From contig JAFSIV010000011.1 of the NCBI GenBank assembly GCA_017439585.1, positions 1-38,837 of the forward strand: a stretch of 38,837 nucleotides of DNA. The letters run 5' to 3'. Below the pieces are notes generated by a model that saw nothing but the letters and a program-made list of their open reading frames with translations, was not told where the DNA came from and did not search any database. The position numbers and the translations under genes were made by a program. Source of the DNA: Clostridia bacterium. Lineage in GTDB: Bacteria > Bacillota > Clostridia > Oscillospirales > Acutalibacteraceae. Within the stretch, counting starts at the first letter, position 1, and the number at the start of each line of letters is the position of its first letter. This document shows positions 1-38,837 of this stretch, piece after piece.

Positions 1-49
1 GACTTTTCTCTTGATTTCTCTCGAGAATTGTCGGGTCCTTATTTCTTCG

Positions 50-131
50 TTGTTTAATTTTCAAGGTCCGTTTTTTGCGCCCCTCGTTTAGAGCGCCTGA
101 TTATAATACCACACACCTTCCCTTTTGTCAA
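50..131 (-). promoter_or_regulatory. Strong sigma-A promoter and rRNA-type leader
   Basis: Read on the minus strand there is a perfect -35 TTGACA (126-131), a 17-nt spacer and -10 TATTAT (103-108). The leader that follows contains ACCTTGAAAATTAAACAA (about 50-67), which resembles the box sequences found in leaders and spacers of Firmicutes rRNA operons. Transcription runs out of the left edge, so the gene it serves is not visible. An rRNA operon is the best guess. The promoter itself is clear; the rRNA assignment is inference. Confidence 0.7.
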
Positions 132-225
132 CACTTTTTTTGACTTTTTTTACAATTTTTTTCATTTTGTTTTTTAAAGATAAAAAAAGCGCGAAATATG
201 CGGTTTATTTGTAACTTTTCACCAT

Positions 226-891
226 TTATTTTAATATTCCCTTTAATTTCAATAATATTTTCTTTTCTGCGCGAGATACCTGTACTTGCGACATATTTAA
301 AACCGAGGCGGTTTTACTTTGAGTCATATATTTAAAAAATCTGCAATCGACTATTCTTTTTTCTTCTTCATTTAATCTTTCTATTGCCGAGCTTATTTCT
401 AATCTAGTTGCAATTTCCTCTTCGGGAAAGACAATGGGCAAATCGGTTTCTTTTATTCCGTCCTCCCCTGTATATGTTAAAGACACCGTGCTTTGCAGAG
501 CGCAAACCGCTTCGGCGACCTCCTCGCTAGCAACCCCCAACGCTTCGGCGATCTCGGAAACCGCAGGCTCTCGATTTAATTTCTGCTCCAATTCCTCCCG
601 CTTTCTGTTTATATGAACACCGAGCTCTTTCACCGAACGCGAAACCTTAACCGCGCCGCCATCTCTGAAAAGTCTTCTAACCTCTCCCATTATAACCGGA
701 ACTGCATAAGTTGAAAACATAAGTCCGCGAGTTTCATCGAAAGCATCGGTAGCTTTTATAAGACCTACACACCCCGCCTGAAATAAATCATCATACTCAA
801 TACCTTTGCCCGAAAAGCGTTTGCAAATAGAATGGACAAGTCCTAAATTTTCCTCGATAAAGCTATCGCGTTCAGCCTTTTGCTTAACCAT
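226..891 (-). CDS. sigF: RNA polymerase sigma-F (forespore-specific)
   Basis: Sigma-70 family factor of 221 residues that directs RNA polymerase to early forespore genes after asymmetric division. Region 2 is at about 1-85, with the core-binding segment around DDLFQAGCVGLIKA. Region 3 follows with the SRSVKELG segment typical of SigF/SigG, and region 4 HTH is at about 180-215. It is the last gene of spoIIAA-spoIIAB-sigF, and its ATG overlaps the end of spoIIAB by 8 bp, so translational coupling is likely. It is shorter than Bacillus SigF (about 255 residues). The ribosome binding site is weak (GGTTTGGTG), consistent with coupling. Identity rests on motifs plus operon order. Confidence 0.95.
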   Translation of the reverse strand: MVKQKAERDSFIEENLGLVHSICKRFSGKGIEYDDLFQAGCVGLIKATDAFDETRGLMFSTYAVPVIMGEVRRLFRDGGAVKVSRSVKELGVHINRKREELEQKLNREPAVSEIAEALGVASEEVAEAVCALQSTVSLTYTGEDGIKETDLPIVFPEEEIATRLEISSAIERLNEEEKRIVDCRFFKYMTQSKTASVLNMSQVQVSRAEKKILLKLKGILK

Positions 892-1327
892 TTACACCAA
901 ACCTTTGGCTTATCTTTTTAGTGAGAGTAACAGTTGTACCTTTACCTACAACCGAGCGAACAGTTATTTTATCGGTAAAACTTTGCATAACCGCAAACCC
1001 CAATCCTGCCCGCTCACCTCCTACGGTTGTATAAAGTGGCTCCATTGCTTTTTCAACATTTTCAATGCCACAGCCCTTATCGCGAATTTTTATTCTAATT
1101 ATGTTTGCCTCAAATATCTCTGCCGTTATGTAAATTTTGCCTATACCCTCTTTATAGGCATGAACTATACAATTTGTTACCGCCTCGGAAACGGCGGTTT
1201 TAATATCATTTATTTCTTCGAGGGTGGGGTCTAATTGCAAGGCAAAAGCTGATATACAAGCTCTTGCAAAGCTCTCATTTGCCGAACGGGATAAAACCGT
1301 CATACTAAATTTATTTTCTGCTTTCAT
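884..1327 (-). CDS. spoIIAB: Anti-sigma-F factor / SpoIIAA kinase
   Basis: Serine protein kinase of the GHKL fold, 147 residues. It binds and inhibits SigF and phosphorylates SpoIIAA. The ATP-site N-box is visible as SEAVTN (E48 to N52), followed by the G1 motif IRDKGCGI and a later AGLGFAVM lid segment. The length matches the family. It starts 4 nt after the spoIIAA stop codon with an AAAGGTG ribosome binding site and overlaps sigF at its 3' end, which is the standard spoIIA operon arrangement. Confidence 0.96.
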   Translation of the reverse strand: MKAENKFSMTVLSRSANESFARACISAFALQLDPTLEEINDIKTAVSEAVTNCIVHAYKEGIGKIYITAEIFEANIIRIKIRDKGCGIENVEKAMEPLYTTVGGERAGLGFAVMQSFTDKITVRSVVGKGTTVTLTKKISQRFGVNG

Positions 1328-1331
1328 TTTT

Positions 1332-1643
1332 TCACCTTTCTTCTAGTCTTGCTAATTTTTCAATACCTGCAAGTTTTAAAATTTTATATATCTGGGGCGG
1401 TGCTCCTGTTATATGAAGCTCTGCTCCCGATTTAACCAAATTTCGATATCTGCCCATAACAAGCCCGATACCCGAGCTATCCATAAACCCAACATCCTTA
1501 AAATCAAGCACTAACAAGGTTGGCATATTGAGTTCAATGGCATTATCTATGTTATCTCTGATTTCCTTTGCTGAGTGGTGGTCGATTTCACCTTTTAAAT
1601 AGGCAGTTACCACTTCACCGGTTACATTAATTTCAACCGACAT
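1332..1643 (-). CDS. spoIIAA: Anti-anti-sigma factor SpoIIAA
   Basis: STAS-domain protein of 103 residues. When dephosphorylated by SpoIIE it displaces SigF from SpoIIAB. The conserved DSSG (55-58), containing the phosphorylated serine, is present in the context FMDSSGIGLVMGRY. It is the first gene of the spoIIA operon, with an excellent GGAGG site 8 nt before the ATG. That site is reached directly from the T-run of an intrinsic terminator hairpin (1664-1704), an unusual leader described separately. Confidence 0.96.
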   Translation of the reverse strand: MSVEINVTGEVVTAYLKGEIDHHSAKEIRDNIDNAIELNMPTLLVLDFKDVGFMDSSGIGLVMGRYRNLVKSGAELHITGAPPQIYKILKLAGIEKLARLEER

Positions 1644-1656
1644 AAATTTACCTCCT

Positions 1657-1704
1657 AAAAAAATAAGTACAAGCCCTTACTATGAGTATAAAGGCTTGTA
1701 CTTA
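1657..1704 (-). terminator. Intrinsic terminator between folC and spoIIAA
   Basis: A perfect 12-bp stem (1664-1675 with 1693-1704, arm TAAGTACAAGCC) with a 17-nt loop is followed on the minus strand by seven T (1663-1657). It should end folC transcripts. The T-run is followed by A and then the GGAGG of spoIIAA, so hairpin and translation start are almost contiguous. A spoIIA promoter must therefore lie upstream of, or inside, this hairpin. Confidence 0.85.
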
Positions 1705-1741
1705 AAAATAATGTCGCAAATAGAGACCTATTTAAAATTAT

Positions 1742-2962
1742 TTAATTTTTTTCTTTTAACATTCGCCTTACCGAAGACGCCAAATATAAAGAGCCGAAAA
1801 TAAACAAGGGCTTATCACCTGAAATTTCCAAAGCTCTGCAAACCGCCAAGTTCAAATCCTCGCAGATTTCGGTTTCAGAGTATTTTCGGGCTTTTTCATA
1901 AAGCTCTTCTGCTTTTGCCGAGCGAGGTAGTTCCTTCAACGAAGTAACAACCGCTTTTTTGCAGTGGCAAAGGGTTAATTTTAAAACCTCTTCGCAATCT
2001 TTATCCTTCATCATACCGATTAACGCGGTAACCTCTCCTGAAAACTTTTCGAGTTCTTTTGAAAGGCAAAGAGCACCGTCTATATTATGAGCACCGTCTA
2101 TAACCACAAGCGGATTTTTAGAAATCACTTCCATACGGCAAGGGAAAAAGGTATTTTTTAATCCATTATATATATGTGTATACGAAATATCATATCCGCT
2201 AGCAATAACAGTTTCTATAACCGTAACCGCATTTTCAACCTGATATTCGCCTGCAAGCGAAATTTCGTATTCCTTTTCCTTATATATAAATTGATTTCCG
2301 TTTATATCGCTTTTTAAAATCTCGGCAGAGCTTGGAACATATAATTCTTTTGCTCTGTTTTTAATGACCTCTAACGCTTCCTTAGGTTGCGATGGATTAG
2401 TTATAGTAGGACAATTTCTTAATATCCCACACTTTTCCTCTGTTATCTTCTCTATTGTATCACCTAAAATAGCAGTATGGTCTAAACCAATTTTAGTTAT
2501 TACGCAGGCAGACAAATTTTCTAAGGTATTAGTGGCATCAAGTCTTCCGCCTAAACCCGTTTCGCAAATTAAAATATCTATATTTTGTTCTTTAAAATAA
2601 AGAAAAGCTACTGCGGTTATAAATTCAAACTCGGTAAGCTCAATTTTTGTTTCTATAACCCTCTGAGATAAAGAAACCAGACTTTCTTCTGAAATATACT
2701 CTCCGTTTATTTGAATTCTTTCCCTGAAATCAATAATATATGGAGAAATAAAAAGTCCCGTTTTATAGCCTGCTTCTTTAAATATGCTCGCCAACATCGC
2801 AGAAACCGAGCCTTTTCCGTTTGTGCCCGCAATATGAATTGCTTTAAAATCATTTTGCGGATTACCTAATATTTCAAGAACCAGTTTTATTCTTGAAAGG
2901 GTTGCAGGTTTTGAAAAATTGCCTAAGGAATGAATATAATTTAACGTTTCTTGATAATTCAT
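1742..2962 (-). CDS. folC: Folylpolyglutamate synthase / dihydrofolate synthase
   Basis: Mur-ligase-family enzyme of 406 residues. It adds glutamate to dihydropteroate and/or to folates using ATP, keeping folate cofactors in the cell. The P-loop GTNGKGS is at 46-52, the central ATPase domain includes GLGGRLDATN, and the C-terminal ligase domain includes VIDGAHN. Length is normal. It follows valS with only 45 bp between them, and that gap holds an intrinsic terminator. The ribosome binding site is AGGAT, directly after the terminator T-run. Confidence 0.95.
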   Translation of the reverse strand: MNYQETLNYIHSLGNFSKPATLSRIKLVLEILGNPQNDFKAIHIAGTNGKGSVSAMLASIFKEAGYKTGLFISPYIIDFRERIQINGEYISEESLVSLSQRVIETKIELTEFEFITAVAFLYFKEQNIDILICETGLGGRLDATNTLENLSACVITKIGLDHTAILGDTIEKITEEKCGILRNCPTITNPSQPKEALEVIKNRAKELYVPSSAEILKSDINGNQFIYKEKEYEISLAGEYQVENAVTVIETVIASGYDISYTHIYNGLKNTFFPCRMEVISKNPLVVIDGAHNIDGALCLSKELEKFSGEVTALIGMMKDKDCEEVLKLTLCHCKKAVVTSLKELPRSAKAEELYEKARKYSETEICEDLNLAVCRALEISGDKPLFIFGSLYLASSVRRMLKEKN

Positions 2963-2971
2963 TTTTTATCC

Positions 2972-3002
2972 TAAAAAGAGGGTTGCGCAAAACAACCCTC
3001 TT
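2972..3002 (-). terminator. Intrinsic terminator between valS and folC
   Basis: A perfect 10-bp stem AAGAGGGTTG/CAACCCTCTT (2976-2985 with 2993-3002) with a 7-nt loop ends on the minus strand in a run of T that leads straight into AGGAT, the ribosome binding site of folC. It is the second case in this window of a terminator touching the next gene's ribosome binding site. Confidence 0.85.
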
Positions 3003-3007
3003 AAACC

Positions 3008-5638
3008 TTAACTGTTTTTAATTTCTTCGATACTATCCTCAATCATTTTGATTTTTTCAAGTACCTTTGCAAGACTAGCCTTCTGCTGTTCAACAAGCTG
3101 AGCCGGAGCCTTTGCCAAGAAGCCTTGATTATTTAGCTTCTTCTCAAAGAATTCCTTATCCTCGTTGGCTTTTTTGAGGTCTTTGTTTAGTCTTTCAAGC
3201 TCGGCGGTGAAATCAACAAGCTCTTTCATAGGCATATAAACAGTTGCATCGTCAGTAATAACACGCACTGCACCCTCGCTTGCAAAATCATCGCCAACCT
3301 CTATCTCAGAGGCATAACCTAAACGGCAAATATAAGCATTACCCATATTAAAGGTTTCTTTATGAGCAGTTGCTATCTGCACCTTAGCCTTGCGAGAGGG
3401 CGGAACATTCATTTCCGCTCTGCGATTTCTTACAGCTTTAATAACCGCCATAATCTTTTCAAAATCGGCTTCCTCTGCCTCAAATTTCAAATCCTCTCTG
3501 AACTTCGGCCAATCAGCTACCATTAAAGCTTCGCCGCTATGAGGCATTGATTGCCAGATTTCCTCGGTTATGAAAGGCATAAAGGGATGAAGAAGAGCTA
3601 AGGTATTGGTAAATACATAAATAAGCACACTTCTTGCGGTGTTTTTAGCCTTATCGTCATCACCGTTTAAACGGGATTTGCAAATTTCAATATACCAGTC
3701 GCAGAAAATATCCCAGATAAAATCATAAAGCTTTTGAACTGCTAAGCCTAATTCAAATTTCTCTAAGTTATCGGTAACATCTGCCACTAAGGTGTTATAT
3801 TTTGATAAAATCCACTTATCCTCTAATGCTAAATCAGAAAGATTAAGCTTGATTTCATTATCGTTTTCAAGATTCATTAAAATAAATCTTGCGGCATTCC
3901 AAATCTTGTTTGCAAAATTTCGGCTAGACTCAACCCTCTCAGGAATATAGCGCATATCGTTTCCGGGGCTATTACCTGTTGCAAGAGAAAATCTAAGCGC
4001 ATCTGCACCGTAATTTTCAATAACTTCAAGCGGGTCAACACCGTTACCCAAGGATTTGGACATTTTTCTGCCCTGAGAATCTCTCACTAGACCGTGAATT
4101 AAAACAGTATCAAAAGGAACTCTGCCTGTCTGCTCAATTCCCGAGAACATCATACGCATTACCCAGAAAGGAATTATATCATAACCTGTAACCAATGTAT
4201 TGGTTGGATAATAATGCTTAAAGTCCTCTGTTTCCTCAGGCCAACCCAAAGTTGAGAAAGGCCAAAGAGCAGAAGAAAACCAAGTATCAAGAGTATCTGG
4301 GTCTTGGGTTATATTTTTGCTGCCGCAATGGGCACATACAGTAGCATCGGTTTTAGAAACAGTAATCTCGCCGCAATCTGCGCAATACCAAGCAGGAATT
4401 CTATGTCCCCACCAAAGTTGACGGGATATACACCAATCGCGAATATTTTCAAGCCAATGGAAATATACCTTTTCAAATCTTTGAGGGATAAACTTAGTTT
4501 CGCCGTTTTTAACCACATCAATAGCAGGAGTAGCTAACGGCTTCATTTTAACAAACCACTGCTTTGAAACCTTAGGCTCAACGGTTGAACCGCAACGGTA
4601 ACAAGTGCCAACATTATGAGTATAATCTTCAATTTTTACAAGCGCGCCCTCTGCCTCTAAATCGGCAACGATAGCTTTTCTCGCATCATATCTATCCATA
4701 CCTGCATATTTTGGATAATCTGCAACAATTTTAGCATCGTCGGTCATAACATTTATAACCGGCAAATTATGACGAAGACCAACCTCAAAGTCATTCGGGT
4801 CGTGGGCAGGGGTGATTTTAACAACACCTGTTCCAAAATCCATTTCAACATAATCATCTGCAACAACAGGAATTTCGCGGTGAACAATCGGCAAAATCAA
4901 GGTTTTGCCAACCATATCCTTATATCTTTCATCGTTAGGATTAACTGCAACCGCAGTATCACCAAGTAATGTTTCAGGACGGGTTGTTGCAAGCTCTAAA
5001 TAACCGCTTCCATCCTTGAAAGGATATCTTAAATGCCAGAAATGACCTGCTTGTTCCTCATATTCAACCTCCGCGTCCGAAATAGAGGTTTTGCAATGAG
5101 GACACCAGTTTATAATTCTCTCGCCACGATAGATTAAACCCTTTTCATAGAGACCAACAAACACTTCTTTTACAGCCGCGTTGCAACCATCATCCAAGGT
5201 AAAACGTTCTCTGTCCCAATCGCAAGAAGAACCCATTTTCTTTAATTGCTCGATAATTCTGCCGCCGTATTGCTTTTTCCAATCCCAAGCACGCTCTAAA
5301 AAGCCATCACGACCGATATCGTCCTTAGTGATGCCTTCTTCTTTCATTTTTTCAACTATTTTAGCCTCGGTTGCAATAGAAGCATGGTCGGTACCAGGAA
5401 GCCATAAGGTATCATAACCTTGCATACGCTTAAAACGGATAAGAATATCCTGCAAGGTATTATCAAGAGCATGTCCCATATGAAGCTGACCGGTAATGTT
5501 CGGAGGAGGAATAACTATTGTATAGGTATCCTTATCCTTTTCGCATTTTGCATGGAAATATTTACCGTCAAGCCATTGTTTATAAATCCTGTCCTCAACA
5601 TCGGCAGGAGAATATTGCTTGGCTAATTCTTTTGCCAT
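3008..5638 (-). CDS. valS: Valyl-tRNA synthetase
   Basis: Class I aminoacyl-tRNA synthetase of 876 residues that charges tRNA-Val with valine and edits mischarged threonine. The HIGH-type motif is HMGH at 53-56 (after PPPNITGQL), and KMSKS is present as [11 protein letters not shown]. The editing domain lies between them, and the C-terminus has the lysine/glutamate-rich coiled-coil arm typical of ValRS. An in-frame upstream extension to 5713 exists, but GGAGTG lies 8 nt before the ATG at 5638, so I chose that start. No T-box motif is visible in the 244-bp leader. Confidence 0.97.
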
Positions 5639-5795
5639 TTTTTTCACTCCGTTTTGGAAAATTATTCTTTTAATATTTTTTAAAATTTCGCACATTATAT
5701 AACTGTCAGTCAAAAAAGCGTTTGCGATATGAACTGACTTTAAAGCTGTCCTAAGTACGAGAACGAATAGCTTTGTTTTAACATAAAGTGGAAAT

Positions 5796-5841
5796 CTGCT
5801 TTAAGTCGGAACAAGAGCTTTCAGTTCCGACTTAAAGGCAG
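5796..5841. other. Long hairpin in parC-valS intergenic region
   Basis: Arms CTGC-TTTAAGTCGGAAC and GTTCCGACTTAAA-G-GCAG pair over 17 bp with one bulged base and an 11-nt loop. It lies after the parC stop and before the valS leader. Neither strand has a clean T-run directly after the stem, though the plus side is T-rich. It may be a weak terminator, an mRNA-processing stem or a repeat. The rest of the 244-bp gap shows nothing I can name. Confidence 0.55.
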
Positions 5842-5882
5842 CTTTTCATTTTATTATACATCATATATATTTTAAGTCAAGA

Positions 5883-8123
5883 TTAAATATCAAGCTTTGA
5901 CTGTTCTGCGGTGTTGGTTGGGAGCTTGCTTCCTGCCGCAGGGAGATTTCTTGTGCGATAGCGGTGGTCAGTTTCCAAATCACCCTTAATATAGCTTACT
6001 GCCTCTAAAATTCTTTGACCCTTCTTTTGAGTCATAACCGAAATACCGCCGTTATCCTTAGTGGTTTTCGCGGCAATTTGAGCGGTATTAACAATAAGCA
6101 TTCTGCCATTTGTTGATTTAACCAAAATTTCTTGGTCTTCCTTTACACACATAATAGTATAAATAGGATATTTATCGCTGTAAGCCTTAATAAGCTTTTT
6201 ACGGTTGGTTTTGGTTTGATAGGAGCTAAGCGGCACCTTTGCAATTTTGCCGTTTTCGAATATAAAAAGCATATATCCCGAATAATCGGCGGTTTCAACC
6301 ATATAAATTGCCTGTTCAGCTTCATCAAATTCAAGCTTTGAGGGAATATATTCACCCATAAGGCTTGCTTTTCCGTCTGCCAAATCAGCAGTTTTTGTTT
6401 TATATACCTGACATTTATTTGAGAAGAATAAAAGCTCGGTGGCGTTGGTGGACTCGATTGTTTGAACAATTTCGTCTCCCTCTTTAAGCTTCTGCTCACC
6501 GCTCATTCTAAGAGACTGCGGAGTTATTTTCTTGAAATATCCGTCCTTTGTAAAGAATAGGGTTACAGGAGAATTATCAACTATTTCCTCTTCCTTGTAT
6601 TCTTCAAGCTCAGCGGCGCTTATAATCTTAGTCTTTCTTTCCTCACCGTATTTATCGGCAACCTTTTCAAGCTCTTTGATAATAATTTTTAGTACCTTTG
6701 AGCGAGATTTCAAAATGCCTTCCATTTCCTCAATTTCGGCGATTAAAGATTCAATATCTTTTGTACGCTTCAAAATATATTCGCGGTTTAAATGGCGAAG
6801 CTTAATCTCAGCAACATATTCTGCCTGAATTTCATCAATACCGAAGCCTATCATCAAGTTTGGAACAACCTGAGCTTCTTCCTCGGTTTCGCGAACAATT
6901 TTAATAGCCTTATCAATATCAAGCAAAATTTTCTCTAAGCCCTTTAACAAATGGAGACTATCCTTTGCCTTTGATAGCTTAAAGTAAATTCTTCTTCTAA
7001 CACATTCCTCTCTGAATGCCACCCATTCGGATATTATTTCTTTAACACCCAAAACCTGAGGTGAGCCTGCAATAAGAATATTGAAATTGCAAGAAAAGCT
7101 ATCTTCAAGCGGAGTCATCTTCATAAGCTTTTTCATAAGCTTTTCGTAGTCTGCTCCGCGCTTCAAATCAATAGTTATTTTAAGACCGTTCAAATCGGTT
7201 TCATCGCGAATATCATTAATCTCGGTAACCTTTTTAAGTCTGACTAACTCTATTACCTTTTCGATTATAGCTTCACTCGTTGTGGTTGGCGGAATTTCGG
7301 TAATATCAATACAGTTTTGAGATTTATCATAAGAATAAACCCCTCTAACCTTAAAACTGCCTCTGCCCGATTCGTATATTTTTTCCATTTCGGCACGGTT
7401 ATATAAAAGCTCGCCGCCTATTGGAAAATCAGGTGCTAACAAGGTATCGGAAATAACCGCATCGTTATCCCTAATATAAGCTATTGTGGTTTCGCAAACT
7501 TCCTTTAAGTTGAAAGGACAAATTGAGCTTGCCATACCAACCGCAATACCCGTATTAGCATTAACCAAAACCGAGGGAAATGTTACAGGAAATAAGGTCG
7601 GCTCTTTCATTGAAGCATCATAGTTATCAACAAAATCAACCGTATCCATCTTAATATCGGCAAATAATTCTGCCGCAATAGGCGCTAATTTCGCCTCGGT
7701 ATAACGGGAGGCGGCATAAGCCATATCGCGCGAATAAGCTTTACCAAATGAACCCTTTGATGCAACATAAGGATGCAAAAGCGCTTGATAACCCTCCGAC
7801 AAACGCACCATTGTTTCATAAATGGCAGCATCACCGTGCGGATTTAACTGCATGGTTCTACCAACAATATTTGCCGATTTTATGGTGTTTCCGTTCAGAA
7901 GCCCCATATCATACATAGTATATAATAATTTTCTATGAGACGGCTTAAAACCATCTATTTCAGGAATAGCACGGGAAACTATAACACTCATCGCATAAGG
8001 CATATAGTTAGTTTCAAGGGTTTCGGTTATAGGCTGTTCAACCGTTAAGCCTGCACCCGCAATAAATGCATTTATTTGGGGCTTTAAAGCTTTTTTAGTT
8101 TCTTTTTTCTTTCTTGGAGCCAT
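5883..8123 (-). CDS. parC: Type IIA topoisomerase subunit A (ParC/GyrA-like)
   Basis: DNA cleavage subunit, 746 residues from the ATG at 8123 (AAGGAG upstream; an in-frame TTG one codon earlier is less likely). The active-site tyrosine is Y141 in SRYTEAKL. The winged-helix and tower segments (for example GIAVGMAS) are clear. The C-terminal domain lacks a GyrA box (QRRGGKG), which favours topoisomerase IV over gyrase. At the quinolone-determining position the usual serine of HPHGDSA is alanine (A99 in NPHGDAA), while the nearby acidic residue E103 is kept. It follows its parE partner. The pair is divergent and may be an extra topoisomerase beside gyrAB. Confidence 0.88.
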   Translation of the reverse strand: MAPRKKKETKKALKPQINAFIAGAGLTVEQPITETLETNYMPYAMSVIVSRAIPEIDGFKPSHRKLLYTMYDMGLLNGNTIKSANIVGRTMQLNPHGDAAIYETMVRLSEGYQALLHPYVASKGSFGKAYSRDMAYAASRYTEAKLAPIAAELFADIKMDTVDFVDNYDASMKEPTLFPVTFPSVLVNANTGIAVGMASSICPFNLKEVCETTIAYIRDNDAVISDTLLAPDFPIGGELLYNRAEMEKIYESGRGSFKVRGVYSYDKSQNCIDITEIPPTTTSEAIIEKVIELVRLKKVTEINDIRDETDLNGLKITIDLKRGADYEKLMKKLMKMTPLEDSFSCNFNILIAGSPQVLGVKEIISEWVAFREECVRRRIYFKLSKAKDSLHLLKGLEKILLDIDKAIKIVRETEEEAQVVPNLMIGFGIDEIQAEYVAEIKLRHLNREYILKRTKDIESLIAEIEEMEGILKSRSKVLKIIIKELEKVADKYGEERKTKIISAAELEEYKEEEIVDNSPVTLFFTKDGYFKKITPQSLRMSGEQKLKEGDEIVQTIESTNATELLFFSNKCQVYKTKTADLADGKASLMGEYIPSKLEFDEAEQAIYMVETADYSGYMLFIFENGKIAKVPLSSYQTKTNRKKLIKAYSDKYPIYTIMCVKEDQEILVKSTNGRMLIVNTAQIAAKTTKDNGGISVMTQKKGQRILEAVSYIKGDLETDHRYRTRNLPAAGSKLPTNTAEQSKLDI

Positions 8124-8126
8124 CAA

Positions 8127-8281
8127 ATTATCTCCTTATAATTCAAAGTAATAAGTAAAAGAAAATAGTGAAAAATAAGGTGTTCCGCTTTGCAAAACTT
8201 TATATGCCGTCGGCAAAGCCGACACATTACCTTTTAACTCTTCACTCTTACCTTTTCACTGTTGATTTTCATAAATGAAAA
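8127..8281. repeat. Short repeat-like spacer between parE and parC
   Basis: This 155-bp gap has a perfect hairpin GTTGATTTTCAT/ATGAAAATCAAC (about 8262-8287, overlapping the parE stop codon), a GC-rich hairpin GTCGGC-AAA-GCCGAC (about 8209-8223), and imperfectly repeated TTCACT/ACCTTTT and AGTGAAAA segments on both sides. Similar TTCACTATTAC-like stretches occur near 32.5 and 32.7 kb. It looks like a small non-coding repeat, but I cannot define exact ends. Confidence 0.4.
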
Positions 8282-10264
8282 TCAACTTATATCCGCTTCA
8301 TCAAGATATAAATATCCGTTTTCGGCAATAAAATCTTTTCTACCCTGCAAATCGTCTCCTAAAAGCATATCAAACATCTGACTTGTTCTCTCAGCCTCTT
8401 GGGGCATAACCTTAATAAGTCTTCTGGTTTCAGGGTTCATTGTTGTTAAGTTCATCATATCAGGTTGGTTTTCACCAAGACCCTTTGAACGCTGAATAGT
8501 ATGTTTAGTATCGCCGATTTTTGCCAAAATCTCAGATTTTTCCTTTTCGTCATAAGCGAAATAGGTCATATCCTTTGTTCCGATTTCATAAAGCGGAGTT
8601 TCGGCAATATAAACCTTACCCTCGTTTATAAGGGTTGGCATTAAACGATAAATCATAGTTAAAATCAAGGTTCTAATCTGGAAACCGTCAACATCGGCAT
8701 CGGTACAAATTATAACCTTGCTCCACCTGAGCGAGCCAAGGTCAAAGGTTGCAAGACCTTTATTAGCCTTAGATTTAACCTCAACACCGCAACCCAAAAC
8801 CTTAATAAGATTAGTTATAATCTCGCTTTTGAATACCTTTTCATAATCAGCTTTTAGGCAGTTTAATATTTTACCTCTAACCGGTATAATAGCCTGAAAC
8901 TCTGCGTTTCTGGCAAGCTTACAGGAACCCAAAGCCGAGTCACCCTCAACTATAAACAATTCTCTTTCGTTTATATCTTTTGAACGGCAATCAACAAATT
9001 TATCAACTCTGTCTAGCATAGAGTTTGAGCTTTGAAGGGTTTTCTTAATATTAATTCTCTCGCGTTCGCTTCTTTCTCGACTGCGTTTGTTAATTAAAAC
9101 CTGGTCGGCAATCTTATCTGCCTCAGCCTTGTTTTCAATAAAGAAAACCTCTAACTGATGTTTAAGAAAATCAACCATAGCTTCGTATATAAATTTATTG
9201 GTTATCGCCTTTTTAGTCTGATTTTCATAAGAGGTAATGGTTGAAAACGAGGAAATAACCAAAACCAAGCATTCCTCAACATCCGAAAAGGTTATTTTGC
9301 TTTCGTTACCCTTATATTTATTAGCCTGCTTAATATAGGCATCTATCTGAGAAGTAAGCGCCATTCTTGTCGCCCGCTCGGGAACACCGCCGTGTTCTAG
9401 CCAACTCGAATTATGGTAGTATTCCTTTAAGGTATGGCGATTGCTGAAAGTTAAGGCTGCATTGATTTTAACCTTATATTCAGGCTTGTCCTCTCGGTCT
9501 TTACCCTTTCTCTCGGTCTGCCAGAACTGAACTGAGGACAGTCTTTCCTCGCCTGCAATTTGGTTTACATAATCTCTTATACCGTTATCGTATACAACCT
9601 CTTGCTGAATGAACTTATTTCCCTGCTGTTCTCTGAAAACAAAGAGCAGTCCGTCGTTTACAATAGCCTGTCTTTTAAGGGTATCCAAAAAATACTCGGT
9701 TGGGATATTTATATCGGTAAATACCTCTAAGTCAGGCTTCCAACGGGTTTTAGTTCCGGTATCTCTACCCGAATAAGGCTCCTTTTTAAGTCCCCCAACA
9801 TTATAACCCTTTTCAAAATGAAGATTATATTTAAACCCGTCGCGCTTAATTTCAACATCCATATATTCAGCGGCATATTGAGTTGAGCAAAGACCTAAAC
9901 CATTTAAGCCAACCGAATATTCATAGTTTGCGCCGTCATTAGTGTTATACTTACCGCCGGCATAAAGCTCGCAATATAAAAGCTCCCAGTTATAACATTG
10001 CTCACGGTTATTAAAATCAACCGGTGCTCCTCGACCAAAGTCCTGAACCTCGATAGAGCCATCCGAATATTTTGTAACAACTATTTTCTGACCGTAGCCC
10101 TCGCGAGCCTCGTCTATTGAGTTTGAAATAATCTCGAATACACTATGCTCGCAACCGTCAAGCCCGTCCGACCCGAAAATAACACCCGGTCTTTTTCTAA
10201 CCCTGTCAGGTCCTTCAAGCTTTTTTATACTTTCATTACCGTATTCGACCTTAGCCTTTGCCAT
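8282..10264 (-). CDS. parE: Type IIA topoisomerase subunit B (ParE/GyrB-like)
   Basis: ATPase subunit of 660 residues. GHKL motifs: N-box with E44/N48 (EIISNSIDEA), G1 DFGRG at 75-79 and GLNGLG at 119-124; QTK at 349-351 contacts ATP. The TOPRIM metal ligands are kept: E440 in EGDSA, and D522/D524 in DADVDG. Around them the protein is unusual: ALGSCKLARN replaces the usual GGSAKQGRDR-type sequence, and FQIRTL replaces AHIRTL. It is upstream of parC and has its own consensus-like promoter. The pair most resembles the divergent topoisomerase IV of some Clostridia; a role distinct from housekeeping gyrase is possible. Confidence 0.88.
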   Translation of the reverse strand: MAKAKVEYGNESIKKLEGPDRVRKRPGVIFGSDGLDGCEHSVFEIISNSIDEAREGYGQKIVVTKYSDGSIEVQDFGRGAPVDFNNREQCYNWELLYCELYAGGKYNTNDGANYEYSVGLNGLGLCSTQYAAEYMDVEIKRDGFKYNLHFEKGYNVGGLKKEPYSGRDTGTKTRWKPDLEVFTDINIPTEYFLDTLKRQAIVNDGLLFVFREQQGNKFIQQEVVYDNGIRDYVNQIAGEERLSSVQFWQTERKGKDREDKPEYKVKINAALTFSNRHTLKEYYHNSSWLEHGGVPERATRMALTSQIDAYIKQANKYKGNESKITFSDVEECLVLVISSFSTITSYENQTKKAITNKFIYEAMVDFLKHQLEVFFIENKAEADKIADQVLINKRSRERSERERINIKKTLQSSNSMLDRVDKFVDCRSKDINERELFIVEGDSALGSCKLARNAEFQAIIPVRGKILNCLKADYEKVFKSEIITNLIKVLGCGVEVKSKANKGLATFDLGSLRWSKVIICTDADVDGFQIRTLILTMIYRLMPTLINEGKVYIAETPLYEIGTKDMTYFAYDEKEKSEILAKIGDTKHTIQRSKGLGENQPDMMNLTTMNPETRRLIKVMPQEAERTSQMFDMLLGDDLQGRKDFIAENGYLYLDEADIS

Positions 10265-10309
10265 ATTATCGCATACTCCTCATTAAAACATTTAATCATA
10301 ATTATCTTT

Positions 10310-10339
10310 ATTATACACCATATTTTGTGGTTTCGTCAA
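10310..10339 (-). promoter_or_regulatory. Sigma-A promoter of parE-parC
   Basis: On the minus strand -35 TTGACG (10334-10339), an 18-nt spacer and -10 TATAAT (10310-10315) lie about 45 nt upstream of the parE ATG, which has a GGAG ribosome binding site. This implies that parE and parC share one transcript. Confidence 0.75.
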
Positions 10340-10372
10340 GCAAAATACCAATTTAAGCTAACGAAAGTATAT

Positions 10373-10410
10373 AAAAAAGTAGAGAAATGGAAAAAACTCC
10401 ATTTCTCTAC
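10373..10410 (-). terminator. Terminator of the glpA-like operon
   Basis: A perfect 12-bp stem GTAGAGAAATGG/CCATTTCTCTAC (10379-10390 with 10399-10410) is followed on the minus strand by six T. It lies just after the DUF1667 gene and ends the three-gene operon before the parE promoter. Confidence 0.88.
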
Positions 10411-10426
10411 CTAAAATATATAATTA

Positions 10427-10783
10427 TTAACCTAATGCCTTTGTTGCAACGATATTAACATCAGTTCCGCAAATGTTTTCAACTATAACATCGCCGATTT
10501 TAACAGGCAACTTAGCAGAAGTTTTGCGAATAATATCCATACATTCAAAAAGCTTATCCTTAGAAATCGGCTTGTTTGAACGAACAGGAAGCAAATCATT
10601 ATCAACACCGTCAATCTTAACGATAGTAGTTAGAATACGAACGGGATTTAAGTATTCATTTGTTGCATACTCAATACCGCGTTTGCAACCGTAACCTTCA
10701 AGAGAAGCCACACTATTTGCGTCTCCGCATACATCTATATGACATCCTCTTGGACATACTGTACAGATAATTTCCTTATTCAT
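10427..10783 (-). CDS. DUF1667 cysteine-rich protein of the glp redox operon
   Basis: Small protein of 118 residues with an N-terminal cysteine cluster CTVCPRGCHIDV followed by two more cysteines, suited to binding an Fe-S cluster or zinc. This matches DUF1667, a family that regularly follows GlpA-like and FAD oxidoreductase genes in Firmicutes. The start ATG follows the stop of the upstream gene by 3 nt, and its GGAGGG site lies inside the last codons of that gene, so translation is coupled. It probably carries electrons in, or assembles, the glycerol-3-phosphate oxidising complex. The exact role is not known. Confidence 0.85.
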   Translation of the reverse strand: MNKEIICTVCPRGCHIDVCGDANSVASLEGYGCKRGIEYATNEYLNPVRILTTIVKIDGVDNDLLPVRSNKPISKDKLFECMDIIRKTSAKLPVKIGDVIVENICGTDVNIVATKALG

Positions 10784-10786
10784 AGT

Positions 10787-12049
10787 TTAGCCCTCCTTTA
10801 TAACCTCAACGGTAATCTTATCGCCTTTAATGCTTGATACAGGAATATCAATATGATTCATTTCACCGGGATTAACTCTTAATTCCTTCTTCTGAGCAAT
10901 AATTTCATCACCGCAGCGAGCAATAAGCTTAACATTAAATTCGGGAGCTAAAACTCTGAAATAAACGCTAACCTTTTCATCACTGTCAGCCTTCATAATG
11001 CTCTGCGGGCAGAGATATCTTACATTGTTGCCGGTAACCATATCAGCAGCACCGTTATTCTCAGGAAGCTTACCCATAGCATATAAAGCGGCATACTTAC
11101 CTGCTTCTTCACTCTCGGTACTTACGTTATCAACCAAGTCATTAACATGAACAACGTTACCGCAAGCGAAAATCGAAGGCACAGAGGTCTGCATATATTG
11201 ATTAACACGAGGACCGTTAGTAACTCGGTCAATCTCGATACCTGCTTTATTTGTAATCTCATTTTCAGGGATAAGACCAACCGAGAAAAGAACAGTATCA
11301 CATTCAACAAACTCTTCTTTTTCAAGAATAGGCTTCTTATTCTCATCAACAGGAGCAACATAAACACCTGTAACACGGGTATCGCCCATAATTCTTGTTA
11401 TAGTATGAGATAATTTTAGCGGAATGCCAAAATCATCAAGACATTGAACTCGGTTTCTGGTAAGACCTGCAAGGTAATCCATAAGCTCAACAACCATAAC
11501 AACGCTAGCGCCTTCCAAGGTCATTCTGCGAGCCATAATCATACCGATATCGCCCGAGCCCAAAATAACAACCTTTTTACCAACCATAATATTCTGGCGG
11601 TTGATAAGACGCTGAGCCGAACCTGCGGTATAAAGACCTGCGGGACGGGTTCCGGGGATAACAATATTTGCTCTTGTTCTCTCTCTGCAACCCATAGCAA
11701 GAACTATACTTCCGGCTTTAACACAGGTTAAACCGTATTCACTGTTTGTGCAGATAACACTGCTCTTGTCCTCATCTATTTCGAGAACCATTGAATTTAA
11801 TATGTATTCAACGCCAAGCTTTATAGCATCTTCAACGAAACGACTGTAATATTCAGGACCTGTAAGCTCCTCGCCAAATCTGGTTAAACCAAATCCGGGG
11901 TGGATACATTGCTGCAAAATACCGCCTAATGCGTTATCTCTTTCAATGATAAGTACCTTTTCTGCACCTTGTTTTTTTGCCGCAACAGCTGCTGCAAGAC
12001 CGGCGGGACCTCCGCCTATAATTGCCACATCGCAATTCAAATTATACAT
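10787..12049 (-). CDS. NAD(P)/FAD-dependent oxidoreductase of the glp operon
   Basis: Pyridine-nucleotide-disulfide-oxidoreductase-like flavoprotein of about 420 residues. An N-terminal FAD site IIGGGPAGLAAA and a second dinucleotide site VVILGSGDIG near the middle are clear, with a late FACGNVVHV FAD-binding segment. In transcription order it sits between a GlpA-like dehydrogenase and a DUF1667 protein, the usual three-gene set, where it likely passes electrons from the dehydrogenase to NAD or another carrier. Two in-frame ATGs exist (12058 and 12049); GGAAGG is correctly spaced only for the second, so I chose 12049. Confidence 0.88.
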   Translation of the reverse strand: MYNLNCDVAIIGGGPAGLAAAVAAKKQGAEKVLIIERDNALGGILQQCIHPGFGLTRFGEELTGPEYYSRFVEDAIKLGVEYILNSMVLEIDEDKSSVICTNSEYGLTCVKAGSIVLAMGCRERTRANIVIPGTRPAGLYTAGSAQRLINRQNIMVGKKVVILGSGDIGMIMARRMTLEGASVVMVVELMDYLAGLTRNRVQCLDDFGIPLKLSHTITRIMGDTRVTGVYVAPVDENKKPILEKEEFVECDTVLFSVGLIPENEITNKAGIEIDRVTNGPRVNQYMQTSVPSIFACGNVVHVNDLVDNVSTESEEAGKYAALYAMGKLPENNGAADMVTGNNVRYLCPQSIMKADSDEKVSVYFRVLAPEFNVKLIARCGDEIIAQKKELRVNPGEMNHIDIPVSSIKGDKITVEVIKEG

Positions 12050-12062
12050 TACATTCACCTTC

Positions 12063-13502
12063 CTATCTTGTAGTACCTGTTACCATATAAGAACCTTCGT
12101 TGTTCTTGTTGATTTCATCTGTGCTAACACCAAGCTCGCGAGCCAAAATTTCTATAACCTTAGGACCGCAGAAACCACCTTGGCAACGACCCATACCAGC
12201 TCTTACTCTACGCTTAATAGCGTCAACACTCTTAGCGCCTACGGGACGGTTGATAGCATCAACGATTTCAGCCTCTGTAATGGTTTCGCAACGGCAAATA
12301 ACATTACCGTATAATGGATTTTCTTTAATGAGCTCGTCTTGAACCTCTCTTGATTGCTCAGAGAATTTGATAATACCTTTTCTCTTAGAAATAAAGTTTT
12401 CTTTAAGAGTTAGCTCTGCACCATGGAACATCATCTGCTGAACAACATATTTGCCCATTGCAACCGAAAGAGTAAGACCGGTTGAACGAACACCCGAAAG
12501 GTTTACATAGCCCTTCAAATCATCATACATATCGAAGTTAAGACCCTCAGGATTTCTATTCGCTCTAAGACCGCTATACTGAGTGATAGTGTCTCTAAGA
12601 TTTACATTAGGAATAAGGTTGCTAACATCTGCCGCAACACTAGCAAGTCCCTCAGCAGAGGTGGACTTATCAACCTTTGAGGGTTGGTCTTCTGCGGTAG
12701 GTCCTACTAACATATTTCCGTGAATAGTTGGGCACATAAGCTTACCCTTAGTTATCTTGGTAGGAATTGGGAGAACTATATTATTAACCTTGCAAGAGGT
12801 GTTTTTATCTAAAATATAGAACTGACCCTTTCTTGCAACTACCTTATAATCAGCCTTTCCAACCATTTCAGCAATTTCATCACAATAAAGACCTGCACTG
12901 TTAATTACATAGTCAGCCTCGATTTCGCCCTTGGTTGTTACAACGCTTTTTACTCTGCCGTTTTCGGTTTTAATATCTGTAACCTTAGCATTTAACATAA
13001 AGGTTGCGCCGTTATCAGCCGCGTTTTCAGCAAGTGCCTGAACAAGAATAAAGGGATCAATAATACTTTCGCGAGGAATATAAAGACCGCCCTTAACCTC
13101 AGGATTCAAATTAGGCTCCATTTCAAGAAGCTCTGCACCTGTTTTATACTCAACATCATAAACATGGTTTTTGAAAGCTTTTTCCTTAATAGCAGGAAGC
13201 TGTTTAAATTGCTCCTCGGTTATTGCGGGGAGAATTGCACCTATTCTTTTAAAAGGAACATCCAAAGATTTAACAAGCTCATCATACATAGGGTTGGCAG
13301 CAACCACCAATTGAGACTCTAATGTTCCGGGGGCAGCATCATATCCAGTATGTATAATAGCACTGTTTGATTTAGAAGCATCTCCACCGATATCCTCATT
13401 CTTATCAACAACTACTACATCGATTTCATATTTAGAGAGCTCTCTTGCTATTGCGCAACCAACAGCTCCCGCGCCAATTACAACCGCTTTTTCCTTGTTC
13501 AT
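12063..13502 (-). CDS. GlpA-like FAD-dependent glycerol-3-phosphate dehydrogenase with BFD domain
   Basis: FAD-dependent DAO-family dehydrogenase of 479 residues, likely converting glycerol-3-phosphate to dihydroxyacetone phosphate. The FAD motif GAGAVG is at 10-15, and the substrate domain has SAGLYCDEIA and SGLRANRNPE-type segments. A C-terminal BFD-like [2Fe-2S] domain carries C403, C405, C440 and C445 (CRC and CQGGFC). It is the first gene of the operon, with a perfect-consensus promoter and an AGGAGTG ribosome binding site. Another 2-hydroxy acid substrate cannot be excluded, but the gene set is the one normally annotated for anaerobic glycerol-3-phosphate oxidation. Confidence 0.88.
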   Translation of the reverse strand: MNKEKAVVIGAGAVGCAIARELSKYEIDVVVVDKNEDIGGDASKSNSAIIHTGYDAAPGTLESQLVVAANPMYDELVKSLDVPFKRIGAILPAITEEQFKQLPAIKEKAFKNHVYDVEYKTGAELLEMEPNLNPEVKGGLYIPRESIIDPFILVQALAENAADNGATFMLNAKVTDIKTENGRVKSVVTTKGEIEADYVINSAGLYCDEIAEMVGKADYKVVARKGQFYILDKNTSCKVNNIVLPIPTKITKGKLMCPTIHGNMLVGPTAEDQPSKVDKSTSAEGLASVAADVSNLIPNVNLRDTITQYSGLRANRNPEGLNFDMYDDLKGYVNLSGVRSTGLTLSVAMGKYVVQQMMFHGAELTLKENFISKRKGIIKFSEQSREVQDELIKENPLYGNVICRCETITEAEIVDAINRPVGAKSVDAIKRRVRAGMGRCQGGFCGPKVIEILARELGVSTDEINKNNEGSYMVTGTTR

Positions 13503-13558
13503 ATTTTCACACTCCTGAATTTCTATTTATTTAGCAAAATGCCAAAACAACTAAAATA

Positions 13559-13587
13559 ATTATACAACTCTGTTAATATTTTGTCAA
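13559..13587 (-). promoter_or_regulatory. Consensus promoter of the glpA-like operon
   Basis: Minus-strand -35 TTGACA (13582-13587), 17-nt spacer, -10 TATAAT (13559-13564), which is a full sigma-A consensus. It lies about 55 nt upstream of the start codon and diverges from the cytidylate-kinase-like promoter. Confidence 0.85.
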
Positions 13588-13666
13588 GATTAAATTGAAT
13601 AAAATCTCCCCATAAAACATATAAAAAACCTCCCATTTTTTTAAGATACAAAACAAATGCAAATAT

Positions 13667-13695
13667 TTGACTTTCAAAGAAGTTTATGTTATAAT
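13667..13695 (+). promoter_or_regulatory. Promoter of the cytidylate-kinase-like gene
   Basis: Plus-strand -35 TTGACT (13667-13672), 17-nt spacer, -10 TATAAT (13690-13695), about 65 nt before the TTG start. With the opposing promoter at 13559-13587 it makes a clear divergent control region of 258 bp. Confidence 0.82.
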
Positions 13696-13760
13696 TTCCT
13701 ATAAATAGAGCATATTTATTTTTTACAATAACACAGTATTATACAAACGGAGGGGTATAT

Positions 13761-14369
13761 TTGAAAAATGTGGTTATTGCAATAGGACGCGAATTTGGAA
13801 GCGGTGGCAGAGCAGTTGCAAAAGAGCTTTCCGAGATTATGGGAATTAAGTTTTATGATAAGGATTTAATACGTCTAACTGCCAAGGAAAGCGGATATTC
13901 AGAAGAACTGTTGCATGGTATTGATGAATCCGCTAGCAGCAGCCTGCTTTATACCCTATCAATGTCTGCCACTCATAATATAGCTATGAATAAAGACTTA
14001 GGAGTTCCGGTTGGAGATAAGGCTTTTGCAATAAGCTCTGAAATTATTAAAAAGCTGGCAGATGAAGAATCCTGCATAATTGTAGGCAGATGTGCAGACA
14101 GTATTTTAAACGGCAGAGATAATCTGATTAAGGTATTTATTTATACCGATGTTGAAAGAAGAATAGACCGCATTTGCGAATATGAAAAATGTTCAAGAAG
14201 CGAAGCGGCAAGTATGATTAAAAAGGCAGACCGCCGAAGAAGTTTTTATCATAACTATTATTCTGATACCAAATGGGGTGACCGCCGTTCATACGATATT
14301 TGTATAGATAGCAGTATCGGCATTGATAAAGTTGCTAAAATCATTAAATATATTGCCGAAAACAAATAA
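13761..14369 (+). CDS. Cytidylate-kinase-like P-loop protein
   Basis: Protein of 202 residues with an N-terminal P-loop REFGSGGRAVAKEL (10-23) and a later VGRCADSIL segment, matching the cytidylate-kinase-like family (Pfam Cytidylate_kin2) common in Clostridia. It is related to Cmk, but the true nucleotide substrate of this subfamily is unsettled. It starts with TTG: the GGAGGGG site is 5 nt upstream and no better codon exists. It is monocistronic, between its own promoter and a bidirectional terminator, and is the only plus-strand gene in the first 28 kb. Confidence 0.85.
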   Translation: MKNVVIAIGREFGSGGRAVAKELSEIMGIKFYDKDLIRLTAKESGYSEELLHGIDESASSSLLYTLSMSATHNIAMNKDLGVPVGDKAFAISSEIIKKLADEESCIIVGRCADSILNGRDNLIKVFIYTDVERRIDRICEYEKCSRSEAASMIKKADRRRSFYHNYYSDTKWGDRRSYDICIDSSIGIDKVAKIIKYIAENK

Positions 14370-14380
14370 ATTAAAAAAAA

Positions 14381-14430
14381 TTTTAAAAGGGTAATTTCAA
14401 GAAATCAACTCTTGAAATTACCCTTTTTTA
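14381..14430. terminator. Bidirectional intrinsic terminator
   Basis: An 18-bp perfect stem (14385-14402 with 14410-14427, core GGGTAATTTCAAGA) is flanked by A-runs on the left and T-runs on the right. It can end both the plus-strand cytidylate-kinase-like gene and the minus-strand operon that finishes with the MgtC-like gene. Confidence 0.92.
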
Positions 14431-14441
14431 TTGGTTCTAAA

Positions 14442-15131
14442 CTACATAGCAATATCCTTTAAAAACATTGCAACGCTACTGATTTCGCAAACCTTCTTTT
14501 TTATTTCCGAGAAATACTGTTGACCGTGCAAAACAAATATTATTCCAACATTTTGACTGTTTCCGCTCTTTGCGGGTATAATATTATATGAAATAACTGC
14601 ATTTTTATAACTATATATAAGGTCTACCACCTGCTCGGTTTCAGCAATATCAGTAAGCTCTAAATATACATTTATTATATTCTTTTCCTTATGTTCAAGT
14701 CTGCTCAAAATTGTAACACTGAAAATACATATAAATGTTGCAACAATCGCGCCAACATAGAAGCCATAACCTGCGGCTATTCCTATTGCGGCGGTTGCCC
14801 ACATACCTGCGGCAGTGGTAAGTCCCGTAATAATAGAACTGTTGCGCACCATAATAGTTCCTGCACCCAAAAAGCCTATACCTGAAATAACCTGAGCCGA
14901 AATTCTTGCAATATCGCCGCCTGAACCTAAGGTCTCGCTTAAAAACATACTTGTAACAGAGGACATTGCTGCGCCAACACAAATAAGTATATGAGTTCTA
15001 AGTCCCGCAGGTCGTCCGTGTCTTCCTCTTTCAGAACCTATAAGACCGCCAAGTAGCGTTGCCAATAGCAATCTGAGTATCGCGGTTACAGAATTAAATT
15101 CAAGTAAATAATCATAAATTTGTTCTAACAT
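14442..15131 (-). CDS. MgtC/SapB family membrane protein
   Basis: Protein of 229 residues with an N-terminal membrane domain of about four to five helices and a soluble ACT-like C-terminal part (about 150-229). The family signature LLGGLIGSERGRHGRPAGLRTH is present near residue 27, shown here only in part. MgtC-family proteins relate to magnesium limitation and membrane energetics; some regulate the ATP synthase. It is the last gene of the long leftward operon, 19 nt after the HAD gene. Its link to the catabolic genes is not obvious, and it may be a passenger. Confidence 0.88.
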   Translation of the reverse strand: MLEQIYDYLLEFNSVTAILRLLLATLLGGLIGSERGRHGRPAGLRTHILICVGAAMSSVTSMFLSETLGSGGDIARISAQVISGIGFLGAGTIMVRNSSIITGLTTAAGMWATAAIGIAAGYGFYVGAIVATFICIFSVTILSRLEHKEKNIINVYLELTDIAETEQVVDLIYSYKNAVISYNIIPAKSGNSQNVGIIFVLHGQQYFSEIKKKVCEISSVAMFLKDIAM

Positions 15132-15150
15132 TTTTCGGCTTATCTCCTAT

Positions 15151-15765
15151 CTAAATTTCTAAATAACTTTTAAGCTTTTGAGCATATCCGTCAAACAAAT
15201 ATCCAAAAATTTCTTCTTGAAGCGATGCAGAAACATTTTTCTCATTATCGTCAATAAAAACCGTATCGCCAGGATTTAAATTATATTCATTTAAAATATA
15301 TCTGAATATTTCTTTGTTTGGCTTAGTTATTCCAAGCGGTGCAGAAAATACTAAACCATCAAATAAATTTAAAATTTCTGACATATTAGAAACATTTTCA
15401 TATTCCTTTGCAAAGGTATCGCTTATATTCGAAAGCAAATAAAGCTTTCCGCCTTTTTTCTTTATTTCTTTAATAAGCTCAGGCATACCCTCTATGAATT
15501 CTAAGTTCTTATACCAATTATCATAAACCTTGCAAGCATCAGTATGAAGTTCTTTTGGAAGCCTCTTACAAATACCTTTTCTAACCTCTTCATCAGTTAT
15601 GGTTCCTGCATCTAATCTATCCCAATAAAGTCTGTCAAAAACAACCTCTTCTACCATTTTAACATCTTGCGGTTTTATATAAACAGATGTCATATACTCG
15701 GTATCAAACTTAACTATAACCTGACCGAAATCAAATATAAAGTTTTTAAATTTTAAATTATTCAT
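15151..15765 (-). CDS. HAD-superfamily hydrolase (subfamily IA)
   Basis: Phosphatase-like protein of 204 residues. Motif I is FDFGQV with nucleophile D12; the second aspartate of the classic DxD is glycine, as in YihX-type alpha-glucose-1-phosphate phosphatases, so the variant need not mean inactivity. Motif II is LLSNIS, a lysine lies in ITKPNKEIF, and motif IV is FIDDNEKNV. The ribosome binding site is AAGGA. It lies 18 nt after the PHP gene. A sugar-phosphate substrate is plausible but inferred only from the family and the operon. Confidence 0.85.
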   Translation of the reverse strand: MNNLKFKNFIFDFGQVIVKFDTEYMTSVYIKPQDVKMVEEVVFDRLYWDRLDAGTITDEEVRKGICKRLPKELHTDACKVYDNWYKNLEFIEGMPELIKEIKKKGGKLYLLSNISDTFAKEYENVSNMSEILNLFDGLVFSAPLGITKPNKEIFRYILNEYNLNPGDTVFIDDNEKNVSASLQEEIFGYLFDGYAQKLKSYLEI

Positions 15766-15783
15766 TTTAAAATCCTTACAATT

Positions 15784-16788
15784 TTATTTATCCAAGAAAT
15801 ATGCATTAGAATAGCATACCGAGCCATCCATACCGACAACGGTTACTCTAACATATTCGTCTTCATCATAATCTATCTCGAAGCTTCCGCTTGTAACCGC
15901 AGTTCCGTCTTCATTATAGATATGCTTAGCGTGTCTAATAGCGGTATTAAATAATATTCTTCTGGCTTCACTGGTTTCAACATGCATAACTCCGTCTTCA
16001 ATATAAAGACTCTTAATTTCAGGTCCGTTTGTTGCATAGAAATTACCTTTTTTAAGGCTTTCGCAAATATCCTTATAAGTAAGCTTCGGTGCTCTGATAA
16101 CAGTCCAAGCCACTCCGGCATCGGTTGCGCGATGATTATCGTCTCCTGCAACAGCAAAAATCTTTTTACCCTGTCTCAAAAACAGTTCAAAATCACGATG
16201 ATTAAATTCAAACTGACCGTCTATAATAAATGAACCGCCGTTAATTAACTCCATCGCATCCATTTCTTCATAAGTACCATATTGCTCAAAGGTTTCAAGC
16301 GACCAAGCAGGATGATTATATGTAACAAAAAATCCCTTTTCTTTGCATTTTCTCATAAATTCCCTAACCGTTTCGGGATTATATACTCTATCAAAATCAG
16401 GCTCATTTTCATCATATTTTACGAGCTCTCGGCTAGACTCAGGAGCATAATATAAATATTCTGTTCTATGAAAACAAGGCTGATTAACTATATTTTCATC
16501 AAGAGCAATCATACATAAATGGGTTGTTCTTCTTTTTCTTCTTTTTTCATTTAAATCTATAAACTCAGCTTCAAAACCGTTTAAAGCTAAAAAGCTTTCG
16601 TCAGACAATTCCTTATGGTGCGGAATAAAAACATCATGGTCAGTATAAGCCACAATACTATAACCGAGTTTTTTGTACTGTTCTTTTACTTCTTGTGGTG
16701 TTAATCTTGCGTCTGAAAGAGTGGTGTGACAATGCAAATTTGCACGATAATCATTACCTGTTTCGCTTAAAATAAATTCTTTTGCCAT
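15784..16788 (-). CDS. PHP-domain metal-dependent phosphoesterase
   Basis: Protein of 334 residues with the PHP metal motif near the N-terminus (H19-C-H21, then D26), AYTDHD, a central NHPAW and a late GDDNHRA. These are metal-ligand motifs of the PHP fold, which hydrolyses phosphomonoesters or cyclic phosphates. The C-terminal 70 residues look beta-rich. It lies between the GRE activase (20 nt upstream) and the HAD phosphatase, so the operon encodes three different phosphoesterases. This suggests a phosphorylated substrate or product. Confidence 0.83.
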   Translation of the reverse strand: MAKEFILSETGNDYRANLHCHTTLSDARLTPQEVKEQYKKLGYSIVAYTDHDVFIPHHKELSDESFLALNGFEAEFIDLNEKRRKRRTTHLCMIALDENIVNQPCFHRTEYLYYAPESSRELVKYDENEPDFDRVYNPETVREFMRKCKEKGFFVTYNHPAWSLETFEQYGTYEEMDAMELINGGSFIIDGQFEFNHRDFELFLRQGKKIFAVAGDDNHRATDAGVAWTVIRAPKLTYKDICESLKKGNFYATNGPEIKSLYIEDGVMHVETSEARRILFNTAIRHAKHIYNEDGTAVTSGSFEIDYDEDEYVRVTVVGMDGSVCYSNAYFLDK

Positions 16789-16808
16789 AATAAAAACTCC
16801 TATTTAGC

Positions 16809-17564
16809 TTATAATTTATATTCCATACCAAGCATTTTATATTTAGCTCCCGCCATAGAATTATAAGGAATTTCCTCAAAACTGCTATCGCCTATTATTT
16901 CCTTTATAGCCGTTAAATTTTCTTTTGTATCGGTTATATTGGGAATCAGCGGTGTTCTTATAATATAAGGCTTACCGCTGTTTTTAAGTATTTCAAAATT
17001 AGCAAGAATTTGTTCATTATAAACACCTGTATACTCTTTATGCTTTAAAGTATCAGCTATCTTTATATCCATTATAATGAAATCTAGCTTTTCTATTACC
17101 TTTTTAAAAATTTCGGTTTCAGCATAACCCGAAGTTTCAATGCATAGATTATAACCCTTTAATTTATCGCAAAGCTCCGATAAAAATTCAGCCTGCATTA
17201 AAGGCTCGCCGCCCGAAAATGTAAAACCTCCAAAGGTATCACCTAAAACATTTGCAGATTGTTTTAGTTCTTCTGCAAGCTCGTTCACAGTAACATCTCT
17301 GCCAACAATTTCGAGGCAGTTTTCAGGACAAGCGTGAATACATTGTCCAAACGGTTTACATTCAGGATGGTCGCACTCGGTCTGACAGTTTTTACAGCCT
17401 ATACATCTTATTTCCTTATACATAAGCTGAGGTTTCATACTCAATCCCTCAGGATTATGACACCAACGGCACCTTAATGGGCAGCCCTTAAAAAACACGG
17501 TTGTTCTAATACCCGGTCCGTCATGCACCGCCATCTCTTTAATATCAAATATAGTTGCTTTCAT
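16809..17564 (-). CDS. Glycyl-radical enzyme activating protein (radical SAM)
   Basis: Radical SAM protein of 251 residues that would abstract hydrogen from the glycine of the neighbouring GRE. The SAM-cluster cysteines are C28, C32 and C35 (GCPLRCRWC), preceded by DGPGIRTTVF. An inserted ferredoxin-like domain holds C54, C57, C60, C64, C75, C79 and C83 and likely binds two auxiliary Fe-S clusters, as in activases of dehydratase-type GREs. The GGE motif is FSGGEP. It starts 3 nt after the SGNH gene with no good ribosome binding site, so it probably depends on coupled translation. Confidence 0.93.
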   Translation of the reverse strand: MKATIFDIKEMAVHDGPGIRTTVFFKGCPLRCRWCHNPEGLSMKPQLMYKEIRCIGCKNCQTECDHPECKPFGQCIHACPENCLEIVGRDVTVNELAEELKQSANVLGDTFGGFTFSGGEPLMQAEFLSELCDKLKGYNLCIETSGYAETEIFKKVIEKLDFIIMDIKIADTLKHKEYTGVYNEQILANFEILKNSGKPYIIRTPLIPNITDTKENLTAIKEIIGDSSFEEIPYNSMAGAKYKMLGMEYKL

Positions 17565-17567
17565 ATT

Positions 17568-18323
17568 TTAAAGAAACATCATCTTAACAGCGCGAGCATT
17601 ATATTCGCCTATTTTTTTAGCACCATTCACATTAGGATGCAACCCGTCTATTAAATCTCTGCCGTTTTCTCCTAATTTTTCGTATATACCGCAAATACCG
17701 CAGTTAAATGTATCAATAAACTCAACATCCGAAATTATATCGCATACACTTGCCATTAAATTTCTTTTATAAAGAATTGAATTATACGGACGGATTTCTT
17801 CAACCGCTTGTATTGGCGAACAGAAGCAAATCTTGGCATTAGGATATAATCTGTCTAAATTTTCATAAATATATCTCATCGCACCCGGCCAGGTGTAACA
17901 ATCCACTTCCTCAGAAGGCAATATAAAACCCTCTGTAACAAATTGTTCTTCAATCGCATCTATATCGCATTTTTCCTTAGTGAAGGTATCATTAGTACCT
18001 GCGGCAATAAAAATCAAATCAAATGCTTCAAAGTCGGGATTATAAGAATAGTTTTTATTATTCGGGTCTTTTGCTCTTAAAACCTTCTCTACCTGATTAC
18101 AAACAACATTTTGGTCATAATCTGTATTATCGCCTAAAAATACAGGGTTACCGTCAAACTCAACCTCTTCGTTGTTTGATAGTCTAGCTCCGTTAACCGC
18201 AAGATTAACAAATAAGGAAGGCTCGATTATTTCGTTAAAATACTTAACCCAACCTCTGTCCGTTGTGTTTAATGCAGTTATGCTATCGCCTAAAAACAAA
18301 ATTCTTTTATTCTTATAACTCAT
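17568..18323 (-). CDS. SGNH/GDSL-family hydrolase
   Basis: Esterase-like protein of 251 residues. Block I is FLGDSIT with nucleophile S14, block III is AAGTNDT, and block V is DGLHPN with the catalytic D/H pair. There is no signal peptide, so it acts in the cytoplasm. It is placed between the GRE and the GRE activase, so it is probably part of the same pathway, perhaps removing an acyl group from the substrate. The AGAGGTT ribosome binding site overlaps the GRE stop codon region. Confidence 0.87.
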   Translation of the reverse strand: MSYKNKRILFLGDSITALNTTDRGWVKYFNEIIEPSLFVNLAVNGARLSNNEEVEFDGNPVFLGDNTDYDQNVVCNQVEKVLRAKDPNNKNYSYNPDFEAFDLIFIAAGTNDTFTKEKCDIDAIEEQFVTEGFILPSEEVDCYTWPGAMRYIYENLDRLYPNAKICFCSPIQAVEEIRPYNSILYKRNLMASVCDIISDVEFIDTFNCGICGIYEKLGENGRDLIDGLHPNVNGAKKIGEYNARAVKMMFL

Positions 18324-18334
18324 AATTTTAACCT

Positions 18335-20317
18335 CTATACAGTATAAGTTTGTCTTGAAATTACATGGTCTTGATATTCTTTATCAAGCTCAACAAAATA
18401 AGCACTCCAACCCCAAATACGAACAACTAATTGTCTATAATTTTCAGGGTGAATTTGAGCATCTTTCAGTTTATCAATATTAACGGCATTAAGCTGCAAT
18501 TGATGACCGCCTTTATCAATAAATGCTTTAACAAGCATACCAACCTTTTCAACGCTTTCTTCATCAGTAAACAAGGACTGATGGAATTCAAGGGTTAGCG
18601 GGCCTCCGTTTATCGCTCTTTCAAAATGAGGCTTGGTCATTGAGCCTATAACCGAAACCGGACCTTTAACATTAGCAAAAAGACTAACCGAGAAGTTAGT
18701 TCCGAGCGGTTCGCCCTTTCTTCTGCCATCAGGAGAAGCACCGAGCTCATCAGCGTGCCATAAATAATACATAGCACTGCCTGTTCCCGCTCTGAAAATT
18801 CCACCGCGCTCGTTCTTTTTACCCTCTAAGGCATTTGCAAAAGAATCAAGCAAGCAAACCGCAATACTATCAACATAATCATCGTTATTTCCAACCTTAG
18901 GACTTTCAAAACGAAGCTTATGCAAGAAAACACTGTCATTTTCGAAATCACAGTCTACCGCTTTAATATAATCCTCTTTTGAAATTGATTTTTCCTCGAA
19001 AACATATTTCTTAATAGCGGCAAGGCTATCAGCAGCGGTTGCAATACCTGTTCCGTGAATACCGTAGTTATTATATTTACCGCCGTTATAAATATCGCAA
19101 TCCATAACAACATTCATAAAAGGCGACGGAATAAACCAAAGATTTTCAAGTCCCTTGCAGATTTCATCGCATTGATTTTGAATTCTAAGTTCAACCGCTT
19201 TATAAAAATCTTCATAAGTTTGAGAAGCTTCTAAATCTTTATGAAAAGCCTCATCAACCGCCCTTGCGTAAGATAAAGCGCCTATATTAGCAACATCTGC
19301 ACCAACAAAGGGCACTATAAATTCCCAACAAGCCGCAACGGTATAATTGGTTGCATCCTCATGAGAATATCCCAATTTTTCAAGAGCAGGTATAACAATA
19401 TCATCATTTGAATACTGAGGGAAGCCCAAGCCTGCTTTGGTTAAATAGCTTGCCTTAGTATATATTTCCTTAGTTGTATTTTTATTAACTCTCAAATTGA
19501 TTTTAGGGTCGATAAGCAAATTGTTTTCGCTGGCTTTAAGGCATAGCTCTGACAAGGTATTAAACACCTCGTCACCCTTTTCATCTATACCGCCAAGCAT
19601 CATACTTTGACCGTTATCACCCTGCTGAACTCCAACATATAAATCGCTATCCTTATTAAAGGAAAGGAAAAAATCCTCCAATAGCTCTAACGCGGTTTCA
19701 TAGGTTAAAACACCGTTATCCATATCGGCTTTAAGATATGGATACATATATCGGTCAAAACGGCCAACAGTATTATGATAATTTCCTTCCAACCATAATG
19801 AATAATGGATAATACGGAAGAACTGCAAAGCCTCTCGGAAGTTTCTTGCCTTGTATCTCGGCACCTGAGTTAAAACCTCAACTAAATCTGCTCTACCCTG
19901 CTTTTTAGCTTCTTCTAAATACTTATCAGAAAGAGCAATAATATTATCTATTGCGCGCTTGCCGTATTCGTCGGCAGTTTCGCGTTTTGCTAAAAGACCG
20001 TTAGCAATAGCATCATAATAGTTAGGAGAAAGGTTAGACATAAAGCCTAATTCATGAATATGATGCTTCTTGTTTATTTCTGCCCACTCACTGTCAGTAA
20101 AAATCGCGGGAAGATTTGAAACAGTGCGCAAAAAACAGATTTGCTCATTTTCTAAAATAACCGCTTTTTCCTCATTACATAATTTTTCAAAACGGTCTGC
20201 CATACGCTCAATAGGACTTAAATTCTTAGCAGCATATTCGCTTGCTAAATCCCAATCAACAGTATGACGGTATTTATGATGTTCTTTCGAAATGATAAAG
20301 TTTAACAAACCACTCAT
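18335..20317 (-). CDS. Uncharacterised glycyl radical enzyme (PFL/dehydratase superfamily)
   Basis: Radical enzyme of 660 residues, much shorter than PFL, CutC or glycerol dehydratase (about 750-850). The glycyl site is RIWGWSA with G636; the usual RVxGYSA has its tyrosine replaced by tryptophan. The thiyl site is AACWE, with C330 followed by E332. A cysteine with glutamate two residues later is the dehydratase/lyase pattern, not the double cysteine of pyruvate formate-lyase. GQSMMLGG and GRFDRYMYPYL are further family segments. The gene has a good AAGGAG site and sits in an operon with its activase, an MFS transporter and several hydrolases. The substrate is unknown; a polyol, sugar or related C-O/C-N bond cleavage is my inference. 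Confidence 0.9.
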   Translation of the reverse strand: MSGLLNFIISKEHHKYRHTVDWDLASEYAAKNLSPIERMADRFEKLCNEEKAVILENEQICFLRTVSNLPAIFTDSEWAEINKKHHIHELGFMSNLSPNYYDAIANGLLAKRETADEYGKRAIDNIIALSDKYLEEAKKQGRADLVEVLTQVPRYKARNFREALQFFRIIHYSLWLEGNYHNTVGRFDRYMYPYLKADMDNGVLTYETALELLEDFFLSFNKDSDLYVGVQQGDNGQSMMLGGIDEKGDEVFNTLSELCLKASENNLLIDPKINLRVNKNTTKEIYTKASYLTKAGLGFPQYSNDDIVIPALEKLGYSHEDATNYTVAACWEFIVPFVGADVANIGALSYARAVDEAFHKDLEASQTYEDFYKAVELRIQNQCDEICKGLENLWFIPSPFMNVVMDCDIYNGGKYNNYGIHGTGIATAADSLAAIKKYVFEEKSISKEDYIKAVDCDFENDSVFLHKLRFESPKVGNNDDYVDSIAVCLLDSFANALEGKKNERGGIFRAGTGSAMYYLWHADELGASPDGRRKGEPLGTNFSVSLFANVKGPVSVIGSMTKPHFERAINGGPLTLEFHQSLFTDEESVEKVGMLVKAFIDKGGHQLQLNAVNIDKLKDAQIHPENYRQLVVRIWGWSAYFVELDKEYQDHVISRQTYTV

Positions 20318-20345
20318 ATTCTTATAATCTCCTTAAATTCATAAT

Positions 20346-21551
20346 TTAAGCTTCTTTTATTCGTTTATTTATAAAAATGCTTATAACCGAACCGATAACT
20401 CCAACAAGCATAATTAAAACCCAAGAAATTATAACCCCGTTCCAATTTGAGAAGGAGGCAAAAAATGCATTAAGCATAGCCGCGGCGGCATAACCCGAAA
20501 AATCGAATACACCGTTGCCGGTTGAAACACTGCCGTATTTTGCGAGACTCGGTATATAAATACTCCAAAGCACCGTTGAAGCGCAGCCGGTTGTAATCTT
20601 AGCCAAAGCAAAAAGCAAAATGTTAAGAATCGGTATCCCTTTTGTGAAAATAAGCAAAAGGAAAAAGAAAGCAGAAAGCGCAAACATTAAAGCTTCAAGC
20701 TTTATATAGTCCTTAAAAAATCTATGATATATGAAAATACAAACAAACGGAGCTACTAAATTAAGAAGCGAAATCACCGAGAAAACTCCTGCGCTCATTT
20801 TCTGCGAAAGCTCTAAATATTCAGTCATATAAGTGGGTATCCAGAAGGTAATCGAAGATGTTGCTATCTCAACAATGGCAGCAACAAGCAAGAAAAAAAC
20901 GAAATTTGGAATAAAAAACAGATTTTTAAGCCCTTTAAAAATGTTTTCTTTTTTACTCTTAAAAGTTATAATTCCTTTCCTTTCAAGCACAGAAAAATAG
21001 AAAAAAGAGCCTATGCCCATAACCAGCGCAAATATAGCTGTTACATAAAACACCCATTGCCACTTAAACACAATAGCCAGTAAACTCGCAAGCAAAGGAC
21101 CTGCAAATGAAGCTACCGAAAATAAAACGCAGACCGTTTCAGCCGCAGTTGAAGACATATTCTCTGCAATAATTTTCATTAAAGGACCTCTGAGCATTGA
21201 AAGACCAAATCCGAGCATTGCAAAAGAGGCAATATTTAGAATAGGGTTATTCCAAACAGGAAATAACAACATTCCGCTGCCTGCAATAAGGCAACCTATT
21301 AAAATCATATATTTAGAGCGTATTCTATCGCCCAAAACTCCGTTTAAAAGCTGACCTATGGCATATACCGCAAAATATACGGTTGAAAATAATCCAAGCT
21401 CCGACTTTGTATAAATCTTTTCTTCAACAAGAGTCGGGGTTACAACACTTGTTATATTTCTTGAAAGATAGCTTACCAAATATGTAAAAATACAAATTGA
21501 ACCGATTTTAGCCGAGCTTTTAAACATATTATTCGTTTTAGTTAAAGACAT
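20346..21551 (-). CDS. MFS transporter
   Basis: Twelve-helix permease of 401 residues. The loop 2-3 motif GVLGDRIRSKY is clear, and a long charged loop lies near 200 between the two halves. The N-terminal SYLSRNITSVVTPTLVEE segment is reminiscent of the organophosphate:phosphate antiporter group (GlpT/UhpT-like), though I cannot settle this by eye. It is the second gene of the GRE operon, 28 nt upstream of the GRE, so it probably imports the GRE substrate or a precursor. Confidence 0.87.
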   Translation of the reverse strand: MSLTKTNNMFKSSAKIGSICIFTYLVSYLSRNITSVVTPTLVEEKIYTKSELGLFSTVYFAVYAIGQLLNGVLGDRIRSKYMILIGCLIAGSGMLLFPVWNNPILNIASFAMLGFGLSMLRGPLMKIIAENMSSTAAETVCVLFSVASFAGPLLASLLAIVFKWQWVFYVTAIFALVMGIGSFFYFSVLERKGIITFKSKKENIFKGLKNLFFIPNFVFFLLVAAIVEIATSSITFWIPTYMTEYLELSQKMSAGVFSVISLLNLVAPFVCIFIYHRFFKDYIKLEALMFALSAFFFLLLIFTKGIPILNILLFALAKITTGCASTVLWSIYIPSLAKYGSVSTGNGVFDFSGYAAAAMLNAFFASFSNWNGVIISWVLIMLVGVIGSVISIFINKRIKEA

Positions 21552-21583
21552 TTTGCTTTTCGCCTTTCTGATGCGAAATCTTA

Positions 21584-22663
21584 TTAATTAAATTTAATAA
21601 CAGATTTTTCAGAAACATTTCCGTTGCTATCGCAAAATACCGTTTCTAATGAATCTTTTCCTATAATAAGACCGCAACCTAAATGAAAATCCTTTTTCTT
21701 ATCAGAGCCAACAATTAAGGTGCAAGGCTGACCCAAATGGTCATATTCACTTCCGATTTCAGATATAAAATAATCATGTAAATGCCCTGCCAGCATAATA
21801 TCAGGCTTAACCCCATCTTTTAAAAGACTAGCCCATTCAGAGTAAATTTCCTTTTCAATATCAAAGGGTGATTTTAGCAAAAGAGTAAACGGATTATGAC
21901 TTATAACCATTTTGCAGGTTATTCCCTCTTTTTCAAATTCCTTTGAAGCAATAATATCTTTTATAAACTCAATCTGACGCTTTCTGAAATCATGACAGCT
22001 AACAGTAAATCCGTATTCTGCATGACTGTCATCCTTATCCTCGCCGCAGTCTAGCACAATTCCCCAGATAGAGCCTACTTTGAATGAGTAATAAGTATTA
22101 CCTTTATCGTTTGGAGTGTATTCCGCCATACTTTCGGCAAAATAGCCTCTTAAATCGTGGTTTCCGCGAGAAAATACGGTTGGCTTCTCGCCATGAGTTA
22201 TCCTCTCTATTATCTCGTAAATAACATCGTAATTCTCAATAGCACCACTATGGTCGGGAATATCACCGTTTAAAATAAGCAAATCAATATTCCCAAAGGT
22301 TTCAGCCGCTTTTACAGGCTCATTTACCATATTATGAGTATCAGCAATATGATAAACTCTGGGGTTATCATAAGGCACAGGATAAAAATCAAACTCGGTT
22401 CTAACCGTTTCCTCGGTTTCGGGGAAATAAGGCTTACGGTCGATAATTTCCCGCTCGCAAACGGTGTATTTCCCAGCTTTATCCAAAACCTGTTGAGGCA
22501 CTGTAACTCTATGAATAGTGCAAATAGAACGCATTATTCCGTTTTGCTCATCGCAATAACGCTTTCCGTCTATCTCAACCCAAAACAAAGACGGTTTTGT
22601 TACAGGAACCATTATCTGATAATTATTACCCACCGCAAAAACCGCAGGAGAAGTTTTAAGCAT
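21584..22663 (-). CDS. Calcineurin-like metallophosphoesterase with N-terminal beta domain
   Basis: Protein of about 359 residues. The metal motifs are HIADTHN, LNGDIPDH, RGNHDLRG, VISHNP and LAGHLHD, in normal order. The first 110 residues look like a beta-sandwich as in purple-acid-phosphatase-type proteins. No signal peptide is seen. ATG at 22663 follows AAGGTGGGG; a GTG five codons earlier overlaps that site and is less likely. It is the first gene of the GRE operon, so a phosphodiester or phosphomonoester probably enters the pathway here. Confidence 0.87.
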   Translation of the reverse strand: MLKTSPAVFAVGNNYQIMVPVTKPSLFWVEIDGKRYCDEQNGIMRSICTIHRVTVPQQVLDKAGKYTVCEREIIDRKPYFPETEETVRTEFDFYPVPYDNPRVYHIADTHNMVNEPVKAAETFGNIDLLILNGDIPDHSGAIENYDVIYEIIERITHGEKPTVFSRGNHDLRGYFAESMAEYTPNDKGNTYYSFKVGSIWGIVLDCGEDKDDSHAEYGFTVSCHDFRKRQIEFIKDIIASKEFEKEGITCKMVISHNPFTLLLKSPFDIEKEIYSEWASLLKDGVKPDIMLAGHLHDYFISEIGSEYDHLGQPCTLIVGSDKKKDFHLGCGLIIGKDSLETVFCDSNGNVSEKSVIKFN

Positions 22664-22710
22664 AAAATAACACCCCACCTTATAACTAAAAAACTATATT
22701 ATATAAGCAT

Positions 22711-22739
22711 ATTATAAATTATTGTTAATTTATTGTCAA
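22711..22739 (-). promoter_or_regulatory. Consensus promoter of the eight-gene GRE operon
   Basis: Minus-strand -35 TTGACA (22734-22739), 17-nt spacer, -10 TATAAT (22711-22716), a perfect sigma-A match about 45 nt upstream of the metallophosphoesterase start. The eight genes downstream have gaps of 3 to 32 nt and no internal terminator, so this is likely their common promoter. No operator-like palindrome is evident here. Confidence 0.85.
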
Positions 22740-22778
22740 TACAAAAAGGTTATAAATATCATACCATTTTGTTATATT

Positions 22779-24014
22779 CTATATTTTTTCAATCTCATTT
22801 GAAAGAGCTATATAAACGCCTGCCGTCCAACCCATCATTTCAACCTTTGCCTGAGTTTTATATTCAGGGTTTGCAACCTTACCGGTAACACCGTCGTACT
22901 TCTCCCAGAAGCAATCGGTTTCCTCGTAATTTGCCTCAACAAGCTTAACATACTTAGTTGCAATTCTAAGTGCTTCTTCGTCATAACCGTAATTTTTAAG
23001 AGCAATATACATAACAAACTGCAAGGGTGCCCAAACATTAGGATAATCCCATTGGAAGCTCAAACAGTTTTCCTTAACACCGCAAGCCACGCCATATTCC
23101 TGTTCTAAATCTTTAAGGAGCTTAACGGTGCTTTCAGCCTCCTTACTGCTTGCCATATTAACAAACATTGGGAAAAAGCTTGCAATACTTTTATATTTAG
23201 AAAACTCATTTTTATCGAAATCAAAGTCCATAAAAAGACCTTCATTTTTGTTCCATAAAATTTCTCTAACCTTTTTAACTCTTAAATCGCGTCGCTCACT
23301 CCAAAGCTCTTCCTCGCCAAGACCTAAAATTTCTGAAAATACCCTCATATTCTCCTCAAAATCATAAATAAGCGCATTTAAATCTATCGCATTGAAATGG
23401 TGACCGCGATTTACAAAACGAGACGAGCAATCCCAACCGCATTCGTAAATCGAAAAAGCGGCAAGACAGTTTTCCTTTTTCTGCTCATCGGTAACAATAT
23501 CCTCTAAATTGAGCTTACAGCGAACGCAAAATCTCTCTAAGGTTTTTTCGGGGTCTCCCTCTTTAACCTCAAAGCCTAAATAACCGTTTAATCCGTTAGG
23601 AGCTACTTTATCGGTCTGCCAGAATTTATATTCCTTAACAAGAGTTTTATAGGCAGCCAAAAGCCAATCCTTATCCTTTGTAACCTCAAAAACGTCTCGC
23701 ACCATTCTTGATAAAAAGGGAGGTTGCGAGCGATTTAAATAATAAGTTCTGTTTCCGTTTGGCATATGACCGAATTTCTCAACCATATAAAGCATATTAT
23801 CAATATTGCTTTTAGCATAGGAAACCTTTCCTAGCATTATCATACCAATATTTGAAAAATATGTATCCCAATAATAAATTTCTTGGAAATGGTCGCCAAC
23901 GCAAGGCACAGTGTATTCAAAGGGAAGCCCTATAAGTGTGCCCTCGTCCTTTGGAGAATATCTTACCGTTTTATCAATATTTTCAGTTACAAATTTTTTG
24001 ATTTTTTCGTTCAT
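22779..24014 (-). CDS. GH37 trehalase-like glycoside hydrolase
   Basis: Alpha/alpha-barrel hydrolase of 411 residues. Both GH37 signatures are present in modified form: GDHFQEIYYWDTYF (40-53) and QWDYPNVWAP (321-330). The catalytic acid is D195 in ECGWDCSSRF, and the base matches E371 in FWEKYDG, both aligning with E. coli trehalase. It is shorter than TreA (about 550) and has no signal peptide, so it would cleave trehalose or a related alpha-glucoside inside the cell. It is the third gene of the glycosidase operon, 11 nt after the GH36 gene, with a GGTG-type ribosome binding site. Confidence 0.86.
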   Translation of the reverse strand: MNEKIKKFVTENIDKTVRYSPKDEGTLIGLPFEYTVPCVGDHFQEIYYWDTYFSNIGMIMLGKVSYAKSNIDNMLYMVEKFGHMPNGNRTYYLNRSQPPFLSRMVRDVFEVTKDKDWLLAAYKTLVKEYKFWQTDKVAPNGLNGYLGFEVKEGDPEKTLERFCVRCKLNLEDIVTDEQKKENCLAAFSIYECGWDCSSRFVNRGHHFNAIDLNALIYDFEENMRVFSEILGLGEEELWSERRDLRVKKVREILWNKNEGLFMDFDFDKNEFSKYKSIASFFPMFVNMASSKEAESTVKLLKDLEQEYGVACGVKENCLSFQWDYPNVWAPLQFVMYIALKNYGYDEEALRIATKYVKLVEANYEETDCFWEKYDGVTGKVANPEYKTQAKVEMMGWTAGVYIALSNEIEKI

Positions 24015-24025
24015 TTATATCACCA

Positions 24026-26203
24026 TTATTTTTTCTTTAAAACAATAATTTTGCTGGCATAATCTCTATCGGGATGAATTTTAATTCCAAATTGGCTTAA
24101 AAATTCGCCTGAATATTCTTTGCCGTTTTCATCGGTATAAATAGCCGCCAAATCCAAGCCTTTAAGCTTAGCATACTTATATGCATTATTAGGTCTGCCA
24201 CGCATAACATAAACACAAACGATAACGGTGTTTTCATCCTCAGATATAAACTGATTAACCGCAACATCACTGTTTTCAGGTGTTATAATGCGGTATAAAT
24301 CGCCGTTATGGAAAACATCAGCAAGCTTATGATAGGTCTTGATCTGCTCCTTAACTGCTTCCTTTTCCTCGTTTGATAAGATACCTAAATTAAGCTCATA
24401 GCCTAGCTGACCGCAAATTGCAACATCCCCTCTGAATTTAATTGGGGTTGTTCTAAAAACTTGATGGTTAGGAACAGCCGAAACATGAGCACCCATAGCA
24501 GAATAAGGGTAGCAAAGACTTGTTCCATACTGTATATCTATTCTTTCTAAACCGTCCGAATCGTCGCTGGTCCAAATCTGAGGCATATAGTATAAGATAC
24601 CGGGGTCAAAACGACCGCCACCTCCTGAGCAGCCCTCAAACAACACATTCGGGAAATTAGAGGTTAAATATTCCATTATGTCATAAAGACCGAGCATATA
24701 TCTGTGAGCTATCTCACCCTGTTTTTCACCGCTGAATGCAGGCGAGCCAAACTCGGTTATATATCTGTTCATATCCCACTTGATATACGAAATATTAACG
24801 GTTGAAAGAATTTCGCTCATAAAGCCTTTAACATAATCGCAAACCTCAGGTCTTGATAGGTCGAGTACTAACTGGCTTCTGCCGAGGGTTCTATCTCTGC
24901 CCCCTTGATGCAAGCACCAATCGGGATGCTCTCTATAAAGGTTGCTATCGGGAGAAACCATTTCAGGCTCAAACCAAAGACCAAATTTAAGTCCCTCATT
25001 ATTTACCTTTTCAGCCAATCCCTTAACTCCGTTCGGAAGCTTTCTTATGTCAGGAGTCCAGTCTCCCAAGGAACAGTCATCCTGGTCGCGTTTTCCAAAC
25101 CAACCGTCATCCAAAACCATAAGCTCAACGCCGAGCTCGGCGGCACTCTTGGTTATATCAAGAATTTTTTCCTCATTAAAATCAAAATATGTAGCTTCCC
25201 AGTTATTTATTAAAACAGGGCGCTTAATGTCTCGATATGCACCTCTGCAAAGCCTTGTTCTATAAAGCTTATGGAACTTTCTGGACATTTCGCCCAAACC
25301 GTTATTACTATAAACCAATACAGCCTCAGGAGTAGAAAAGGTTTCACCCTTTTCTAAAACCCAAGAAAAACCGATTGGGTTAATACCCATAAACGCGCGG
25401 GTTATATCATAATCCTCTTTTTGCACACCTGCAACAAAATTACCTGAATACACAAGGTTAAAGCCATATGCCTCTCCGTATTCCTCATTTGCTTCGGGAG
25501 AAACCAATGCAATAAAAGGATTATGAATATGCGAGCTTGTTCCCCTTATACTTTCAACCTGCATTGTTCCGCTTTTAACATAGGTTCTTTGCGGCTTGCG
25601 CTCTCTTGCCCAAACACCCGATAAATGAATAAAATCAAATTCCTTGCTATCGAAATCAACCGTCATACTCAAAGCCTTATTTAAACGGTAAGGCTTATCG
25701 GCGGTGTTCTCAAAAACAACCGCTCTGGTAATAACATTAAAATCCTCGTAAACACCGTAAAGCAAGGTAACCTTTAATCCCGAATAGGAATCTAAAAGGT
25801 GAATTTTGAGAGTGTTAACCTTATCGCCCTCCTCAGCATAAACCGAAGGCATACCCTCTACCTTATACTTTCCGTCTATTATCTCATAAGAATCGAATTT
25901 AAGGTTGGAAGCAGTGGTAAACTCACCGTCAACACCGTAAAAAGCGGGTGTTCTGAAATCGCCTCTGCCATATTCAGAATACTCCATTGTTAAATCATTA
26001 GAAGACATTTTCTTTCCGTTCCACATAATGTCGGTAGAAGAAAAGGTTCTTGTATAATTAACTGCGAGCATATCCTCCAAAGCAGGAACGCACTTTATAG
26101 CCTTGCCCCAATATAAATTTAATAATTTGCCCTCAAAAATGCCGATAACATAACTTGTATCGCGGGTTTTTAAATGAAAAAGATTGTTATTAAAAGTAAT
26201 CAT
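24026..26203 (-). CDS. GH36 alpha-galactosidase
   Basis: Protein of 725 residues that releases alpha-linked galactose from melibiose, raffinose or stachyose. The N-terminal beta-sandwich covers about 1-320. The barrel has NNWEATYFD, LDDGWFGKRD and GLWFEPEM. Nucleophile D477 lies in YIKWDMNR, and the acid/base aspartate is in TSDDSD (545-550). No signal peptide, so it is cytoplasmic. The ATG at 26203 has GAGGAG 7 nt upstream; the longer in-frame start at 26218 would put that site inside the gene. It lies 11 nt after the first GH36 gene. Confidence 0.95.
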   Translation of the reverse strand: MITFNNNLFHLKTRDTSYVIGIFEGKLLNLYWGKAIKCVPALEDMLAVNYTRTFSSTDIMWNGKKMSSNDLTMEYSEYGRGDFRTPAFYGVDGEFTTASNLKFDSYEIIDGKYKVEGMPSVYAEEGDKVNTLKIHLLDSYSGLKVTLLYGVYEDFNVITRAVVFENTADKPYRLNKALSMTVDFDSKEFDFIHLSGVWARERKPQRTYVKSGTMQVESIRGTSSHIHNPFIALVSPEANEEYGEAYGFNLVYSGNFVAGVQKEDYDITRAFMGINPIGFSWVLEKGETFSTPEAVLVYSNNGLGEMSRKFHKLYRTRLCRGAYRDIKRPVLINNWEATYFDFNEEKILDITKSAAELGVELMVLDDGWFGKRDQDDCSLGDWTPDIRKLPNGVKGLAEKVNNEGLKFGLWFEPEMVSPDSNLYREHPDWCLHQGGRDRTLGRSQLVLDLSRPEVCDYVKGFMSEILSTVNISYIKWDMNRYITEFGSPAFSGEKQGEIAHRYMLGLYDIMEYLTSNFPNVLFEGCSGGGGRFDPGILYYMPQIWTSDDSDGLERIDIQYGTSLCYPYSAMGAHVSAVPNHQVFRTTPIKFRGDVAICGQLGYELNLGILSNEEKEAVKEQIKTYHKLADVFHNGDLYRIITPENSDVAVNQFISEDENTVIVCVYVMRGRPNNAYKYAKLKGLDLAAIYTDENGKEYSGEFLSQFGIKIHPDRDYASKIIVLKKK

Positions 26204-26214
26204 AAAAATTCTCC

Positions 26215-28122
26215 TCAATATTCCTTAAAAATAAGTTTCCTGTTTTCAACAAAAGCGTACTCGCCTTTTTCTAATGGTTTAAATTCACCATCCAAAAACT
26301 CATAAGTTTTTGGTGAAATAAATTTATCAGTTTTGCCTATAACAGCATTTCCGTTTTTAAGCGGAACAATTATATATAACTTGCAGTCATCATAATCATT
26401 TAAGGTTATTTCGGTTTTATCCTCAATTTTTAAAATTTGAATAGTTTTTGAGAAATAATCATAAACCGCAAATTCTTCGCCATCAAGTCCCTCAATATCG
26501 CTCGGCGAAATCGTTCCCGAAACCGAAAGGTTATCTTTATTCAAATTAAATGCTTCTAATATTCCGCAACCGTTTGCAATATTCTGAATTTTAAATATTT
26601 TTTGATTGCAAGTAGGGTCTTCCAATAAACAGTCCTTGGTTGGAACACCGATACTGTCGCACATAAGGATTTTACCGTCTGCAAAAGTGAGCGGCTCTAA
26701 AATTTCCTTGCGGCTTCTATTACTTGTATCACTAACATAAATCGGTCCGCCGCTTATTGCTCTTAAAAGACTGTTTTTCATGCCCTGAGAATCATCAGTC
26801 CACCACATATCCCAATCAGGATAATAAAACTGACCTTGTACCAAGGTATTATAAGCACATTGAGTTATATGCTTAACAAACCATCCGCGGTCCTCGGGCT
26901 TGAAATCATCACTGCATCTTGAAATAGGACTAAGCGTTCTATTCCACATATCCTCGCTCGCCATTCCCATGCAGTTAATCATTTGGCTTTCAAAATGCTC
27001 TTTAACCGAAGCTTCCATAGCATTGTGGAACTGCCTTGAAGCAGAGCCAACCGAGGCTAGCTTTTTATAAAATCTTCGAGTCATACTCTGGTTATCTATT
27101 TTAACGAACTCTGCCCCGCAGTCCTTTAAATGATCGTGAAAAGCGTTATAAAATTTATAAGCCTTTTCTTCTTCAAAGGACGGAATATAAATTCCGCTTT
27201 CGGTTTTTATAAGCAAATCTTTATGCTCTTTAAAAATCTCGCCGTTTTCATCAATACCTGCCCAATACCCAGTCGTCGGGTGCCACATACCAACCGAAAT
27301 TCCGTATTCATTCATTTTATGTATGCAGGTTTTTAAACCGTTTGGGAAACGCCTCGGGTCTGCTTTAAAGGAATAAAGCTTAGACGAATGCATAAGTTTA
27401 AACATTTCCTCGCGGGTTTCGTAAGGGGCATCATAAAATTGCCTAACCTCAGCCCACATATCGTCAAGAATAGCCCATTTAACAGGGATTTCTTTTTCCT
27501 TAAATTCCTCGCATTTGGAAAGTAAATCCTCTTCGCTAACCCGAATCTGAAATGCATCCCAACTGCACCAACCGAGATATCTAAAAATTTCAGGATATTC
27601 CCTATCCTTGCGAAGCTTACAATTATTTCCTAAAAGCTTTACTGCAACCGAAACACATTTCTCAACTAACTCATAAGGGTTATCCCCCTCAGCAAAAACA
27701 AAGGAAAGCGCTTTAACCTTTTTAAGACCGTCAACCCAGCTATAAAGCCTAGCCTCTAATATGCCATTTTCGTTTCCTTCAAGGGTACATTTATAATCCT
27801 TGGAAACAACCGGCAATATAACCCCATAACTTCCGCTTGAATTTTGATAAAACAAGCATTGCGTGTTATTTGGAACATTCGAAATTTCAGTTCCAAACTC
27901 AGGAACACACCAAAATTCTATTTTTCTGAAATACGACATCCATTTAGTTACATTCAAATCCTCAATTTGAATTACCGCTCCAAGCTCGCTATCAATATTT
28001 TCTTCAATTTCGCCATCAAAATATACCGCAGATACACCGTCAACCGAGTCCATTCTATAAAAATTTGAAGATGAAAATTCCTCTTCCTTTGCCGAACGAA
28101 TATAAGCTTTCCTAATATTCAC
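26215..28122 (-). CDS. GH36 raffinose-synthase/Sip1-type glycosidase
   Basis: Protein of 635 residues resembling plant raffinose synthase and alkaline alpha-galactosidases. Visible motifs are GWCSWDAF, WAILDDMW, and FVKIDNQS with nucleophile D343; the acid/base is in SRCSDD (D405 or D406). It is a different GH36 branch from its neighbour and could hydrolyse or transfer galactose. The start is GTG at 28122, chosen because GAGGTG lies 6 nt upstream; a GTG three codons earlier falls inside that site. It is the first gene of the glycosidase operon and has a leader of roughly 175 nt. Confidence 0.88.
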   Translation of the reverse strand: MNIRKAYIRSAKEEEFSSSNFYRMDSVDGVSAVYFDGEIEENIDSELGAVIQIEDLNVTKWMSYFRKIEFWCVPEFGTEISNVPNNTQCLFYQNSSGSYGVILPVVSKDYKCTLEGNENGILEARLYSWVDGLKKVKALSFVFAEGDNPYELVEKCVSVAVKLLGNNCKLRKDREYPEIFRYLGWCSWDAFQIRVSEEDLLSKCEEFKEKEIPVKWAILDDMWAEVRQFYDAPYETREEMFKLMHSSKLYSFKADPRRFPNGLKTCIHKMNEYGISVGMWHPTTGYWAGIDENGEIFKEHKDLLIKTESGIYIPSFEEEKAYKFYNAFHDHLKDCGAEFVKIDNQSMTRRFYKKLASVGSASRQFHNAMEASVKEHFESQMINCMGMASEDMWNRTLSPISRCSDDFKPEDRGWFVKHITQCAYNTLVQGQFYYPDWDMWWTDDSQGMKNSLLRAISGGPIYVSDTSNRSRKEILEPLTFADGKILMCDSIGVPTKDCLLEDPTCNQKIFKIQNIANGCGILEAFNLNKDNLSVSGTISPSDIEGLDGEEFAVYDYFSKTIQILKIEDKTEITLNDYDDCKLYIIVPLKNGNAVIGKTDKFISPKTYEFLDGEFKPLEKGEYAFVENRKLIFKEY

Positions 28123-28296
28123 AAAAATCACCTCTGAGCCTATTCAGAAAATCAACAAAAATATGTTATATTTTAATGATTTACAACCTTTCCACCGAAA
28201 CAAACAAGAAAAAGGCAAAAAATCACTTATTTCCCCATAAAACATAGCTAAAAATCGTTACATTTCAAGCAATGAAACAAAAATACAACAAACTAC

Positions 28297-28318
28297 TTTG
28301 TTGATATTATACAACAAA
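28297..28318. promoter_or_regulatory. Candidate operator over the glycosidase promoter
   Basis: A perfect inverted repeat, arms TTTGTTG and CAACAAA with an 8-bp spacer, covers the -10 box of the glycosidase operon. ACAACAAAC also occurs as a direct repeat at 28285-28293 and 28311-28319, 26 bp apart. Direct repeats suit the AraC-type regulator encoded next door, while the palindrome suits a dimeric repressor. Which protein binds is unknown. Confidence 0.5.
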
Positions 28319-28334
28319 CGCTTCAAACTGTAAA
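28306..28334 (-). promoter_or_regulatory. Promoter of the glycosidase operon
   Basis: Minus-strand -35 TTTACA (28329-28334), 17-nt spacer, -10 TATAAT (28306-28311). It is about 180 nt upstream of the first glycosidase start codon and diverges from the AraC-type gene promoter. Confidence 0.75.
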
Positions 28335-28364
28335 TGTATTTTTGCGAATATATATATGGATTTT

Positions 28365-28393
28365 TTGGACAAAAAATGATACCATCATATTAT
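28365..28393 (+). promoter_or_regulatory. Promoter of the AraC-family gene
   Basis: Plus-strand -35 TTGGAC (28365-28370), 17-nt spacer, -10 TATTAT (28388-28393), followed by AGAGGA and the ATG at 28424. It is a moderate match to sigma-A consensus. Confidence 0.6.
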
Positions 28394-28423
28394 AAAATTT
28401 CTTGCAAAAAAGAGGAAAATTAT

Positions 28424-29233
28424 ATGAGAACAATTAAAAACGATTACATTCTTCCAAGCAAAAACAATTCCCCTATTCTGCATATAAACACCTGTGGATT
28501 ACAATCTTTTGACGATTCTTTAACCGTTATTAGAGAAAACGGCTCAAAAGATTTTCATTTGCTTTATATTAAAAGCGGTTACTGTACCGTTCATTTTAAA
28601 TCAGAGATCAGGAAGCTCAGAGCGGGTGAATTTGTGTTTTATTTCCCAAACACAAAGCAAAAATATATATTCCCTTCCTCCCGTTCTGAAAGCTATTTCC
28701 TCCATTTTGGCGGTAGTTCAGTCGAAAAAATTTTAACCGCATTAGATTTAAAAGAGGGTTTTCATAAATGCAATCAATTCTTTCATTTATATGAAAAGTT
28801 TGACAGTTTAATTGTTTCAAGCAACAAATCTTTGCCTCGTTTTTCAGTGCATTCAATCTCTTTGCTATTGGATATTTTATATTTAGTTTCAGAGAAAAAA
28901 TCTGATTATGATATTTCAAATATTAATAATTTAATAAACTATATTACTGCAAACCACGATAAGCTAATTGATTTTGAAAGTATCGCCAAAGAGTGCGGTC
29001 AAAGTCTTCATAAAATGATTATTTCCTTTAAAAATCAAACCGGTATGACACCTAAACAATTTCAAGAAAAAACGCGCATAAAAATCGCCAAAGATTACTT
29101 AGTTAGTTCAAATATAAATATATCTAAAATTTCAAAACTAGTGGGATATGAGGACCAACTTTATTTCAGCCGAGTTTTTAAAAGGCATACGGGTCTTTCC
29201 CCTAAAAACTATCGAACAAATCATTCTTCTTAA
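28424..29233 (+). CDS. AraC-family transcriptional regulator
   Basis: Regulator of 269 residues with an N-terminal cupin-like sensor domain (about 20-120, including RAGEFVFYFPN) and a C-terminal double helix-turn-helix. The latter includes FESIAKECGQS and the family signature VGYEDQLYFSRVFKRHTGLSPKNYR. It is divergent from the glycosidase operon and most likely activates it in response to an alpha-galactoside or trehalose-type sugar. The ATG at 28424 follows AGAGGA. An upstream in-frame start at 28334 is rejected because it would begin before the promoter's -10. Confidence 0.9.
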   Translation: MRTIKNDYILPSKNNSPILHINTCGLQSFDDSLTVIRENGSKDFHLLYIKSGYCTVHFKSEIRKLRAGEFVFYFPNTKQKYIFPSSRSESYFLHFGGSSVEKILTALDLKEGFHKCNQFFHLYEKFDSLIVSSNKSLPRFSVHSISLLLDILYLVSEKKSDYDISNINNLINYITANHDKLIDFESIAKECGQSLHKMIISFKNQTGMTPKQFQEKTRIKIAKDYLVSSNINISKISKLVGYEDQLYFSRVFKRHTGLSPKNYRTNHSS

Positions 29234-29235
29234 CA

Positions 29236-29276
29236 AAAAAAGACTGTTTCGCATTAAAAGCAAAACAGTCTTTTTT
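29236..29276. terminator. Bidirectional terminator between AraC-type gene and lipoprotein gene
   Basis: Arms AAAAAAGACTGTTTCGC and GCAAAACAGTCTTTTTT pair over 17 positions with one mismatch and a 7-nt loop. A-runs on one side and T-runs on the other let it serve both convergent genes. Confidence 0.9.
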
Positions 29277-29277
29277 A

Positions 29278-30801
29278 TTAGTTCAAAGGATAAGTGGGAT
29301 ATGTTGTATTTTTATCAGGCAATTTGCTTGAAATTTCAGAAGCCTTGGGATTATAGGGCAAAGGAATAGTAACATTTTGGTTCCAGAAAACAATAACCTG
29401 ACGCACCGCACTACTATTTGCAATCCACTTATTTGCACTATTCATTCCCATTCGTTTTTCATCAATATGGGAAATTGGCAATAGCGCATAGGTTGGATTT
29501 ACCAACTTATATAATTCAAGCAAATCATTTTGTCCGTGATGAGCTAATTGAAGAATATCACTCTTTAAATAACTGCCGAAGTTTTTAGTAACAAAATTAG
29601 CGCTCTTAGTATAGGCATCTCCCGTTATGAGCATACTTTGACCGCCTATATTAATTTTAAAAATTAAAGAGGTATCATTAAAATCTCCAACACTGCCTTT
29701 TTCTAACGAGCTTGGATAAAGGTCCTCATAGGAAAAAAGCATTTCAATAACTGAATTTTTAATATAATATTTCTCGCCCGAATGAGGTCTTATAACGGCT
29801 GCGTCGGAATAATAATCACTAATACATCTCTTAAATGTCGGATATGAGTAATAATCCTTATCATACATAAACTTTGCTTTTAAAAGTATCGCCTCATCCG
29901 GCGGGAAATTATAATAAAAGCTTTTTATAATAACCTTATCATGAAAATCCTTTGAAAAAGCATTAAAAACGCCTATATGGTCATCATGGCAATGGGTGAA
30001 TATCCAAGCGGAAATAACCGGTTTTTCAGTGCCTTTTGGCGATTGCTCTTTAAGTATTTTAAGAAACTTATTAGAATCAACCGAATTGTAATCACCGCCA
30101 CCGCCATCAATTATAATAAAGCTACCGTCCGAAAGTCTTATAACAAAGCCCATACCGGAATATATAGGTTTATTTTCATTTTTCACGCCGGTAAACAAGC
30201 TTTGTATTTTCTTGTCGGTATATTTATTATCCTGCTTTCTGGGATATAAATCTCCAAGCGGCTCAGAAACAACCTTTAATGCTTTGTTTCCCGAAGTAAA
30301 AGAAAGCGAAACAAAGGTTGTTTTATTTATAAGAGTTGTAAAATAATTTGAACCTATCTGGTTTTGGTCATATTTTGTATATCCTGCTTTAAGCAAATTG
30401 CTTAAATAATCGTTATAATCTTTTAAACTTGCATATTGAACCATTTTGATATACCGTCCGTCTTGCTCAAATGCTCTGACATATTCTAAATTAAGATTGT
30501 AATTTGGAAGCTCGTGCTTTTCAAGCGGTATCGAGGTATCAGTTTCTAAATAATCATCACCGCTCGCCTCACTCGAATCTTTATCGTTTTTACCGGGTTT
30601 TGAATTACTGTTTGTGTTAGTAGAATTCGATTCAGAATTTCCATTTTTATCAGAATTTCCCTCATTATTGCCACCATCTGAAACATTAACACCTGCGTAT
30701 TGACCGTCTCCGCTTCCGGTTTGAAATTCAACTTCTTCGCAAGCCGAGAAAACGCCAACCATTAAGATTACTGCCAAAATCAAGGCAACCGCTTTTTTCA
30801 T
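29278..30801 (-). CDS. Lipoprotein with metallo-beta-lactamase fold
   Basis: Exported lipoprotein of 507 residues. The signal peptide ends in the lipobox VFSAC with C21. A Ser/Asn/Gly/Asp-rich linker covers about 30-85, a separate domain about 95-190, and a ComEC-like metallo-beta-lactamase domain about 200-507. Metal ligands are H270, H272, D274 and H275 in THCHDDH, with later ITGDAY and LAHHGQ. The substrate is unknown; related domains hydrolyse nucleic acids or phosphoesters. The gene is monocistronic, has an AGAAGGAGTG ribosome binding site, and a Rex-like palindrome lies upstream of its promoter. Confidence 0.85.
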   Translation of the reverse strand: MKKAVALILAVILMVGVFSACEEVEFQTGSGDGQYAGVNVSDGGNNEGNSDKNGNSESNSTNTNSNSKPGKNDKDSSEASGDDYLETDTSIPLEKHELPNYNLNLEYVRAFEQDGRYIKMVQYASLKDYNDYLSNLLKAGYTKYDQNQIGSNYFTTLINKTTFVSLSFTSGNKALKVVSEPLGDLYPRKQDNKYTDKKIQSLFTGVKNENKPIYSGMGFVIRLSDGSFIIIDGGGGDYNSVDSNKFLKILKEQSPKGTEKPVISAWIFTHCHDDHIGVFNAFSKDFHDKVIIKSFYYNFPPDEAILLKAKFMYDKDYYSYPTFKRCISDYYSDAAVIRPHSGEKYYIKNSVIEMLFSYEDLYPSSLEKGSVGDFNDTSLIFKINIGGQSMLITGDAYTKSANFVTKNFGSYLKSDILQLAHHGQNDLLELYKLVNPTYALLPISHIDEKRMGMNSANKWIANSSAVRQVIVFWNQNVTIPLPYNPKASEISSKLPDKNTTYPTYPLN

Positions 30802-30851
30802 TTACTGAACACTCCTTCTAAATTAAAATCACACCAACAATATAAGCTACT

Positions 30852-30876
30852 CATAAAATCTTATCGTGATTTTATG
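30852..30876. other. Hairpin in the lipoprotein gene leader
   Basis: Arms CATAAAATC and GATTTTATG (9 bp) lie between the promoter and the start codon of the metallo-beta-lactamase lipoprotein. It has no T-run, so it is not a standard terminator. It may affect mRNA stability. Confidence 0.45.
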
Positions 30877-30895
30877 CAAAACTAAATACTTTTAA

Positions 30896-30924
30896 ATTAT
30901 ACACAAGCTCTAAACCGTATGCAA
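30896..30924 (-). promoter_or_regulatory. Promoter of the metallo-beta-lactamase lipoprotein gene
   Basis: Minus-strand -35 TTGCAT (30919-30924), 17-nt spacer, -10 TATAAT (30896-30901), about 95 nt upstream of the start codon. Confidence 0.72.
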
Positions 30925-30930
30925 GTATTT

Positions 30931-30950
30931 TTTGTGAACTTTTTCACAAA
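30931..30950. promoter_or_regulatory. Rex-like (or CRP/FNR-like) palindromic operator
   Basis: The 20-bp palindrome has arms TTTGTGAA and TTCACAAA with a 4-bp centre. It contains the Rex consensus TTGTGAAnnnnTTCACAA exactly and also fits TGTGAn6TCACA. It lies 6 bp upstream of the -35 box. Rex senses NADH/NAD ratio and is common in anaerobic Clostridia, so redox control of the lipoprotein gene is a reasonable inference. The upstream position is unusual for simple repression. Confidence 0.6.
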
Positions 30951-30962
30951 TAGTTTAAAAAA

Positions 30963-31001
30963 ATAAAAATAAGACCCAACCTCAAAAGGTAAAGTCTTAT
31001 T
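30963..31001 (-). terminator. Terminator downstream of the tRNA-Arg repeat region
   Basis: Arms AATAAGAC and GTCTTATT (30968-30975 with 30994-31001) plus an inner ACCT/AGGT pair are followed on the minus strand by a T-rich run. It probably stops transcripts coming from the tRNA-Arg side before they reach the lipoprotein promoter. Confidence 0.7.
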
Positions 31002-31020
31002 ATAACGCGCCTCACCCTCG

Positions 31021-31113
31021 CAGAGTTCGAATCTTCTATACATCTTAAAAGATTATAAAAAAATAGAGACCTGATATTTCTATCAAGCCTCTACTTGGCG
31101 CGCTGAAGAAGAT
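31021..31113. repeat. Direct repeat copy 1 (tRNA-Arg 3' end plus terminator)
   Basis: These 93 bp are identical to 31231-31323, exactly 210 bp away. The copy holds the last 18 nt of the tRNA-Arg gene with its encoded CCA, the downstream terminator hairpin (31064-31093), and an inverted 15-nt piece of the tRNA T-arm, GAGTTCGAATCTTCT at 31024-31038. Past 31113 it diverges from the tRNA, so this is a fragment, not a gene. Confidence 0.9.
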
Positions 31114-31230
31114 GCACCCACTTCGTGTGTGCCATACTCGGCGACCGTTCGTTAAACGAACAGTACCCGCCTCATATTTCGTCGCTAAAAACAGTACACT
31201 GTACTGTTTTCTTCACGCTCCTCGCCCTCT
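31114..31230. other. Hairpin-rich DNA between the two repeat copies
   Basis: Three successive hairpins lie here: GCACCCAC/GTGTGTGC (31114-31132, one mismatch), GTTCGTTAAACGAAC (31147-31161), and arms AAAACAGTAC/GTACTGTTTT (31188-31210). No reading frame is evident. The last 10-20 bp resemble the sequence just before copy 1, so the whole unit may be a diverged tandem duplication. Confidence 0.6.
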
Positions 31231-31323
31231 CAGAGTTCGAATCTTCTATACATCTTAAAAGATTATAAAAAAATAGAGACCTGATATTTCTATCAAGCCT
31301 CTACTTGGCGCGCTGAAGAAGAT
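31231..31323. repeat. Direct repeat copy 2 (overlaps the intact tRNA-Arg)
   Basis: Identical to 31021-31113. This copy runs into the intact tRNA-Arg gene. The inverted T-arm piece at 31234-31248 is the reverse complement of 31317-31331 within the tRNA, so the terminator is bracketed by a 15-bp inverted repeat. Confidence 0.9.
31267..31303 (-). terminator. Terminator of tRNA-Arg
   Basis: A 13-bp stem with two G-T pairs (31274-31286 with 31291-31303) and a 4-nt loop is followed on the minus strand by seven T. It sits 3 nt after the CCA end of the tRNA. An identical copy lies at 31057-31093. Confidence 0.9.
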
Positions 31324-31382
31324 TCGAACTCCCGACCTTCTGGTCCGTAGCCAGACGCTCTATCCAGCTGAGCTATCAGCGC
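31306..31382 (-). tRNA. tRNA-Arg (anticodon ACG)
   Basis: A 77-nt cloverleaf is clear on the minus strand: acceptor GCGCTGA/TCAGCGC, D-arm TAGCTCAGCTGGATAGAG, anticodon loop CTACGGA giving ACG (read as ICG after editing), T-loop TTCGAAT, and an encoded CCA. It decodes CGU/CGC/CGA. Confidence 0.97.
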
Positions 31383-31495
31383 AAAGACGATTTTTTAAAA
31401 CCGCCATAGTATAATATCACATTTTTATAACAAAATCAAGTAAAATTTTCAAAAAATTTCAATTATGTATAAAAAAGTTTAAAATTGTCTGTTTT

Positions 31496-32272
31496 TCAGC
31501 CTGTTTTAAGTTTTAATCTCAATTTATCACTTATCATTGCAATAAATTCGCTATTAGTAGGCTTGCCTCTATCATTTTGAATTGTATATCCAAAATAGGA
31601 ATTAAGAACATCTATATCTCCCCTATCCCAAGCAACCTCAATAGCATGACGGATAGCTCGTTCTACCCTTGAAGCTGTGGTTGAATGAGTTTTAGCTACT
31701 GTCGGGTATAAAAGCTTGGTAACAGAATTCACGATTTCGCTATTTTTCACCGAAAGAATAATAGCCTCCCTCAAATAATGATATCCTTTTATATGAGCAG
31801 GCACACCGATTTGATGAATAATCTCGGTAACCATAAGCTCTAATTGAGGATCGGTAACAACATTATTCTTTAAAACCAAAGGCTCTTTCTCATTTTTCCA
31901 GCCCGAAAGCTGAATAATTCTTTGCGCAATAGTATTAATATCAAATGGCTTTAAAAAATAATAATCCGCACCTGCCTCTAAGGTTTCCTTTTCAAGTCGA
32001 CTGTTATCAAAGCTAGACATCGCCATAACCATTGGTCTATCCTTAGCATTGATATTTTTTAAATTTGCTAATACTCCCAAAATGTCAATATTTGGCATAA
32101 ATACATCTGCTAAAACCACATCAGGCTTCTCATTTTTGATACTTTCGATTAACGCCTTTCCGTCCTTTTCACAAAGTGAAACTTGCATACCATAAGCCTT
32201 AAAAGCCTTTGCACAGCTTTGTCCGAGCTCGGTCGAGTTATCTGCAATTATGATTTTTAGCTTTTTTTCCAT
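31496..32272 (-). CDS. spo0A: Sporulation master regulator Spo0A
   Basis: Response regulator of 258 residues. The receiver domain covers about 1-120 with acidic residue D11, phospho-acceptor D56 (VVLADVFMP) and FLKPF. The Spo0A-specific DNA-binding domain covers about 145-258, including [37 protein letters not shown] and KPTNSEFIA. It commits the cell to sporulation and activates spoIIA among other targets. AGGAGG precedes the ATG. It stands alone between two tRNA genes. A possible promoter TTGCAA-17-TAATAT lies just upstream but is weak. Confidence 0.97.
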
Positions 32273-32466
32273 AAAACTACCTCCTGTATTTTTGTTTTAC
32301 ATATATTACCATAATTTACATATAATTGCAAGTGTTTTACCAAAAAAAGTGTATTTTATTGGTATTTTATTGGTTTTTTACAATTTATTTTGTTTTTCGA
32401 CATATAAAAAACCAAAATTTTTGTGTTTTTCTACAAACTATTTTTCCCGAAAAAAGCAATTAAATC

Positions 32467-32494
32467 TTGACTTTTAACCCTCTTATGTTATAAT
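32467..32494 (+). promoter_or_regulatory. Promoter reading toward tRNA-Leu
   Basis: Plus-strand -35 TTGACT (32467-32472), 16-nt spacer, -10 TATAAT (32489-32494). The predicted start near 32501 is 40 nt before a tRNA-Leu 5' fragment and 245 nt before the intact tRNA-Leu. It probably was, or is, the tRNA promoter. The stretch 32273-32466 is AT-rich with no gene that I can see. Confidence 0.7.
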
Positions 32495-32541
32495 ATTCTC
32501 TGTACTTCTCTACTTTTTACTATTACTTATTATCTCCATTT

Positions 32542-32563
32542 GCACCTGTGGCGGAACTGGCAG
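32542..32563 (+). pseudogene. 5' fragment of tRNA-Leu
   Basis: These 22 nt are identical to the first 22 nt of the intact tRNA-Leu at 32746-32767, 204 bp downstream. The preceding T and a loosely similar TTTTTACTATTAC-type upstream stretch are also shared. The remainder of the tRNA is missing and is replaced by a structured element. Confidence 0.85.
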
Positions 32564-32704
32564 CTTTTGTTTTGAGCGCTGCCGGTGGCAGATGCAGCGA
32601 TAAACAAAAGGCGCAGCGGTCGAAATTTATAGGCGACTTTGAGCCTAGATAAATTTCGGGCACCGCAAGAGTCTCGCGTTGCGCGGCTGCCTTTTATCTT
32701 TTTT
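32559..32704 (+). ncRNA. Structured multi-hairpin element, candidate small RNA or mobile repeat
   Basis: GGCAGC (32559-32564) can close with GCTGCC (32686-32691) around three stems. One is CTTTTGTTT/AAACAAAAG (32564-32572 with 32602-32610) with inner CGCTGC/GCAGCG. The second is CGAAATTTAT/ATAAATTTCG (32621-32658) with inner AGGC/GCCT. The third is CCGCAA/TTGCGCGG (32663-32686). A T-rich run follows (32692-32704), as after a terminator. It is more GC-rich than its surroundings and has no convincing ORF. It could be a transcribed RNA from the promoter at 32467 or a non-autonomous repeat inserted beside the tRNA. Confidence 0.5.
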
Positions 32705-32745
32705 AAATACTTCTTCACTTTTCACTATTACTATTGCTTTAATAT

Positions 32746-32832
32746 GCACCTGTGGCGGAACTGGCAGACGCGCACGGTTCAGGTCCGTGTGAAAGAGATT
32801 TCATGCAGGTTCGATTCCTGTCAGGTGCACCA
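32746..32832 (+). tRNA. tRNA-Leu (anticodon CAG)
   Basis: An 87-nt class II tRNA: acceptor GCACCTG/CAGGTGC, D-arm GGCGGAACTGGCAGACGC, anticodon loop TTCAGGT giving CAG, a long variable arm, T-loop TTCGATT and an encoded CCA. It decodes CUG. Its 3' end faces the AT-rich accessory region. Confidence 0.97.
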
Positions 32833-32834
32833 AC

Positions 32835-32876
32835 AAAAGACCTATTTAGCTTATTAAACTAAATAGGTCTTTTTAA
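32835..32876 (+). terminator. Terminator of tRNA-Leu
   Basis: A 15-bp stem AAAAGACCTATTTAG/CTAAATAGGTCTTTT (32835-32849 with 32859-32873) has a 9-nt loop and a T-rich tail, starting 2 nt after the CCA end. Confidence 0.92.
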
Positions 32877-32919
32877 TTATGTTTGTCTTTCAACAAAATA
32901 TATCCCTAATAAACATAAC

Positions 32920-33297
32920 CTATCTAAATTCACCAGGAAATTTATTTTTTATTTTATCATAAAATCTGAATAATTGCTCAATATTAAATCTTTCAGCTTT
33001 ATCACCGTTAATATCGCTTTCAATGGATTTACTGGTCGTATCACAAATATCTTTTTTAATAATTCCATCGCCCTTTTGATACATACCAAACTCTTTTGTG
33101 ATTACCTCTTTCCTCCAACCATTTTGGGTTATATAAAAAATTTTGTCTGTATCACGGTCTCCATTACCGCCCCAAATACTTTGTGATTCTAATTCAATAG
33201 AAAACACATAGATTTTATCTTTTCCTTTTTCGCATAATTCTTCAAAATGATTCATACACGCTTTACATAATTTTTCTAATTCATAAGCAAATTTCAT
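32920..33297 (-). CDS. Hypothetical protein, second gene of a two-gene cassette
   Basis: Protein of 125 residues that I do not recognise. It is soluble, has no signal peptide or membrane segment, is rich in Lys/Glu/Asp, and has an N-terminal helix with two cysteines (CKAC). It starts 17 nt after the gene at 33315-33992 with a clean AGGAGTG site, so the two are co-transcribed. Being small, following a possible ADP-ribosyltransferase-like protein, and sitting in accessory DNA, it could be an antitoxin or accessory subunit. This is conjecture. Confidence 0.6.
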   Translation of the reverse strand: MKFAYELEKLCKACMNHFEELCEKGKDKIYVFSIELESQSIWGGNGDRDTDKIFYITQNGWRKEVITKEFGMYQKGDGIIKKDICDTTSKSIESDINGDKAERFNIEQLFRFYDKIKNKFPGEFR

Positions 33298-33314
33298 TAA
33301 AACACTCCTGATTT

Positions 33315-33992
33315 TTATAATTGAGTTTTAAATCGGTGATATATATCATACCTATTAAATTTTGCATATTGATTAATACATTTACACTCTGACAGGCAAC
33401 TTCTAACCCTAACAGGAACATTCCAACCAGTTGAATATAAAGCGTTTTCGATTTCGTATTTTGCATTTTCAAGCAAATCTCTGTGTGCCTCGCCGGGATT
33501 ATCAATCACAATTTCTTCTAAATAGTCGAACGGTAACGGAACACTAATATCTCTTATAGTAATATGTTTGTTAAAATCACCTTTATTAAACAAAATAAGC
33601 ATTTCCATATAATTTGAGAAATACTTTTCGTTATCGGTTATACCTTCTCTCCAATAAATAGGATTATCTTTTGTAATACCAATATCAAATTGGGTTAGAG
33701 AATCCAAAACATTAATAGAATATACAAACATAACAGGACCGTACTCATTTAGCTGTTTAGCTCTTGCATGAATATCTACCGAATCAAAAAATATATCATT
33801 ATATATATTGTGATACCTGTCAATGTTGTCAGAACCTTGAGGAGTTTGAGGCATACCGTAATAATCAGCAGTTTGACGCGATAACAATCCGCCTTTTTTA
33901 ATAAACGAAAGGGCAGTTACCACAGTATTTGCATGATATAAATGAGTAACACTCGCATTTAATAAAGACCTTTTTGCTTGTAACGCTTCCAT
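33315..33992 (-). CDS. Unknown protein, weak ADP-ribosyltransferase/DarT-like features
   Basis: Protein of 225 residues from the ATG at 33992 (AGGAAG upstream; an in-frame TTG at 34010 overlaps that site). Near the N-terminus LYHANTVVTALSFIKKGGLLSR resembles the start of ART-fold toxins, where a histidine follows a beta strand and a GGLLxR-like turn follows; it is given here as two key parts, LYHAN and GGLLSR. A later YSINVL strand and a glutamate in NYMEML could complete an H-Y-E type site. I cannot confirm the family by eye. It lies upstream of the small gene at 32920. Confidence 0.55.
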   Translation of the reverse strand: MEALQAKRSLLNASVTHLYHANTVVTALSFIKKGGLLSRQTADYYGMPQTPQGSDNIDRYHNIYNDIFFDSVDIHARAKQLNEYGPVMFVYSINVLDSLTQFDIGITKDNPIYWREGITDNEKYFSNYMEMLILFNKGDFNKHITIRDISVPLPFDYLEEIVIDNPGEAHRDLLENAKYEIENALYSTGWNVPVRVRSCLSECKCINQYAKFNRYDIYHRFKTQL

Positions 33993-34133
33993 TTTTTCAC
34001 TTCCTAACAAATAATATTATAACTTGTAAATATGTAAAATTATGGTATAATTTAAAAAATAATAAAAAATTGTACCCTACTTTTCTTTTTCAGTTATTAT
34101 ATACACGGGTGGGGTTCTAAGGGGAATTTAAAA

Positions 34134-34421
34134 ATGCTGGCTCTGTATTTAGCCTATTTAGACGATGAAAATGATAAAGAATTATTTGAAAATATTTATT
34201 ATTCTTATAGAAAACAAATGCTATTAATGGCTGAAAACATTTTGAAAAATACAAACGATTCAGAAGATGCTGTGAGTACAGTTTTTCTTCGTATTGCTCA
34301 AAAAAATTGGGATGTTGTAAGCAATATAAAATCTCCTACCGATTTGAGAAACTATCTGCTTAAAGCAACGAAAAAGGGCACACAGGGGACGGTTCCTTGT
34401 GTGCTTTTAATTTTCAACTGA
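34134..34421 (+). pseudogene. Truncated ECF-type sigma factor
   Basis: The first 81 or so residues look like sigma region 2 of an ECF factor: ELFENIYYSYRKQMLLMAENI, then NDSEDAVSTVFLRIA and a DLRNYLLKATK end. The sequence then runs directly into a REP element, which supplies the last residues (GTQGTVPC...) and the stop. Region 4 is absent, so promoter -35 recognition is lost. An AAGGGG ribosome binding site and a long T-rich leader remain upstream. It is most likely a broken gene, and no second half is visible nearby. The motif given first is quoted in part only as a guide. Confidence 0.75.
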
Positions 34422-34454
34422 TTTTCTCCACAGCACAAAGAACCGTCCCCTGTG
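34378..34454. repeat. Inverted pair of REP elements (REP1a, REP1b)
   Basis: REP1a (34378-34404) has perfect arms GCACACA/TGTGTGC around GGGGACGGTTCCT. REP1b (34433-34456) is the inverted partner with CACA/TGTG around AAGAACCGTCCCC. The pair occupies the space between the broken sigma gene and the stop codon of the SLATT gene, in the head-to-head form of a BIME. Confidence 0.85.
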
Positions 34455-35246
34455 TTATTTTAATGCTAATTTTTGTAAAATTATATATTGATTGTATAAA
34501 TTCAATCTATCTTTTTCACTAAGATTAATATTCATTATTTTACCTCCTTTTACTTTAGTCCAAAAACGAAACATAATATATATAACAATTGGCGCTAAAT
34601 ATAAAATCACATGCCATATTCTATGGATTAAAATATTTAATTTTTGTACAGCAGGATTAATTTCCGCAAGATATATTTTAATTTCTTCTTGAATCAAAGC
34701 AAAAGACTCTTCACTCTGTTGAGTTAAAGCCTCCTGTTTATCTACTTCTAAGCATCCATTTTTGGGATTTATATTATATGATTTACATAAATTAAGAACT
34801 GCATAGTAAAAATCTAAATCATCTCGATATTCAACACTATCAATCAGATCTTCATATTCTATTTTAATTTCATCAAATTTTTTAGATTTATCTTCTTCAT
34901 TATTTATTTCGTTAACATCTGCTAATTTGCGTTTCAGTTTTTTTATTTTGCTAAGAGCATTTTCAACTACGCGAACTCTTTCAGAGTATCTAGAATTGCT
35001 GTTAATAATAGAATATATTAACACAATAACTGAAAGCACAATATTAAAAAAATCTACTAAATTATTGCAAAAATAATTAGGAAAAAATTTTAAAGAAAGT
35101 GAATAAACTATAATCATAATACTATAATAAATCAATACAAAACTTGCACGTTTATTAGCTTTAGAAAGTCTTTTCAACTGATGTGTAAAAACCAATTGTT
35201 TTTTCTTAATCATTCGATAATATTTTTCAGAATCATATTTTTTCAT
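34455..35246 (-). CDS. SLATT-type membrane protein, possible defence effector
   Basis: Protein of 263 residues. Two membrane helices near the N-terminus (about 35-54 and 66-82) are followed by RYSERVRVVENALSKIKKL and a charged helical region. A third hydrophobic segment is at about 208-229. This layout matches the SLATT family (SMODS/SLOG-associated two-TM effectors), most like SLATT_5. Such proteins are predicted to open or damage the membrane during antiphage responses. Here no nucleotidyltransferase, SLOG or reverse transcriptase gene is adjacent. The stop codon touches REP1b. The AAAGGAA site supports the start. Confidence 0.65.
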   Translation of the reverse strand: MKKYDSEKYYRMIKKKQLVFTHQLKRLSKANKRASFVLIYYSIMIIVYSLSLKFFPNYFCNNLVDFFNIVLSVIVLIYSIINSNSRYSERVRVVENALSKIKKLKRKLADVNEINNEEDKSKKFDEIKIEYEDLIDSVEYRDDLDFYYAVLNLCKSYNINPKNGCLEVDKQEALTQQSEESFALIQEEIKIYLAEINPAVQKLNILIHRIWHVILYLAPIVIYIMFRFWTKVKGGKIMNINLSEKDRLNLYNQYIILQKLALK

Positions 35247-35344
35247 AAAATTTAAATTCCTTTCTTATACAAATAAACATTTTTAGAATATGTTTTCCTA
35301 TAACGCATTATTTTAACTTTAATAATATGCCTTTTTCAAAAACA

Positions 35345-35413
35345 AAAACACCTACCGCTTTTTTATATAATAGAACGCTACCTATTATATAAAACGAAAG
35401 TGGTAAGTGTTTT
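35345..35413. other. Long imperfect palindrome downstream of the RAYT gene
   Basis: Two arms of about 30 nt (35345-35373 with 35382-35413), sharing AAAACAC, TACC and TATATAATAG, form a near-continuous hairpin with an 8-nt loop. On the minus strand it is followed by a T-rich run, so it can act as a terminator for the RAYT gene. It could also be a structure recognised by the transposase. Confidence 0.7.
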
Positions 35414-35440
35414 GTGACATAATTCGACATTTTCTGATTA

Positions 35441-36184
35441 TTATATATTAGTCTCTACAATTTTTTTAGAAATACCTGTTAAACGGCTGATTTGCCTGAT
35501 AGACATCCCCTCAGAAAATAATCTTTTAATATATAGATTCCTTTTTGATTTTTCAAGGGTTTGAAATTCTGCAATATTACTGCATTTTGTAACCTTTCGG
35601 ATAATTTCCTTTGCTTCTTCGTCGGTGAGCCGAAAACCGTCTTCTATTTCTAAACAATTATCGAAGTTTTCTTCATTGTGAAAATCTATGAATTGTTGTT
35701 TGGTAATAAAGGAATAAACAAACTCTGTATCAACAAACTGAGGATTATTCAAATATTCATTCATACTGCTGTATTTGTAATCCTTAGCATTTTTACATAA
35801 TCCTGCTTTCATTGGATTTTGATGTATGTATCGCAAAACCGTCAAAAAATAAGAATCATCTTCAACAGGCTCACTTTTAAACCTATCCTGAAACAAATGT
35901 CCTGTTCGATGATATTTCCAATTATACCAATACACATAACTGCCGGCAATTCTCTTAAAAATCAAAGTCAAATCTTCTTTGTCTTCTTTTAATAAAATGT
36001 GCAAATGATTTCCCATAAGACAGTATGCATATATTGAATAACCGCATTGTTCCTTATATTTTGATAAAGTCTCTATAAAATGCAGATTATCTTCTTCGTC
36101 TTCAAATATTTGCTGTCGGTTAATACCTCGAAGCATTATATGATATATTCCGCTGTTGCTTTTCTTTCTAGCCGATCTGGGCAT
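35441..36184 (-). CDS. REP-associated tyrosine transposase (RAYT, IS200-like)
   Basis: Y1-type single-strand transposase of 247 residues. It begins MPRSARKKSN, as RAYTs do. The HUH metal pair is H60/H62 in GNHLHILL, the catalytic tyrosine is Y119 in RYIHQNP, and a C-terminal helix-turn-helix (GMSIRQISRLTG) follows. The ATG at 36184 has GGGTG upstream; an in-frame start at 36211 is less likely. RAYTs process REP hairpins, and seven REP copies lie within 2.6 kb. This is a domesticated single-copy type, without flanking IS ends. Confidence 0.93.
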   Translation of the reverse strand: MPRSARKKSNSGIYHIMLRGINRQQIFEDEEDNLHFIETLSKYKEQCGYSIYAYCLMGNHLHILLKEDKEDLTLIFKRIAGSYVYWYNWKYHRTGHLFQDRFKSEPVEDDSYFLTVLRYIHQNPMKAGLCKNAKDYKYSSMNEYLNNPQFVDTEFVYSFITKQQFIDFHNEENFDNCLEIEDGFRLTDEEAKEIIRKVTKCSNIAEFQTLEKSKRNLYIKRLFSEGMSIRQISRLTGISKKIVETNI

Positions 36185-36237
36185 TTCTATCACCCTATTT
36201 AAAATTAACATATCAAGTCGAAAATGTCAAGAAAAAA

Positions 36238-36351
36238 GGAGACAAGAGAACCGTCCCCTTGTCCCCCTTTAGAACCGTCCCTCTGTCTCCCACCCTTGTC
36301 CCCGCCCTTGTCCCCGTTATTTTAGTCAATCACAGAACCGTCCCCTGATTG
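36238..36351. repeat. REP cluster (REP2a, 2b, 2c) upstream of the RAYT gene
   Basis: REP2a (36238-36266) has arms GGAGACAAG/CTTGTCCCC around AGAACCGTCCC. REP2b (36271-36290) has the core and one arm only. A 12-bp tandem CCCTTGTCCCCG occurs at 36293-36304 and 36305-36316. REP2c (36327-36351) has arms CAATCA/TGATTG around CAGAACCGTCCCC and contains the end of the next gene. Confidence 0.87.
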
Positions 36352-36825
36352 TCCTGATTGCTGTGATTGTATCCACAATTTGTTTTTTATTATTAGAGAA
36401 ACATCTTCATTTTTTCTAACAAAAAGAGAACATTTACCATTATGAATTATAGATGTAAAAAAAACCGAACCATCATCTCGATAAAAAGTAATATCTTCCG
36501 GATTATCATAACCCCAACCATTAATCCAAGAAAAAATATTATCAGTTGTATTAAGCAAAACTTCAAGTAATTCCGAACATGTTTGATAATATTTAATCAA
36601 AACATTATTATCATAATGATTGAATTTGTATATTATATTTTCACTTTTTTCTATTTGAAATTTTTCAATTTTTTTTAGTAATTTTGAATTATTATTTGTA
36701 ATAATTAAAGACATCGTTTTACAATATTTAAAACAAATCTCTAGTAGAACTTTATAATCTTCATTACAAATATTATATTCAGCCATACCTGAGGAATCTG
36801 TATCATAAAAATTATATATTAACAT
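36322..36825 (-). CDS. Hypothetical protein with REP-encoded C-terminus
   Basis: Protein of 167 residues from the ATG at 36825 (AGGGTG upstream). I do not recognise the family. It is soluble, AT-rich in codon use and rich in Asn, Ile and Lys, with conserved-looking GWGYDNPEDITFYRDDGSVFF near the C-terminus, quoted as key segments GWGYDNPED and FYRDDGS. The last ten or so residues (GQSGDGSVID) and the stop codon come from REP2c, so the original end was replaced or extended. It lies downstream of the RHS gene and its lipoprotein partner and could be an immunity protein. Confidence 0.6.
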   Translation of the reverse strand: MLIYNFYDTDSSGMAEYNICNEDYKVLLEICFKYCKTMSLIITNNNSKLLKKIEKFQIEKSENIIYKFNHYDNNVLIKYYQTCSELLEVLLNTTDNIFSWINGWGYDNPEDITFYRDDGSVFFTSIIHNGKCSLFVRKNEDVSLIIKNKLWIQSQQSGQSGDGSVID

Positions 36826-36904
36826 ATTTTTCACCCTACATTTCCATACCACACATGAAAATGCTTATATTTATCAAATAAAATAAAATCATAAACATGA
36901 TAAT

Positions 36905-36979
36905 GAGACAGAGGGACGGTTCTATCGTCTCTTTTTTTAAATCGAACGGAGGAGACAAGAGAACCGTCCCCTTGTCTCC
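36905..36979. repeat. REP pair (REP3a, REP3b)
   Basis: REP3a (36905-36931) has arms GAGAC/GTCTC around the core in GGGACGGTTC orientation. REP3b (36951-36979) has perfect 9-bp arms GGAGACAAG/CTTGTCTCC around AGAACCGTCCC. They fill the 163-bp gap between the lipoprotein gene and the hypothetical gene downstream. Confidence 0.87.
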
Positions 36980-36988
36980 CCTTCACTT

Positions 36989-37480
36989 TTACCGCTGATC
37001 TGTGTCATCATACACTTCAACCGAAAACATATCAGCTATAAAATTTTCAACTTTATCTGAATCTTTTGGAGAAGTATAAATTGTATATGCTTTATCATCA
37101 TACATAACCATTCGATAATAATACGTGATACCTTTTACACCAGAAAAATTGATATTATCATCACTATTATTACCAGTAAAATTTTTGAAATATTCTTTGC
37201 AAATATCAGAATCTATAAATTGGTAAGCAAATATTCTAAATTCAAAATCCTCAGCAACGTATTTACAAGCAAAAAATTCTTTATACTGTAAACCTTTTAA
37301 ATATTTATCTTCACTTGGAGATTCATAAATCTCTATCTTTGCATCTTCAGCTTTATAAGTAATAATATTTTGACATTCAGATATATCAGCAAAAATATAT
37401 ACTTTTATTCCTAAACCCGCACATGCAGATAAAGAAAAAACTATCAATATCAAGGCTACTGCATTTTTTAGAATACGCAT
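36989..37480 (-). CDS. Small lipoprotein, candidate RHS immunity or accessory protein
   Basis: Exported protein of 163 residues: signal peptide with lipobox SLSAC and acylated C20. The mature part is a mixed alpha/beta domain with ITYKAEDAKIEIYE and a late AYTIYTSPKDSDKVENF, matching no family I can name. It starts 31 nt after the RHS stop codon with an AAGGAGGTGTG site. A membrane-anchored protein directly behind an RHS tip is in the usual position for immunity, but this is inference. Confidence 0.65.
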   Translation of the reverse strand: MRILKNAVALILIVFSLSACAGLGIKVYIFADISECQNIITYKAEDAKIEIYESPSEDKYLKGLQYKEFFACKYVAEDFEFRIFAYQFIDSDICKEYFKNFTGNNSDDNINFSGVKGITYYYRMVMYDDKAYTIYTSPKDSDKVENFIADMFSVEVYDDTDQR

Positions 37481-37511
37481 ATCACACCTCCTTATCTACA
37501 AACTCATTATT

Positions 37512-38837
37512 CTAGCTTGCTGTACAAGTTGCATTAATTGCACCTACCATTGATAATGCACCAACTGCATAAGGCCACACAACTATTGCTGTTGCTACAG
37601 CAATAGCTGTTGGAAAAGTTCGTATATATCCATGAGTGTACGCACCTGAAGTTCTTTTTTGAAAATCAACACCACTTTTATAAGTATAACCACATTTATT
37701 ATATCCCGCAATAAATTCAAGAGAAGAATTTTTACCTGAAATCGTCGTTGATATTTCAAAAGGATTGAATTCATAATTAAATCCTCCTCCAGCAATATTA
37801 ATCTGTCCTCCAACTTTATATTCATTAATCCTCCACCAGGTTGAAGCGTTTTTTACATAAACAGAAACTAATTTACAAACATCACCTGAAATAACTTTTT
37901 CTGAATATCCACCGTCCTCTATACCTGCAATTAATGTTTTAAATGATAATGCTTTATACTCTTGTGCTTGGACAATTCCTGCTCCAAAATTGTTTTTTGC
38001 AAAACTTTTTATTCCATTCCAAGCTTTTGATATTAAATTTCCAACTTTTTTCCAAGATTGCCCTGTATAATCAACATTATTCACCGCATTATTCCCACAA
38101 TAAGCAAACATATTATAGCCTAATATACCTTGCCCAGTGGAAAGCAACCCATCCGCATTAATAAACCTCTGCACAACAGGGTCATAATAACGGCTTTGGA
38201 GATAGTAGAATCCCGTCTCAGCGTCGAAATAATACCCTCTGTATCTAAGCGGATTTTTCTGCCCGATAGTATCTGCAAGCGTTCCTGTTATAGAAATCAG
38301 TTCACCCCATACATTATAGTTATATTCTACCACCTGAGTGCCTGTGCTGTCAAGTATGCCTATAACGTCTCCCTGAGCATTGAAGATATAATAATATTCT
38401 CCGCTGGCTACACCGTTTTCATACACTAAGAAACCGTATGCCAGACCGTTTTCGTCATAGAGGAAAATAATATGCTCGCTTCCTGTTTTCTGACCTTGAA
38501 GCATACCGTTAAGCCAGTAATATTCGGTTGTAATGCCGTTTACTGTTTTGCTCGTTCTAAGACCGTTTATGTCATAAGTATAAGCAATATTTTCCTCGCC
38601 CTTAGTAATACTTGCGAGCTTTCTGCCGTCAGCCCAAGTAAAAGACATACCGTCGCGGTAGGTTAATGGATTGCCGATATTATCGTATGTAAAACCAGTA
38701 CCATTAAAGTTAGTTAATAAATCTTTCCACTCGCTGTCGCCATAGGTATAGGTTTTAATAACCTCGTCATTTAATGTTACGCTTAAAATATTACCGCCGT
38801 TATCGTAGGTATAGGTATATACATCGTCAACCTCACC
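37512..38837 (-). CDS. RHS/YD-repeat protein, 3' part with variable C-terminal domain (partial)
   Basis: The reading frame is open to the right edge, so the N-terminus is outside the window; 441 residues are visible. YD-type repeats (TYTYDNGGN, FTYDNIGN, YTYDINGLR) lead to the RHS core DAETGFYYLQSRYYDPVVQRF, seen as YYLQSRYYDP, and then YNMFAYCGNNAVN. After that comes a C-terminal domain of about 180 residues with no family I recognise. It is beta-rich, with a hydrophobic end (AIAVATAIVVWPYAVGALSM) that could enter a membrane. Base composition falls from moderate GC in the core to AT-rich in the tip. A methionine at 38648 is internal, not the start. Confidence 0.88.
   Translation of the reverse strand, partial: GEVDDVYTYTYDNGGNILSVTLNDEVIKTYTYGDSEWKDLLTNFNGTGFTYDNIGNPLTYRDGMSFTWADGRKLASITKGEENIAYTYDINGLRTSKTVNGITTEYYWLNGMLQGQKTGSEHIIFLYDENGLAYGFLVYENGVASGEYYYIFNAQGDVIGILDSTGTQVVEYNYNVWGELISITGTLADTIGQKNPLRYRGYYFDAETGFYYLQSRYYDPVVQRFINADGLLSTGQGILGYNMFAYCGNNAVNNVDYTGQSWKKVGNLISKAWNGIKSFAKNNFGAGIVQAQEYKALSFKTLIAGIEDGGYSEKVISGDVCKLVSVYVKNASTWWRINEYKVGGQINIAGGGFNYEFNPFEISTTISGKNSSLEFIAGYNKCGYTYKSGVDFQKRTSGAYTHGYIRTFPTAIAVATAIVVWPYAVGALSMVGAINATCTAS

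What the first reader, a model, noticed from the sequence alone, without database searches (positions are those of the whole stretch)
14442..22739. Eight-gene operon built around an uncharacterised glycyl radical enzyme
One perfect promoter precedes a metallophosphoesterase, MFS permease, GRE, SGNH esterase, GRE activase, PHP phosphoesterase, HAD phosphatase and MgtC-like protein, with gaps of 3-32 nt. Several hydrolases around one radical enzyme suggest a pathway in which an ester- or phosphate-bearing compound is imported, trimmed and then cleaved or dehydrated by radical chemistry. I know of no described GRE pathway with this set.
Basis: partly seen in the sequence, partly recalled or inferred. 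Interest (0 to 1): 0.75.

Follow-up and report, generated by a model that had tools for sequence, protein, structure and literature searches.

The report
Orphan radical enzyme in sugar operons
This gut-bacterial gene cluster encodes a compact radical enzyme of unknown substrate from a well-conserved family; the eight-gene set around it looks local, but the enzyme often occurs together with a plant-type sugar-cleaving enzyme, which gives a concrete lead to its substrate.

Summary
In detail: eight same-strand genes with 3-32 nt gaps, a 12/12 promoter and a terminator-like stem.

The "pathway" reading is only partly supported. In 80 related loci, an activase homologue is present in 70, SGNH in 6, metallophosphoesterase in 4, PHP in 4, MFS in 2, HAD and MgtC in none (the two nearest relatives' contigs end before those last genes). 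The GRE is a real orphan: a compact (~660 aa) clade with 100/100 support, 26-32% identical to six reference GREs, below every NCBIfam equivalog cut-off listed. It keeps the radical Gly, thiyl Cys and CxE Glu, but has Asn at two sites that are His/Asp in PflD, plus invariant motifs of its own.

New lead: co-occurrence with raffinose-synthase-like GH36 (PF05691). Of 292 class genomes 14 have the GRE, 13 PF05691, 8 both (OR 73); controls are weak or null. Most likely it is a C-O-cleaving lyase for a sugar or polyol from alpha-galactosides. Substrate and reaction are untested.

The parts
28334..29233 (+). AraC-family regulator, divergent from the RAF operon
   Evidence: HTH_18, AraC_binding; an AraC-cluster gene is divergent from the GRE operon in 18 of the 77 loci that could read
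26215..28131 (-). RAF: raffinose-synthase-like GH36 (PF05691)
   Evidence: E 6.7e-70; closest solved chain named 'Probable galactinol--sucrose galactosyltransferase 6'; K-x-D-x-Q and R-x-S-x-D-F motifs conserved in at least 90% of 39 rows
24026..26218 (-). GAL: GH36 alpha-galactosidase (Melibiase)
   Evidence: E 7e-163
22779..24014 (-). TRE: trehalase / MGH1-like glycoside hydrolase
22711..22739 (-). sigma-70 type promoter, TTGACA-17-TATAAT
21584..22663 (-). MPE: calcineurin-like metallophosphoesterase (ATG start; GTG alternative at 22678)
20346..21551 (-). MFS permease; best NCBIfam match PgtP, far below cut-off
18335..20317 (-). GRE: compact glycyl radical enzyme, 660 aa; C330, E332, G636
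17568..18323 (-). SGNH/GDSL hydrolase; homologue between GRE and activase in 6 of 80 loci
16809..17564 (-). radical SAM GRE activase with CxxxCxxC (C28, C32, C35) and further Cys
   Evidence: TIGR02494, 260 bits over cut-off 174
15784..16788 (-). PHP-type CehA/McbA metallohydrolase
   Evidence: NF038032, 91.9 over cut-off 80
15151..15765 (-). HAD-superfamily phosphatase
   Evidence: no homologue found in the 80 loci
14442..15131 (-). MgtC-family membrane protein
   Evidence: no homologue found in the 80 loci
14385..14427 (-). intrinsic-terminator-like stem, listed on both strands

Best explanation
The GRE and its activase form a self-sufficient radical C-O lyase module used in plant-sugar catabolism by gut Clostridia. 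Shown by sequence: complete GRE catalytic set (G636, C330, E332), an activase with the radical SAM motif, one tightly conserved family, sugar-type regulators beside it in many loci, and co-occurrence with raffinose-synthase-like GH36. Inferred: an imported alpha-galactoside is cut inside the cell by RAF (and here GAL), and the GRE acts on the released sugar or polyol: the activase makes the glycyl radical at G636, C330 becomes the thiyl radical and takes H from a CHOH carbon, E332 removes the hydroxyl proton, and the neighbouring C-O bond breaks to give a deoxy-carbonyl product that ordinary fermentation enzymes can use. The phosphatase, esterase, MFS, PHP, HAD and MgtC genes are lineage-specific additions, not the core of the pathway.
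Against: No substrate was tested. N95 and N344 replace PflD H156 and D433, so the leaving group or its acid may differ. Six of 14 GRE genomes in the class sample and 8 of 22 in the genus sample lack RAF at the thresholds used. Four of the 8 shared class genomes have RAF beside a GRE, and three of those four (G116, G176, G269, by equal contig length) are among the genomes of the 80 loci that suggested the idea; without these four and the own genus, 2 of 8 against 5 of 278 remain (p=0.013), and with same-contig genomes removed the genus test is 9 of 17 against 2 of 39 (p=1.3e-4). Related genomes are not independent, and no control of equal rarity was run. GH127 is also enriched in GRE genomes (OR 5, p=0.005).
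Confidence: 0.5

Rival explanations
1. The eight genes are one dedicated pathway: a phosphate- or ester-bearing compound is imported by the MFS, trimmed by MPE/SGNH/PHP/HAD, then cleaved by the GRE.
For: Tight co-transcription layout in the window. L006 keeps MPE-MFS-GRE, L007 has MPE-GRE-activase, L066 MFS-GRE-activase-MPE, the MFS there only 24% identical.
Against: SGNH in 6, MPE in 4, MFS in 2, PHP in 4, HAD and MgtC in 0 of 80 loci (flanks are capped at 10 kb or end with the contig). In 11 of the 77 loci read the operon is GRE+activase alone behind a divergent AraC-cluster gene.
Confidence: 0.15
2. The GRE dehydrates glycerol or a small diol released from galactosyl-glycerols (e.g. galactolipid head groups); the SGNH enzyme removes acyl chains, alpha- and beta-galactosidases the sugars.
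For: Glycerol and propanediol dehydratases are among the nearest sequences and folds; SGNH lies between GRE and activase in 6 of 80 loci; GH2 enzymes appear in some loci; an FAD oxidoreductase set that I take for glpA-like is the next operon in the window (name inferred).
Against: Asp447 of glycerol dehydratase aligns with Asn344, and the His that I take for its H164, seen in PflD and YbiW, is Asn95. Glycerol kinase is not associated with the GRE (15 of 22 against 31 of 39). A 1,3-propanediol dehydrogenase was not searched for.
Confidence: 0.15
3. Ecological rather than functional link: both PF05691 and the GRE are accessory genes of plant-glycan degraders and meet by shared niche and gene transfer. 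(Not exclusive of the others.)
For: GRE genomes are also richer in GH127 (10 of 14 against 93 of 278). Neighbourhoods are very diverse.
Against: GH94 shows no enrichment (6 of 14 against 150 of 278), melibiase-type GH36 little (OR 2.8, p=0.06) and DUF4867 none (OR 1.25, p=0.47), whereas PF05691 gives OR 32 and 73.
Confidence: 0.3

Closest known systems
Glycerol dehydratase (1r8w) and propanediol dehydratases (5i2a, 9rco)
   Same: Fold, CxE pair, glycyl radical loop; 1r8w is the best profile match in the PDB (321.6 bits)
   Different: About 125 residues shorter than 1r8w; Asp447 is Asn344; own motifs
PflD and YbiW (structures with anhydrohexitol-6-phosphates)
   Same: PflD gives the highest Z (39.8, 39.5); sugar-derived ligands; ybiW lies next to the sugar phosphatase gene ybiV
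   Different: 31% and 27% identity, outside the family's 100/100 clade; PflD H156 / YbiW H165 is Asn95. Their function is recalled (2024 JACS paper, not read); the titles show the ligands. FsaA-type aldolases were not searched for in the loci
trans-4-Hydroxy-L-proline dehydratase (HypD)
   Same: GRE with activase; NF043068 277.7 bits
   Different: Curated cut-off 1100 bits; context here is sugars
Choline TMA-lyase (CutC)
   Different: 29% identity; TIGR04394 223 bits against cut-off 1050; no microcompartment family among the 20 window proteins scanned
Pyruvate formate-lyase
   Same: Superfamily and radical glycine
   Different: Single Cys followed by W-E rather than Cys-Cys (PFL motif recalled); TIGR01255 82 bits against cut-off 994

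Membership tests
Glycyl radical enzyme superfamily (PFL-like + Gly_radical) | Gly radical loop and thiyl Cys loop in the GRE fold, with a radical SAM activase | tested here: met
   PF02901 and PF01228 over cut-off; C330 and G636 invariant in 58; model aligns from residue 1 to 660 to solved GREs; activase over the TIGR02494 cut-off
C-x-E (dehydratase/lyase type) GREs | Glu two residues after the thiyl Cys | tested here: met
   C330-W-E332 in the window, C and E invariant in 58 and present in 8 further members of 43-62% identity
B12-independent glycerol/diol dehydratase | Asp447 (GDH number) | tested here: not met
   Aligned with Asn344, invariant in 58. The residue's role is recalled
B12-independent glycerol/diol dehydratase | His164 and His281-Ser282 (GDH numbers, recalled) | tested here: inconclusive
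   GDH 164 lies outside the stretch aligned; the matching column in PflD/YbiW is Asn95 here. His181 is near the His281 site but differently spaced; no Ser follows
PflD / YbiW | Same clade; His at PflD 156 / YbiW 165 | tested here: not met
   Family forms its own 100/100 clade of 21 rows without them; Asn95 at that site
HypD, CutC, sulfopropanediol dehydratase, indoleacetate and HPA decarboxylases, PFL (NCBIfam equivalogs) | Score over the curated equivalog cut-off | tested here: not met
   All listed equivalogs far below cut-off
Conserved eight-gene GRE pathway | The gene set recurs in relatives | tested here: not met
   80 loci; L006 alone keeps MPE-MFS-GRE in order. Contigs of L006 and L007 end too early to judge the downstream genes there
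PF05691 raffinose-synthase-like GH36 (for RAF) | Pfam match over cut-off and conserved K-x-D and D-F motifs | tested here: met
   (236 bits, cut-off 20); motifs (catalytic meaning recalled)
PF05691 raffinose-synthase-like GH36 (for RAF) | Alpha-galactosidase or galactosyltransferase activity | not testable with these tools
   needs an assay

The most novel reading that the evidence does not exclude
This is the founding family of glycyl radical enzymes dedicated to plant alpha-galactoside catabolism: a radical lyase that opens or dehydrates a sugar or cyclitol (for instance the inositol side of galactinol-type galactosides), or even cleaves a glycoside by radical elimination, working in a pair with raffinose-synthase-like GH36 in rumen and hindgut bacteria.
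Probability: 0.25. Interest if true: 0.8.

Novelty: new variant of a known kind. Interest (0 to 1): 0.5.

Why it matters
A review states that many abundant GREs of the human gut microbiota have unknown functions (PMC11574389, passages seen). This family is tightly conserved in Clostridia, many of them from herbivore guts, and comes with a narrow, testable substrate lead (alpha-galactosides handled by PF05691 enzymes). If true it would add radical chemistry to plant-oligosaccharide fermentation in the rumen and hindgut.

Tried and rejected
Eight-gene pathway as a conserved unit: rejected. DUF4867 (between GRE and activase in L011; 2 of 106 partner proteins): no genus-level association (OR 1.25, p=0.47). 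Glycerol kinase as a sign of glycerol metabolism: no association. GH94 and GH127 as general glycan controls: none and mild (54, 56). The FGGY kinases of two loci are xylulokinase-like, one over and one just under that cut-off, not glycerol kinase. Rfam at gathering scores found only two tRNAs in the window. An alignment of the metallophosphoesterase was made but not folded.

Literature: eight searches of the open-access library, of which I saw listings only. 'glycyl radical' with 'galactinol' gave 0 papers; with 'raffinose' and 'galactosidase' 1, on E. coli metabolic regulation, not read. The only paper text I saw is passages of PMC11574389. The role of PflD/YbiW is recalled from a 2024 JACS paper not read here; absence from this library does not prove absence from print.
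Full report
OBSERVATION. The eight ORFs, their order, strand and 3-32 nt gaps are as described, and Pfam and NCBIfam agree with the names. The promoter at 22739-22711 is a perfect 12/12 match; two occur in the window against 0.03 expected. A long terminator-like stem closes the unit at 14427-14385. The order AraC-RAF-GAL-TRE-MPE-MFS-GRE is found again in the 96%-identical relative L006, whose contig ends in the GRE.

NEIGHBOURHOOD. A scan of the species-genome collection found 197 coding relatives, of which the best 80 were kept; 79 of the 80 titles name Bacillota taxa (the other is 'Bacterium 1xD8-48'), and 78 are metagenome assemblies, many with a ruminant or other herbivore gut in the title. 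In these 80 loci a homologue of the window's activase is found in 70. Of the other 10, five end within about 0.5 kb of the GRE's end (L006, L056, L070, L079, L083); eight (L070-L072, L074, L077, L079, L083, L084) are a group of 57-58% identity. SGNH is in 6, MPE 4, PHP 4, TRE 3, MFS 2, HAD 0, MgtC 0, GAL 8 and RAF 12 (tblastn E 1e-8, at least 40% of the query; flanks capped at 10 kb or at contig ends, so absence is not proof). could read 77 loci: an AraC-cluster gene is divergent from the GRE operon in 18, and in 11 of these the operon is GRE plus activase alone. LacI-type regulators, GH127, GH51-type, GH78, GH43, GH94, GH2 and GH4 enzymes and xylulokinase-like kinases are among the other neighbours that I annotated. 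Among 106 of 190 partner proteins (at most two per cluster) no Pfam family has more than 4 members. So the eight-gene set is local, and the module is GRE plus activase.

THE RAF LINK. In 61 genomes of the window's genus (own included) the GRE is in 22 and RAF in 16, both in 14 (OR 32, p 1.2e-6); in nine of the 14 they lie on different contigs of these drafts. Some of the 22 are partial matches, and one is 47% identical. In 292 genomes drawn from the class (same settings, taken to be the same draw) the GRE is in 14, PF05691 in 13, both in 8, from six families, the own one included (OR 73, p 3e-9; without the own genus both in 6 of 12 and 11, p 5e-7). Controls: GH127 10 of 14 against 93 of 278 (OR 5, p 0.005); GH94 6 of 14 against 150 of 278 (none); melibiase GH36 OR 2.8 (p 0.06); DUF4867 OR 1.25; glycerol kinase OR 0.55. 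GRE-linked RAFs occur on several branches of the RAF tree (35 rows), which speaks for repeated association. RAF's best solved relative is named a probable galactinol-sucrose galactosyltransferase (a plant enzyme, recalled).

MECHANISM. Shown by sequence: complete radical machinery and CxE. From established GRE chemistry (recalled): CxE enzymes take H from a hydroxyl-bearing carbon, the Glu removes the hydroxyl proton, and the neighbouring group leaves. Inferred: here the substrate is a sugar or polyol that arises together with alpha-galactoside cleavage. The two Asn, and the Trp, Gln and Asn in family-specific stretches, would suit a sugar-like substrate or another leaving group; I did not model a ligand. 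A GRE-activase-AraC unit without other operon partners in 11 of 77 loci suggests that the product can enter general metabolism without a dedicated enzyme beside it.

NOVELTY. I find no described GRE cluster with these features in the searches listed under Tried and rejected. It is a new, uncharacterised variant of a known superfamily rather than a new kind of system.

Noticed in passing
L137:6062-13798 (G176:C13): RAF, activase, family GRE, second activase and a second, only 28%-identical short GRE (668 aa) with a Cys-Cys motif and no CxE lie in tandem: perhaps two radical steps in one RAF operon.
   Followed up: partly
L147:8449-13475 (G153:C24): A family GRE lies close to another short GRE (659 aa) of only 24% identity to the window GRE, with GGGCTET at the Cys loop.
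   Followed up: partly
window 10427-13587: Next - strand set: FAD oxidoreductase with BFD-like Fe-S domain, pyridine-nucleotide oxidoreductase and a 118-aa ORF, behind the second perfect promoter of the window; I take it for a glpA-type glycerol-3-phosphate oxidation set (inferred).
   Followed up: no
L157:1311-8226 (G045:C69): A homologue of the window's metallophosphoesterase lies near a RAF and an AraC gene, with no GRE in the 19.5-kb stretch, so MPE may belong with RAF rather than with the GRE.
   Followed up: no
L069-L072, L074, L077, L079, L083, L084: Group of 57-59%-identical GREs, eight of nine without an activase hit in the locus (three of the eight end soon after the GRE); the activase may be encoded elsewhere.
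   Followed up: no
window 31309-31382 and 32746-32829: Two tRNA genes, on - and + strand.
   Followed up: no

What the first reader, a model, noticed from the sequence alone, without database searches (positions are those of the whole stretch)
14442..22739. Eight-gene operon built around an uncharacterised glycyl radical enzyme
One perfect promoter precedes a metallophosphoesterase, MFS permease, GRE, SGNH esterase, GRE activase, PHP phosphoesterase, HAD phosphatase and MgtC-like protein, with gaps of 3-32 nt. Several hydrolases around one radical enzyme suggest a pathway in which an ester- or phosphate-bearing compound is imported, trimmed and then cleaved or dehydrated by radical chemistry. 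I know of no described GRE pathway with this set.
Basis: partly seen in the sequence, partly recalled or inferred. Interest (0 to 1): 0.75.

Follow-up and report, generated by a model that had tools for sequence, protein, structure and literature searches.

The report
Radical enzyme operon of unknown function
A gut bacterium carries an operon around an oxygen-sensitive radical enzyme from a large, unstudied branch that sits beside plant-sugar-digesting genes and probably removes an oxygen from a sugar-like compound; which compound is not known.

Summary

The eight-gene set is not a conserved pathway. In 80 named loci only the activase is general (67 of 80). The recurring partners are a raffinose-synthase-like GH36 enzyme (13 loci within 4 kb, 1 at 4-10 kb), an SGNH esterase and, rarely, a related MFS permease. 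HAD and MgtC recur in none of these loci.

Best reading: a C-O eliminase (dehydratase type) acting on a sugar- or polyol-sized compound freed from plant alpha-galactosides and esters. The chemistry class is fairly likely; the substrate is unknown. New variant of a known kind.

The parts
22711..22739 (-). sigma-70 promoter, TTGACA-17 nt-TATAAT, 12 of 12
21584..22663 (-). metallophosphoesterase (calcineurin-like, ~100-residue N-terminal part before the domain); probable start ATG 22663
   Evidence: Pfam PF00149 1.3e-13; D-x-H, GD, GNHD, GHxH motifs; Shine-Dalgarno AGGTGGGG
20346..21551 (-). MFS permease, OPA/SLC37-like
   Evidence: PF07690; best NCBIfam match PgtP type, below cut-off; best solved relative SLC37A4, 2e-9
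18335..20317 (-). glycyl radical enzyme, 660 aa; Cys330-Trp331-Glu332, Gly636 in RIWGWSAYF
17568..18323 (-). SGNH/GDSL hydrolase
16809..17564 (-). GRE activase, radical SAM with CX3CX2C and ferredoxin-type cysteines
   Evidence: TIGR02494 260 bits, cut-off 174; motifs
15784..16788 (-). PHP/CehA-McbA-type metallohydrolase
   Evidence: NF038032 91.9 bits, cut-off 80
15151..15765 (-). HAD-IA phosphatase, YihX-like
   Evidence: PF00702 2.9e-12; 25% identity to E. coli YihX over 186 alignment columns
14442..15131 (-). MgtC-family membrane protein
   Evidence: PF02308 3e-38
14385..14427 (-). intrinsic terminator, 19-pair stem plus T tail; also terminator-like on the + strand
22779..24014 (-). trehalase/MGH1-like glycoside hydrolase, upstream run
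   Evidence: PF01204 5.7e-84
24026..26218 (-). GH36 alpha-galactosidase, upstream run
   Evidence: PF02065 7e-163
26215..28131 (-). raffinose-synthase/alkaline-alpha-galactosidase-like GH36 (RafS), the most recurrent hydrolase partner of this GRE clade
   Evidence: PF05691 6.7e-70; Arabidopsis 7exf 3e-62; linkage
28334..29233 (+). AraC-type regulator, divergent from RafS
   Evidence: PF12833, PF02311

Best explanation
The core is a two- to three-gene module: an activase, a compact GRE of an unstudied clade and, in some lineages, an SGNH esterase. In this genome the module has been joined with alpha-galactoside hydrolases and other hydrolases into an AraC-flanked region for plant-derived sugars. 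Shown by sequence: catalytic Cys330, Glu332, radical Gly636, GRE fold (model) and cognate activase. Inferred: the activase makes the Gly636 radical; it passes to Cys330; the thiyl radical takes H from a C-OH carbon of a polyhydroxylated substrate; Glu332 takes the hydroxyl proton; the neighbouring C-O bond breaks; and Cys330 returns H, giving a deoxy-ketone or deoxy-aldehyde (the dehydratase chemistry of glycerol, propanediol and 1,5-anhydrohexitol-6-phosphate GREs). The pocket is rebuilt for a different and probably larger substrate: the aromatic wall residue (Tyr339 of glycerol dehydratase, GDH) has no counterpart, the His of the usual GH motif (GDH His164, from memory) is Asn95, GDH Asp447 is Asn344, and tryptophans stand next to both radical residues. 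The substrate is most likely a sugar, sugar acid or polyol/cyclitol freed by the GH36 enzymes and the esterase.
Against: No activity or substrate data. 67 of the 80 loci have no RafS called within 4 kb, and many clade members are two-gene units with an AraC gene on the other strand, which points to no substrate. Co-occurrence across genomes is confounded by lifestyle: IolB (p 1.5e-6) and MPE (p 3e-7) also co-occur with the GRE with hardly any adjacency, and the own genome has no IolB match. A Cys-x-Glu loop also occurs in GRE decarboxylases (from memory). The conserved His181 cannot be used: MAFFT sets it on the Ser282 column of GDH-type enzymes (absent from 42 of 42 other GREs) but HMMER aligns it with GDH His281. 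In the tree the clade lies outside the fork holding the characterised eliminases that I included.
Confidence: 0.45

Rival explanations
1. The operon is mostly a local assembly: GRE plus activase do one reaction wherever they occur, and the metallophosphoesterase, MFS, PHP, HAD and MgtC genes are unrelated riders under one promoter.
For: Activase near the GRE in 67 of 80 loci, but PHP 2 near/2 far, MPE 4 near/2 far; no HAD or MgtC match in the named loci at E 1e-5; same-genus G186 has GRE-ACT alone while its MPE sits beside GH36 on another contig.
Against: Partly the same gene types recur in other orders around distant GREs: L062 (RafS, MFS, GRE, ACT, MPE), L065 (MPE, GRE, ACT, BD-FAE esterase, RafS, a different PHP protein), L060 (GRE, ACT, MFS, esterase, RafS).
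Confidence: 0.35
2. A GRE of another reaction class: decarboxylase or C-N/C-S/C-C lyase acting on an acid, amine, sulfonate or phenolic compound released by the esterase.
For: Cys-x-Glu is not specific to C-O cleavage (from memory); indoleacetate and hydroxyphenylacetate decarboxylase models also match (205 and 171 bits); esterases recur.
Against: Eliminase models and folds score higher. Pfam tallies of 171 of 179 selected neighbours show, in the 25 commonest families of each half (of 76 and 115), GDSL esterases, Raffinose_syn and glycosidases besides housekeeping genes, and no amine, sulfonate or aromatic pathway; rarer families were not shown.
Confidence: 0.15
3. Cyclitol route: RafS/GH36 free myo-inositol (or a methyl-inositol) from galactinol-type galactosides, phosphoesterases free it from phosphoinositides, and the GRE dehydrates the ring.
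For: RafS is closest among solved chains to an Arabidopsis galactinol-sucrose galactosyltransferase; L015 has IolB over cut-off plus PfkB and class II aldolase genes.
Against: Among my loci IolB is near the GRE in L015 only; own genome without an IolB match; PfkB is far below the IolC cut-off (90 against 300 bits).
Confidence: 0.1

Closest known systems
PflD / YbiW (1,5-anhydromannitol- and 1,5-anhydroglucitol-6-phosphate GREs)
   Same: GRE barrel, Cys-x-Glu loop, sugar-type C-O cleavage; PflD is top in Z (40.8 and 40.1, tied with glycerol dehydratase at 40.0)
   Different: 25-26% identity to PflD and 23% to YbiW over the aligned residues; N-terminus about 66 residues shorter before the pocket loop by medians; His column is Asn95; CWE and WGWS loops
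B12-independent glycerol dehydratase and propanediol dehydratase
   Same: Best sequence match among solved chains (236 and 235 bits); Cys433/Glu435 align with Cys330/Glu332
   Different: Tyr339 falls in a gap of ours, Asp447 aligns with Asn344 (alignment); His164 is Asn95 by motif (from memory)
[quoted passage not shown]
   Same: C-O eliminase fold and activase type; 278 bits
   Different: Far below cut-off 1100; no proline genes in the operon
Aminoacyl radical enzymes (PMC11528403)
   Same: Uncharacterised GRE homologues with varied neighbourhoods
   Different: Those replace the radical Gly by Ala, Ser or Thr; here Gly636 is kept in 93 of 93

Membership tests
Glycyl radical enzyme superfamily | C-terminal glycyl radical domain with the radical Gly | tested here: met
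   PF01228 70.1 bits, cut-off 22.2; Gly636 in 93 of 93
Glycyl radical enzyme superfamily | Catalytic Cys in the finger loop and GRE barrel fold | tested here: met
Glycyl radical enzyme superfamily | Cognate radical SAM activase | tested here: met
   TIGR02494 over cut-off; near in 67 of 80 loci
Glycyl radical enzyme superfamily | Glycyl radical formed in the protein | not testable with these tools
   Needs EPR
GRE eliminases (dehydratase type) | Cys-x-Glu catalytic loop | tested here: met
   Cys330-Trp331-Glu332; Glu in 93 of 93 of the clade and in 32 of 42 other GREs
GRE eliminases (dehydratase type) | Grouping with characterised eliminases | tested here: not met
   Own clade (SH-aLRT 99) outside the HypD/CutC/YbiW/PflD fork (88), quick method, long branches present
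HypD, CutC, HpfG/HpsG, IAD, HPAD | NCBIfam equivalog cut-off | tested here: not met
   171-278 bits against cut-offs of 1000-1150
Pyruvate formate-lyase | Cys-Cys in the active-site loop; TIGR01255 cut-off | tested here: not met
   AACWE instead of ACCVS; 82 bits against 994
Aminoacyl radical enzymes | Radical Gly replaced by Ala, Ser or Thr | tested here: not met
   Gly636 kept; definition from PMC11528403, passages and section 8 read
Raffinose synthase/alkaline alpha-galactosidase (PF05691) for 26215-28131 | Pfam cut-off | tested here: met
   236 bits, cut-off 20
OPA organophosphate antiporters for the MFS | Two phosphate-binding Arg (GlpT numbering from memory) | tested here: inconclusive
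   By eye one Arg kept, the second not; no alignment was run (sequence)

The most novel reading that the evidence does not exclude
A very large, uncharacterised GRE clade of gut anaerobes performs radical deoxygenation of unphosphorylated sugars, cyclitols or even intact glycosides. For a glycoside, H abstraction at C2 and expulsion of the aglycone at C1 would give a 1,5-anhydro-ketose: a radical glycoside lyase, that is, glycosidic-bond breakage without hydrolysis or phosphorolysis, coupled to plant alpha-galactoside use.
Probability: 0.12. Interest if true: 0.88.

Novelty: new variant of a known kind. Interest (0 to 1): 0.55.

Why it matters
GREs set much of anaerobic gut chemistry (choline to trimethylamine, hydroxyproline, sulfonates), and a review read in passages says many abundant ones have no known function (PMC11574389). 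This clade looks large: of the 7,998 candidates scored, 7,530 match at E <= 0.001 (a count that may include other GREs), and the 120 listed are 77-96% identical. Of the 80 best named loci, 37 have a gut site or feces in the title, of ruminants, horse and other herbivores where the host is named, and four records belong to strains: Ructibacterium gallinarum DSM 107454 (two), Acetatifactor muris DSM 23669 and bacterium 1xD8-48, so it can be tested. The double-tryptophan signature and the recurring link with a raffinose-synthase-like enzyme give a concrete handle.

Tried and rejected
Rejected: one conserved eight-gene pathway. Rejected as proof: genome-wide co-occurrence of MPE or IolB with the GRE, because they also co-occur with each other (MPE-IolB p 4e-5) and are rarely adjacent to it. 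Tried with no gain: Rfam scan, tRNAs only; solved relatives of SGNH and MPE by sequence, none convincing; SGNH model (pLDDT 73) matched many esterases, lipases and acetylesterases without deciding the substrate; paper searches listed no description of this clade that I could recognise, in a library that holds only CC0/CC BY/CC BY-SA papers. A deoxy-sugar route through a DeoC/LacD-family aldolase (L059, L134) is an idea only: that gene sits beside a different GRE.

Caveats on counts. The 80 named loci are the best 80 of 224 confirmed, and several are cut by contig ends. My ORF picking lost the GRE in four loci (L050, L063, L068, L077) and some neighbours: tblastn also shows RafS near the GRE in L077 and MPE about 3 kb from it in L069, which one search misses. 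In one search at most two RafS candidates per genome were scored. The 21 clade genomes are those with matches over 350 bits. In one search the 42 other GREs hold several near-duplicate HypD and CutC rows. Eight of 179 selected neighbours were left out of the Pfam tallies. AraC genes were tested in 10 of 27 cluster members, all AraC type. Genes of L053, L054 and others named by eye are not used as evidence.
Full report
OBSERVATION. Domain scans confirm the assignments. The promoter at 22739-22711 is a 12/12 sigma-70 match; perfect matches number 2 in the window against a mean of 0.02 in 100 Markov-1 windows. A hairpin terminator at 14427-14385 closes the unit. The first gene probably starts at ATG 22663, since the called GTG lies inside the Shine-Dalgarno sequence. 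Upstream, on the same strand and with no terminator called between, lies a second run: a raffinose-synthase-like GH36 (RafS), a GH36 alpha-galactosidase and a trehalase-like hydrolase, with an AraC regulator divergent from it. A near-identical record (L005; GRE 96%) keeps RafS-GH36-GHtre-MPE-MFS-GRE up to its contig end.

SIGNATURE. Of 137 distinct GREs of 600 aa or more in my loci, 95 have C-W in the cysteine loop and 93 of those also have W before the radical glycine (these two tryptophans were the selection). In the 93, Glu332, Asn95, Asn344, Gly233, Asp234, Gly236, Gln237 and Gly636 are invariant. In the 42 others (several of them near-duplicate HypD and CutC rows) the Asn95 column is His in 30, Asp in 6, Glu in 4 and Arg in 2. 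By the alignment, glycerol dehydratase Tyr339 falls in a gap of ours and Asp447 aligns with Asn344. That these, and His164, are substrate contacts in glycerol dehydratase is from memory. His181 is in 91 of 93, but its counterpart depends on the alignment. In a quick ML tree (92 rows) the clade is a 64-row set with SH-aLRT 99, outside the fork with HypD, CutC, YbiW and PflD (88); long branches exist nearby.

DISTRIBUTION. A protein search found 7,530 matches among the 7,998 candidates scored; the 120 listed are 77-96% identical and 118 of them are 659-664 aa. Of 391 class genomes, 21 have a match over 350 bits. Of the 80 best named loci, 37 have a gut site or feces in the title and 4 records belong to named strains.

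NEIGHBOURHOOD. I compared 0-4 kb from the GRE (551 kb in all) with 4-10 kb (623 kb) in the 80 loci. Activase: 72 genes near, 2 far, present near in 67 loci. RafS: 13 near, all same strand, 1 far (L005). SGNH: 6 near, 0 far, each of the 6 between GRE and activase, plus 7 near of a second tandem SGNH type in L034 and L036. MFS related to the window's: 4 near (L005, L060, L062, L069), 0 far. AraC: 25 near (21 on the other strand), 11 far; 10 of 10 tested are AraC type. LacI: 8 near, 3 far. Not clearly enriched: MPE 4/2, PHP 2/2, FGGY 3/3, GH36 4/3. HAD and MgtC of the window have no match in these loci. In 391 genomes RafS occurs in 17, with 11 of them among the 21 GRE genomes (p 5e-12), and 8 of 24 RafS copies lie 0.3-6.3 kb from the GRE. 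On the tree the RafS state changes at least 11 times over 37 rows and SGNH at least 5 times, so these links formed or broke repeatedly, with the caveat that rows cut by contig ends count as lacking them. Against this, MPE (8 of 17 genomes) and IolB (9 of 27) also co-occur with the GRE, MPE adjacent only in this genome and IolB not adjacent in these genomes, so lifestyle explains part of it.

CLUES TO SUBSTRATE. RafS is closest among solved chains to an Arabidopsis galactinol-sucrose galactosyltransferase (3e-62); the Arabidopsis alkaline alpha-galactosidase structure paper was seen only as a search-listing abstract (PMC9912918). In L015 (GRE 77%) one run holds GlcD-like, iron-sulfur, class II aldolase (ketose-bisphosphate aldolase subfamily over cut-off), PfkB kinase, IolB (219.6 bits, cut-off 205), aldose epimerase, DUF4867, FGGY kinase, an Etf-like protein, GRE, SGNH and activase. 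DUF4867 also stands between GRE and activase in L010. L060, L062 and L065 carry partly the window's gene types in other orders. All this fits sugar or polyol catabolism, but no single substrate. The own genome has no IolB match (87% complete), so the L015 route is not general.

MECHANISM. Shown: catalytic residues, modelled fold, activase. Inferred: radical transfer Gly636 to Cys330, H abstraction at a carbinol carbon, deprotonation by Glu332, C-O cleavage and H return. This is established chemistry for GRE dehydratases (from memory) and, as reported in PMC12441222 (passages), YbiW and PflD cleave 1,5-anhydrohexitol-6-phosphates to 1-deoxyfructose-6-phosphate. The rebuilt pocket suggests a larger substrate than glycerol.

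VERDICT. A real operon around a member of a GRE clade that the papers I could search do not describe and that is widespread in gut Clostridia.

Noticed in passing
Such arrays are outside the CWE/WGWS clade and have no explanation here.
   Followed up: partly
L143 7643-9820 (own genome G000:C2:57999-59807): A second CWE-type GRE in the window's own genome (GCWEI loop, RVSGWNARF glycine loop) with its own activase.
   Followed up: partly
L059 2-14747 (Ructibacterium gallinarum DSM 107454; same stretch as L134): Three GREs of three types in one run with a DeoC/LacD-family aldolase, GH43, a zinc alcohol dehydrogenase, an SMP-30/gluconolactonase-like protein, an FGGY kinase, two activases and RafS: possibly a deoxy-sugar pathway.
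   Followed up: partly
L015 217-13632: A run with IolB (over cut-off), PfkB kinase, class II aldolase, aldose epimerase, FGGY kinase, GlcD-like oxidase, Etf-like protein and DUF4867 next to the GRE module.
   Followed up: partly
window 13587-13559: A second perfect sigma-70 promoter, in front of a FAD-dependent oxidoreductase gene (DAO plus BFD-like [2Fe-2S] domains, 12063-13502).
   Followed up: no
window 34455-38648: A SLATT_5 protein, an IS200-like transposase and an RHS-repeat protein (the last below the Pfam cut-off for matched stretches) close together.
   Followed up: no
L034 5247-9881 and L036 6723-9889: Three to four tandem SGNH-like paralogues directly upstream of the GRE; the two tested match Lipase_GDSL_2 just below its cut-off.
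   Followed up: partly
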